Under the pieces are notes generated by a model that saw nothing but the letters and a program-made list of their open reading frames with translations, did no database searches and had not been told where the DNA came from. Shown one piece after another: positions 1 through 64,000 of a stretch of 64,000 nucleotides of DNA; position 1 is the first letter of the stretch; every line of letters begins with the position of its first letter. Position numbers and translations under genes: made by a program. The stretch covers positions 11,568,237 through 11,632,236 of the forward strand of contig NC_061082.1 of assembly GCF_021917145.1 (NCBI RefSeq), in the 5' to 3' direction. Source of the stretch: Hypomesus transpacificus. Its lineage: Eukaryota > Chordata > Actinopteri > Osmeriformes > Osmeridae.

Positions 1-600
1 TTTATTCCAGACTGCGTAATTGTGCAGCATTAATTGTGCCACATCCGGGGTCTACGGAGATGGCTTTTAACATGCAACAAATGAGTTTTTAGGGCAACAT
101 AGACTACGGTAGCAGCCTCCTACAGGAAACATACACAAATATAACATTTATATTCAGCATACAACACAGCTACTTCATTTCAATCACAAATATAAATGAT
201 AAATCTCTCCACAATTAACAGTCCTGTCCGGATTAATGCATCCTGAGCACTATTCACATTGTCATTTAAACATTCACTGTAATGAACAAACATGCAAAAG
301 TAATGAAACAAGTTACTCTTGCTGCTCCACATCGCAGACACCAATTTACACAAAGCACTTTTTGAACCCATTGTGTTCAGTAGAAAACCTGCCTTAACAT
401 TTCACAACCATAAAAGTTACATGAACATTAATTATTTTAAATTAACAAAACTCCTTTTATGCCAAATGAAAGTAAATCACTTACGATGATGTTCCACTGT
501 TACTCGTAACTCGACAATACACACGGAGGGCCTATCAAGCACGTTCTCTCCCCTCTTAATTCAACAAAAAGAAATATACTTTAACATCATAACACATGTG
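1..600. other. Gene-free AT-rich stretch
   Basis: I see no coding region, RNA gene or recognisable repeat here. The only open frame (minus strand, 180-371) is short and has no family features. Confidence 0.4.
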
Positions 601-1956
601 TTACACAAACTGGAGTTTAATACTTTTGCACAAACAGGAGTTTAATCCTTTGTTATTTATATTTTCACAAGACTTACGCTCTTTGCGAAAGTGATTCACC
701 ACTTTGTCCGTGTGAACAGACCAGGTGAGGTCATTGCTGATGTTCACCCCGAGGAACTTGAAGCAGCTGACCTTCTCCACTTCCGATCCATTGATGAGTA
801 GGGGTGCATGCTCCTCCTCCTGCCGCCTCCTGTGGTCCACAATCATCTCCTTGGTCTTGCTGATGTTAACAGAGAGGTTATTGTCCTGACACCATGATGT
901 TAGGGTGTCAACCTCCTCTTTGTAGGCTGACTCGTCACTGTCAGAGATGAGGCCTACGATGGTTGTGTCGTCAGCAAACTTAACCAGGAGGTTGGAGCTG
1001 TGCGTTGCCACACAGTCGTGAGTGAACAAGGAGAACAGGAGAGGGCTGAGCACACAGCCCTGGGGGGTGCCTGTGTTGGTGATCAGTACGGATGAGGTGC
1101 GGTCACCGATTCTCACCACCTGTGGCCCCCCCGTCAGGGTGCTTAGTCCCAGGTCCACAAGCTTGGAGACCAGTCTGGAGGGGATGATGGTGTTGAATGC
1201 AGAGCTCTAGTCAATGAACAGCATCCTCACATATGTATTCCCCATTGTCCAGGTGGGAGAGAGCGGTGTGCATAGTCAGAGCGATGGCATCTTCTGTAGA
1301 CCTGTTGGACCGGTATGCAAACTGCATAGGGTCCAGTGTGGGGGGCAGCAAGGAGCAGATGAATGATTTGACTAGCCGCTCGAAGCACTTTATGATGACG
1401 GACGTCAGTGCTATCGGGCGATAGTCGTTCAGACGTGACCTTGGTGTTCTTGGGCACAGGGATAATGGTGGTCTTCTTGAAGCAGGTGGGGAGTACAGAC
1501 AGGTTAAGGGAGAGGTTGAAGATGTCACTGAAAACCCCTGCCAGCTGGTCAGCCCCTGAGGGCCCTACCTGATATGCCGTCTGGGCCAGGTGCCTTCCGA
1601 GGGTTGATCTCCTTAGCACAGCCTTACCTCGGCTACAGTTAGTGTAGGCACACCACTGGCTTGGCCTTCAGGTAGCTCCACTGCAGGGGGGTCACTGTCC
1701 CTCTCAAAGCGAGCGTAGAAGGAGTTCAGCTCGTCTGGCAGTAGGACTGGGACTGGGACTGGGAATGAGGACTGGGTCTCATTGTAGCCTCTCCCTTTGT
1801 AGTCAGTAATGGCATTGAGTCCACTCCACATGCGCCTGGGGTCAGAGCCATGGTAGCTGGCCTCCACCTTGGTCCTGTAAGCCCTTTTCGCTGCTTTGAT
1901 GGCCGTCTGAAGGTCGTATCTGACCTTCCTGTACAATCAACAGTAAAATATTTCAC
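601..1956 (-). mobile_element. L2-like LINE remnant (reverse transcriptase part)
   Basis: Minus-strand pieces read as a non-LTR reverse transcriptase. In 5'-to-3' order they are a linker with a YRTKVEASYHG-type stretch (about 1936-1613), a thumb/finger piece with [12 protein letters not shown] (about 1430), then [13 protein letters not shown] and the catalytic FADD (codons at about 967-978), then [16 protein letters not shown] and [15 protein letters not shown]. The style matches fish L2/CR1-type LINEs. The pieces lie in different frames, so the copy has several frameshifts. No endonuclease domain is seen upstream, so it is 5' truncated. It is old and non-functional. Clade assignment is from motif memory. 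Confidence 0.75.
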
Positions 1957-2039
1957 AGCGAGTACAAGACTTAACTTCGTTATATCAACCTAAAAGAGCA
2001 ACAAGTCACTCAATAAGAGTCATTGTGATCCTGGAGAAA

Positions 2040-2265
2040 ACTAACTAACAAGTCCAGCCAAGCATTCTTAAGTGCCGTTGTACTCCCGGAACAAGTGCGT
2101 CTTGAGCCTTTTCTTGAAGGTGGGGAGACAGTCAGTGTCCCTGATGGAGGTGGGGAGCTGGTTCCACCATTGGGGCGCCAGGCAGGAGAAGAGCTTGTGT
2201 TGGGACCGGGCAGTCTTGAGCGGTGGGACCACCAGGCGGTTGTATTTCCTTTTTACCGTCTCTTC
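2040..2265. repeat. Possible dispersed repeat
   Basis: This GC-richer block sits between the LINE remnant and the OR pseudogene. Two overlapping plus-strand frames are open through it (for example KVGRQSVSLMEVGSWFHHWG), but neither resembles a host protein. The wording resembles sequence that recurs in fish genomes, but I cannot name the family. Confidence 0.25.
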
Positions 2266-2294
2266 ATCTTTCCTACCATGTACAAGTCAATCCA

Positions 2295-3245
2295 TCAGTT
2301 CATTTTCCAACACATAGGCAGCATTTTGTTTCTAATGTGAGTCAGTGTGAGACCATAAACGAGGGGATTAAACAATGGAGGAACTATTACTATTTCCATT
2401 GCCATGAAGTTTTGAAGGCTTTGTGGCAAATCAAATGAGCCATAACGCATGTACAGAACATCAAAAAGTCCAGCAATTGAAATATTTACTAATGCAATTA
2501 AATGTGGCACTCAGGTCTGCAGAAATTTTCTTCTGTTCTCTAACACATTCAGACAAGATCTGATCATGAATACATGAGTGCAAACTATGAAAACACAAAG
2601 ACAAACATATCACAACATTGTAACATATCCTATTACATTGGTTGGGGTGGTTGATGTCACCCAACTAGTCGCAGCACAGGAGAGTTTAGCAATCAGCCAA
2701 TAAGCACAGAAGATCTTCTGTATGTGGGAGCCACACAGCCTCAGTCTGGTAATAGATATTACACCTGCGGACATAAGACCAAGAGGAGCAAACCAGGAGA
2801 AAGAGACTAATTTGGCCATCTTATGCTTAGTCATGACTGAGTGATACTCTAGTGGTCTACATATTGCCACGTACCTGTCATATGCCATCACTGATAGAAT
2901 ACAAATGTCACTGCACACATAAGAGTATATTACAAAAGCTTGACACAGACATCCTTCATAAGCGATCACATTATAATGAGACAGTAAATCAAAAAGAAAC
3001 TTTGGGTAGAAACCCACAGTCCCAAAAAGTCCATTGATGCACAAATTGCACAGGAGGATGTACATGGGCTGATGGAGATATTTATCCAAGATGATGGTCA
3101 TAATGACAACAACATTTACCATAACAATCACACAGTAAAACAGTAAAGTGAGAAAGAAGAGTATAATGTTGTAGTCTGTTGTGACATTCAACCCAGAGAG
3201 AGTAAAATCAATGACAACAGATCCATTATCCATTTTCAGTTTCAA
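2295..3245 (-). pseudogene. Olfactory receptor pseudogene, full length with two in-frame TGA codons
   Basis: This is a seven-transmembrane odorant receptor reading frame of about 317 codons. It keeps an N-glycosylation sequon (MDNGS, the likely start a few codons inside the frame), TM2 PMYILLCNLCINGLFG, the TM3 end MAYDRYVAICRPLEY, the extracellular-loop cysteines in CGSHIQKIFC, and TM7 PPLFNPLVYGL. The frame is continuous except for two TGA codons, at 2610-2612 (start of TM5) and 2511-2513 (in the TM6 motif TCVPHL, where TGT became TGA). There is no frameshift, so inactivation is probably recent. It is the outermost member of the minus-strand OR arm and is closest in wording to the X and Y genes at 11-25 kb. 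Confidence 0.9.
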
Positions 3246-4082
3246 AATATATTAAAGCATACTAAACTACACTCAACAACTACACAATATTTAGTATCGC
3301 AAGGAACTGAACGTTCACAACATTGTTGTAAATCTGCCAGGGTTACCCTTATTCAAAATATATTAAGTCCAGATTAGTTTGCTTGAGTTAAACCAGCTTT
3401 AAAACGGTCCCTTATTTTATAATTATTTTATCAAAAACTTTACTCAGATTCTTACACATGAGATATTGAGCCCTACTAAACAGCATACAGACAGTCATCA
3501 ACAGAAACATAAGAAACATAAATCAAATAAGTTCCAATGTGAGCCATACCTGATATCAATGAGATAAACGTATATCATGTGATTTATGTTTCCATCTACA
3601 GTGGTAGTATTCCCATCTACCTATATGAGCACCTGGTTGCTCTGGTAATAGAAATGTCAAATCAGAGACCTGAATGCAAAATAATCTCAAGATAGAGACA
3701 GTCACTGCATTTACATGATGGTATCAATAAAAATTTAGCTTTATTCGGATAATGCGAATTTTTGGGGCGACTGCTATTATCCAAATAAATATGGCAGTGA
3801 ATAAACCGAATTATTGGCCGAAAGCATGTCATATCCCAGTGCGATACAAGGCGCTGTTTTCATTACAACTAGTGGTGATACAACCCTTTCCGCTTGACCT
3901 CTTCACCACTACCAACAACAACAACATCAACATTTTGAGAAAGACGGCGAACGGAGAGCAAGGTGAAGCTACGTTCCTCTACATTTCGTGCATGATGACA
4001 ATAGAAGCACTGCGAATGCAAATGGCGCTATTGGCTCGCATTGTTTGTTTGTTTCTACCGGGCGGTTACTGGCAGCGACAAC
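3246..4082. other. Intergenic, no gene seen
   Basis: This is the upstream flank of the OR pseudogene, AT-rich in its first half. One plus-strand frame at 3752-4132 is open but has no family features and runs into the hAT end. No repeat could be named. Confidence 0.35.
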
Positions 4083-4778
4083 TAGGGCTGTCCCCGACTG
4101 AGATTTTCTTTGGTCGACCGAGACTCGACTAAAACGTCTGAAAATCGACTAATCGAAATTTGATAAGCTTTTTGTTTTTAACAACAAACAAAAAAACGTA
4201 CAAACATTTTCGCGATCTGACTCAATGGCTGCTGGACATTGCAGATTCAGCCGCTAATAACCTACTAATAATAAGACTCGTATCACCAGTCCTGTTGTAA
4301 CCGAATGCCGATGGTATTTAGTATTTCTTACAATGTACTACAAATGTACAATGTACTAATGTTACAATGTACTACAAATAAAAAAGATTATTTTGGTACT
4401 CGACTAATCTATCAACTATTTTTTTTATTAATCGACTAATATAATGATTATTCCCCCCCATCCCAAAAAAAAGAAAATTTGAAACAAAATGAAAAAAAAA
4501 AGAAAACAAAATGTTGAAATTTGAATTCAAATGTATTTGAGTTACAAGTTTTGTAAACATGTAAACATTATAAATAAACAAAATAGTAATACAAATTAAA
4601 GTGCAAATATGCTTTTAAAAGTAAAGTGCAAATAAAGTTTTAAGAGTAACTAAAAATAGCAATCAAGCCTCTGCAAGTGCAAAATAACTGACATTCAAAG
4701 TCCAAAAGTAAAAAAAGTCCATCCTTCCCGACAAAGGGTTTAAAAGTAAATAAATATTACTTCAGGGGAACACACAAT

Positions 4779-7733
4779 TCATACACGTTTCAAATTGCAA
4801 TGTAAAAACGTGAGCATATTGACATGCTCTGGAGTGAGGCTGGCTCTCTTCTTGGAGGCGATGTTCCCAGCTGCTGAGAAGAGCCGCTCAGAGGGAGTAG
4901 AAGTAGCTGGAATGCCCAAGAAAGATTTGGCTAGTGATGCAAGAGCTGGAGACCTTGCCTCATTTAACTTCCACCAAGACAGGGGACTTTCTGTCTTTGA
5001 AAGAGGCTGCTCTCCAAAGTACATCAGCGTCCTCTTCACTGTTGTCATTGTCACTGTCCGTTGAGTCTGATCCAAGCAGTAAATCCAGTACTGAAACAGT
5101 CCTCCCATTTGGAGATACCTTGTCAGCTGATGATGTGGCATCTTGGTTCCCACTGGTGAGCTGGTTCACAGTACTCCTATCCATGTGCTGTAGTGCCAGA
5201 GATTGTACCTTATTCTGAACACTGAACCTCTCCTCTGGTGTCAGGAATTTCAGTTTTCGAAATCGTGGGTCAAGTGCAGCTGCAATGATCTGTTTGCTTT
5301 GTTTATCATCTGTGAAGGTGACCTCTCCTGACCACCGTGCAGTGGTTTCCTTTGAAGCAGCTGCCTGGAAGGCCTGCACAGGAGTTGTCTCATAAGAAGT
5401 GTGGGTGGACTTCAGCAGCCCTTTGACCAGAGGAGGCAGTGCAGAGACTGTCACATAACTCTCACCACTCAAGTACACAGTGGCACACTCAAAGGCCTGG
5501 AGAGCTTGGGCCAGTTCTTCTAGAAGGGTCCACTGATCGCTTTTGAGGTCTAGGTATTGTTTCCCTCTCTGAGTTATTGCTGGGTCAGAAAGGGTTGCAG
5601 TGACTGGCCACCTCTGTTCCAGTAGGCGACTAATCATGTGATAGGTGCTGTTCCACCTGCTACTGACATCTTGTACAAGTTTGTGTTCAGGAGTCCCCAT
5701 TTGTTTCTGCTTCATTTTCAGGTTGCTTGCAGCCAGTTCACTACTTTTAAAGTGCTCAACGAGACACCTTGCAGCACCAAGTGCTTTGCTGATCTGAGGG
5801 TTTTTCAGTGCATGGTTTATTACTAACTGCAAAGTGTGGCCTGCGCAGCGGACAGACACTGGAGAGGAAATTTTAGTCATATGTACAATGAATGTGCTTT
5901 AAGAGAAGTTTTAAGATAGGTTTAAGAAGCTTTCTACAATGACTGTTGATTTAACTCCATTTGGTAGAGATCCCATTTGGAGACATGAAGTTTGGGGACG
6001 GGAAGTCTGGGTGACCTGAAAGAGTTTTTACACCTGGGGGGAAGAGACAGTTGGTCTAAGGACAATGAGGGTTCAGCTGTATTGTTCTTGTGACCTGGGG
6101 GAAGGTAGATAATGGATCAAGCTGCTCTGACCCTTCCTGTTTCATAGGTGATGTTAATTAAATTCTTGTTTGAAGATGGTCACACAAAGGACAGTTGACC
6201 ATTTGACTGGTCAACTCCTGCTGCTTTACTATCTATTGGTTTGGGGAGATATGCCCCATCAAAGAACAGTGGGACAATTGCTCGGGAGATGTATTGTTTC
6301 AAACTGTCACCAATTCGAGTGAGCCAATCACAGAGTTTGTTACATTGATTGATTAACCTTATAGAATGTAATTTGATCTGAAGTGTATATGAGGTTGTGA
6401 TCTTTGGATGTTCGGGATCACTCTTGCGAACGATTTGTGGCTAGCACACCCTTCGTAATGACTGATCACAAAGTACTTTGTTTAATCATATGTAATTGTA
6501 TAGTCTAAATAAATTGAATTGAAACCGCCATCTCCGACTATTCAAATCTACACAGTCCAGCAAGAATTTTCTTTTACAAAACCCACCCATTTTTTTCTTG
6601 CAAGATGTTTGCAGCCAGCACAACATCGGAGCCATTGTCATGAACTACTGCCACAATTCTGCTTGTAGGGATCTCAAGTCTTTCCACAGCCTGCTCAATC
6701 CATGCAGCAATGTTGGGTCCAGTATGCCTCTCTTCAAGTGGCATGGTTGTGAGGCAGAAGCTAGTGAGCTCCCAGTCATCACTTATAAAGTGACATGTGA
6801 TGCCAAGATATGCCTCTGTGGCTACACTGGTCCAAGCATCAGTTGTGAGAGCAATCTTGTTCTCAGTTGCTTTCAGAGCATCTTTAACCTTGGCAAGTGA
6901 AGTTTCATACTTTTGCTCCATGAGCTTTGTAAAATGAGTTCTGGAAGGTAAGGTGTAACCTAGATGGAATGTGTTGACCATCTGCATAAAGCTCTCATAC
7001 TCAACCATTGAGAGAGGTCTCATGTCATTGACAAGCATGTTAAGGATGCTCTCTGTCAAGACTCCTGCCATCTGAGGGGTGCATGAGCCTCTCTTCAGGA
7101 CAAACTCGTCCACTTGCTTTGCTTGGTACTAAAAGAGAGAGAAAAAAAACTAAGTTTTAATTAATGTAAGCTATAGTATCATATTTTTGTATAATGCTAG
7201 AGTAGATCTCTCGTAATTGTGTTGATATGAAATTAATATTTTTCCACAATATTTAGTTTGACGAATGCTAAGTGGAGGAGGTTAACTATTCAGAACGAAC
7301 GAAAAGACAGGCTACTCTGATAATTTACTGATTAACTACATTGCATGTAAGTCGCGTTAGCAAGTCGCGTTAGCAAGCATCCTCCATGAGACGTTCTGAT
7401 AATTCACTGTAACTACATTGCACGTAAAATAACTGAAATAGCGTGAGCAAGCATCCTCCATGAGACGTTCGGTTTTCCAACATGTAAGCGTAAATCTTAC
7501 GATAGGTTAACAAGGCTAACATTACTTAGACAGTTAACTTAAACTTACCCATCAGCAGGAGAAGACGTGGTGGCTCCAGGATGCCTCCGTTTCAAATGCT
7601 CATGCATTGCCGTGGTGCTGGAATTAAATGCCAATTCCATTTTGCAGATGTTGCATTGAACTTTTTTATTTGGTTTGCTGGTGAAATATTCCCAGACTTT
7701 TGAAGCTCTCGGTCTCAGTTTCGGCTCTCCCAC
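4779..7733 (-). pseudogene. hAT transposase remnant (BED finger, catalytic core, hATC)
   Basis: Three exon-like blocks are visible. Block 1 (about 7733-7545) is a BED zinc finger: SKVWEYF, then CNICKMEL and HEHLKRRHP, ending at a strong splice donor (GTAAGT). Block 2 (7125-6574) follows an acceptor (ctcttttag) and holds the DDE-core start, including ALTTDAWTS and VVHDNGSDVV. Block 3 (5866-4779) starts near SVRCAGHTLQLVINHAL and includes DVSSRWNSTYHM and the dimerisation domain PATSTPSERLFSAAGN. The C-terminal part changes frame once near 5025, so the copy is inactive. No ATG is visible before the BED block. Overall this is an Ac/ZBED-type hAT transposase. Confidence 0.85.
5856..6550. repeat. 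LTR-like dispersed repeat, copy 1 (inside hAT)
   Basis: This stretch interrupts the hAT transposase between its second and third blocks. From about 5872 it closely resembles 10489 onward: both contain gtacaatgaatgtg, ccatttggtagagat, gggtgacctgaaagagtt and gaagagacagttg. The copies diverge in their right halves. A polyadenylation-like AATAAA near the right end and the overall layout suggest a solo LTR of an unidentified element, old in age. The exact ends and target duplication are not resolved. Confidence 0.5.
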
Positions 7734-8283
7734 ACTCTTTTCCGCTATGATTCAAAATATTCTTCTTCTTTGCCTTGGTGTATGTATGTCTATGCCTTGG
7801 TGCGACAGTGTAAGTGACACTGCCCCCTGCACTTCCGGTAGTGCATTGCAATACTGAATGAAAATTACGACAGCTCTGAATCTTTTTATAATATACATAT
7901 AATATATGACGCGTCAACGATAAAAATCCAAGTCGACAATTTTTTATAATCGATGTAGTTGATTTTGTCGACTATTCGTTGCAGCTCTAATTCAATTTGG
8001 ATGTGATTCTTATAATAGGCATATTCATTAAGACAATTTAATCGAATGCCCATCCCTAATGTCGACGCATTTTCAGCGTGGACGTCGTCGATTATGTCGA
8101 CAAATCGCAGCAGCCCTAAATTCAACATATGTCATTTTTAAGTGTTTAGTATCCTGCGAGCAAGAAAAAGCAAGTGATTGAACAACTGCATCCAACAGCC
8201 AACTCAGGCTGTTTGCTCACACTGTATCATACTTCTTGTTATGAATGGATTAAATCTTCTCTAATTTCTTTACCTAAATCTAG

Positions 8284-8405
8284 ACATGGATGCAGCATCC
8301 TGCTACGGATTTGAGTCAGGGTAAGACCATAAATGAGGGGGTTAAACAATGGAGGAACTATAAGAATTTCCATGGAAAAGAAGTTCAGAAGATTTCGTTG
8401 TGTAG
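8284..8405 (-). pseudogene. Olfactory receptor 3' fragment (TM7 and tail)
   Basis: Read on the minus strand this encodes FFSMEILIVPPLFNPLIY, then GLTLTQIRSRMLHPCL. That is nearly the same as the TM7 and C-terminus of the intact X genes (13372-13500 and copies). Everything upstream of TM7 is gone. It is a leftover of an X-type gene at the edge of the duplicated region, so the array once extended further left. Confidence 0.85.
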
Positions 8406-8859
8406 CCCTAAAGTCAATTCCCTGTTAAGACTTGGCTTTTACCTGAATTCCTTTGTACCACCTGAATAATGTCTATTATTGAAGTGAGTGGAGACTGTGA
8501 GGAAATGATAGCATTATACTGCTGATCAATGCTGCTATACCAATCAATATCTAATATGAATATGTAAACACACATGTTTTGTAATGCTAATAACTAAGAT
8601 ACAAATATTGAATGTGATCAATTGATTTAATAAAGTAACAGATAAGAAACATTGAAATGTAACTTTGGTGTGTGGACAAGAATGCAGATGTCAGGCAAAC
8701 TGACTTGGGAGGCGAGTTTGTGACGCTCAGGGACTGGTGTGAGCACAATGAGCTAGTCAGCTCATGGGAGTAAAAGTGTCAACTTGGGAGATAAGGTGAT
8801 GCTGGGAACATAACTCTTCTCTGCTTCAGGACGAGTCAGACCGGACAGTTCTTACTATG
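8406..8859. other. Intergenic, no gene seen
   Basis: No coding region is evident. From about 8655 the base composition shifts toward that of the C-rich block to the right, and the stretch may be part of an old LTR-like repeat running to about 9540, but I cannot define its ends. Confidence 0.3.
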
Positions 8860-9215
8860 GATAATATGCCCCCTTCCCCTGGAGACCCTGCCCCCCCCCC
8901 CTTCTCACTGGATGCTCCCCTTCTCCTTGGAGCCCATCTGCCCCTTTACATCATCTGACCTAGGAGTGGTCTTACCCTCTCCCCTTCCCCTTGAAGACCC
9001 CACCCCGTATATCATCAGGACCTCGAGATGACCTGCTCTCAACTCTGGAGAACTCAAACCCCCCCCCCCCCCTTGGATTGCATCAGACCTGTGGGTCTTG
9101 TCCACCCCCCTCCCTGAACAACACCAGACCTGTGGGTCTTCTCTGCCCCCTCCCTCTCCTAACATCACCAGGTCCGTGGACTGCCCACCTTGCGCCAGCA
9201 TGAACGCCCTGGACA
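8860..9215. repeat. Degenerate C-rich minisatellite
   Basis: Imperfect units of roughly 40-50 bp recur here, built on the words caccagacctgtgggtctt and ccccctccctctcct, with C runs of up to about 16. Best-preserved neighbouring units are at about 9080-9170. Open frames through it are low-complexity and not genes. Confidence 0.6.
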
Positions 9216-9559
9216 TTTAATTGGTTAACAATAGCCACCCCAAGGTCTCCTGACCAATGGCCACTCACCAGACCTCCCTCTCTGGGGAGTACAAGATCTG
9301 TCTCCCAAGGGCGGGGAGACAGAACTTGGGAGGGGCAGAACTTTCTCTGATATTCTGTCACGACCACTTTCTCAACGAAGGCCTTCGTTCGTTCTAATCT
9401 TATACTCTGTTTTGGTGGGATGACTGCTGTTGCATCATCGACTGATTCATTGTACTAGACTACGGACATCTTGGTGTATTGTTTTCATTGTGTATCTTGT
9501 GATTGCATCATTACTAATTAAACTACAAATAACTTGGTCCGATGCTTAACCATGTATCA

Positions 9560-10482
9560 TTCTTCCTCTCAACACCCAGTTTACACTATCCTTAACAAGA
9601 CCATAAACCATTTCTGATAATCTACTAAGAATTTGTTTAACCAAAATAGTCATGTATTTGAAATAATAATGATTCAATACCACAAATATGATTTAGGGTT
9701 CACCCCTTACCAACAAATACATGTATGCATAGATGTACTAAAGAAAACACAAAAGCCGGCATGGAAAACAACAAATAAAATGATCAGTTCAATCCCCGTT
9801 GCAGGCCTGTTAACTGTGTACCTCGCGCCCAATACGGGCTACTCACGATCACCACGTTTGAGCCGCGTGCTCAGTTGATATTGCCTTTAGTCTGTCCGTT
9901 AGCAACCCCACGTAGCAATCGTTCCTGGCAAACTAGTCGTTCCACGTAGGCCGCCTGAAAGGAACCACGAGTGCCCGGGTTACTGGGGTGCTATTTGAGC
10001 AGCAGGTTCTCTGTTGCAAATTGACGGCGGTACACGGTAATAATCTAGTTAGATTTACTAGCACTAGCGTTAGCTATAAATTCACAAAGCTGAGCAAGCT
10101 AGCTAGCTCCAAAACCGAACATTAAATACTGTGCCCTTTCGTTGGCTGAATGAAAACAACATAAACCTTAAGTACACTAAAACTAAACATGGCTCATCCT
10201 TCAAACTACTGTTTGTAACTACTGTTACTACTTTTTATTTTTCAATTGCACTCTCTTCTTAATCGTTACCTCCACACAGTCGATATCGTCTTATATATTT
10301 TTTTCAGTTTCACTAAAATTAGTTTAATTGTACATTAATTAATTCTTTGAAGTTAAGAGTAAACTAACTTATTTATGTTGTTTACTTTAAGAACAGTTAA
10401 TTATTGTAGGCAACTTGATGTTAATTTGAAGGTGTAATGTGAAAGGGGATGGTTTTATTTTGAAGTGCAGGAAGTTGTGAAA
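9560..10482. repeat. Possible diverged solo LTR related to the Gypsy LTR at 40-44 kb
   Basis: The sequence has no gene. It shares short words with the right LTR of the Gypsy element at 40.1-44.3 kb in the same order: an AT-rich start, then ccccgttgcaggcctg (versus cccattgcaggcctg), then a GC-rich part, then gctagctagc clusters. This is weak similarity by eye, and the element would be old. Confidence 0.25.
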
Positions 10483-11072
10483 GAAATTTTGGGCCTATGT
10501 ACAATGAATGTGTTTTAGGAGAGGTTTACAGTTGGTTAAGAAGCTTGATACAATGTATGTTGATTCAACTCCATTTGGTAGAGATGCCACCTGTAGTTTT
10601 ATAACACCTAACTAGGAGACATGAAGTCTAGGAGACGGGAAGTCTGGGTGACCTGAAAGAGTTCTTGTCACCTGGGGAGAAGAGACAGTTGTTCTGAAGA
10701 AAATGTGGATTCAACGGTATTGTTCTAAGGATTTAACCAATGACAGAAGAGATTTGGTATAGCTTCATGTCTGTAGGATGGACCAATGACTTTTGTGAAC
10801 TGTCGTATCTATAAAATGGTCTGTTGAAGAATGTTCCGGAGGGGTTCAGGGCCATCAGCTGAGTAATGCTGGTAGGCTGGATTCTCCCGGTTTCATTCTA
10901 GAATGCTAGATGGAACTGTATGGAATTGTCTTTGTGTTATTGTCTTATGTTTGTGTGCTGATGATGTTATGTTGGTAACGTTATTATGCTTAGACCTACG
11001 TCAAATTAAAACATTAACTCTATACTTCACCCGACTTCAGCTTGAACAATGATTCTCTCAAAAACTTCCACG
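10483..11072. repeat. LTR-like dispersed repeat, copy 2
   Basis: This is homologous in its left half to the insertion in the hAT at 5.86 kb. Its right edge abuts the start of OR repeat unit 1 exactly where homology among the OR units ends, so it marks the left breakpoint of the tandem array. It contains tataaaatgg at about 10810 and an attaaaac word near the right end, in keeping with a solo LTR. Family not identified. Confidence 0.45.
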
Positions 11073-11463
11073 ACACACTGTTATTTATTCTTCGAACATG
11101 TACACAGTATTTTTTTGCGAATTTGAGTTAATGTCAGACCATAAATTAGGGGGTTGAATAATGGAGGACCTATTAGAATTTGAACAGCCAATAAGTTTTG
11201 AAGGCTCTGTGGCAAATCGCTTGAGCCATAATGCATATGCATAACATCAAATAGAGTAGCAATTGTAATGTTAAATAACGCAAATAAATGTGGTAAACAA
11301 GTAGGCCTACTCATGAACTTTCCTCTGTTTTCCAAGGACTTAAAACATGATCTGATCAACTGCATGTAAGAGCAAACTATGAAAATGCCACGAAAAATAT
11401 AAAACAATATTGTTACATATGCAACTACATTGGTTGGTGTGGATGAAGTTACCCAACTGGTCG

Positions 11464-11670
11464 TGTAACCTGTGTGAATCGGTGAAACTCACTCCTCAGG
11501 TATGTAATGGGCCACCCGCGTCAACAAATAGCTAGCTTTTCTTTGGTGTAGTTGGTAGTGGTTGCGCTTGGAAGTCGAGAGGTGGCAGGTTCGACTCCCC
11601 GTGGGGGTGAACATTGGCCAGATACCTCTGACTGAGCTTGCAATACCACGTCCGTTACATACGCGTCACA
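11464..11670 (+). mobile_element. tRNA-derived SINE-like insert, copy 1
   Basis: This 207-bp insert in the Y pseudogene has internal RNA polymerase III promoter motifs: a box A-like tggtgtagttgg (about 11544) and a perfect box B ggttcgactcc (about 11588), about 44 bp apart as in tRNA genes. It is flanked by a 4-bp duplication gtcg. The outer ends tgtaac and gttaca are roughly inverted, so it could instead be a non-autonomous DNA element carrying a tRNA-like part. The family is not named. Confidence 0.65.
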
Positions 11671-11813
11671 GTCGCATCACATGACAATTTAGCAACCAAC
11701 CAGTTAGCACAGTAGAGTTTCTGTATGTGTGAGCCACACAACCTCAGTTGGGAAGTAAATATAATAGCACTAGCTATAAGGCCAAAAGGAGCAATCCAGG
11801 AGAAAGAGACTAA

Positions 11814-12248
11814 GGTTGTGTCTACTACCGCGCACTTGTGCACTTCGAGCACTGACTTTCAGTGCTTAGGGCGCTTCACTTACAAAACCAGAATAATTCA
11901 GTGCACTGAAAGTACCAGGATGGCGCACTGCAAACGGTCCAAAAAAACAGTGTACAACGATGGACACTACTCGCCCTAAACGGGCGCCATCTTGGCTATG
12001 TAGTGGAAAAGGAGGAGCCCTTTCGGCAGCTTTTTCCACGTAAGTGGAGAAGCGCGTTCATTTTGGCAGGTTTTGCGGGTGTGGCGAGCAGATTTGCGTC
12101 TGTCACTTCCACCAAGTGTTTAACGTAGCAGTGTTCCATTTGAGACAGCACTTATCAGCGACAGAGTGCACTCAATATGTAAGTGCACTGTTTTGCAGGG
12201 CACTGTATTGCAGTGTACTTCATAAATTGCGCGGTAGTAGACACAGCC
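11814..12248. mobile_element. Harbinger-like MITE, copy 1
   Basis: A 435-bp insert with inverted ends ggttgtgtctactaccgcgc and gcgcggtagtagacacagcc (one mismatch) and a 3-bp TAA target duplication. Comparison with the empty site at about 24670 fixes the ends. The TAA duplication suggests the PIF/Harbinger superfamily. The inside has several gtgcact words and no transposase. Confidence 0.8.
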
Positions 12249-12666
12249 TAACTGTGCCACTCGATGCTTAGTCATGACAGAGTGATATTGCAGTGGTGTA
12301 CATATTGCTACAAACCTGTCATAGGCCATCACAGCTAGCAGACAAGTACTCAATGCAAAAAGAAGAATATATGACAAAAACCTGAAACAGACATGCTGCA
12401 TAGGAGATGACCTGCAAACGAGACAGCAGATCCATCAGAAATTTGGGGTAGAATCCTGCAATACCAAAAAGTCCAATAATGCACAAATTACAAAGAAAGA
12501 TATACATCGGCACATGAAAGATTCTGTTAGAAATTATAGTCAAGATGACCGTAACATTAACTAGCACAATGATACAGTAACACAATAAAGTGAAAGAAAA
12601 GACAGGGACCCTGTAGTCTGTTATGTCTCCAAACCCAGACAGCGTGAATACTGTTACTACTGACAT

Positions 12667-13371
12667 ATTTTCAATTTTGCAAAAAGAATAAGACTAAATT
12701 AAGACCAAGCTATCTGCAAAGAAATGGAGAGTCCCTTTCATTTATTATCCGTATTGAAGGTTTGATCTTAACAAAGTATGATACCCAGTTAATATTAAAC
12801 CTTACATTACACACAAGATAAGCAAAGAGTCGTTGCACCATGTGAAGCCTGTGCTATGAAATTACATCTTTGGTTCTTTTCACCATGTTCTTCATTTATT
12901 CTCTCCCAGATGCATATTCAAATCTGAAAATGTGATTTGTCCAATAAGGAAGTGGGAACAGTGTTGTGGATTGAGATTGTAGATCTAGTCAACACACTAT
13001 GATGTTGGGAGTATGTGATGTAACATATCACAACACAATATTATTTTACTGACTGCTTTGCTTTGTCTTTTTCTTAACAGACTGTAGATGCATGTGCTGG
13101 TGTTTTAAAATAAATGTTCCCCCAAACATTCTTGAACTTCGTAAGATAACTAAGACATAGAAAATTATGTAAATGTTGTTAAAAAGTATAATCAAATCGA
13201 CATGTATTTTTATAGCCCTTTTTACAAGCAATGTCACAGAGGGCTTCACATACAGCCATAGAACTGCCCCATAACCAACCTCAACCCTCAAGGATATTCA
13301 AATATGTATGATATGTATAATTTACTACACCCAGCTCTTCTCTATTTTCGGTACCTACTTCTACCGATGCA
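12667..13371. other. Spacer between Y and X in unit 1 (same in units 2 and 3)
   Basis: This is the upstream flank of Y and downstream flank of X. It is AT-rich with no gene. Counterparts are 17023-17727 and 21379-22083, and a diverged version follows Y4 to about 25735. The word gcccttttt near 13215 and the ORF at 13046-13291 have no family features. Confidence 0.6.
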
Positions 13372-14358
13372 TTAGATACAATTTGCCTTTTTCAAACATG
13401 GATGCAGCATTCTGCTACGGATTTGAGTCAGGGTAAGACCATAAATTAGGGGGTTAAACAGTGGAGGAATCATAACAATTTCTATGGAAAAGAAGTTCAG
13501 AAGACTTTGTTTTAAATCTACTGAGCCAAACCGCATAAACATAAGATCGAATAAAACTGCAATTATTACATTTAATAATGCCAGTAAATGTGGAACACAA
13601 GTCCTCACAAATTTTCCTCTGCTGTCTAAGGACTTCAAACATGATTTGATCAACAGAACGTAAGTGTACACAATAAAAATGCCAAGAAAAATATAGAAAA
13701 ATATACTTAAATATGCAACTACATTAGTTGGTGTGGTTGAAGTTATCCAACTAGTCGCAGAGCATGAGAGTTTAACTATCAGCCAACCTGCACAGTACAG
13801 TTTCTCTATGTGTGAGCCACACAATTTAAGTCTGGAAATAAATATAGCAATAGTACACATAAGACCTAAAGGAACAAGCCAGGAGAATGAGACTAACTGA
13901 ATGACATGCTTCTTAGTCATTATAGAGTGATACTGCAATGGTCTACATATTGCCACAGACCTGTCATAAGCCATCACTGTTAACAGACAAATGTCAATGC
14001 ACACAGAAGAGTATATTACTACAGCTTGAAACAGACATCCTGAATGAGAGATACTCTGATGATGAGACAGAATATCCAGCAGGAACTTGGGGTAGAATCC
14101 TGAAGTACCATAAAGTCCATTGATGCATAAATTACAAATAAAGACGTACATAGGCTCATGGAGATTTCTATCCATGGTGATGGTAACAGTAAGGGCAACA
14201 TTTACCATAATAATAACACAGTAAAACAGTAAAGTGAAACAGAATACCGTTACTCTGTAGTCTAATAGCTCCTCGAACCCAGACAGAGATAGTTCTATTG
14301 CAGATGACACATTTTCCATTTCAAACGAAGACAAAAAAAATTGGACCCTTTGCAACAT
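13372..14358 (-). CDS. Olfactory receptor, X type, unit 1 (intact)
   Basis: This is a seven-transmembrane G-protein-coupled odorant receptor, expected in olfactory neuron cilia. The frame is 328 codons. The likely start is the internal Met of MENVSS (codon 14, at 14319), which gives 315 residues, the usual OR length, and puts an N-V-S glycosylation sequon at the N-terminus. In the 328-residue numbering: TM1 about 37-61, TM2 with PMYVFICNLCINGL 69-82, loop cysteine 108, TM3 end MAYDRSVAICRPLQY 129-143, cysteine 180 in CGSHIEKLYC, TM6 RTCVPHLLALLN, TM7 PPLFNPLIYGL 298-308. The DRY motif reads DRS, shared by all three X copies, so G-protein coupling may be altered. The wording fits fish-type ORs; the exact subfamily is unresolved. 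Confidence 0.95.
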   Translation of the reverse strand: MLQRVQFFLSSFEMENVSSAIELSLSGFEELLDYRVTVFCFTLLFYCVIIMVNVALTVTITMDRNLHEPMYVFICNLCINGLYGTSGFYPKFLLDILSHHQSISHSGCLFQAVVIYSSVCIDICLLTVMAYDRSVAICRPLQYHSIMTKKHVIQLVSFSWLVPLGLMCTIAIFISRLKLCGSHIEKLYCAGWLIVKLSCSATSWITSTTPTNVVAYLSIFFYIFLGIFIVYTYVLLIKSCLKSLDSRGKFVRTCVPHLLALLNVIIAVLFDLMFMRFGSVDLKQSLLNFFSIEIVMIPPLFNPLIYGLTLTQIRSRMLHPCLKKANCI

Positions 14359-15442
14359 TTATGAATGTGTCATCTCTCTTGTTTGATAATCTATGTTTAC
14401 TTAATAGTAATATTAAATAAGATATCCCTCATTACATTAAACTTAGCATTACATGTACAGTCTAAAAAAGATATAGATTATTTGGGCAGATATAAAATTA
14501 GTTATTATATACTGTTGATGTTAAGTCTGTGCTGTGTAGTTCCAGCCACTATTCTAACCCTTGCTGACTGTCAGTTTGGTCCCGATCTAATCGTATATAC
14601 ACATGAGCAGGTTGTTATGAGATTCAATGTGTCCAATCGGTGATCTGACCTTACGTCATCTTGTAAATCCAGTGAGCTTTCATCTGACAGTAACTCTGAA
14701 GTTCATAATATTGCCAGATCATTGATGCAGACTAGAGACAGCATAACAATATGGACACATTCATTCAGTGCTAATTGGTTCTATGATAAAGATTCAGATA
14801 CACAATAACAACGGTTGCCCAAACCCACTCTTTTATTGTAAAATTAAAATAAAGTACAAACATAGTGTATATACACTAAACTTCAAGCTCAAAATACAAT
14901 AAGTACCACAAGAAAAATATGGTTATAAACAACTTTTTTTCTTTTCTGTGCATTAATAATAAAAGGAGATCAGGCAGATTTGTGTGAGGCTTTGCATCTG
15001 AAGTCTCAGGAATGTTTGGTAAACTAAATATTTGTGCAACAAAACATGTTAACAATTCTATGAACAAGTTATCCTGCAACAAGTACACTTTAGTACACTA
15101 TCACTAAGGTGAGTTGGCTCAGAACTGGGTCAGATTCTAACTGGATCACTCATGTAAACAAACAGAGCTAGATCAATGACACACTTCCCATTCCTCCACA
15201 TCTCCCTGAAACCACTAGTTTTATTTAAAATAAAAAGCACATCGTAACTGTTGTGGGGCTGGGCCAAGATAGAACTCAGAATTGCTTTTTTCTGAGCAAA
15301 CCTTTGTCAACTGTCAACCCCAAAGTCAATGACACAGCTTAGCAAATTTGCAACCTCTAGAATAAAAATGTTTGTGTAAGGTTTAATTTCCCTATGACCC
15401 ACCTTTGATGGTACCTCCCGTTTAATTATACTCAACACACTG
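14359..15442. other. Spacer upstream of X in unit 1 (same in units 2 and 3)
   Basis: No gene is seen. This stretch should hold the X promoter (minus strand), but I could not single out a TATA box or a splice pair. Counterparts are 18715-19798 and 23071-24154. A minus-strand AATAAA lies near 14830, but no transcript leading to it is evident. Confidence 0.5.
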
Positions 15443-15819
15443 TTATTTATTCCTCGAACATCTACACAGTATTTTATTGCGAATTTGAGTTAATGTCAGA
15501 CCATAAATTAGGGGGTTGAATAATGGAGGACCTATTAGAATTTGAACAGCCAATAAGTTTTGAAGGCTCTGTGGCAAATCGCTTGAGCCATAACGCATAT
15601 GCATAACATCAAATAGAGTAGCAATTGTAATGTTAAATAACGCAAATAAATGTGGCAAACAAGTACTCATGAACTTTCCTCTGTTTTCCAAGGACTTAAA
15701 ACATGATCTGATCAACTGCATGTAAGAGCAAACTATGAAAATGCCACGAAAAATATAAAACAATATTGTTACATATGCAACTACATTGGTTGGTGTGGAT
15801 GAAGTTACCCAACTGGTCG

Positions 15820-16026
15820 TGTAACCTGTGTGAATCGGTGAAACTCACTCCTCAGGTATGTAATGGGCCACCCGCGTCAACAAATAGCTAGCTTTTCTTT
15901 GGTGTAGTTGGTAGTGGTTGCGCTTGGAAGTCGAGAGGTGGCAGGTTCGACTCCCCGTGGGGGTGAACATTGGCCAGATACCTCTGACTGAGCTTGCAAT
16001 ACCACGTCCGTTACATACGCGTCACA
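15820..16026 (+). mobile_element. tRNA-derived SINE-like insert, copy 2
   Basis: Same insert as at 11464. Box A-like motif at 15900-15911, box B ggttcgactcc at 15944-15954, and gtcg duplications at 15816-15819 and 16027-16030. Confidence 0.65.
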
Positions 16027-16169
16027 GTCGCATCACATGACAATTTAGCAACCAACCAGTTAGCACAGTAGAGTTTCTGTATGTGTGAGCCACACAACCT
16101 CAGTTGGGAAGTAAATATAATAGCACTAGCTATAAGGCCAAAAGGAGCAATCCAGGAGAAAGAGACTAA

Positions 16170-16604
16170 GGTTGTGTCTACTACCGCGCACTTGTGCACT
16201 TCGAGCACTGACTTTCAGTGCTTAGGGCGCTTCACTTACAAAACCAGAATAATTCAGTGCACTGAAAGTACCAGGATGGCGCACTGCAAACGGTCCAAAA
16301 AAACAGCGTACAACGATGGACACTACTCGCCCTAAACGGGCGCCATCTTGGCTATGTAGTGGAAAAGGAGGAGCCCTTTCGGCAGCTTTTTCCACGTAAG
16401 TGGAGAAGCGCGTTCATTTTGGCAGGTTTTGCGGGTGTGGCGAGCAGATTTGCGTCTGTCACTTCCACCAAGTGTTTAACGTAGCAGTGTTCCATTTGAG
16501 ACAGCACTTATCAGCGACAGAGTGCACTCAATATGTAAGTGCACTGTTTTGCAGGGCACTGTATTGCAGTGTACTTCATAAATTGCGCGGTAGTAGACAC
16601 AGCC
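16170..16604. mobile_element. Harbinger-like MITE, copy 2
   Basis: Same MITE as at 11814, with TAA duplications at 16167-16169 and 16605-16607. Confidence 0.8.
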
Positions 16605-17727
16605 TAACTGTGCCACTCGCTGCTTAGTCATGACAGAGTGATATTGCAGTGGTGTACATATTGCTACAAACCTGTCATAGGCCATCACAGCTAGCAGACA
16701 AGTACTCAATGCAAAAAGAAGAATATATGACAAAAACCTGAAACAGACATGCTGCATAGGAGATGACCTGCAAACGAGACAGCAGATCCATCAGAAATTT
16801 GGGGTAGAATCCTGCAATACCAAAAAGTCCAATAATGCACAAATTACAAAGAAAGATATACATCGGCACATGAAAGATTCTGTTAGAAATTATAGTCAAG
16901 ATGACCGTAACATTAACTAGCACAATGATACAGTAACACAATAAAGTGAAAGAAAAGACAGGGACCCTGTAGTCTGTTATGTCTCCAAACCCAGACAGCG
17001 TGAATACTGTTACTACTGACATATTTTCAATTTTGCAAAAAGAATAAGACTAAATTAAGACCAAGCTATCTGCAAAGAAATGGAGAGTCCCTTTCATTTA
17101 TTATCCGTATTGAAGGTTTGATCTTAACAAAGTATGATACCCAGTTAATATTAAACCTTACATTACACACAAGATAAGCAAAGAGTCGTTGCACCATGTG
17201 AAGCCTGTGCTATGAAATTACATCTTTGGTTCTTTTCACCATGTTCTTCATTTATTCTCTCCCAGATGCATATTCAAATCTGAAAATGTGATTTGTCCAA
17301 TAAGGAAGTGGGAACAGTGTTGTGGATTGAGATTGTAGATCTAGTCAACACACTATGATGTTGGGAGTATGTGATGTAACATATCACAACACAATATTAT
17401 TTTACTGACTGCTTTGCTTTGTCTTTTTCTTAACAGACTGTAGATGCATGTGCTGGTGTTTTAAAATAAATGTTCCCCCAAACATTCTTGAGATTCGTAA
17501 GATAACTAAGACATAGAAAATTATGTAAATGTTGTTAAAAAGTATAATCAAATCGACATGTATTTTTATAGCCCTTTTTACAAGCAATGTCACAGAGGGC
17601 TTCACATACAGCCATAGAACTGCCCCATAACCAACCTCAACCCTCAAGGATATTCAAATATGTATGATATGTATAATTTACTACACCCAGCTCTTCTCTA
17701 TTTTCGGTACCTACTTCTACCGATGCA

Positions 17728-18714
17728 TTAGATACAATTTGCCTTTTTCAAACATGGATGCAGCATTCTGCTACGGATTTGAGTCAGGGTAAGACCATAA
17801 ATTAGGGGGTTAAACAGTGGAGGAATCATAACAATTTCTATGGAAAAGAAGTTCAGAAGACTTTGTTTTAAATCTACTGAGCCAAACCGCATAAACATAA
17901 GATCGAATAAAACTGCAATTATTACATTTAATAATGCCAGTAAATGTGGAACACAAGTCCTCACAAATTTTCCTCTGCTGTCTAAGGACTTCAAACATGA
18001 TTTGATCAACAGAACGTAAGTGTACACAATAAAAATGCCAAGAAAAATATAGAAAAATATACTTAAATATGCAACTACATTAGTTGGTGTGGTTGAAGTT
18101 ATCCAACTAGTCGCAGAGCATGAGAGTTTAACTATCAGCCAACCTGCACAGTACAGTTTCTCTATGTGTGAGCCACACAATTTAAGTCTGGAAATAAATA
18201 TAGCAATAGTACACATAAGACCTAAAGGAACAAGCCAGGAGAATGAGACTAACTGAATGACATGCTTCTTAGTCATTATAGAGTGATACTGCAATGGTCT
18301 ACATATTGCCACAGACCTGTCATAAGCCATCACTGTTAACAGACAAATGTCAATGCACACAGAAGAGTATATTACTACAGCTTGAAACAGACATCCTGAA
18401 TGAGAGATACTCTGATGATGAGACAGAATATCCAGCAGGAACTTGGGGTAGAATCCTGAAGTACCATAAAGTCCATTGATGCATAAATTACAAATAAAGA
18501 CGTACATAGGCTCATGGAGATTTCTATCCATGGTGATGGTAACAGTAAGGGCAACATTTACCATAATAATAACACAGTAAAACAGTAAAGTGAAACAGAA
18601 TACCGTTACTCTGTAGTCTAATAGCTCCTCGAACCCAGACAGAGATAGTTCTATTGCAGATGACACATTTTCCATTTCAAACGAAGACAAAAAAAATTGG
18701 ACCCTTTGCAACAT
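17728..18714 (-). CDS. Olfactory receptor, X type, unit 2 (intact)
   Basis: The translation is identical to the unit 1 X receptor over all 328 codons, including the DRS variant in TM3. The preferred start is the MENVSS Met at 18675. Identity at the protein level with an intact frame is what a very recent duplication gives; gene conversion is another possibility. Confidence 0.95.
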   Translation of the reverse strand: MLQRVQFFLSSFEMENVSSAIELSLSGFEELLDYRVTVFCFTLLFYCVIIMVNVALTVTITMDRNLHEPMYVFICNLCINGLYGTSGFYPKFLLDILSHHQSISHSGCLFQAVVIYSSVCIDICLLTVMAYDRSVAICRPLQYHSIMTKKHVIQLVSFSWLVPLGLMCTIAIFISRLKLCGSHIEKLYCAGWLIVKLSCSATSWITSTTPTNVVAYLSIFFYIFLGIFIVYTYVLLIKSCLKSLDSRGKFVRTCVPHLLALLNVIIAVLFDLMFMRFGSVDLKQSLLNFFSIEIVMIPPLFNPLIYGLTLTQIRSRMLHPCLKKANCI

Positions 18715-20175
18715 TTATGAATGTGTCATCTCTCTTGTTTGATAATCTATGTTTACTTAATAGTAATATTAAATAAGATATCCCTCATTACATTAAACTT
18801 AGCATTACATGTACAGTCTAAAAAAGATATAGATTATTTGGGCAGATATAAAATTAGTTATTATATACTGTTGATGTTAAGTCTGTGCTGTGTAGTTCCA
18901 GCCACTATTCTAACCCTTGCTGACTGTCAGTTTGGTCCCGATCTAATCGTATATACACATGAGCAGGTTGTTATGAGATTCAATGTGTCCAATCGGTGAT
19001 CTGACCTTACGTCATCTTGTAAATCCAGTGAGCTTTCATCTGACAGTAACTCTGAAGTTCATAATATTGCCAGATCATTGATGCAGACTAGAGACAGCAT
19101 AACAATATGGACACATTCATTCAGTGCTAATTGGTTCTATGATAAAGATTCAGATACACAATAACAACGGTTGCCCAAACCCACTCTTTTATTGTAAAAT
19201 TAAAATAAAGTACAAACATAGTGTATATACACTAAACTTCAAGCTCAAAATACAATAAGTACCACAAGAAAAATATGGTTATAAACAACTTTTTTTCTTT
19301 TCTGTGCATTAATAATAAAAGGAGATCAGGCAGATTTGTGTGAGGCTTTGCATCTGAAGTCTCAGGAATGTTTGGTAAACTAAATATTTGTGCAACAAAA
19401 CATGTTAACAATTCTATGAACAAGTTATCCTGCAACAAGTACACTTTAGTACACTATCACTAAGGTGAGTTGGCTCAGAACTGGGTCAGATTCTAACTGG
19501 ATCACTCATGTAAACAAACAGAGCTAGATCAATGACACACTTCCCATTCCTCCACATCTCCCTGAAACCACTAGTTTTATTTAAAATAAAAAGCACATCG
19601 TAACTGTTGTGGGGCTGGGCCAAGATAGAACTCAGAATTGCTTTTTTCTGAGCAAACCTTTGTCAACTGTCAACCCCAAAGTCAATGACACAGCTTAGCA
19701 AATTTGCAACCTCTAGAATAAAAATGTTTGTGTAAGGTTTAATTTCCCTATGACCCACCTTTGATGGTACCTCCCGTTTAATTATACTCAACACACTGTT
19801 ATTTATTCCTCGAACATCTACACAGTATTTTATTGCGAATTTGAGTTAATGTCAGACCATAAATTAGGGGGTTGAATAATGGAGGACCTATTAGAATTTG
19901 AACAGCCAATAAGTTTTGAAGGCTCTGTGGCAAATCGCTTGAGCCATAACGCATATGCATAACATCAAATAGAGTAGCAATTGTAATGTTAAATAACGCA
20001 AATAAATGTGGCAAACAAGTACTCATGAACTTTCCTCTGTTTTCCAAGGACTTAAAACATGATCTGATCAACTGCATGTAAGAGCAAACTATGAAAATGC
20101 CACGAAAAATATAAAACAATATTGTTACATATGCAACTACATTGGTTGGTGTGGATGAAGTTACCCAACTGGTCG

Positions 20176-20382
20176 TGTAACCTGTGTGAATCGGTGAAAC
20201 TCACTCCTCAGGTATGTAATGGGCCACCCGCGTCAACAAATAGCTAGCTTTTCTTTGGTGTAGTTGGTAGTGGTTGCGCTTGGAAGTCGAGAGGTGGCAG
20301 GTTCGACTCCCCGTGGGGGTGAACATTGGCCAGATACCTCTGACTGAGCTTGCAATACCACGTCCGTTACATACGCGTCACA
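20176..20382 (+). mobile_element. tRNA-derived SINE-like insert, copy 3
   Basis: Same insert as at 11464 and 15820, at the same site in the unit 3 Y pseudogene. Confidence 0.65.
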
Positions 20383-20525
20383 GTCGCATCACATGACAAT
20401 TTAGCAACCAACCAGTTAGCACAGTAGAGTTTCTGTATGTGTGAGCCACACAACCTCAGTTGGGAAGTAAATATAATAGCACTAGCTATAAGGCCAAAAG
20501 GAGCAATCCAGGAGAAAGAGACTAA

Positions 20526-20960
20526 GGTTGTGTCTACTACCGCGCACTTGTGCACTTCGAGCACTGACTTTCAGTGCTTAGGGCGCTTCACTTACAAAAC
20601 CAGAATAATTCAGTGCACTGAAAGTACCAGGATGGCGCACTGCAAACGGTCCAAAAAAACAGCGTACAACGATGGACACTACTCGCCCTAAACGGGCGCC
20701 ATCTTGGCTATGTAGTGGAAAAGGAGGAGCCCTTTCGGCAGCTTTTTCCACGTAAGTGGAGAAGCGCGTTCATTTTGGCAGGTTTTGCGGGTGTGGCGAG
20801 CAGATTTGCGTCTGTCACTTCCACCAAGTGTTTAACGTAGCAGTGTTCCATTTGAGACAGCACTTATCAGCGACAGAGTGCACTCAATATGTAAGTGCAC
20901 TGTTTTGCAGGGCACTGTATTGCAGTGTACTTCATAAATTGCGCGGTAGTAGACACAGCC
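20526..20960. mobile_element. Harbinger-like MITE, copy 3
   Basis: Same MITE as at 11814 and 16170, at the same TAA site. Confidence 0.8.
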
Positions 20961-22083
20961 TAACTGTGCCACTCGCTGCTTAGTCATGACAGAGTGATAT
21001 TGCAGTGGTGTACATATTGCTACAAACCTGTCATAGGCCATCACAGCTAGCAGACAAGTACTCAATGCAAAAAGAAGAATATATGACAAAAACCTGAAAC
21101 AGACATGCTGCATAGGAGATGACCTGCAAACGAGACAGCAGATCCATCAGAAATTTGGGGTAGAATCCTGCAATACCAAAAAGTCCAATAATGCACAAAT
21201 TACAAAGAAAGATATACATCGGCACATGAAAGATTCTGTTAGAAATTATAGTCAAGATGACCGTAACATTAACTAGCACAATGATACAGTAACACAATAA
21301 AGTGAAAGAAAAGACAGGGACCCTGTAGTCTGTTATGTCTCCAAACCCAGACAGCGTGAATACTGTTACTACTGACATATTTTCAATTTTGCAAAAAGAA
21401 TAAGACTAAATTAAGACCAAGCTATCTGCAAAGAAATGGAGAGTCCCTTTCATTTATTATCCGTATTGAAGGTTTGATCTTAACAAAGTATGATACCCAG
21501 TTAATATTAAACCTTACATTACACACAAGATAAGCAAAGAGTCGTTGCACCATGTGAAGCCTGTGCTATGAAATTACATCTTTGGTTCTTTTCACCATGT
21601 TCTTCATTTATTCTCTCCCAGATGCATATTCAAATCTGAAAATGTGATTTGTCCAATAAGGAAGTGGGAACAGTGTTGTGGATTGAGATTGTAGATCTAG
21701 TCAACACACTATGATGTTGGGAGTATGTGATGTAACATATCACAACACAATATTATTTTACTGACTGCTTTGCTTTGTCTTTTTCTTAACAGACTGTAGA
21801 TGCATGTGCTGGTGTTTTAAAATAAATGTTCCCCCAAACATTCTTGAGATTCGTAAGATAACTAAGACATAGAAAATTATGTAAATGTTGTTAAAAAGTA
21901 TAATCAAATCGACATGTATTTTTATAGCCCTTTTTACAAGCAATGTCACAGAGGGCTTCACATACAGCCATAGAACTGCCCCATAACCAACCTCAACCCT
22001 CAAGGATATTCAAATATGTATGATATGTATAATTTACTACACCCAGCTCTTCTCTATTTTCGGTACCTACTTCTACCGATGCA

Positions 22084-23070
22084 TTAGATACAATTTGCCT
22101 TTTTCAAACATGGATGCAGCATTCTGCTACGGATTTGAGTCAGGGTAAGACCATAAATTAGGGGGTTAAACAGTGGAGGAATCATAACAATTTCTATGGA
22201 AAAGAAGTTCAGAAGACTTTGTTTTAAATCTACTGAGCCAAACCGCATAAACATAAGATCGAATAAAACTGCAATTATTACATTTAATAATGCCAGTAAA
22301 TGTGGAACACAAGTCCTCACAAATTTTCCTCTGCTGTCTAAGGACTTCAAACATGATTTGATCAACAGAACGTAAGTGTACACAATAAAAATGCCAAGAA
22401 AAATATAGAAAAATATACTTAAATATGCAACTACATTAGTTGGTGTGGTTGAAGTTATCCAACTAGTCGCAGAGCATGAGAGTTTAACTATCAGCCAACC
22501 TGCACAGTACAGTTTCTCTATGTGTGAGCCACACAATTTAAGTCTGGAAATAAATATAGCAATAGTACACATAAGACCTAAAGGAACAAGCCAGGAGAAT
22601 GAGACTAACTGAATGACATGCTTCTTAGTCATTATAGAGTGATACTGCAATGGTCTACATATTGCCACAGACCTGTCATAAGCCATCACTGTTAACAGAC
22701 AAATGTCAATGCACACAGAAGAGTATATTACTACAGCTTGAAACAGACATCCTGAATGAGAGATACTCTGATGATGAGACAGAATATCCAGCAGGAACTT
22801 GGGGTAGAATCCTGAAGTACCATAAAGTCCATTGATGCATAAATTACAAATAAAGACGTACATAGGCTCATGGAGATTTCTATCCATGGTGATGGTAACA
22901 GTAAGGGCAACATTTACCATAATAATAACACAGTAAAACAGTAAAGTGAAACAGAATACCGTTACTCTGTAGTCTAATAGCTCCTCGAACCCAGACAGAG
23001 ATAGTTCTATTGCAGATGACACATTTTCCATTTCAAACAAAGACAAAAAAAATTGGACCCTTTGCAACAT
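22084..23070 (-). CDS. Olfactory receptor, X type, unit 3 (intact)
   Basis: Matches the other X receptors except for Leu instead of Ser at codon 11. That codon lies before the preferred start (MENVSS Met at 23031), so the mature receptors are probably identical. The DRS variant is present here too. Confidence 0.95.
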   Translation of the reverse strand: MLQRVQFFLSLFEMENVSSAIELSLSGFEELLDYRVTVFCFTLLFYCVIIMVNVALTVTITMDRNLHEPMYVFICNLCINGLYGTSGFYPKFLLDILSHHQSISHSGCLFQAVVIYSSVCIDICLLTVMAYDRSVAICRPLQYHSIMTKKHVIQLVSFSWLVPLGLMCTIAIFISRLKLCGSHIEKLYCAGWLIVKLSCSATSWITSTTPTNVVAYLSIFFYIFLGIFIVYTYVLLIKSCLKSLDSRGKFVRTCVPHLLALLNVIIAVLFDLMFMRFGSVDLKQSLLNFFSIEIVMIPPLFNPLIYGLTLTQIRSRMLHPCLKKANCI

Positions 23071-24146
23071 TTATGAATGTGTCATCTCTCTTGTTTGATA
23101 ATCTATGTTTACTTAATAGTAATATTAAATAAGATATCCCTCATTACATTAAACTTAGCATTACATGTACAGTCTAAAAAAGATATAGATTATTTGGGCA
23201 GATATAAAATTAGTTATTATATACTGTTGATGTTAAGTCTGTGCTGTGTAGTTCCAGCCACTATTCTAACCCTTGCTGACTGTCAGTTTGGTCCCGATCT
23301 AATCGTATATACACATGAGCAGGTTGTTATGAGATTCAATGTGTCCAATCGGTGATCTGACCTTACGTCATCTTGTAAATCCAGTGAGCTTTCATCTGAC
23401 AGTAACTCTGAAGTTCATAATATTGCCAGATCATTGATGCAGACTAGAGACAGCATAACAATATGGACACATTCATTCAGTGCTAATTGGTTCTATGATA
23501 AAGATTCAGATACACAATAACAACGGTTGCCCAAACCCACTCTTTTATTGTAAAATTAAAATAAAGTACAAACATAGTGTATATACACTAAACTTCAAGC
23601 TCAAAATACAATAAGTACCACAAGAAAAATATGGTTATAAACAACTTTTTTTCTTTTCTGTGCATTAATAATAAAAGGAGATCAGGCAGATTTGTGTGAG
23701 GCTTTGCATCTGAAGTCTCAGGAATGTTTGGTAAACTAAATATTTGTGCAACAAAACATGTTAACAATTCTATGAACAAGTTATCCTGCAACAAGTACAC
23801 TTTAGTACACTATCACTAAGGTGAGTTGGCTCAGAACTGGGTCAGATTCTAACTGGATCACTCATGTAAACAAACAGAGCTAGATCAATGACACACTTCC
23901 CATTCCTCCACATCTCCCTGAAACCACTAGTTTTATTTAAAATAAAAAGCACATCGTAACTGTTGTGGGGCTGGGCCAAGATAGAACTCAGAATTGCTTT
24001 TTTCTGAGCAAACCTTTGTCAACTGTCAACCCCAAAGTCAATGACACAGCTTAGCAAATTTGCAACCTCTAGAATAAAAATGTTTGTGTAAGGTTTAATT
24101 TCCCTATGACCCACCTTTGATGGTACCTCCCGTTTAATTATACTCA

Positions 24147-25735
24147 ACACACTGTTATTTATTCCTCGAACATCTACACAGTATTTTATTGCGAATTTGA
24201 GTTAATGTCAGACCATAAATTAGGGGGTTGAATAATGGAGGACCTATTAGAATTTGAACAGCCAATAAGTTTTGAAGGCTCTGTGGCAAATCGCTTGAGC
24301 CATAATGCATATGCATAACATCAAATAGAGTAGCAATTGTAATGTTAAATAACGCAAATAAATGTGGTAAACAAGTACTCATGAACTTTCCTCTGTTTTC
24401 CAAGCACTTAAAACATGATCTGATCAACTGCATGTTAGAGCAAACTATGAAAATGCCAAGAAAAATATAAAACAATATTGTTACATATGCAACTACATTG
24501 GTTGGTGTGGATGAAGTTACCCAACTGGTCGCATCACATGACAATTTAGCAACCAACCAGTTAGCACAGTAGAGTTTCTGTATGTGTGAGCCACACAACC
24601 TCAGTTGTGAAGTAAATATAATAGAACCAGCTATAAGGCCAAAAGGAGCAATCCAGGAGAAAGAGACTAACTGTGCCACTCGCTGCTTAGTCATGACAGA
24701 GTGATATTGCAGTGGTGTACATATTGCTACAAACCTGTCATAGGACATCACAGCTAGCAGACAAGTATCAATGCACAAAGAAGAATATATGACAAAAACC
24801 TGAAACAGACATGCTGCATAGGAGATGACCTGCAAACGAGACAGCAGATCCATCAAAAATTTGGGGTAGAATCCTGCAGTACCAAAAAGGCCATTAATGC
24901 ACAAATTACAAAGAAAGATATACATCGGCACATGAAAGATTCTGTTAAAAATAATTGTCAAGATGACCGTAACATTAACTAGCACAATGACACAGTAACA
25001 CAATAAAGTGACAGAAAAGACAGGGACCCTGTAGTCTGTTATGTCTCCAAACCCAGACAGCGTGAATACTGTTACTACTGACATATTTACCATTTTGCAA
25101 AAATAATAAGATTAAATTAAGAGCAAGCTATCTAAAATGAAAGGGAAAAGGTCCCTTTCATTCACTATCCTTATTGAAGGTTTGAGATCTTGATAATAAA
25201 GTATGATACCCAGTTAATATTAAACATAACCTTACATTTTACACAAGATAAGCAAAGAGTCGTTGGACCATGTTAAGCCTGTGCTATGAAATTACAACCG
25301 TGGATCTTTTCATTTATTCTCTCCTCAGATGCATATACAAATCTGAAAATGTGTCGTGTCTAATCAGGAAGTGGGAACAGTGTTGTGGATTGAGATTGTG
25401 GATCTAGTCAACACACTATGATGTGCTTTGCTGATATGACTGCTTTGCTTTGTCTGTTTCTCAACAGACTGTAGATGTATGTGCTGGTGTTTTAAAATAA
25501 ATGTTCCCCCAAACATTCTTTAACTTTGTAAGATAACTAAGTCATTTAAAATAATGTAAATGTTGTTCAAAAGTACAATCAAATCAACATTTATTTGCAT
25601 AGCCCTTTTTACAAGAAATGTCTCAGAGGGCTTCACATACGCCCATAGAACTGCCCCTCAACCAACAAAAAACCCTCAAGATCGATATAGCGATATTCAA
25701 ATATGTATGATATGTATGATTTACTAGATTTATGA
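24147..25735 (-). repeat. Partial OR tandem unit 4 (Y half only)
   Basis: Homology to units 1-3 covers the Y gene and about 640 bp beyond it, ending near 25735 before the X gene would start. It is visibly more diverged than units 1-3 are from each other, so it split off earlier. Confidence 0.85.
24155..25093 (-). CDS. Olfactory receptor, Y type, unit 4 (intact)
   Basis: This is an intact odorant receptor of 312 residues, a seven-transmembrane GPCR of the olfactory epithelium. It has an N-terminal sequon (N-M-S at 3-5), TM2 PMYIFLCNLCINGL at 57-70, the TM3 end MSYDRFVAICTPLQY at 116-130, loop cysteines in CGSHIQKLYC, and TM7 PPLFNPLIYGL. Translation may begin at codon 1 or codon 4; only the second Met (MSVV) has a counterpart in the three Y pseudogenes. 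It lacks the MITE, the tRNA-derived insert and the 1-bp insertion found in units 1-3, so it shows the ancestral state of the Y gene and is the only working Y in the window. Confidence 0.95.
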   Translation of the reverse strand: MVNMSVVTVFTLSGFGDITDYRVPVFSVTLLCYCVIVLVNVTVILTIIFNRIFHVPMYIFLCNLCINGLFGTAGFYPKFLMDLLSRLQVISYAACLFQVFVIYSSLCIDTCLLAVMSYDRFVAICTPLQYHSVMTKQRVAQLVSFSWIAPFGLIAGSIIFTSQLRLCGSHIQKLYCANWLVAKLSCDATSWVTSSTPTNVVAYVTILFYIFLGIFIVCSNMQLIRSCFKCLENRGKFMSTCLPHLFALFNITIATLFDVMHMHYGSSDLPQSLQNLLAVQILIGPPLFNPLIYGLTLTQIRNKILCRCSRNK

Positions 25736-27896
25736 TAAAATATGAAGAGACCATTTTCTGAGATGATAACTTTAAAAACAGGCGGAGCTGGATCATCCAG
25801 AGACTCCAAGATACACCGTCAGTCTGTTGCTGTCAGTCAGCACCACCGTCATCTCTCGCACATTTATGACCACTCTTACAGACAGGGCAGTCTATTTATG
25901 ACCACTCTTACAGACAGGACAGTCTATTTAAAGACCAGGAGCTCCCTTACACTCTAATATTGCTCCAAGTATGACACAGGATGCACATGGATGCTTCTTT
26001 CTTGTTGCCTCCACTACTCCAGCCTCAACCTTTGGTTCTGTTTTACTATCTGCAAGGGGATGGACAGCGCAGCTCTCTGCAGGCCTGTTGTCAGGGGGTT
26101 CAAAGGGTACAGATATCCTCAGGCCAGGCTCAGATGGGGCCCATGTTAAGTAAAGTTGCCTGCCCCAACCCCGAAACCAAGTCTTTCATTGTTTTTAAGA
26201 GGCACATGCATGTTCCCACTGTTTACATGCAACAAACAAGGCGATTTAATGGTCGGAAGGTTTACTTTGATACAAATGTACAGATAATGTACAGATACAT
26301 TTTCATCAAACCTCACCTAACCATCACCTAAGACAATATTGGGAGAATGTGCTAACTCATACAGTGCATGTAGGTTAAATGCCCTACAGACTGACTGAGG
26401 GATTGTCTGAGTGATTGAAATAAATTGCAAACTGACTTAACTATTGTACTGGCTCCGAACAAACCGTGGAAATAACATGTTGTGTGAACATGAGAGGGGT
26501 TGTGGTGAGTTGGGGCCTTTGTCTTCTTATTGATGATTTTGAGGTAACTAACTGGCCTGATCAGGACCATTCTCCCTATTGTCAGTATTATGTGAATAGC
26601 AAGAGGCGAAGGAGGGATGAATATGAAGAACTTCTGACAGTCCCTCACCTAACACACACACACTCTCACACACAACCCACATTTTCAACAATCAAATATT
26701 ACATTTTGCTCATTACCTCAACACAGTACCATTTATTAATTGCCAGCTGTCATTTCATGGGCACTCACTGTATTATCTTCCAATGCATCTTTTCAGAATG
26801 ATGACCTGTAAAGTTGCACTTTAGTGGTGCTGCTGTAGGCCCATGCTGCACATTACCTTTCTTACTGGTCTTGGGGGAGGTCAGAATCACCAGGGCCAGT
26901 ATGGGTCTCTCTGGGTCTAGTGGCAGTTGGCAACAAAGGGACAGCTTTGTTTTGCCTTGTTGCCATTTGGTCTCACAGGTCTGTAGGGTTCAAATTGCCA
27001 TCCAAGGATTGAGGACTAATGATCTGAGGAACAAATAAGCATGTTTACGCTTTCATAGTTCACACACTGGGGGTATTGCATAAGGGTGACAGTTATTTGA
27101 ACAATTATTCTTTGTTGTTTACAACAAAAATAAGTTCACACATTCTACAGTAATTCAACTAATTTGCAACCATGACATTCCCTTTCATGGATACGCATAT
27201 ACTTATTTTATAGCTGGGTATATTCCTTTTATTTGTGTTACGAGAGAAAGTCTGAGCAGGATGCAATGCATATATGCATTTTCAATCAAACCTTTCTAAT
27301 CATTACGGAAATAATTTGTTATTGCTTTTCTTAAATTCCCATTAGCACCTGGGAATACGTCATTTTATGTGAAGAGTTGTTGTTTATGTTGTTTTCCCTG
27401 GAACAAAGATGTTATGTTTTGAAGGAAATCCTTATTAGCTAATGACCTTCCAAGGGCTACCATTATCAGGAAGCTCCAGCCAGGCCAGCTCCCAGAGGCC
27501 TGTGCTTTCAGGCTGGAGGTTGGTCCAGCAGGGACCTGGAGCCACAGCAGAAGTGGTCATTAAGGATGAGGGAACTTAATGACACTCATTAATGTAAAGT
27601 TGCATCACTTCGGGGATAATGTCTGTCATGTCCTGTTTTCATTAGCTTGTTGACCCATGAACTTAAATCTTTGTATATTTTTTATTGTATCTGTTCATTT
27701 TGGTGTAATATTAAAAATATGTTTAACTGGTTTCCCAAAACAGTTTAGTGACACAAAGCATTTTCAACCTTGCATCTCTTTTACAGGATCTGTATTATTT
27801 GCCTTGCAGCCTTTCTTGTTCTGTAGCTCTAGTCTGCATTTCCAAACCTACAAAGTTAACAGCAGAATTAAGTAATGTTCAATCAAGCAGGACAAG

Positions 27897-28076
27897 TCTA
27901 TATTTACATTAACATTTATATTTAGTCGTGTAGCAGACGCTCTTATCCGAGGCAAGTAGGGTAAAATGCCTTGCCCAAGGACACAACGTCATTTTGCATG
28001 GCGGGGAATCGATCCAGCAACCTTCTAATTACTAGCCCGACTCCCTCACCGCTCAGCCATCTGACTCCATATACTC
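27897..28076. repeat. Fish dispersed repeat, copy 1
   Basis: This contains the words agcagacgctcttatcc, gccttgcccaaggacacaac and gaatcgatccagcaacctt. The same series recurs at 28190-28372. The pattern is a familiar interspersed repeat of teleost genomes, but I will not name the family. Confidence 0.65.
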
Positions 28077-28189
28077 TAAGCTATGTGATTATATATCGAT
28101 AATAACGTAAAAATATATTAATTTAGCAGATGCCTTAAGTGACGTACAGGGGAATATTTGAACCTACAACCTCTTCATCTGCAGTCATA

Positions 28190-28372
28190 CCATTTACATT
28201 TAATCATTTAGCAGACGCTCTTAACCAGAGCGACTTACAGTAAGTACAGGGACATTCCCTCCGAGGCATGTAGGGTGAAGTGCCTTGCCCAAGGACACAA
28301 CGTCATTTTAGCACGGCGGTAAATCGATCCGGCAACCTTCTGGTTACTAGCCCGCTCAGCCATCTGACTCCC
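28190..28372. repeat. Fish dispersed repeat, copy 2
   Basis: Second copy of the 27897 repeat in the same orientation, with the fuller core tagcagacgctcttaacc, agagcgacttacag and gccttgcccaagg. A short third scrap (tttagcagatgcc) lies at about 28120. Confidence 0.65.
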
Positions 28373-28519
28373 ACTTTATACCAATAAAAAATATTTTGAT
28401 ATTCCAACAGTCCTGTAGCATGGTTCTGTGTTCAGCGCAATTTCAAACACATGGGTTCAAATGGCATTTCTGGGCTTGCTTGTTTAATGATGGTAATATT
28501 TAAAGCTGGTTCTAAGCTT

Positions 28520-29010
28520 CTGTAGCAGTGTGGGAGTTGTAGTCTTCAACCAATTTTCCAAGTTAAAAACAGCACTGGAACTCAGCAAAGTTTGATGCAA
28601 AGTGTTTTATTGGAATTCAGACAAAGATTCCCAAAAGAACGTGAGCAAGATCCCGGGATAAGACTAGAATTCTTCTCCGGACATGTATCTTATATATTTT
28701 CTCCCTATACAACATATATAATTGTATTATTAATACTTGTTCGTCACAGATGCATTATGCATTCTTACACAATTGGTCCCTTGTCCTGGGGTTTCAGATT
28801 GCAGGTGCTTTTTGGCATAGACAATTCTCAAATGTTTAGGCTTGCTCTGACCATGAACAGCCAGCTGCACTAGGTTTCTGTAAATATGCCTCCTGAGATA
28901 GCTGGGCCTTCTTGTTTTCTATGGAAGAAGCATATACACAGTCTTCTCTTGCACTCAGCCCCTAATTATCCAGATCTTCACATTTTGGGCTCAATATCTT
29001 CTACGTTTTA
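28520..29010 (-). repeat. Possible solo LTR, minus strand
   Basis: The minus strand has AATAAAACACTTTGC at about 28600 followed by about 90 bp ending in ctgctaca, a layout typical of the end of an LTR. There is no coding sequence nearby. Family and left boundary are unknown; if real it is an old fossil. Confidence 0.25.
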
Positions 29011-29234
29011 GTGGCAATAATAATCGGTCAACAGCTTTGCATCTGGTTTTAAGTAATATAGCATATGCTTAAAAAAAGGTGGTTAAGAGTGCCATTTTCA
29101 AGCATTAAATCCATAATCATTACCCATCTTCATAATTTCAACAGTGTGAGGTTTTTTCCACAACAAAGTCAGAGATATTAGTTCAAGGACAACTATGGGC
29201 TCTATGTTTTTTTGCAGTTGTTGGGGGAATTAGA

Positions 29235-29693
29235 TGCAAAGTTAATTTACTTGTGGTTCTTTTACCACATTGCAGAGACTTTCAATTCATGAATGTCTTT
29301 TTGTTATCAGACATCATGTTTTTTCCCCAACCAGTTGAATATCTCAGTGGTGATGTCTTCTCATCAACCACACAAATTCTGTTCACTCATGGGTCATCTT
29401 GAATTCCCAGGACAACAAGCTGAGGTGTTTATGCGATCACAGACTATAAACAAACTGTACACAGGAGTGAAGAACAGAAGAGGAAACTACGCAGCACACC
29501 CCAACATCTGACTGAACTCGGTAATATCTTGTAGGCAGTAGGTGTGTTCAGCATAGGCCTTCCTGACTTAGACTACAGATAAGATGACCTGTTTGTTTGT
29601 CTCAGATTTCATATAAAGTTACGCATAGTATTGGGGTCTAATGAAAAAAATACGATTACACAATTACATTTAGATGAATACTTTTCCTTACAG
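29235..29693 (+). promoter_or_regulatory. Promoter, 5' noncoding exon and intron of OR Z1
   Basis: This block is conserved upstream of three plus-strand ORs. A TATA-like tataaac lies at 29445. About 30 bp on begins a likely noncoding exon (acaggagtgaagaac), ending at 29520 before the donor GTAATA. A pyrimidine-rich acceptor, cttttccttacag, ends at 29693, 13 bp before the start codon. A 5' noncoding exon spliced just before a single coding exon is the known layout of vertebrate ORs. The assignment is inference from conservation and splice motifs. Confidence 0.55.
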
Positions 29694-30642
29694 TTTATGG
29701 TTCATAATGGACAATGAATCCCTCGTTTTTGTATTCACTCTTTCTGGGTTGGAAGGGATTATGCACTATAGAGGCACCCTCTTCTCATTCACTTTACTGT
29801 GTTACTGTGTGATTCTTTTGATAAATATAGCTCTAATTCTGACCATCATCTTAGATGAAAACCTCCATGAGCCCATGTACATATTCCTGTGTAATTTGTG
29901 CATCAGTGGACTTTATGGAACTGCAGGATTCTACCCCAAATTTCTGTTGGATCTATTGTCTTATGCTCATGTTAGTTCTTATGCAGGATGTCTGATTCAA
30001 GCGTTTGTATTATATTCATATGCGTGTTGTGATTTTTCTATTCTATCAGTGATGGCATATGACAGGTATGTAGCAATATGTAGGCCACTGCAGTATCACT
30101 CTGTCATGACTAAGCAGCGTGTCACTCAGTTAGTCTCTTTCTCCTGGTTTGTTCCTTTGTTTCTTTTGTTTATTGGTACAACATTTACCTTCAGATTAAG
30201 GTTATGTGGTTCACACATTCCTAAACTTTATTGTGCTAACTTCTTGATCACTCAACTGTCATGCTCTGCTACCAATTGGATTACATCATCAACACCAAGT
30301 AATGCCACTGCTCTTGTTACAATAGCAATTTATTTTGTCCATGCTGTTTTCATAGTGTGTACCTATGTGTATCTGGTCAGATCGTGTTTGAGGTCTTTAG
30401 AGGACAGGGGAAAGTTTATGCAGACCTGTGTGCCACATTTACTGTCATTGATTCATGTCATAGTTGCTTTGCTTTTTGATGTAATGCACATGCGTTATGG
30501 CTCAAGTGATATACCACAAAGTCTACAGAATTTCTTGGCCATGGAGTTTTTAATAGTTCCTCCACTGCTTAACCCCTTAATTTATGGTCTTAAACTGACT
30601 AAAATTAGAAATAGAATACTGAGTTTATGTATGCAAAAATAA
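29674..30642 (+). CDS. Olfactory receptor Z1 (intact)
   Basis: An intact odorant receptor GPCR. The open frame has 322 codons, but the splice acceptor at 29691-29693 lies inside its first part, so the true start is almost surely the Met of MDNESL at 29707 (311 residues, with an N-E-S sequon at the N-terminus). In frame numbering: TM2 PMYIFLCNLCISGL at 67-80, TM3 end MAYDRYVAICRPLQY at 127-141 with a complete DRY, CGSHIPKLYC in loop 2, TM6 MQTCVPHLLSL, TM7 PPLLNPLIYGL. AATAAA overlaps the stop codon region. It is the first gene of the plus-strand arm and is close to Z2 and Z3, with similar 5' and 3' flanks. Confidence 0.96.
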   Translation: MNTFPYSLWFIMDNESLVFVFTLSGLEGIMHYRGTLFSFTLLCYCVILLINIALILTIILDENLHEPMYIFLCNLCISGLYGTAGFYPKFLLDLLSYAHVSSYAGCLIQAFVLYSYACCDFSILSVMAYDRYVAICRPLQYHSVMTKQRVTQLVSFSWFVPLFLLFIGTTFTFRLRLCGSHIPKLYCANFLITQLSCSATNWITSSTPSNATALVTIAIYFVHAVFIVCTYVYLVRSCLRSLEDRGKFMQTCVPHLLSLIHVIVALLFDVMHMRYGSSDIPQSLQNFLAMEFLIVPPLLNPLIYGLKLTKIRNRILSLCMQK

Positions 30643-33600
30643 ATTGTAAAATATTCAACAAACAAATGGCTCGATTGACTTTTTCAAGATTTCCCTACAT
30701 AACACATACATCTATTTAGGAAAATGTACAACCATTTTAAAAGAATGGACTATCGAAAGTTGATGAATTAAAAGTAATGACCAGATGGACCTAACCAAGT
30801 AAGTGTTATTAATTAATGTTATTTTTCAAGTAGTCCCTGAAACTGTTTCATGAATGCTGTTAAACTGAATCTTATCAATAATTAAGATTGCTGAACAGAC
30901 TACAGATGAAGATTTCTCAACTCAAACAACTTTTTTAATGATGGTTGATAACCTGTACTTGACAATGTAATTGTTCTGTGTATATGTAATAAGCCACACA
31001 CCACAGGGTAGACCCAAGGGCAGAGTTTGTTCAATAAATGTCACAATATAGTCCTGAAGTCGTCAACAGGCAAACAGGTTAATAGAGGTAATCCAAAAGG
31101 CAGAGTCAAGGTACAGACAATGGGTCATAGGCAGGCAAACAAGGCAATAAGTATAATACAGGAGAAAAGTCAAACAATACAGGCAAAACTGTAAATTTTA
31201 CAACAAGAAGCTTAATGTTTCATTCATCACATTCCTGTCATGCTGCTGCTACTTAAAAAATGACATTTTATTTTCAGCGCCGCAGGTTGAACTGAAAGAT
31301 ATCCTTTCGTTTCGGGCTAGTATTAGTGTTCTAAAAACCTCATATTATAATGGATTGAGGAATGATGAGAGTATTCATGGCGGGAGGAGAACTGCATTAG
31401 TACAGTCGGCTGGTCCATTGAGAAGTGTGCATTAGAACAAAAGCAGCAGCTTTTTAGAACAGATCAGAGATCTTCTGAGATAAAATAAGATAATCTTTTA
31501 TTAGTCCCACAATGGGGAAATTCGCAAACTCGAAATTTGAGATGTGAGCAAAGATACAAAGGCAACCGGCACAAAATCCACTCCCAGAGTATTTGTTCTT
31601 ATAGGATTGCAGTATTTCACAGGCACCCAGAGTGTTTGTCTGTAGAACAGGATTGCAGGTCTCCATTCAGACACCCACAAATGAAGATTGTGAAAGCCCT
31701 CATCTTTCAGGGCAACCATCACACAGCCTCACACAGGCTGTTGGCTTGTGGGTGGTCAAGCAATGGTGTGATGGAGCTTTAGCCTGAGAGTGTGCAACGA
31801 TCCAACAATCCATTAGTCAAGGTGAACTGTGGGTCGAGATCAGAGATTGAAGGTGCGCAAAGTTGTTAAACCAGGTCCATTTGAACAGCCAAGCTACATC
31901 AGTGAAACAACTGTCCACGTGTTGGTCCTGTCCTCCATGGTGAGTAGGTGATTAAACCACAGGGATGAAGGGAGAGAGGGCACCCACAAGGTCAACACCA
32001 ACATGGTTGAAACGGCTTGCAGGCACTTAGAGCAGTGCCCTGACATGGTACTGGATCTTCGCCCTTTCACAAATTAACGTTCATCCATGACTGAATGACA
32101 GCAAATCCTGACAGAAACCTTCAGGTGTGAGGCGTCCCCGGTGGCTCACCAGGCTAATGCGCATCATGTAGGCTGAGACCTCATAGTGTGACCTCTTGTG
32201 CACAGGTCCAGCTGGTGACCAGAGAAGTGACCGTCTTTTGGTTATGCATGGGAAGGACAGATGGTCCTGAGACGGTTTGGTTGGTGTGCCAAGTATTTCC
32301 AGCCATGAAACAGTGAGGTCTCATTTATCGCTTTTCCACCAAGGTAGTTTGAGTGCTAATTCGGAGCTGGTCCCTAATCTCGATTTTTTTTTAAATCAGT
32401 TTGTCACAGAAAGCGATGAACCACTGAACCACTCATCAGAGCAATACACAGCTATTCAAAACAGTGTGGTTCAATCACTTAGTGGAGCTCAACTAAAGTC
32501 ACACTGTGTAGGCCACAGTGCAGCTCAACATTATGTAGCTATAGTGGCACCTCAACACGGCAGAAAGGGATCAATCACAAAATTGGAGGCAAATAATCTT
32601 TTGGGGATCTTGAAGCGCTTATCAAAACAACATCAAAAGTGGTACTGTACGCTCTTGGGTTCTTAAATGGACACCTACAAAATTACAACATTTGATGCAC
32701 TAAAATCCCACTATAAAACTTGCACAGTTAAACAGACACACACACAGATTATCAATTACATTATTGCAAGGCCGTAGCCATTGAGTCAACATTGGGGGGG
32801 ACGAAATCTGCTGGGGAGTCTGAGGGTCCCCCCTGAAAACTTCTTACATTTAGTTAAGAATATGAATACATTTTTTATGATAATTTGACATTGTGTGTGG
32901 CGTGTCGTAGCGTAGCACATTTATTTGTTATTTTTATTTCAATATATTGGGGGGGACATTTTGACCAGATTTGAATATCTGGGGGGTATGTGTCCCCCCC
33001 AAAATATATTATGAGTGTGGTCCTGCATTATTGTTGTGACAAGCAGATGAGATTTATGAGGTGTTGCGTCCTACCCCAAAACACACCGTAACAACAACAG
33101 TGACGATCACAGAACACGATGGTCACAACATTTGGTGTTACACCTGTTCTTTTGCAAAAACAGATAGACCTATGGCAATATGTAGGCCATTTATTACATC
33201 CTGAATTATGTTTGTTTGTTTTGTCCACTCAAGGGAATTAATATATTAGGCTGTGTAGGGGGTTAAATATTGGCCAAGCAACCAAAACGAATTCCCCTAT
33301 GGTTTAAAGGAAGATGGGAAACTGAACAGAGTATTAGCATGAACCATTAATGCCAAAACCAAAAGAATTCCAGGTATTTGACAATATGGGTTAAAGCAGA
33401 GCAAGAATGGTCAAAGTACGGTTAAATGAAATACGCATTTAATAACATTGCAAATGAATGAAATCAATTACAAGGCAAACAAAAAATGAAGGCTTTAAAT
33501 CTTACCCACTCTACCGTGATCATTGTAAATCAGAGAGAAAGCAAGAGGTGAGCAAGGAGTAGGACAGTAGGACAAGGGAAAACTGAGGAGAAGGTCTCAG

Positions 33601-34024
33601 GAGATGAAGAATCCAAAGAACAATGCATTACAATTCCCTTTATACACAAGAACAACCAATCAGACCACATCTTAAATGGGGTGTGAGAGCCATCAAGTTG
33701 AGACCGTCCAGAAACTCCAGACTTTAGCATATGAGAGGTGGGGGCAGGTTTGACACCCAGCCTTACAGCTGTACATTCATGAGAGCCTAATACAATCCCT
33801 AATATTTTTTTCATTTTACACAATGGTATTACATTTCCAACCGTTTCTCGAGTTTCATCCTTTTACCATCAAAGTCCTATTTTCTAATTTCTTAATTACA
33901 TTTTTGTTTTCATTCTAATTCTGGATATCCGCTTGCTCTATTGTGGAATGGGAGTTATAAACCTTTAAACCTTAAAAACCTTTGTTAACTTATTTTTGAG
34001 ATGAGACAATATATGCATTTGTGT
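30643..34024. other. Intergenic repeat-rich stretch
   Basis: The first 190 bp match the 3' flank of OR Z2 (49066-49220). Beyond that no gene is seen. Pieces with a fish-repeat look: 31000-31200 (caggcaaac words), 31480-31530 (ttattagtcccacaatgggg), 32130-32220 (a tRNA-like ggtggctcaccaggc) and 32765-33010 (G-run-flanked, with a cgtagccattg start). The ORF at 32277-32666 has no family features. A plus-strand fragment at 33235-33840 may be an old LTR read on the minus strand. Confidence 0.4.
33235..33840 (-). repeat. Possible solo LTR, minus strand
   Basis: On the minus strand there is a TATA-like tgtataaaggg, then pyrimidine-rich sequence and an ATTAAA-type polyadenylation word about 250 bp downstream, an LTR-like layout. 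There is no coding sequence. The family is unknown, and the call is weak. Confidence 0.25.
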
Positions 34025-34131
34025 TTCATGGCCATGGAGTTTCTTGTAGTTCCTCCACTGATAAGCCCCATAATGTACTGAAATTATAAATAGAAAACTT
34101 TAGTGTGCAAAATAAATAGTGAAATATTTAA
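34025..34131 (+). pseudogene. Olfactory receptor 3' scrap (TM7, Z type)
   Basis: The sequence catggccatggagtttcttg, then tagttcctccactg, lines up with the TM7 region of Z1 (about 30541) and Z3, and continues into the same 3' flank (gtgaaatattta). The reading frame is broken after the PPL codons. The rest of the gene is missing. It directly abuts the left end of the Gypsy element. Confidence 0.75.
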
Positions 34132-34278
34132 CCCAAAATCCCACAGGGCTACATCCTCCCCTTTCTAAATGTCTACATGTCCTCATGAGACATAAAACAT
34201 ATTCCCAACATTAAACTATGTGGATAACTTTCATTTGTTTTTAGGATCGTCACCTCCTATTATTGAATCAAGGAGGAA

Positions 34279-37200
34279 CTAGTTTCCACCTAACTTAATG
34301 ATAATGCCTCTATGAACTATTATGGTACGTGGTTGCTCACTGGCTTTTCCAGGCTCATCATAAGTAAGTCTTAATACTGGTTTTATTTGTCTTTTGTCAG
34401 TTAGTCTGGGTCTAAGTACTCTATTGATCTTTGTTTTAGAGCTCAGCCTAACTTTTGGTGCCATGGGAGTTTTTCTTCTAGCATCCATGTCTGTTTCAGA
34501 ACCATAAGGGTCCGACTCTGTCATCGCACAACCTCGGTCTTCTCTGTCAGATTCTAGCTCTTCAGCAGACTGTACAGGACTTAGTTCTATAGCGTCTCCA
34601 TTCTCTGACCTCACCGAGACTCTGTTAGACACTTCTCTTTCTTTTAGTAAGTGTTCCACATACTCCCGGAATGGTCTACGGGGGTGGTCACACTCCTCAT
34701 CAGATGATTAATCTGTCATCTCTGGTACTTCTCTTTGTCTTACTATCTGTTGTCTTTGTCTGGTCGAACGTGTTCTTGGTCTCCCAGGGGTTTCTTCGTT
34801 TTCTCGATCTGCTGGGATCCTCACAGTTTGTCCAATAGGTAAGATGTGATCGCGATGGAGGGTCCTTACTCTGCTTGTGCCTCCTTCGGGTCTTATTCGG
34901 AATACCGGTAAATTCGGCAGCTTTTCTACAACTACATGGGGTATGGAACTCCATCGACTTTCACGCTTGCGTTTCCCTTTGAGCCCTAGATTCTTCAGAA
35001 GAACACGGTCACCTTCCTGTATGTTCTGAAAACTGACCTTCTGATCATAAGTTCTCTTGTTCCGCAAGTGAGTCTTGTCTGCAGTTTGACTAGGAAGTTG
35101 ATAGGCTTTTTGCAAGTCACGCTTCAGGCTTTCCACATACTGGAAATGTTTTTCTCCTCAGTTCCATCTTTGGAGTTCTTGAAGCACAAGTCTACAGGTA
35201 GTCTTGCTTCCCTACCAAACATTAAATAATAAGGGGAGTATCCCGTCGCATCACTTTTAGTGCTGTTATACGCATGCACTAATGAGGCTACTTGCTGACT
35301 CCAGGATCTCTTCTTTTCTTGGCCCAAAGTAGCCAGCATTGAGAGCAGAGTTCGGTTAAAACGTTCTGGCTGGGGATCCCCTTGGGGATGATACAGAGTC
35401 ATTTGTGATTTTCGTATTCCCAAGGTCGTCAGAAACTCTTGTGTCAGTCTGGACTCAAAGTCTCTTCCCTGATCAGAATGAATCCTAGCAGGTAAGCCAT
35501 AGTGAACAAAATATTTTTCCACAAGGATCTTTGCTACCGTTAGGGCTTTCTGGTTCTTTGCAGGGAAGGCCTGAACATATCTGGTATAGTGGTCGGTAAC
35601 GATTAACACATTACTAATGCCTTTGGAATCGGGTTCTATTGACAGGAAGTCAATACATACGAGATCCATTGGCCCCTTGCTTGTGATGTGGTGTAAGGGA
35701 GCAGCTTTCTTGGCAGGTGTTTTACGAGTAATGCACAGTCCACAGTTCCGCACATATTGCTCTGCCTCATGAGCCATCTTGGGCCAGTAGAATCTTGCTC
35801 TTAGGAGTTCGGTGACCCTTTCAACCCCTAAGTGGCCCATGTCATAATGAAGAGAGTGCAACACCAATTCTCTGAACTCAGAAGGCAGCACAAGCTGTAG
35901 TGTCTCCTCTGCATCTTTCTTGCTTGCTCTGAACAGCAGTCCATCTCTCATCAGAAGTTTGCTAACTTCCCTCCTTATCAGCCGTATTTCTAGATTTAAG
36001 TCTTTATTTTTAGGCCAGACTCCCCGTTTCATAGCCTCAATCACTGGTCTAATGACGACATCCATTTTCTGAACAGCCATCAAGTCAGCTTTTGACAGTT
36101 GCTCCAGCATGCTCAGGTGTAACTGAGACAGAAAGGCATACACCTCAGGGATACAGGCTGGCGAAGCTCCTAACTGTTCCACATTTCTGGGGGACATCTT
36201 TGTGGATTCATCCACTTGTACCTGCCGACATATGGACTTCACCACATTCTGAGACATGAGATCCCACTCGTCACCGTTTTCAGGTAAGTTGCAAGACAGC
36301 AAGTCAGCATCTATGTTTGTTTTACCAGGCCTATACTTTACGTCAAAATCATAGGTGGCCAGGGCTGCAAGCCAATGATGACCTGTCACATTGAGCTTGG
36401 CCGTGGTGAGTACGTACGTCAAAGGGTTATTGTCGGTGCATGCGGTGAACTTGGCCCCGTAGAGGTAGTCATGAAATTTATCAACTACGGCCCATTTCAA
36501 CGCCAGAAACTCTAATTGGTGTACAGGGTATCACTGTTCTGGAGAGCTCAACTTTCTGCTGGCGAATGCCACAGGTCTCAACCCTTCCGGATGTTCCTGA
36601 TAGAGTACGGCACCAAGCCCTTTGAAACTTGCATCTGTGTGTAAAACGTATGGCTTATTGGCATCAGCAAATGCCAGCACAGGTGCGTTGATCAAACACT
36701 GAATGATACGATTGAACGCGTCCGTGCAGGATGGATCCCATCGGTCATTGAATGGTTCTGAATCTTTAAAGTAAGTTTTGGTCTTCTCTGGGACAGGCTT
36801 TCTTCCATGCTGGGTGGGTGCATAGCCCTTTGACAGTTCTGTGAGGGGCCTCACTATCGCAGAGTAATTTGCTATGAAGCGTCGATAATACCCACAGAAA
36901 CCTAGAAAAGACCGCAGCGACTTGAGGTCCGTGGGCTTAGGCCACCTAGACACTGCTTCCAGTTTTTCAGGGTCAGTAGCAATGCCCTCCGCCGAAACTA
37001 TGTGACCTACATACTTGACCCTGGGTTGGCAAAATTGACACTTGTCAATGGAGAGTTTTAACCCTTTAAGTCTATCTAGCACTCGCAGGAGGCGCTCTTC
37101 ATGTTCTTCCAATGAACGTCCAAAGACTATGAGGTTGTCCAAATAAACTAACACCTGAAGGAGATTCATATCACCGACCGCTTTCTCCATAAGTCTCTGG

Positions 37201-37550
37201 AAGGTTGCAGGCGCTCCCGTTATGCCTTGGGGCATTCTTGAAAATTCAAAGAATCCAAGGGGACAAATGAAGGCTGTTTATGTGTATATGTTTACACATC
37301 ATCTATGCGAGGAGTTGTGTACTGGTCTGGAACCGTACGGCTATTAAGGGTCCTATAGTCAATGGACATTCTGATACTCCCGTTTTTCTTTCTGGCTATC
37401 ACAATGGGTGAGGCATACTGGCTATGTGACTCTTTGATAATACCAGCCTTTGACAGCTCCTGCAAGTGTTTACGAACATCGCCAATATCTGCTGGAGCTA
37501 GGCACCTTGATCGCTCTCTGAATGGCTTTGGGTCTGTCATCCTGATGTGA
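34279..37550 (-). mobile_element. Gypsy pol region (RT, RNase H, integrase)
   Basis: The pol part of the fossil Gypsy element. Recognisable pieces in coding order are an RT start (SQYASPIVIARKKNG), RT core (MPQGITGAPATFQRLME), RNase H (HTDASFKGLGAVLYQ), the integrase zinc-binding part and integrase core (IHSDQGRDFESRLTQEF), and a basic C-terminal tail. The order RT-RNase H-integrase is that of Ty3/Gypsy. It is broken. Confidence 0.88.
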
Positions 37551-37745
37551 TGCTCGACATCCTTAGCCAGGCCAACGTCCCATTCATGTAATGAGAATGC
37601 GCTTGCTCGCTCACATAATTTTTTACGAAGTCGCTCTTTTCATTGATGGGGAAAGGGCGAATCGCCAAACTGGATCAGTTGAGGATCTAACTCTGTTGGA
37701 AGAGTCATTGTCTCTGCTTCAAGCTTCCGAGTAGGAACGACTGGA

Positions 37746-40040
37746 TCAGCGTGACACAGCTGGCCTAAGACAGACTGTGTCTTTCAGGGACTCATTCTGG
37801 AGAAGCACAGTAAAGTGGTCCTTGTCAACTGATGTACTTGGCACGACCATAGGCTGCAGCAATATTCCAGATGGTAATGGGACGGAAGGTGAGGCCTCAA
37901 CCATCAACATGTTTTTATCCTGAGACTTTGTCCACTCGACTTCACAAATGGTGCAGCATCCACTCCCAGAGGGTAAGGTAAGTGAACCAGGGCCCATCCA
38001 CATCACACATCCCACTTCATCCTCTTCACTCTCAGTGGTAGGTTGTTCCGTGTGTACAATGGATTTCTTTGCTTCTATGCCAAGAGTCTGGGCAATGTTG
38101 CCAATGCCTGTTGTGTCTTTGCAGAGTCTGGACAGTCTCTGGAACAGGTTTGCATTTGTGCCTAGGATCACAGGGGTCTGCTCAGGGCTTTGAGGACTTG
38201 GGCAAATCAAAGCCAAGACGGAAAGCGTCTCCTTTGTGCCTGTGACCTTCTCTGGAAACTCCATCTCCACTACGACATATCCCAGGTAGGGGTAACTAGT
38301 GTTGCTTAACCCCCAAACCTGACACTGGCTGGATGGAGACATCAGGTAAGTGGCTCTTATACCAGGTCTCAAAGATAATTGTGACTTGTGAGCCACTATC
38401 CAGGAGTGCATCACTCTGTTGGCCATTTATCTTCACAGGAACGATCGAAGAGGGGCCAATCAGTCCCGGAGGAATGTCTTTTTTCTGGGTCATCACCTCA
38501 CTTTTTTTAGATGAGCACACTGTGGGATGACTCTCTTCTGCTTGAGAGGAAGATTCACTCTGTTTAGCTTTCTTTAGCGAGTGGATCAACTTCTGTATCA
38601 CTTTGGCCTGATTCTCTGCATTTTGGCATTTAGCAGAGTAATGGCCGTTTTCTCCACAGCGATAACAAAAGATCCCCTCACCTTTGTTAGACAGTTGCTT
38701 TCTATTATCACTATGGGCTTGTCTTGAAGGTTCTACTCTAAGAACTGTAGCAGGGTATTCTGAGGCTTTGGGGTTATGACCTGCCATTTGCTTTTGGAGA
38801 TTCTTCACTTGTTTTCCTAAGGCAGCTACTTCATTATCCCCTGAGGTAGGCCCTTTTGTGAGAGGTACGTGGTTATCTGCCACAACTTGGCTTTGCAAGG
38901 GTCTCATGGAAGTGAACATTGACTTGAGTTCTTGAATCTCTGATCGTAAACTGTCAATATCCTCCTGTCTATTTTCCCTATCTGACTGTGTATGAACGCG
39001 CAGGACGGACGTGTTCAACTTCATCCTTGAAGATTCATACTCCTTTTCATTTCGTATCTCTCTCAGCAATTCCAAAAATGAGGAGGGGATTTCCTTCCGT
39101 TCCCTGAGTTTGAGCTGAACCAGCATCATATCAGAGTGAACAGCACCTCTCAGCAGCTGCGCCACTCGAGCACAATTGGCACAGTCTGCAGGTAGACCTC
39201 CACGATCAACCACCTTTGTCAACGACAACTCTAATCTTCTAAGAAACAACTTCAGACAACTTCTCCTTTGGCTGCTGCTGTAGCAACCTAAAGGCAAAAT
39301 AGAGGTCTTCACCTGTCTCAGCAGACCCAAAAGCACTCTCAATGGCTTCTAAGCAATGAGCTTGACTAATCCCTGAATCAGCAGTCCGCACAGCCTTTAC
39401 AATAGCTAACGCAGGACCCTTCAGACTTTCCATGATACGCCGTTGTTTTTTCCTTAGCGGAACAATCGCTCTCCTCGAGCATCAGACGCGCATGCTCTAA
39501 CCAATGCTCTAAAGATTCTTCCCCAACAGGGGTCGGTAAAGTACCAGAGAATACTCTCAAACGACGGTAACTGCTGTTCTCCCCCGATGGTGTCTCCATC
39601 TTGGCCAACAAATCACCTACAGCACGAATAATGGACTCAGCCGAGCCGCCCGCTGGTGGATCTTCCAACAAACTCTTCAATGGGTTTGGAGAAACACTAC
39701 CGCCAGAACCAGAAATTTCAGAAGCGATAACTATCCTCCACTTCTCTGTTTGGTCAGCCGACACCAAAACAGAAGGAACTCTATCAGGGTCCACCCTCTA
39801 TTTGCTCTCACAGAGCACTGTAAGGCGATTAAGCTTTAAACTGAGTGTCCGTCCTACCACTCGCACTCGGCCTAAGGCTTTGATGGTTCCCATGGCTTCT
39901 TCAATCACTGCATTCTCCACTTCTTCTGGGATCAGCACCATTAAACTATGGTGTTCATCCAATTCTTCTCTTCTGCACCAGTCTTTGAGCTCTTTAACTA
40001 ATCCTACTGTGCTACTCTGAGACTGAGACTAATGTTAACT
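37746..40040 (-). mobile_element. Gypsy gag and protease region
   Basis: The gag part resembles the PNMA-like Gag of vertebrate Gypsy relatives (LRVFSGTLPTPVGEESLEHW and an N-terminal LKDWC.....LMVLIPEE-type stretch). It has a CCHC zinc knuckle (CYRCGENGHYSAKC) and an aspartic protease signature (LLDSGSQVTII). It is a fossil and broken. Confidence 0.82.
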
Positions 40041-40101
40041 GCTAAAGCTTATATTAATTTATAATTACTAACTTCTTATTGACCTTAATGAACTAATTAT
40101 C

Positions 40102-40119
40102 ATCCCGGACGAGCCCCCA
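40102..40119 (-). other. Primer-binding site of the Gypsy element (tRNA-Pro type)
   Basis: On the minus strand this reads TGGGGGCTCGTCCGGGAT, which is complementary to the 3' end of tRNA-Pro. It lies 5 bp inside the right LTR, where a primer-binding site is expected, and fixes the LTR boundary and the element's orientation. Confidence 0.85.
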
Positions 40120-40562
40120 TTTTATGTAGCGCCCCTTAGCTTTTCGTATACTATTTTGGAGTGCGCTCCCCGAATTCTTCTTTTAGTGAGAGATATCTCT
40201 CTCTCTTAAATTAATTAATTAATGCCCAGTATTCAGCTTTATAGATTATTTTTTAACTTAGACTTATTACTATTTTCCCAACAAGAAGATACACACATTA
40301 ACAGAAATGAAATACACACTTGTAGGTTTTCCAGTAAATACACGTTTAGAGTACTTTTAGTAATAACAAAACACATTGACCATACATTACATGCAAAATA
40401 CACAACTCACATTCACACACACACAGGCACATTCAGAATGATCCCCAACTAAAACCCATTGCAGGCCTGATACGATGCTCGGGTGCCGTGAGACCTAAAA
40501 CCAATGGTCACTTCACTCTATTGAGCCAAACAAAAATATGGTACCATTTGTAGTGTTGTGTG

Positions 40563-43500
40563 TAGGGATGCACCGAATATTCGGCCACCGAAAATATTCG
40601 GCCGAAAATGTCCAAAAACATAATTTTCGGTTTCGGCCGAAGGAGTAAAAACGCCGAAAAAATTACACCGAACCTTTCTAGTTTTTATTTTTTTTAAAGC
40701 AACCAGTGTGGAATGAGCCTGGTGCACTTCTAAAAAAGACGGATTAAAAAAGAGCCGCAGGTAAGTTTGTTAACAACTAACTGACAATAAAGGGAGATGA
40801 AAAAGGGTCCGCATGCACTTGTAAACAACTAAATGACAATAAACGGAGATGAAAAAAGAGCCGAGCGCACCTGTTAACAACAAAATACCAAGTAGAGAGA
40901 AAACAATCTGCGCACACTTCATGCAGCAAACATGTCAGCAGTGTGGAAGCATTTTAGTGTCGGAAAACGGAGAAAATAAGGCCGTTTGCAGACAGTGTTC
41001 TGCTGAACTTTCTAGAGGGGGAACATCTGCGAAGACCTTCACCACATCAGGCTTAATTCATCACCTTAAATCCAAACACCCCAGACAACATGAGGAGTAC
41101 GAGAGAGACACCACCGCGGCAGCAACTAAAAGGAAAGTAGGCCTACCCAGCTCACACACTCCATCTGTGGCTGACGTTTTTGAAAAGGCAAAAAAGTTTG
41201 GCAGTGACAGTGCTAAAGCTAAGGGCATTACAACTAAAGTAATGGAATTCATTGCCTTGGATGACCAACCCTTCTCAGTTGTAGAGGACGTAGGGTTCCG
41301 TAGGCTAATGGGACATATTGAGCCCCGTTACACTGTCCCAAGTAGACGGCATTTCTCGGATGTATGCTTACCCGAAATGTATAACGTTGTGTCAACCCAC
41401 GTCCACGAGCTCTTGGCTACAGATATTGCAGCCTTTAGCTTCACTACAGATATATGGAGCTCGGATGTCAGTCCCACCAGCATGCTGAGTTTAACGGCAC
41501 AGTGGATAGACACTGAGTTCAACCTACAAAAGGTTGTTCTTCACTCGCAAGAGTTCAGAGGCTCCCATACAGCCGCAGCCATCTCAGATGCATTTGCCAA
41601 AATGTTTGACACTTGGCGTATCGACCCATCCAAAGTGCATGCGATAGTGAGTGACCAATGCAAGAAATATGACCAAAGCCATGGAAGACAGCAACCTTAA
41701 AGGCATAAGGTGCATGGCCCACACGCTTCAACTGGCCGTCAACGAGGGAGTGTTGAGTCAGCGCAGTATAGCGGATGTAATTGCGACCGGCAGGAAAATT
41801 GTGGGCCATTTCAAGCATTCTCCGCTTGCCTATGGGCGCCTACAAGCAATCCAAGAGCAATTGGGAATGCCACCGAAACGTCTCCAACAAGATGTGAGCA
41901 CAAGGTGGAACAGTACGTATTACATGCTGGAAAGCCTTTTTGCACAAAAGCGAGTCCTGGCTTCATACACTGCCGATACACATGATCTCCCCGCGACATT
42001 CAGCGCATACCAGTGGGTTTTAATAGAGAACATTCTCTCTCTCCTTGCCTCCTTTGAGCAGATAACGAAGGAGATAAGCTCATCGGGTGCATCTGTGGCA
42101 GACGTTATCCCCTTACTAGCAGCATTAAAGCGTCTTTTAGGCAAAGAGGCTGAAACAGACCACGGAGTGAGAACAACAAAAAGTGCGCTCTTAGATGCTG
42201 TGAACACTCGTTTTAGCAAGGCAGATTCCGAACCGCTGTACTGCATCACGACAGTACTTGTTCCAAGATATAAGGATCATTACTTGGATGTGGGGAAAAA
42301 GCAGCGCACAAGGGACATGATACAGGCTGAGTTGGATTTGCAAAAGCCGCTGTGTGATGTAGACGGTGGCATGACGCACAGCGCAGCAGAACGGGGAGAT
42401 GGCGTGGAGAAAAAAAGGGCACGCACTACAGATGATGAGCTGCGCAAACCCTTACTGTCTGACATGTTCGAAGAGATTCTCCAAGAGAGCAATCCAAATA
42501 CCAGTCAGAAGACAAGCTCAACAGCTCAACAACTGGATGCTTTTCTATCAGAAGTCCCCATCCCCAGGAGCAATAACCCTCTCGGATATTGGAGGGCCAA
42601 TCAAGGCCGCTTTCCCCACTTGGCACAGACGGCACGCAGGTTAGCTATTTAGGAAATTGAATTAAATATGTTATTCATAAAGTTCTTATTATGCTATATA
42701 TTTTGAACTATTATACTTTAGTGTGGAAAAATAGAAGGCATATAGCCTACCGGCATTCAAAAATTTAATTATTTCTTAGGCAGAAAAGAAACACATGCCG
42801 TCATCAATTAAAAAACTACAAAAAACTGATAGCCTACAATGTCGATGCTATGAGATAACTGTTTCGATTCTCCGTTCCCATCCTAGATACTTATCTGCTC
42901 CATGCACAAGCACCGATAGCGAGAGACTGTTTAGCGCTGCTTCTCACGTCATCGATGAGAAGAGGAACAGACTTTCATGTGACAAAGCAGAGAAGCTCCT
43001 TTTAATCAAGAAGAACCTGCCACTTTTCCTGAAATAGACTTATTTTAGTTTATTAAAGTTGCCTGTTATTTAAATACACTGTCAGAAATAGGGCACTGCC
43101 CCATTTGTGTTCAGCCCCCTCGGCCCCCACTTTTTTTTTTTTTTCAAGCAGTTGTTAATGCACTTTTTTTGTTGTGAGCATACAGAGTAAATGCAGTTAA
43201 TTTCTTGTTTAAGGCCGATGTTAGGGGGGCTCAAAGATGGCCAAATAAAAAGTATTTTGTTTTACTAATTTATTTAAGGGTAAATTGTTCTTAAATTAGG
43301 TCTTCTGGAATGTTAGAAAACGTTCAGTATTAAATAGATCGTTTGTATCAAATATGTAATTGATTTTGTTTTATTGAAAAGCAAGACAAAAAAGTTTATA
43401 AAGGACATTTAATTGTTTTATTCATGCAATGGTGAAAGATTAAAGCAAAATGAATGAAAAACAGCAAAAGCCACATTCGGTATTCGGTTTCGGCTTTCGG

Positions 43501-43563
43501 CCAACTGTTTCAGTATATTCGGTTTCGGTTTCGGCCAATAATTTTCATTTCGGTGCATCCCTA
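40563..43563 (+). mobile_element. hAT DNA transposon, nearly complete, inside the Gypsy LTR
   Basis: A 3001-bp element with perfect 15-bp inverted ends (tagggatgcaccgaa) and a perfect 8-bp target duplication gttgtgtg (40555-40562 and 43564-43571). Sub-terminal sequence is packed with ttcggtttcggcc repeats on both sides, typical of hAT transposase binding sites. It encodes a two-exon transposase with one frameshift. The intact termini and target duplication point to a young insertion, later than the Gypsy element it splits. Confidence 0.95.
40849..43037 (+). pseudogene. hAT transposase with BED finger; single frameshift
   Basis: Exon 1 (40849-42639) starts with a BED-type zinc finger (CQQCGSIL, CRQCSAEL, HHLKSKHP). 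It continues through the catalytic core (FTTDIWSSDVSPTSM, HAIVSD, CMAHTLQLAVN, DVSTRWNSTYYML) and stops at a GT donor at 42640. Exon 2 (42887-43037) follows a tcctag acceptor and gives RYLSAPCTSTDSERLFSAAS, the hATC dimerisation domain; the junction keeps the frame. One extra base near 41656 (gacCaatgc) shifts the frame, the only lesion I found. The BED start may lie a little downstream of 40849. Confidence 0.88.
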
Positions 43564-44334
43564 GTTGTGTGTCTCAGTTTATCAGTGATACCTCACTCAG
43601 ACCGCAGGACAACGAGGAACGGCAGTTGCTCGACGATTAGCAAGCGTTGGTGTCCGCGTTCTTCATCCAACGTGGCCAGAGGAACCGTGAGCATCCACGT
43701 AGCTCACGGCGCCATCTGGTTTTCTTATGTTTACACAAACTACAGTGCAAATTGTCCCCGCGCTGGCAACAACCCACACCCGACTTGCCGCGTTCAGCCG
43801 TGTTGGCCCGAACAGCTAGCTAATTCACTGGGTTAGTGAATAAACAGCCAGTGCTAGCTAGCTAGTTTACACACAGTAAGTTAGGCTAGCTGGAGCACTC
43901 TTTTTTGCTTCGTGTCCGTAGAATTAATGTCTGTCTTCACTATCTCGCCGATAATAAAACAACAAACACTAATATTTTTCACGTTTTCTTCTCTTTCACT
44001 CACACAGGACTACCACAACTCTTTTGCCATTCTCCTTCTCGCTTCCCCTTCCTCCTTCTCTCACACTCTCCACCAATCCACAAACAGCAGACACGACCTC
44101 GTCACTCCAAACTCTTCACAATAAAGTATGTACCGTCCTAAATTATTAAATGTGCCATATAGTTTCTTACACAATAACCTTTTTAACTGTTAAACATATC
44201 TTTTGAAATATAACATTTTAAACATATTTAACATTATAAATCGTACCATTTCAAATAAAGTAAACAAATGGAAATACAGTGATTATGAAACTATCCCAAA
44301 ATCCCACAGGGCTACATGATTATATAGCAAGGTA

Positions 44335-44745
44335 AATGAGTTGTGGTTATTTTACCACAGTGCAGAGACCTTTAATTCATGAATGTCTTTATGTTATTAG
44401 ACAGTATGTTTTTTTATCCAACCAATTGAATATCTCGGTGGTGATGTCTTCTCACCAACCACACAAGTTCCGTTCACTCATAGGCCTTGAATTCCCAGGA
44501 CAACTGAGGTGTTGATGTGATTACAGACTATAAACAGACTGTACATAGGAGTGAAGAACAGTAGAGGGAACTACGCAGCATACGCCAACATCTGACTGAA
44601 CTTGGTAATATCTAGTAGGCAGTAGATATGTTCAGCATAGGCCTTCCTGAACTTCTAAAATAACTTGTTTGCTTGGGGTGGGTGGTATATAGTCTAACTG
44701 TGTCTGATGAAAAAAATACAATTTGCATGCCATTTATTAATCACA
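44335..44745 (+). promoter_or_regulatory. Promoter region of OR Z2
   Basis: Homologous to the blocks before Z1 and Z3. TATA-like tataaac at 44529, exon-like acataggagtgaagaac, donor GTAATA at 44605. Unlike Z1 and Z3, I see no pyrimidine-rich CAG acceptor just before the ATG, so splicing of this leader is doubtful. Confidence 0.45.
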
Positions 44746-44821
44746 ATGAACAATGACTCCATTATCCTTGTGTTCACCCTCTCTGGGTTGGAAGGATTAA
44801 TGGTCTATAGAAGCGCACTTT

Positions 44822-47800
44822 GAGGCCCCTCCTTGAGTCACCACCTTAACGCGGTGGAGGGGTTTGCGTGTCCTAGTGATCCTGGAAGCTATGTTGTCGG
44901 GGGCTTCATGCCCCTGGTAGGGTCACCCAAGGCAAACAGGTTCCAGGTGAAAGACCAGACAAAGAGTGGCTCAAAAAACCAACCATGAAGAAATACAACA
45001 ATGGTTCTCAGTTGCCCCTGCCCGGAAGCGGGTCACCGGGGCCCCCCCCTGGAGCCAGGCCCGGGGGTGGGGCTCGATGGCGAGCGCCTGGTGGCCGGGC
45101 CTTTTCCCATGGGGCCCGGTCGGGCACAGCCCGAAGAGACAACGTGGGACCCTCTTCCAGTGGGCTCACCATCCGCAGGAGGGGTCATGGGGGTCGGGTG
45201 CAGTGTGAGACGGGCGGCGGCCGAAGGCGGGGGCCTTGGCGGTCCGATCCTCGGCTGCAAAAGTTAGCTTTAGGGACGTGGAACGTCACCTCGCTGGCGG
45301 GAAAGGAGCCTGAGCTGGTGCGCGAGGTAGAGAGTTTCCGGCTAGATATAGTCGGCCTCGCCTCGACGCACAGCGTGGGCTCCGGAACCAGTCTCCTTGA
45401 GAGGGGCTGGACTCTCTTCCACTCTGGAGTTGCCCTTGGTGAGAGGCGTCGAGCTGGGGTGGGAATACTGGTTTCCCCTCGGTTCGGCGCCTGTACATTG
45501 GGGTTCACCCCGGTGGACGAGAGGGTAGCCTCCCTCCGCCTTCGGGTGGGGGGACGGGTCCTCACTGTCGTTTGTGCTTATGCACCAAGCGGCAGCTCAG
45601 AGTACCCACCCTTTTTGGAGTCTCTGGGGGGGGTGCTGGAAAGCGCTCCTCCTGGGGATTCCCTCGTCCTCCTGGGGGACTTCAATGCTCATGTGGGCAA
45701 TGACAGTGAGACCTGGAGGGGCGTGATTGGGAGGAACGGCCCCCCCTATCTGAACCCGAGTGGTGTTTTGTTGTTGGACTTCTGTGCTAGACACGGTTTG
45801 TCCATAACGAACACCATGTTCAAGCATAAGGGTGTCCATATGTGCACCTGGCACCAGGACACCCGAGGTCTCAGTTCGATGATCGACTTTGTAGTCGTGT
45901 CATCGGACTTGGGGCCGCATGTCTTGGACACTCGGGTGAGGAGAGGGGCGGAGCTGTCAACTGATCACCACCTGGTGGTGAGTTGGCTTCGATGGTGGGG
46001 GAGGACGCCGGTCAGGCCTGGCAGGCCCAAACGTAATGTGAGGGTCTGCTGGGAACGTCTGGCGGAACCCTCTGTCAGAAGGAGCTTCAACTCCCACCTC
46101 CGGGAGAGCTTCGATCATGTCTCGGGGGGGGCCGGGGACATTGAGTCCGAATGGGCCATGTTCCGGGCCTCCATTGTTGAAGCGGCTGACCGGAGCTGCG
46201 GCCGCAGGGCGGTCGGTGCATGTCGCGGCGGTAACCCTCGGACCCGGTGGTGGACTCCGGAGGTGAGGGATGCCGTCAAGCTGAAGAAGGAGGCCTATCG
46301 GACTTTATTGGCTGGTAGGACTCCAGAGGCAGCTGATGTGTACCGGCAGGCCAAGCGGAACGCGGCTTTGGCGGTCGCGGAGGCAAAAACCCGGGCATGG
46401 GAGGAGTTCGGCGAGGCCATGGAGAATGACTTCCGAACGGCTTCAAAAAGGTTCTGGACCACCATCCGGCGGCTCAGGAGGGGGAAGCAGTGCTCTGTCA
46501 ACACTGTATACGGTGGGGATGGTGCGCTGCTGACCTCGACGGGGGACGTCCTGGATCGGTGGAAGGAATACTTCGAAGACCTCCTTAATTCCACCAACAC
46601 GCTTTCCGACGTGGAGGCAGAGTCTGGGGACATCGGGGGGGGCCCTTCTATCTCTGGGGCTGAGGTCGCCGAGGTGGTTGAAAAGCTCCGCGGTGGCAGG
46701 GCCCCTGGGGTGGATGAGGTCCGCCCGGAGTTCCTTAAGGCTCTGGATGTTGTAGGGCTGTCTTGGTTGACACGACTCTGCAACATCGCGTGGACATCGG
46801 GGACAGTGCCTCTGGACTGGCAGACCGGGGTGGTGGTTCCCCTCTTTAAAAAGGGGGACCGGAGGGTGTGCTCCAACTTTAGGGGGATCACACTCCTCAG
46901 CCTCCCTGGGAAAGTCTATTCAGGGGTCCTGGAGAGGAGGGTCCGTCGGATTGTCGAACCTCGGATTCAGGAGGAGCAATGTGGTTTTCGTCCTGGCCGT
47001 GGAACAGTGGACCAGCTTTATACCCTCCGCGGAGTCCTGGAGGGTACATGGGAGTTCGCCCAACCAGTCTACACATGTTTTGTGGATTTGGAAAAGGCGT
47101 TCGACCGTGTCCCTCGGGGGCTCATGTGGGGGGTGCTCCGAGAGTACGGGGTACCGGATTTCCTGATCGGGGCTGTCCGGTCCCTGTACGACCGGTGCCA
47201 GAGTTTGGTCCGCATTGCCGGTAGTAAGTCGAACTTGTTTCCGGTGAGGGTTGGACTCCGCCAGGGCTGCCCTATGTCACCGATTCTGTTCATTACCTAT
47301 ATGGACAGAATTTCTAGGCGCAGCCAGGGTGTTGAGGGGGTCCGGTTTGGTGACCTCAGGATCGGGTCGCTGCTTTTTGCGGATGATGTGGTCCTGTTGG
47401 CTTCATCGGGCCGTGACCTTCAGCTCTCACTGGAGCGGTTCGCAACCGAATGTGAAGCGGCTGGGATGCGAATCAGCACCTCCAAATCTGAGGCCATGGT
47501 AATCGACCGGAAAAGGGTGGAGTGCCATCTCCGGGTCGGGGAGGAGATCCTGAACCAAGCGGAGGAGTTCAAGTATCTCGGGGTCTTGTTCACGAGTGAG
47601 GGAAGAATGGAGCGCGAGGTCGACAGGCGGATCGGTGCGGCGTCCGCAGTGATGCGGGCTCTGCATCGGTCCGTCGTGGTGAAGAAGGAGCTGAGTCGAA
47701 AGGCGAAGCTCTCTATTTACCAGTCGATCTACGTTCCTACCCTCACCTATGGTCACGAACTATGGGTAGTGACCGAAAGAACGAGATCGCGAATACAAGC

Positions 47801-48187
47801 GGCCGAAATGAGCTTTCTCCGTAGGGTGTCCGGGCTCTCCCTTAGAGATAGGGTGAGAAGCTCGGTCATCCGGGAGGGGCTCAGAGTAGAACCGCTGCTC
47901 CTCCGCGTCGAGAGGAGCCAGCTGAGGTGGCTCGGGCATCTGATTAGGATGCCTCCTGGACGCCTCCCTGGTGAGGTGTTCCGGGCACGTCCCACTGGGA
48001 AGAGGCCCCGGGGAAGACCCAGGACACGCTGGAGGGACTATGTCTCTCGGCTGGCCTGGGAACGCCTTGGGGTCCCCCAGGAAGAGCTGGCGGAAGTGGC
48101 CGGGGGGAGGGAAGTCTGGGCCTCCCTGCTTAGGTCGCTGCCCCCGCGACCCGATCCCCGGACAAGCGGCAGATGACGACGACGACG
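44822..48187 (+). mobile_element. Full-length RTE-like LINE inserted in OR Z2
   Basis: A non-LTR retrotransposon of 3366 bp with a 163-bp GC-rich leader, one long ORF and almost no 3' UTR: the TGA stop runs straight into a (GAC/CGA)n tail of about 12 bp. It is flanked by a perfect 13-bp target duplication agaagcgcacttt (44809-44821 and 48188-48200). A single APE-RT ORF with a short simple-repeat tail is the RTE/RTEX plan; the clade call is by architecture. The intact ORF and target duplication mark it as very young. Confidence 0.9.
44985..48176 (+). CDS. LINE polyprotein: AP endonuclease and reverse transcriptase (1063 aa, intact)
   Basis: An intact ORF for target-primed retrotransposition. 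Residues 1-90 are a basic Gly/Pro/Arg-rich leader. About 95-330 is an apurinic endonuclease-like domain ([39 protein letters not shown]). About 590-850 is the reverse transcriptase ([28 protein letters not shown], catalytic FADDVVLL at about 797-804, FKYLGVLF). The C-terminal part has [10 protein letters not shown] and [10 protein letters not shown], common in RTE-like LINEs. There is no stop or frameshift. The GC-rich base use contrasts sharply with the AT-rich OR it sits in. Start taken at 44985, the first ATG of the frame. Confidence 0.93.
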
Positions 48188-49289
48188 AGAAGCGCACTTT
48201 TCTCTTTCACTTTACTGTGGTACTGTATGATAATTATGGTTAATGTTGTTCTCATTGTTACAATTATCATGGACAGGAACCTCCATGAGCCCATGTACAT
48301 CCTCCTGTGTAATCTGTGTATAAATGGGCTTTATGGGACTGCAGGATTCTACCCCAAGTTCCTGCTGGATTTACTGTCATACTCTCACGTCATCTCTTAT
48401 GCAGGATGTCTGGTTCAAAATTTTGTCATTTATTCATATGCTTGTAGGGATTTTTCTATTCTCTCAGTGATGGCATATGACAGGTATGTAGCAATATGTA
48501 GGCCACTGCAGTATCACTCTGTCATGACTAAGCAGCGTGTCACTCAGTTAGTCTCTTTCTCCTGGTTTGTTCCTTTGTTTCTTATTTCTATGGGTACAAT
48601 ATTTACTTCCAGACTTAGGTTGTGTGGCTCACACATAAAAAAACTCTACTGTGCCAATGGGTTGATTGCTCAGCTGTCATGTTCTCCGACCAGTTGGATT
48701 ACATCAACAACACCAAGTAATTCAACTGCTCTTCTAATAACAGTGACTTATTTCCTCCATGTTGTTTTCATAGTGTGTACCTATGTGTATCTGGTAAGAT
48801 CGTGTTTGAGGTCTTTAGTGGACAGGGGAAAGTTTATGCAGACCTGTTTGCCACATTTAATATCATTGTTCCACGTCACAGTTGCTTTGCTTTTTGATGT
48901 ATTGCACACACGACTCAATGGCACAAGTGATTTACCTCAAAACCTTAAGAATTTCTTGGCCATAGAGTTTCTTGTATTTCCTCCACTGCTTAACCCCCTG
49001 ATTTATGGTCTTCAGCTTTCAAAAATTAGAAAAAGAATACTGAGTTTATGTGTGCAAAAATAAATTGTGAAATATTTAAAAAGGTAACGGCTCAATTGAC
49101 TTTTTCGAGATTTCCCTACATACACATACATCTATTTAGGAATATTTACAACCGATTTATAAGAAGAGAATATTAAAGTTGATGCATTAAAAGTAATGGC
49201 CAGATGTACCTAACCAAGTAAGTGTGCATATGGCCTCTATGTTTAGTTTTTTAAATATATTTGATGGTGATTAAATCAGGTTATTTGAG

Positions 49290-49729
49290 TTGTGATTATT
49301 TTACCACAGTGCAAAGACCTTTAATTCATGAATGTTTTTTGTTATCAGACAGCATGATTTTTTCTCCAACTTGTTGAATGTTTTTGTGGTGATGTCACCA
49401 ACCACACAAGTTCAATTCACTCAGAGGACTTGAATTCCCAACACAACTAACTGAGGCGTTCATGTAATTACAGACTATAAACAGACTGTACACAGGAGCA
49501 AAGAACAGTAGAGGGAACTACGCAGCACACCCCAACATCTGACTGAACTCGGTACTATCTAGTAAGCAGTAGGTACTGTATGTTCAACATAGGCCTTCCT
49601 GACATAGACTACTGATAAGATGACCTGTTTGTTTGTCTCAGTTTTCGTATAAAGTTAATTATAGTATTGGGGTCTCAAGAAGAAAATATCATGATGCACT
49701 TACATTTAGATTAATACTTTTCCTTACAG
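49290..49729 (+). promoter_or_regulatory. Promoter, 5' noncoding exon and intron of OR Z3
   Basis: Third copy of the conserved upstream block. TATA-like tataaac at 49476, exon-like acacaggagcaaagaac, donor GTACTA at 49552, acceptor cttttccttacag ending at 49729, 13 bp before the ATG. Confidence 0.55.
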
Positions 49730-49733
49730 TTGA

Positions 49734-50681
49734 TTGTTTATAATGGACAATGAATCCTTTGTTTTTGTGTTCACTCATTCTGGGTTGGAAGGGACTATGC
49801 ACTATAGAGGCACCCTCTTCTCTCTCACTTTACTGTGTTACTGTATGATTCTTCTGGTAAATATTGCTCTCATTTTGACCATCATCTTAGATGAAAACCT
49901 CCATGAGCCCATGTACATATTCCTGTGCAATTTGTGCGTCAGTGGACTTTATGGAACTGTAGGATTCTACCCCAAATTTCTGTTGGATCTATTGTCTTAT
50001 GCTCATGTTAGTTCTTATGCAGGATGTATGATTCAAGCATTTGTATTATATTCATATGCGTGTTGTGATTTTTCTATTCTATCAGTGATGGCATATGACA
50101 GGTATGTAGCAATATGTAGGCCACTGCAGTATCACTCTGTCATGACTAAGCAGCGTGTCACTCAGTTAGTCTCTTTCTCCTGGTTTGTTCCTTTGTTTCT
50201 TATGGTTATTTGTTCGCTATTTATTTACAGATTAAGGTTATGTAGTTCACACATACCTAAACTGTACTGTGCTAACTTCTTGATTGCCCAACTGTCATGC
50301 TCTGCTACTAGTTGGCTTACATCAATAGAACCAAGTAATTCAACTGCTCTTCTAATGACAGTGATTTATTTACTTCATGCTGTTTTCATAGTGTGCACCT
50401 ATGTGTATCTGGTCAGATCGTGTTTGAGGTCTTTAGAGGAGAGGGGGAAGTTTATGCAGACCTGTGTGCCACATTTACTATCATTGTTTCATGTCATAGT
50501 TGCTTTGCTTTTTGATATAATGTACATGCGTTATGGCTCAAGGGATTTACCACAAAGTCTTCAGAATTTTTTGGCTATGGAGTTTTTAATAGTTCCTCCA
50601 CTTCTCAACCCCTTAATTTATGGTCTTAAACTGACTAAAATTCGAAATAGAATACTGGGTTTATGCAAAAAGAAAACGTGA
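49734..50681 (+). CDS. Olfactory receptor Z3 (intact)
   Basis: An intact odorant receptor GPCR, 315 codons as an open frame. The true start is the Met of MDNESF at 49743 (312 residues), just after the splice acceptor, with an N-E-S sequon. It keeps PMYIFLCNLCVSGL (TM2), MAYDRYVAICRPLQY (TM3 end), the loop 2 cysteines, MQTCVPHLLSLF (TM6) and PPLLNPLIYGLKL (TM7). Loop 2 reads CSSHIPKLYC where its sisters have CGSHIPKLYC. It is most like Z1, with differences concentrated in TM4-TM5 (FLMVICSLFIYR), a usual ligand-contact region in ORs. It is the last OR of the plus-strand arm. Confidence 0.96.
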   Translation: MFIMDNESFVFVFTHSGLEGTMHYRGTLFSLTLLCYCMILLVNIALILTIILDENLHEPMYIFLCNLCVSGLYGTVGFYPKFLLDLLSYAHVSSYAGCMIQAFVLYSYACCDFSILSVMAYDRYVAICRPLQYHSVMTKQRVTQLVSFSWFVPLFLMVICSLFIYRLRLCSSHIPKLYCANFLIAQLSCSATSWLTSIEPSNSTALLMTVIYLLHAVFIVCTYVYLVRSCLRSLEERGKFMQTCVPHLLSLFHVIVALLFDIMYMRYGSRDLPQSLQNFLAMEFLIVPPLLNPLIYGLKLTKIRNRILGLCKKKT

Positions 50682-51807
50682 ACATTTTAACAAATAGAAT
50701 GATTCTACAACATTTTTATTTAAAAAGCTGCTCACAAGAAGGAGGTTTACAAAACTGTGTAGATGTGCATTTGTTTGCACAATGCACAACACAGACTACT
50801 TTATGTATTATTTTTATGAATCCCTCCTTACTGTTTTGGTATACAGCTTGTGCATAGCCTCTGAAATGAAAAAAATATAATAAAAACTCTAACCTTATAA
50901 AATGAGGTGCATTTGCGGTTAGGTTTGTAAAACATCAAACAGCCTAGTTATTGGATGAGATTGAGATGAGAAAACTCATTATCATGTTTGGAGACAGATT
51001 ATATTCATGCACATCAAGACATATTTTAATGAAATATTATCCAAATATTAATCTGACCGTGGTGACATCTGATGGTATTGACATATTAGCTTTTTTTCCA
51101 CAAAACAAATTCAGTTCATGTAGAAACCAATTGGTCATTTCTGTTGATGCTAGATTCTAATATAAATAACTTTAGGAGAATTAAGTGATCTAAATATTTC
51201 AAATAATTTGAACTGTAAACTTTACAGAGCCTGACTGTCATTGATGCACTCTGCAGAGGTGGATTGTGGCAAGGAGTCCTTCAGAGTGATAACTGACACT
51301 GATATTGCATGATTTTATTACATTTGAATGAATGTCTGACGTTGCTGACAAAAGGTTAGGACGCAACTTTGAAATCAATATACTATGGACGTTTATTTGA
51401 ATGTCGTTTATTGGACAATTTATTCAAATGGGAAGTCAATGTGCAAAGTGATAAAGTAATGCTCATTTCAGTTTGTATTGTTTTGAATCAAAATTCTAAA
51501 AAAAGCTTAATCAATTGCATTTCATAATGCCAAGGTTTGTCGACTCTTTATTCAAGCTAGTGCACATTGCCTGTGATACAGTCTGTGATTAAGAGGTTGA
51601 TGAGACAAAGAATCCTGGAACTATAGATGGTACACAGTCCCCATGATGAAGTAGGAAACACCCAACACAGGTTCCAAGGGTTACGTAAATGTGCAAAGGT
51701 GCATATGCCTAAAAAATGGGCACCACAACATGCTTGCAGGCTTTTCTACACAAGAGTTTCAGATTTATGAAAGAAACACTTGGTGTGAGAATCTGCGTAA
51801 GAACAAT
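50682..51807. other. Intergenic, no gene seen
   Basis: AT-rich sequence downstream of OR Z3. Small open frames have no family features, and no repeat was recognised. Confidence 0.4.
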
Positions 51808-52890
51808 GGGCCTCATTCACCAATATCTTCCTAAGTTATTTCTTAAATTTGTTCTTAAGAAAGTTCCTAAGAATAATCTACCTGTGATTCATGAAGTGTT
51901 CTTAAACAGAAGAATTGTTCGCAGGTGTGTTCTTAGAAATGATGAATCCCAATATTTCGTAAGTTGAAAGCTCCTATTTAGCATTGGTAAACGCCCCGTT
52001 AATTCCCATAAAAGGGCATGATATGGCAGGGCCGTGTGCACATTCAGAGAAATGTCAAAATGACGTGGTAAAGACGGTGGAGGCCTCGACAAAAGACAAA
52101 AAACGTAATAATAATTCTGAAGTTGAGGTAGGCTACAGCTGCAAGAAGTTAGCAACAAACGACACATCATATTTAATAGCGTCAGCTGTGGATACAAAGT
52201 AGTAAATAAAACTGATGGATGGCATTCAATTAGCCTACTCATGCAGTGAACGCTGTATCTGGAGAAGTGCGCATAACTGATGAAGTGAAAAAATAAATGG
52301 TTTAACTTTAATCTGAATTCTTAAACAAAAAAACATAGCCTAGAAATCAGTTGACAGTTACAAATATCCATGAGGACTGCTCTTGGTTGCCTAAAGCGTT
52401 CCAACAGGTAGCCTACTCGTCGCTCTCTGCAAATAAATCGGTATGGTCAAGGAAGATGTGATCCCTCCTCAGGGAACGATCTGCAACATTTTGCAGCAGC
52501 AATAAATACGCCATTGTGTGGTGTAGTCCTAGTGTGCGGAATAAGCCTACTTTGGGTTTATACAGTGATAAGTCATGTTAGCCTGGCTGCCAGCCCAACT
52601 TCTCCCCGCCCACAAAAAAATTTGGTCAGGAAGTTGGGTCTGGAGGGTCTCGTATTGGGAACAACTACATAAAACCAGGATCTGGGCGGACCAATGAAAT
52701 TGCCAGGGCGGGCTTTATACGATGATGGACAGATGATCAACAGTAACGTAATCAACAACGTCACAAAAGAACCCTTGGGTTTAATTCGTTTTCAACAAAC
52801 AACATATTACGTTGCTCTGATTGGTTGTAGGTCTATCCAATTGAGCGAAGAGGCATTTGTTTTACGAGTTCGGTTGAAACACGCCCCATA

Positions 52891-53468
52891 CCCAGGTAAA
52901 AAAAAAATATGCTAAGTATACTAAATCTTAGCATACTTGAGTATACTTGAAGAGTGATTAATCACCAGTATACTTCAAGTTATTGAATGATTAGTTAATT
53001 TGAAGTGTGCTATTTTGGAACAACTTATTTTGTACTTAATATATTTAAGTTGTAATTAAATTGTACTAAAGCACAATTTAAAGTATATTAAGTGCACTTT
53101 TACGTGCTAAAGTGGAACAACTTCAAGTATACTTAGTACACTTTAAGTATACTGCTAAAGTGGAACAACTTCAAGTATACTTAGTACACTTTAAGTATAC
53201 GGCTATGTCCATATACTTAAAGTGTACTAAGTATACTTGAAGTTGTTCCACTTTAGCACATAAAAGTACACTTAATACACTTTAAATTGTGCTTTAGTAC
53301 AATTTAATTACAACTTAAATACATTTAATACAAAATAAGTTGTTTCAAAATAGCACACTTCAAATTAATTAATCATTCAACAACTTAAAGTATACTTAAA
53401 CTAATTAGTCTTCAAGTACACTCAGGTGTGCTATGATTATCTTTCTTGACATTTACTTTTTTACCTGG
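52891..53468. repeat. Foldback (palindromic) MITE
   Basis: One long inverted repeat of about 577 bp with its centre near 53205. The left arm starts cccaggtaaaaaaa and the right arm ends ttttttacctgg. Both arms are filled with aagtatactt and agtacacttt words, and the left arm has a tandem duplication of a unit of about 47 bp (about 53107-53201). RNA from it would fold into a long hairpin. A related end (tttttttcacctgggt) at 55023-55040 suggests a second, longer member next to it. Confidence 0.8.
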
Positions 53469-55040
53469 ACCCTGGAGGGACATTTCGTCAAAGTCAGAGC
53501 ACGAAGCGCACTGGAGTACCAGTCGCACTTTCAATGCAAACGTACCACTGCGTAGCCATTGTTGAGCGAAAGCAATTCACATGATGGATTTTATGCAGAT
53601 GCACTGATTGTAACGGATAGCTATCTAACTAGACAACATTTACAATCAGGGTGAACACTCAAATTATCTAAACTATAGACCATAGCATTACACATATCAA
53701 AACAAAACGAACACAACAATAGAACTCCAAACAATGCTTATTTAACCAAGCTAATGCCCTTAACTTAGTAGCTTTTCATCTTGCCGCAGGGCATTCTGGG
53801 TACCAAGAGCAATGCACGAGTGTCGGCGATCTTACAGCATTGTGTAACATACTTCGGTTGTGGATACTAGTATCTCCAGAAATAAAGCCAAGTCACTCAT
53901 TTAGTGGAAGAATCCATTGTTATGTCTACGAAATTATTTTTGTTAATGTTTAGTTACCTACCTTGCAAATCATGAGGATAGCCTATTGTAGCAGACCTTT
54001 CTATGTGACAAAGGACAAGGGTGTTTTGTCCCTCGGAAGTTGCTTTAGGCTTGATGCTGAAACCATTAGTTCACGTGAAATCAGTGAGGGCTGTTCGAAT
54101 GGTTATGTCAAGAAGAGCAGTGGTAAAATACAAGTTTTGAAAAGATACCGCGTCCGTGTCTCATGGTCCACACGATCATATACAATTTTATCTAAAACGA
54201 GCTTACAAAGAGCTTGTTTACACTACCAAAGTTGAATTAAGCTAGTAATGTTAGCGATGCTAACGTTAGCTTGCTAGCTAGCCTTTAACATTTCACTGGG
54301 TCTTGCAGCTGTTTGATTAACTGAAATTATTATGAAATGTTATGTTCTACTAGCCATTTGCCTACTTTAGCAAGTCACTGTATTTCCAAGCCCTGATAGT
54401 GCAACTGAGACGATACCGAAAATAATTCCTCAAGTAATAAGCCCCCGTTCAAGTGTTGAGCATTAGAGATCTTGAAAGAAGCCACTTTTTTGTTCTAAAA
54501 CCGGACTATGAGCCACTTCGAAATAGAAGCCGTACAAGCACAATAAAACTGTAAAAAAAAAAAGAGGTACATTACTCTACTACACACTACAGTACAGCAA
54601 ATGTATACCAGTACACTGAAGGCTGAATTGATCAAGGGACTTCGAAAGTAACTTAAAATATCCTAACATTTCAGCATATTAAAATGTTTATTTTTAAAGT
54701 AAGCTTTAAGTGCATTGTTACAAAGTAAATTTTTAGCATGCATTTTAAAATATACAAATAATATGTTTAAACACAAAGTTCCAGTTGTACACTTTAGAAA
54801 TTACATATACGTTTTACTTAAAGTATATTTTTGTATAATATATTTACTAAAAGTGTACTGTAGTACAATTTTTTTAAAGTGTGTTCAACGTATTAACGTT
54901 AAAATTGGTAAAAGCATGATGGTAGTATACTTTTTATATATTCACAGATGGTACACTTTTTCTTAGTATATTTAAAATGTACTATTGAAAATGTGAATAT
55001 GCTTGAAATACTCTTAAGTATACTTTTTTTTCACCTGGGT
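53469..55040. other. Interior of the nested elements, no gene
   Basis: No coding region was recognised. The last 500 bp again carry agtatact and agtacact words and end in cacctgggt, so this part probably belongs to a longer relative of the foldback element. Confidence 0.35.
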
Positions 55041-56080
55041 AGTCACAGCCCAACGGAGAGTTTTCAGACTCATATTCTGACTAGAATTCTGAGTATGACA
55101 ACGTCAGGCTAAAGTTACGTATTATTTGATGGCAAAGTTCCCTGTTAACATAATTGATTGGAATTGAAGGCAAAGCAAGGCTAGTTTACAGTTTTTGAAT
55201 GACCTATCTCAGAGCAGCTTTATAGAATGTATGGTTACTGTATTGAAAAAAAGAGGCATTACTGTATTCTTACTTTCTTGTGTTGCTCTATATTGTTATT
55301 TTTCCACACCAGATCAGCCCAAAGAGGTCCTCTTTACTGTCTATACCATATGGTCATGCAATTGAAAGAACCTCAACACCTGAGTGTTTCCTAGTTGGGA
55401 ATCAGCTGTTTCTCAGTAGCAATGGAATAAAATACAGGGGATATATTTGTGTTTCAATTCACAATATAAACATCTGTTCCCTTTGACTTTAACCAATAAT
55501 TTAGGTTTTGAACATGATGTTATCTGTTTTGCTGACAGTGAAAGCATTGGCAAATTGGGCAGTAAAAATCGATTGTTTTGGTCTTGGTTGAGCTTGTGTG
55601 TAAAAGAAGTTAAAGCATTTAAAATTTGTATTTACTCTATGCATTTTGTGTCAAAGCAACAAGAAATGTGTTAATTGTATAGCCTACACAGACGGATGTT
55701 GTGCTCACTGTGTTAAGAGTTTAGGAAACTTGTTAAAGGTATTGAAAAAACTGTCATAGCGATTGTAAAATACTGTATTTATATAGGCCTAGCACAATTC
55801 GTACACAATAGAAATTCCAAGTGCTTTACAAATGAGCAGAAGTGTAAGTGTAGTGTGTATTTACTAAAACAAACAAAAACAAATTGTAAAATTATGAAGA
55901 TGATTAGTTGGAGAGAAATATTCAATTTTAACGGACAAAAAAAGTACAACTACTTATTTTGCGCAAACCTGTCAGCTCTCAATTGTGCGTAAGAGTGCTC
56001 TTGGGTGTGCGTAAATTCTGTTCTTACCTAAGAACAAATCCCAAATAAGAAAACATTGGTGAATGCCAGAATCTTCGTGA

Positions 56081-58390
56081 AAACTGCGTAAGTGGGGTTT
56101 GAGAACAAATTTGTTCGTAAGAACATTTGGTTGAAACCCAATGTCTAACTACTGACACAAAAAGCAAAATTTGGAGAAAAAAAAGTGTATGTGCATGTTA
56201 AGGTGAATAAACCATAAGGTTTCACTGGATATAATTTATATATTTATATACTTATATATAAGTTCATGAAATGTTTTTAGAAAAGGTTTTGGTCTCAGTT
56301 TTTTGATACTTGAGTAGAATCTATGCATACAATTGTATCAACGTAATGAATGGACGGCATGACAGCTCCCCTAAAGTGAAGCCAACACATCTCGATCGCC
56401 CCCTCGAATTGTGCTAGTGGCTGGCTGCAGTATAGGTCATATCCCTTCATGTTAGAGGATGGGACATGAGCCCCCCCCAAAAAAGTGCACGTAAATATTT
56501 TTTTTCCAAAGATGATTTCTGTCATTTTGGGTAGTTATTATCACGCTGATGTCTGTTCAAGTGGTCATTTGTTATTTGACGATATAAAAATGGGTTAGTG
56601 TGTGCTTGCCATTGGGTCGGGCGAGTGTATGAGTAAGACCTCAATACCACTCCACCACCCAATCACTACTGCGCAGACTCTGGCTCCAAATGCCATCACC
56701 AGTACAAGATGGCAACACCCATATCCGGGATAGTTTGGCTTCATTTTTGTACAGTGGGAGGAAGCGGAGACGCGTTGTCCATCTATGAGACAAACGTATC
56801 GGTCGCCTACGCAGTGTTCATAAATCTGAAAAACTTTGCGTACTGAGTTTTCCAGTTGACTCCATACGCATACTTTTACAGATTAATTTACAGAGTTTGA
56901 TACATTTGACCCATGGAATTATAGACATGGCACAGTGCCTGTGATGCCATCGATGAGTAAAATGTTGGTGACACACACAGATTTCTGGAATTATAGATAG
57001 TACCGTGCCTGTGATGCCGGTGGTGATGACAGGGTTTCACCCTGTCAGTGGTATTAGTACCTACTTTTCTCAGATCACAATTGAAATTCTCAAAAGTATG
57101 TGTTCAACCTCCACACTATATAGTCATTTATGCAAATCATAAAAGCAATTTCTCATTATTTTAAACAAATTCCCAAAGCTCTGGCCCAATCATGCAAATT
57201 AACCTACAATCATTTGCTGTTTCCTACATTATCAGTTGTGTCATGTTCATGTTGTGTCATGTTAAACAAAATCTATTATAGCCTATATCCTCACAAACAT
57301 CTAAACCAGAGGCGTAGCCATGGTTAGGCCTACCCACTTTGTTCAAAGGCCTCCCCAAAAACGAAAATATTTGTGCTATGCAGTGCCGTAAAATAGCCTT
57401 GTATTTCTGTATCGCCCAATTCAAACTGAATTGGGGATTGCATTGTCTCATTGCACATTGAATCAACATTTGAAAAAAGAAAATGGCCATTGGAACAAAG
57501 AGTAAAAGTATGACATGCAATGTATTGAGCATTCATGCATTTGAAAAATGCATTTCCATGAAAAGAGAGTCAAATAAACGTCCATAATAAACACGCATGT
57601 GTCATGGAAACAACTTTGCTCTGATATGAGATATTATAAAGTTTTGCTTTTGATGAAACAATTTCTTTTTAATCAACAAGATGATCAATTTTAAAACACA
57701 TGAATGATTGAACCCCTGTATGTGGACACACTTTTATAACCTATATAGTGTGAAGTGTTAGAATAAGTGTTAAGGATTTGACTATGAGTACATTAAATTG
57801 AAGGGAATACCTGTGTTCAATACCTTCTATTGTTAATCCATCATAACACCTTCAATTAAAAAACACTGTCAGAAATATTAATCGTACACAATATGGAGTT
57901 TGACATCTGTTTAGCTTAAAAAATCTTTACATGCTGAGTAAAGGTATCAATCAGCCTGTTTAACTAATTGTCAGCATGTCTGACTTCATTTGGGGGATCT
58001 TTCTGCACTCTAAGATATGTTGCACAACAGTATTATTTTAACTTGCATAAAATGCACAATAAACATTTCTAACAAACCCCCCCCCAAATTTAGAAAATAC
58101 ACTTTTTACATTTGGATAAAATGTTCATGCATGATGACTATCCCTACTTATCTGACTGCATCAGTTCTACTGTGTTTTTGCTGCCTTTAGTCTGTGTTTA
58201 CAACACACATGCATAAACAGATACTATCACACACACAGACCCCAGATTTATCTGACAAATAGGTCAGTAGGTGTTCTTAGCTAAGAAATGTAGTTGCGAT
58301 GTAGGCTTCTCTAAACCTGAGACACACAGACACATTCCTCTATGACACCAGGCAAGCACAGACGTTCTTCTGGAGCAGAGAACATCTCTC
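56081..58390. other. Intergenic, no gene seen
   Basis: There is no convincing coding sequence. At 57306 a cgtagccatgg word resembles one at about 32770 (cgtagccattg), hinting at two members of one unnamed repeat. Confidence 0.4.
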
Positions 58391-60870
58391 ATGGCCTTGT
58401 CAGAGCTCTTGTCGCTCACTCTCCTCTGTATGCTGGTGGAAGGTGAGACTCAAGATAACTTTGTAGCCCCATTTATTAATATTTGTTTCAGGTGTTTGTG
58501 GTGTAGATTCCAAAAAACTATGAGGTACCCCCTTGTGGTGGGTTCGGGATCATAAAAAGCCTCAGATTGAAGGAAATTCAAATTACCAAAATAACTGTAG
58601 ATTACATCTAAGGCAAAAAGACAGAGAAATGTGCAAATGCTAACCATGCTGATGCCTATGAGTTGAAGCAACAGGATGCCATGAATATTTCCATTTACTG
58701 TGGTTGTCCGCTAAGTATACGTGCACTATATCTGTAAACCTCTGGTAAGTACACATTTTCAGATGACCAAACCCTAACTATATTTGTATTTCTAATGATC
58801 TGGTATTGATCACATGTTGAGGCTGTTTGTCAGTGTGTACACATCTGTCTCGTTGCCAACCCCAACATCTCATGCATGGATGCTACGCATTAAAGATGTC
58901 TGTGGGTCAGAGTGCAGATGAGCAGAAATCATTAGCTGCTGTTTTGTGGTGCTGTGGAGGATAGTGTGTATAGTGCTGTGGGGACCAGCCAAGTCCTCGA
59001 TTCTGAAACCTCAGGCCTGGTGAGCGATGAATCATCCATCCACCTGCGCTGGGTCCACCACTCCTACCGCTCTACTGTGGTGTATGACAGCAAGAAGGGA
59101 CAAGGCCAGAGAGGCCAGACCACAGCAGAGCTTCACCTGCTCCTAGAGCACCTGCAACTGGGCGACACAGGGAGGTACACAGCAACCATCTACGACAACG
59201 AGGGCCTTCTCTTGAAAAACACCACCATTCTTTTACATGTCCTATGTAAGTATCAATGGAATGTACTGATATGGAACTGTTTTCTATTTGGTTAAACAAG
59301 GCATCCTGACATACAGGATGTCATACTGATCATACAGTAACTGCAACAACAACAAAATCCACAACATGCACGTCCTGATCTGGAATAAAATCAGTATTTG
59401 ATTTTTATGTGAAGTGTATGATTTGCCTCACAGTTGGTACTAAGTGGACTTGCCCTTTGCTTTCACTGTCATGGTTAAGACAAATCAAGAGCAAGTATAA
59501 GACAGTAGTTATACATACTGTAGTATCTGACAGTAGTTATACAAACAGTAGTATCTGACCCAAGTAGTCTTTAGACATACCTACTAACTGAACCAGGTGT
59601 GAGACTAAGACAGACCATTCTTTACTGTATATTATACATTGGGTCTCTCATTTTATCTCTCTCTCGCTCTCAAATACACACCCATACAGTGCACGCACCA
59701 CTTTGCTTGTGGTTTTAGAACATGGTTAGTGCTCACCATTAAATATGACCAAACATGTTTTTGTCGTCAGCTCCTGTGTCTAAACCCAGAGTCACACACA
59801 ACTGTAGCAGCGAATCAGCCAGGCTCCTGTGCGATGTAGGCAATGATGTCAAGGTGAACGTGTCCTGGAGGCTGAATGGACAGGAAACAGGAGAGGCAGG
59901 ACTGACTCTGTCTGTCCCCAGGTCTGACAAGAAGATCAGACCTGGGGACAAATATGCATGTCTGGTGAAAAACAGAGTGAGTGAAGAGAAAAGTGAACAT
60001 GTCCACCTTGAATGCACAGGTATCCAACAGAAAATTGTTTCACTTTGTTTCATTTTATATTCTTTAAAAGGTGCTTTGTAGCAGAAAAATGCACCTAACC
60101 TGAGTCAGAGACATCTAAAAGATAAAAAGTGTTTTGTTGTGATGACTAGATGAGTACACAGAGGCCTCTTCTCCAGTGTTGCTGTTTGGTCTGGAGCGCT
60201 GGATCTCAGTATCCATTCTGGCAGGTTTGACCAGCCTGATCTTCATCATTATCATCATCATCTGTGTGTGTGTGTTCATGAGCTGGCAGCGCAAGAATCC
60301 TGTTGACGGTACGGATCATACACTTGTAAACACACTCTAACATACATACTCAAACACACTTTCTCATTTGCATACACACATACAGATGTAAACTGTAAAA
60401 ACAAGATAAGATTTGAGTATTATCTTTTGGTAGACTTTTGCTACAATGTGCTGTTGCCTATTGTAACTCCACAGTTATGTTAGCATGATCAAGAAGACAT
60501 GTTTTTCCTCTTGTAAATGTATTTGAAACTACATGTAAACTTGTATGATCAGAGTAATGTGTCAGGCCAAATGCCCATGCTCTACTATTCTAGCAGTCTT
60601 CATGTATTAGCCCCTAATAGTTATACCTCTGTAGAAGAGGAGGTGATACGACGTGCCACCCTGACCAAACCACATTGCCAAGCAACCCTCCACCAACGCT
60701 GCCCTCCACCCGGAGCCCAGGGTGGAGCACGACCCCAAAACAGAGCTCCAACCCTACCCACAAGTAACTCCCAGCGCCAGGCTCGACCCAAACCTCCAGA
60801 GCAACTACCCATTTTGGTTCAACCACAACTGACGGTCAGACGGACAGCACCTCGAACGAATAGGAGCTAA
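58391..60870 (+). CDS. SLAM/CD2-family-like Ig receptor, five exons
   Basis: A type I membrane receptor of the immunoglobulin superfamily, likely on leukocytes. Exon 1 (58391-58442) encodes a signal peptide (MALSELLSLTLLCMLVE). Exon 2 (from about 58936 or 58960 to 59245) is a V-type Ig domain lacking the canonical cysteines (VYSAVGTSQVL, LRWVHHSY, LQLGDTGRYTATIYD). Exon 3 (59771-60019) is a C2-type domain with four cysteines (HNC, LLC, YAC, LEC) as in SLAM-family domain 2. Exon 4 (60150-60308) holds the TM helix (LAGLTSLIFIIIIIICVCVF). Exon 5 (60611-60870) is the tail with NSYTSVEEEV, a YxxV site close to the SLAM switch motif, then Pro/Arg-rich sequence. Introns 2-4 are phase 1 with GT-AG ends. 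Exon 1 ends in phase 1 but exon 2 needs phase 0, so exon 1 or its donor is uncertain. Confidence 0.75.
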
Positions 60871-62569
60871 ATCTGTGCATTCATATGTATGGCTGTGTGT
60901 ATGTGTAGTCCTTAAAGCTTTGCGAAACAAGTTTCGTACATTTTCAAGAGAACATTCTGCTTGCATATCTGAGTATTTCTTGTGTGGTGTGGTGTTGTGG
61001 TTAGAGGAAACTCTGTCTTCCTGTTTCAACAGTTAGAACACTGAACTAGGTTAGCAGTTCCACCTGCTTTTCTGAAACAGACCACATCCTGGTCTCGTGT
61101 TCCAATCAGTGTGGGCCTCAGCACCACTATGCACTCTCATTTATCTGCGGTGTCTGTGCTTGAGTGGAAGGAGAGGTGAACCGAGAAATGGCAAACAGAG
61201 GCACTTCAGTTTGGTTTCAACATGTAATGAGGCTCACATCTTCTAGAAAAGGGCCAGAGTGTGGTTTTGTTGGTGTCAATATGAAACTAGCACTTCTGAA
61301 AGAATTAAAATTATTTGGTTTAGCAGTGTGATCTACCCAGTATGGATCCAGTGTCTAATCACAGAATGCATATACTGCTTCTCCATATACTATTGCACAA
61401 TTACAATTTGTCCAGAAATGTACTTGAAAATGAAGGAAAATTACTTTACTTGCTTTCAAACCCTAGTTTTAAATCTTGATTAACTTTGAATATTGTTTAA
61501 ACTTTTATGCTTAATTGATTTTAGCTATGATTTTATTATTATTATGATCGTCTAAAATGTTCGTATTTTAAGCCAAACTGTGTTTCCCCCTTATGAATAA
61601 ATATAAAAGACATGGTGAACATACCCTTCAGAACATCCACGCTACCTTAAAAATATTCACCGCTTGCAACCTTCCAGACTACAGTCATAATAAATGTAAT
61701 TTACTTTTTCCAATTTTACTAGCACTCAGGGACCCTGCCAAATGTAATTTTTTGTTCATAAGCCAAATTCAATTTTATTTCCATCAGACCAGAGGATGTC
61801 ACATAATAAGGCATCTGTAAGGCATTGCACATATCATGAATGCAACATGAGCGTGTTGGAACATGTTGGGCTTTATAAATAAAGTGTTATAAGTACGGTA
61901 ATACTAAAGAAAGGGCTCAAATGGTGAGTGTACAGAGTACATTCATCCAGTTCAGGACACATAGCTAGACAGTCACACTCATCTCTGTTCAAACCCTCAT
62001 GCTCCAGCTTACACATGTATCACGCCTGGGGCAATCCTGAGTATGTGTGTGCATAGGACGTCCTTGGTGGGAGATCCAGAGAGGTAACACTCACGCTCCT
62101 ATCAAGGCCCAGTAACCAGGTCCCAGCATGCCACCGAGGAGATTAGGTGGTTCTTACAGTCACGCCACCACCATCTCTCTCCCAGCTGGATCACCAGAGA
62201 CCAGCTGTCTGACTACAGAAAGTAACCTTACAGGATAAATGGCCAAGCCAAGCCACACACACAAGCCTCACACAAATACATTCACACGCAAACACATTCA
62301 CACACACAGCAGTTTGAACGGGGTTGGGTGGCAGTATAGTGGTTGTCTGACACATTTGCAAGCAAGCGTGGACACACAGCGTGTGTTTGTCCGCATACAC
62401 ACAGGGGACAAACAGTTCAGGCTCTGAGCTTCAAGATACCAACTACGCACATGGTCATTCTACACATGGTCATTCTACACACATTCTGTTTTTGTTGGGT
62501 CTACCATCAATCACAAACATCCACCTATCAAAACTTGCAGCAGTGAATGAGCTCACGCCCAAATAGGTT
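60871..62569. other. Downstream flank of the Ig receptor, no gene seen
   Basis: No convincing gene. On the minus strand at about 62213-62160 a short open piece (SWSLVIQLGERWWWRD) lies between an acceptor-like tgtagtcag and a donor-like gtaagaac, and could be an exon of a minus-strand gene, but this is weak. Confidence 0.35.
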
Positions 62570-62940
62570 TAACCTAGGAAAGAGACAGACAGACAGTTAC
62601 CCTGTTCCCAGCAGTTATGAAAAATGTTGTAGGCCTCCGCGCTAGCTCCGTCGAAGCCCTGCATCCTCCCCCTGTGGACCACCATCTTGTGTCACCAGCA
62701 GGTACTTAAAAGCAGCTTCATCTGGGTCCACCTGTCCAGAGCATTGCTGTGGCTGCATGTGTGTCTCCCTCATGGAGTGAGATTCATCACATGATAAAGA
62801 AGGGAAACGGGAAGTGTGAAACACAGCGAGATAGATAAAGAGAAGATGAGAGGGAAAGGGGAAAACAGAGAGTCAGACAGTCAACGGTCAATGACCTATT
62901 CCTCATCTCCCCAGTGTTTTGATGATGATGATAATAATGA
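62570..62940. repeat. Left copy of a 1.06-kb tandem duplication
   Basis: Matches 63630-64000 along its full visible length (371 bp) with only two differences seen. The period is 1060 bp. The right copy runs off the window, so the full duplicated length is unknown. Confidence 0.9.
62603..62685 (-). CDS. Candidate short coding exon, copy 1
   Basis: The minus strand opens with ATG at 62685 and encodes MVVHRGRMQGFDGASAEAYN, then IFHNCWEQ, ending at a possible donor (gaacagg|gtaact). I do not recognise the protein. The two copies differ by one synonymous change (ATT/ATC) and one replacement (Gln/Arg), both in the second half of the frame. It may be a first exon, an internal exon or chance. Confidence 0.25.
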
Positions 62941-63294
62941 TGATGATGGAGGAGAAACCAGAGGAAGCAGGAGGGATATTTAAGGGAAAGACACATGAGA
63001 ATGATGATCGGGACAGGTTACCAAGGCAACAAAACGTTCATCTTTGGTGCAGCTGACGATGACCATGAAAACCTTGGACAGGAAATACCTCAGGAAGTGC
63101 TTGGTCCTTTATAAGACCGCAGACATACTGCTTAGTGATGATGATCAGTAATTGTTCCCTCAAGCAAACATCCAATCAGATCAGTAAGCTTGTCTTGTGT
63201 GTGCTTCTCACCTCCACCTGGCAGGTGTGGGAAAATGCCTTGGGGTAGCATCCAATCAATTCATCCCTCTGTGGCAGCCATGGCAGCATTCTGG

Positions 63295-63309
63295 CCAGCA
63301 GAGGGCAGC
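63295..63309 (+). promoter_or_regulatory. CTCF-like motif
   Basis: CCAGCAGAGGGCAGC matches the core of the vertebrate CTCF consensus (CCASYAGRKGGCAS). It lies between the two copies of the 1.06-kb duplication and beyond the Ig receptor, so it could be an insulator site at the edge of this domain. A single motif match can occur by chance. Confidence 0.4.
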
Positions 63310-63473
63310 GCTCCTCTTCCTGTGCAACTTACAGTACAGATGCGCTGGAGAGACACTAGGAAATTTCACGCTCTTCCACCACACGGTGGAACTAGGGAGA
63401 CGAGGTTGGAAACAGATGACAAGATAATGTCAAGACACATGCTGCCTATCACTGTTCTGCTGCAAGCCTCCTT

Positions 63474-63475
<2 letters not shown>

Positions 63476-63514
<39 letters not shown>
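63476..63514. repeat. (AC)n microsatellite
   Basis: An uninterrupted AC dinucleotide tract of about 38 bp. Confidence 0.95.
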
Positions 63515-63516
<2 letters not shown>

Positions 63517-63629
63517 ATCCTTGCCTCTGAGGCGAACAGAATGGCCTGGTTTTAGGACTTCATGAAAGTGTATGCTCTATATGTGGGATTTGTTTACTAG
63601 GCTACTTATCTACATGCAATTTTTTGTAG

Positions 63630-64000
63630 TTTAACCTAGGAAAGAGACAGACAGACAGTTACCCTGTTCCCAGCAGTTATGAAAGATGTTGTAGGCCTCC
63701 GCGCTAGCTCCGTCGAAGCCCCGCATCCTCCCCCTGTGGACCACCATCTTGTGTCACCAGCAGGTACTTAAAAGCAGCTTCATCTGGGTCCACCTGTCCA
63801 GAGCATTGCTGTGGCTGCATGTGTGTCTCCCTCATGGAGTGAGATTCATCACATGATAAAGAAGGGAAACGGGAAGTGTGAAACACAGCGAGATAGATAA
63901 AGAGAAGATGAGAGGGAAAGGGGAAAACAGAGAGTCAGACAGTCAACGGTCAATGACCTATTCCTCATCTCCCCAGTGTTTTGATGATGATGATAATAAT
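63630..64000. repeat. Right copy of the 1.06-kb tandem duplication (runs off the window)
   Basis: Second copy of 62570-62940. It carries the same candidate minus-strand exon at 63663-63745. Confidence 0.9.

Follow-up and report, generated by a model that had tools for sequence, protein, structure and literature searches.

Structure of the split olfactory receptor locus

The DNA analysed here (the window, the whole 64-kb stretch under study) contains an olfactory receptor (OR) gene whose coding exon is interrupted, in its N-terminal part, by a LINE in sense orientation (Table 1). The original prediction had described a perfect 13-bp target duplication around a 3366-bp LINE with an uninterrupted ORF of 1063 residues, and an OR readable in frame on both sides, and all of these features were recovered. 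The 13-mer AGAAGCGCACTTT is identical at 13 of 13 bp on the two sides, the element between both copies spans 3366 bp, and its only ORF runs from the ATG at 44985 to the TGA at 48174-48176 (1063 codons) with no stop on the way. Joining 44746-44821 to 48201-49063 restores an open frame of 939 bp, or 312 codons and a stop, with no internal stop. In its present state the native OR frame comprises 25 codons and ends at a TGA made by the junction (44821-44823). An upstream ATG opens a further frame (MKKIQFACHLLIT, 44698-44745) that is continuous, in the same phase, with the native OR start.

Table 1. Features of the interrupted OR gene and of the inserted LINE (window coordinates)
Feature	Positions	Strand	Remark
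Pre-ATG sequence	44715..44745	+	27-bp block of four relatives absent, no AG acceptor left
OR coding sequence, 5' part	44746..44821	+	Native ATG; 25 codons plus one further base; contains left duplication; aligns with OR paralogs
Left target site duplication	44809..44821	+	AGAAGCGCACTTT
Full-length RTE-like LINE	44822..48187	+	3366 bp
LINE ORF	44985..48176	+	1063 aa; Exo_endo_phos domains at residues 98-331, RVT_1 at 622-867
LINE 3' end	48173..48187	+	ATG overlapping the stop (ATGA), then ACG repeats; ATG in the OR frame
Right target site duplication	48188..48200	+	AGAAGCGCACTTT
OR coding sequence, 3' part	48201..49063	+	Open to stop
LINE-started OR frame	48173..49063	+	296 aa: MTTTT and OR codons 22-312; Pfam 7tm_4 match

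The joined OR aligns end to end with the OR genes of the window, and its DNA is 84% identical to the OR at 29707 and 83% identical to the OR at 49743. It matches the Pfam family 7tm_4 at 6e-34 and contains the MAYDRYVAIC motif. An N-terminal glycosylation sequon, a feature that helps OR trafficking, is located at position 3 of the joined frame; a sequon falls within the first 11 residues of all 25 intact ORs compared, and an LSG motif was found in 24 of the 25.

Domain organization and clade assignment of the LINE

The LINE ORF matches Pfam RVT_1 (2.2e-32), Exo_endo_phos_2 (1.9e-7), and Exo_endo_phos (4.1e-7), and thus combines a reverse transcriptase (RT) and an APE-like endonuclease in one ORF, as in APE-type non-LTR retrotransposons; target duplications of variable sequence were likewise found. 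The best sequence match to the ORF among solved structures was LINE-1 ORF2p (residues 537-872), followed by R2 proteins. The L1 plan has a poly(A) tail, and the window LINE differs from LINE-1 in its single ORF and trinucleotide tail; the match of the L1 endonuclease to it was not significant. In this weak domain alignment (4.9 bits), Ser 127 of the endonuclease stands opposite L1 Glu 43, which we take to be a catalytic residue. Since the LASTHSV stretch is identical in all 24 intact copies, the serine is a family trait rather than damage in the window copy, and a family with this residue at the L1 Glu 43 position has nonetheless undergone recent amplification.

Elements of the RTE clade are described as encoding endonuclease/phosphatase and RT domains in a single ORF of ~1000 aa, which lies between a short 5' UTR and a tiny simple-repeat 3' UTR, and as having short target duplications with no fixed target site (PMC2887409). 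The window LINE shares with them the single ORF (1063 aa), the short 5' UTR (163 bp, compared to 276 bp in the Heliconius RTE element; PMC2887409), the simple-repeat 3' end just past the stop (11 bp of ACG repeats), and the variable target duplications. The element fits the RTE clade by these described features and is referred to here as RTE-like. It also resembles the teleost RTE element Rex3 in overall plan and in having the stop codon beside the repeat tail (PMC6274825). In contrast to the Rex3 tail signature, given as GCG(GAA)2 followed by GAT-type tetranucleotide repeats, the tail of the window LINE is ATGACGACGACGACG, of the form ATG(ACG)n, and identity with Rex3 was rejected on this account (PMC6274825).

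When a portion of the RT was used to scan viral contigs, no relative was found. Among reference genomes scanned with the last 325 residues, one relative was found, a stub (171 bp, 87%) at the contig end of an Epulopiscium MAG (L001:4024-4194), which is probably fish host DNA carried into the bin and was of insufficient length for further comparison. The window itself holds another LINE RT fragment at 601-1206 (-), with 22% identity to the LINE studied here.

Amplification of the LINE family and age of the insertion

The LINE was searched against its own genome (a 437-Mb assembly of 376 contigs), where 40 places, the window included, were scored out of 315 first-look candidates, and the counts given here are among the matches scored rather than genome totals. 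The 5' end of the LINE was matched at all 39 other scored places, beginning at window-equivalent positions 44817-44826, and 32 of these 39 fetched places matched over the full span in a single block; the seven loci with no single-block span (L017, L019, L022, L027, L029, L035, and L043) were left out. Because 39 other places match the 5' end and 32 of them the full span, the structure of the LINE is not due to chance. The element is therefore full-length, as had been proposed, and a 5'-truncated element was rejected, since the 5' end is common to the family copies.

The search for near-identical copies that the original prediction had suggested as a check identified 29 of the 32 full-span copies at 4 to 24 substitutions from the window copy, with a median pairwise difference among these 29 young copies of 9 substitutions. 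The other three (L030, L042, and L046), at 48, 73, and 83 substitutions, were left out of the young set. Exact end repeats of 6-13 bp, the shortest of which are indistinguishable from chance, were observed in 27 of the 32 other full-span copies and were missing from five. The 1063-aa ORF is kept in 24 of the 33 full-span copies (window included), whereas in eight it is interrupted by an early stop or shifted in frame, and the start of the remaining copy was missed by the script. Singletons in the 24 intact ORFs comprise 46 nonsynonymous and 27 synonymous changes, where neutrality would predict a ratio of 2.49 to 1; the difference hints at some constraint before insertion.

Near-identical repeats can be misassembled, and the LINE might in principle have been misplaced into the OR by the assembly. 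Such an artefact is extremely unlikely, given the perfect target duplication at the site, the complete OR on both sides, and the fact that duplications of a different sequence flank most of the other copies.

The window copy carries two private substitutions, at LINE positions 768 and 926, both of them amino-acid changing, which corresponds to a divergence of 2/3366 or 0.06% (Poisson 95% range, 0.007 to 0.21%). Fish substitution rates are a few per billion per year, and at such rates the insertion would be some hundreds of thousands of years old, or younger. The openness of the ORF alone sets a looser age limit, ~0.6-1% divergence: in a simulation of neutral decay, a LINE ORF that had diverged by 0.6-1% was still open with a probability of ~4-7%, the value varying with the indel rate, and this probability fell at higher divergence. 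An ancient fixed insertion was rejected because of the two private substitutions. The shared 5' end, the two private substitutions, and the 24 intact ORFs among 33 copies together give strong support to the view that the window LINE is full-length and very young, as first proposed, and comes from a recently amplified RTE-like family.

With so low an age and 29 of the 32 full-span copies nearly identical to the window copy, there is a real prospect, slightly short of even, that the insertion is polymorphic and that other individuals or the other haplotype carry an empty, readable OR. If the insertion segregates, it would provide a natural single-receptor knockout. Against this, the 48 scored matches of the OR 3' part in the assembly include no empty-site copy, the window itself being the exact match and its two neighbours following at 85% and 84%. 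The upstream change described below may also impair an empty allele.

Loss of an acceptor-like site upstream of the receptor ATG

The claim that the OR carries no other lesion applies to its coding sequence but does not extend to the region before the ATG. Shortly 5' of the ATG, a polypyrimidine tract with CAG (CTTTTCCTTACAG) occurs in both nearest paralogs (29707 and 49743), and the split OR has no counterpart of this acceptor-like site, owing to a 27-bp gap together with substitutions. The 27-bp block is present in 49743, 29707, 25093, and the pseudogene 21387 (four of the four aligned relatives) and absent only from the split OR under two MAFFT settings, so that the gap looks like a derived deletion. 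In these alignments the gap covers the bases immediately 5' of the acceptor as well as the beginning of the tract, and TTACAG lies opposite changed bases that contain no AG. The acceptor AG itself was thus lost in the alignment by substitution beside the gap, whose placement is uncertain; whatever the placement, the split OR has no AG within 50 nt before its ATG.

OR genes often have an upstream untranslated exon (PMC3308321, PMC4122780). When the donor of a common 5' exon was sought in the split gene, 29707, and 49743, the donor-like sites were not in matching sequence. Acceptor-like sites were scored with a weight matrix in 25 intact ORs and in 4000 random stretches of AT-rich window sequence. 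Of these ORs, four lie in the window and the other 21 come from 23 fetched loci, two of which (L065 and L081) were excluded as having no clear ATG-started ORF. A score of at least 4 within 60 nt of the ATG was reached by 18 of the 25 intact ORs compared to 10.5% of the random set (Mann-Whitney p 1.9e-9, a value that overstates independence because the ORs are tandemly arranged relatives and several of them share an acceptor). The split OR scored -7.95, below all 25. It was also below all 25 within 120 nt, where 18 of the 25 ORs and 17.3% of the random set scored at least 4, and below 24 of the 25 within 200 nt, where the corresponding values were 20 of 25 and 26.1%.

Loss of the site need not kill a gene, since seven of the 25 intact ORs (60 nt) or five (200 nt) score below 4. 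The clear OR pseudogene 21387, in turn, keeps an acceptor-like site, so that such a site alone is no marker of life or death. The OR pseudogene at 2310-3233 (-), which has internal stops, lies elsewhere in the window and is without a good upstream acceptor-like site.

The upstream change is probably older than the LINE, because the OR branch (dS ~0.35, from pairwise values) is far longer than the age of the LINE (0.06%), and impairment of the gene may likewise predate the LINE. A stronger version of this order, in which loss of the splice acceptor before the ATG had already made the OR a silent pseudogene, is less likely than not. It would account for a block missing only here among the aligned relatives, for the lack of a counterpart to the paralogs' acceptor AG, and for the lowest acceptor score within 60 nt among 26 genes (the 25 intact ORs and the split OR), and the branch lengths agree with it. 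However, the joined OR has no stop or frameshift, and some intact ORs are themselves without a clear acceptor. The loss of the AG by substitution beside a gap of uncertain placement further weakens the case. The ratio of nonsynonymous to synonymous changes on the OR branch (59:56) does not differ significantly from that in the two paralogs (40:28; Fisher p 0.36), nor do the polarised counts (25:14 vs 19:13, p 0.81), and the split OR is therefore without sign of long decay or relaxed constraint.

A start codon in the LINE tail in frame with the receptor

The window LINE ends in GGCAG ATG ACG ACG ACG ACG, immediately followed by the target duplication. The tail ATG overlaps the LINE stop TGA in all 33 full-span copies. 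The repeats behind it are of the ACG type in most of the 32 other copies, with ACGG in L042 and L046 and mainly ATG in L028; since the unit is three bases long, repeat number leaves the frame unchanged in most copies. At this locus the tail ATG (48173), which was absent from the original prediction, is in the OR frame and opens 891 bp, or 296 aa starting with MTTTT.

A receptor with a short N-terminus might still be made if transcripts of the LINE 3' end started translation at this ATG, for which a leader spliced into the LINE end, a downstream promoter, or stop-start re-initiation could be proposed as routes. The predicted protein keeps OR codons 22-312 and matches 7tm_4 at 6e-34, whereas the corresponding frame in the other 32 full-span copies opens at most 61 aa. 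Moreover, an acceptor-like site at 48133 would leave 48173 as the first ATG, there being no ATG between the two. We nevertheless consider such a product improbable. Initiation at the tail ATG is doubtful, as the acceptor at 48133 scores only 0.16 and 50 ATGs lie between 44746 and 48172, the native start included. About one-third of sense insertions would be expected to fall in frame by chance. The frame is also without the N-terminal sequon of all 25 intact ORs and without the LSG motif of its relatives. A structure prediction for the LINE-started OR reached a mean pLDDT of 43 and was set aside. A more far-reaching proposal, that the LINE tail acts as a portable start codon that re-started an acceptor-less OR as an expressed receptor with a LINE-derived N-terminus, is very unlikely.

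The tail ATG also bears on annotation. Under a published rule for mining fish ORs, an ORF is taken as functional if it exceeds 750 bp, matches ORs, and clusters with them (PMC8661438). The LINE-started frame of 891 bp is above this length, and such a rule would probably class it as a functional gene. The tail ATG is thus an annotation trap by which gene counts could list a probably broken OR as whole.

Fate of the receptor gene

The reading we favour is that a very recent insertion of a full-length RTE-like LINE split the OR exon and that the OR is now non-functional, which we regard as very probable. A recently active copy of the family would have entered the exon in sense orientation by target-primed reverse transcription, a route suggested by the target duplication, the family 5' end, and the repeat tail. 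The acceptor-like site before the OR ATG would, in the more likely order of events, have been lost earlier than the LINE arrived. We infer the loss of OR function from the native start, which would yield only 25 codons, from the poor start in the LINE tail, and from the lost acceptor-like site; any product of the tail ATG would be handicapped by its position behind 50 other ATGs and by the missing sequon and LSG motif.

OR pseudogenes that arise from mobile-element insertion are a general class, and the split OR resembles them in that a coding exon is interrupted by a mobile element. It is unlike the usual members in that the insert is too young for either ORF to have been damaged and the LINE tail supplies a new in-frame start. 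The split OR is most likely a fresh pseudogene of this known kind, and what is worth reporting about the event is the missing acceptor-like site together with the tail ATG in the OR frame. The locus offers a dated snapshot of gene loss in which the host gene can still be read, as can the insert. Transposable elements in fish OR clusters are already in print, as a figure of such elements among five OR genes is mentioned for the Asian arowana (PMC7586111). Among the titles and abstract openings of the literature searched, no case was found of an OR with a LINE or other retrotransposon insertion or of start codons supplied by transposable elements.

Other features of the window

Three tandem 4356-bp units at approximately 11297-24542 each contain one intact OR together with one OR pseudogene. 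Any two of these units differ at 2 to 16 positions, and the triplet reflects either a recent triplication or an assembly effect. ORFs at 35124-39348 (-) resemble those of a Ty3-type LTR retrotransposon, as which we presumptively label them; the gag-like ORF among them has a Pfam PNMA match of 4.7e-12 and weak matches to a zinc knuckle and an aspartyl protease. Two further regions, which we take to be hAT-like transposases, are located at 40843-42652 (+), with a BED zinc finger match at 1.4e-7, and at 4960-7128 (-).
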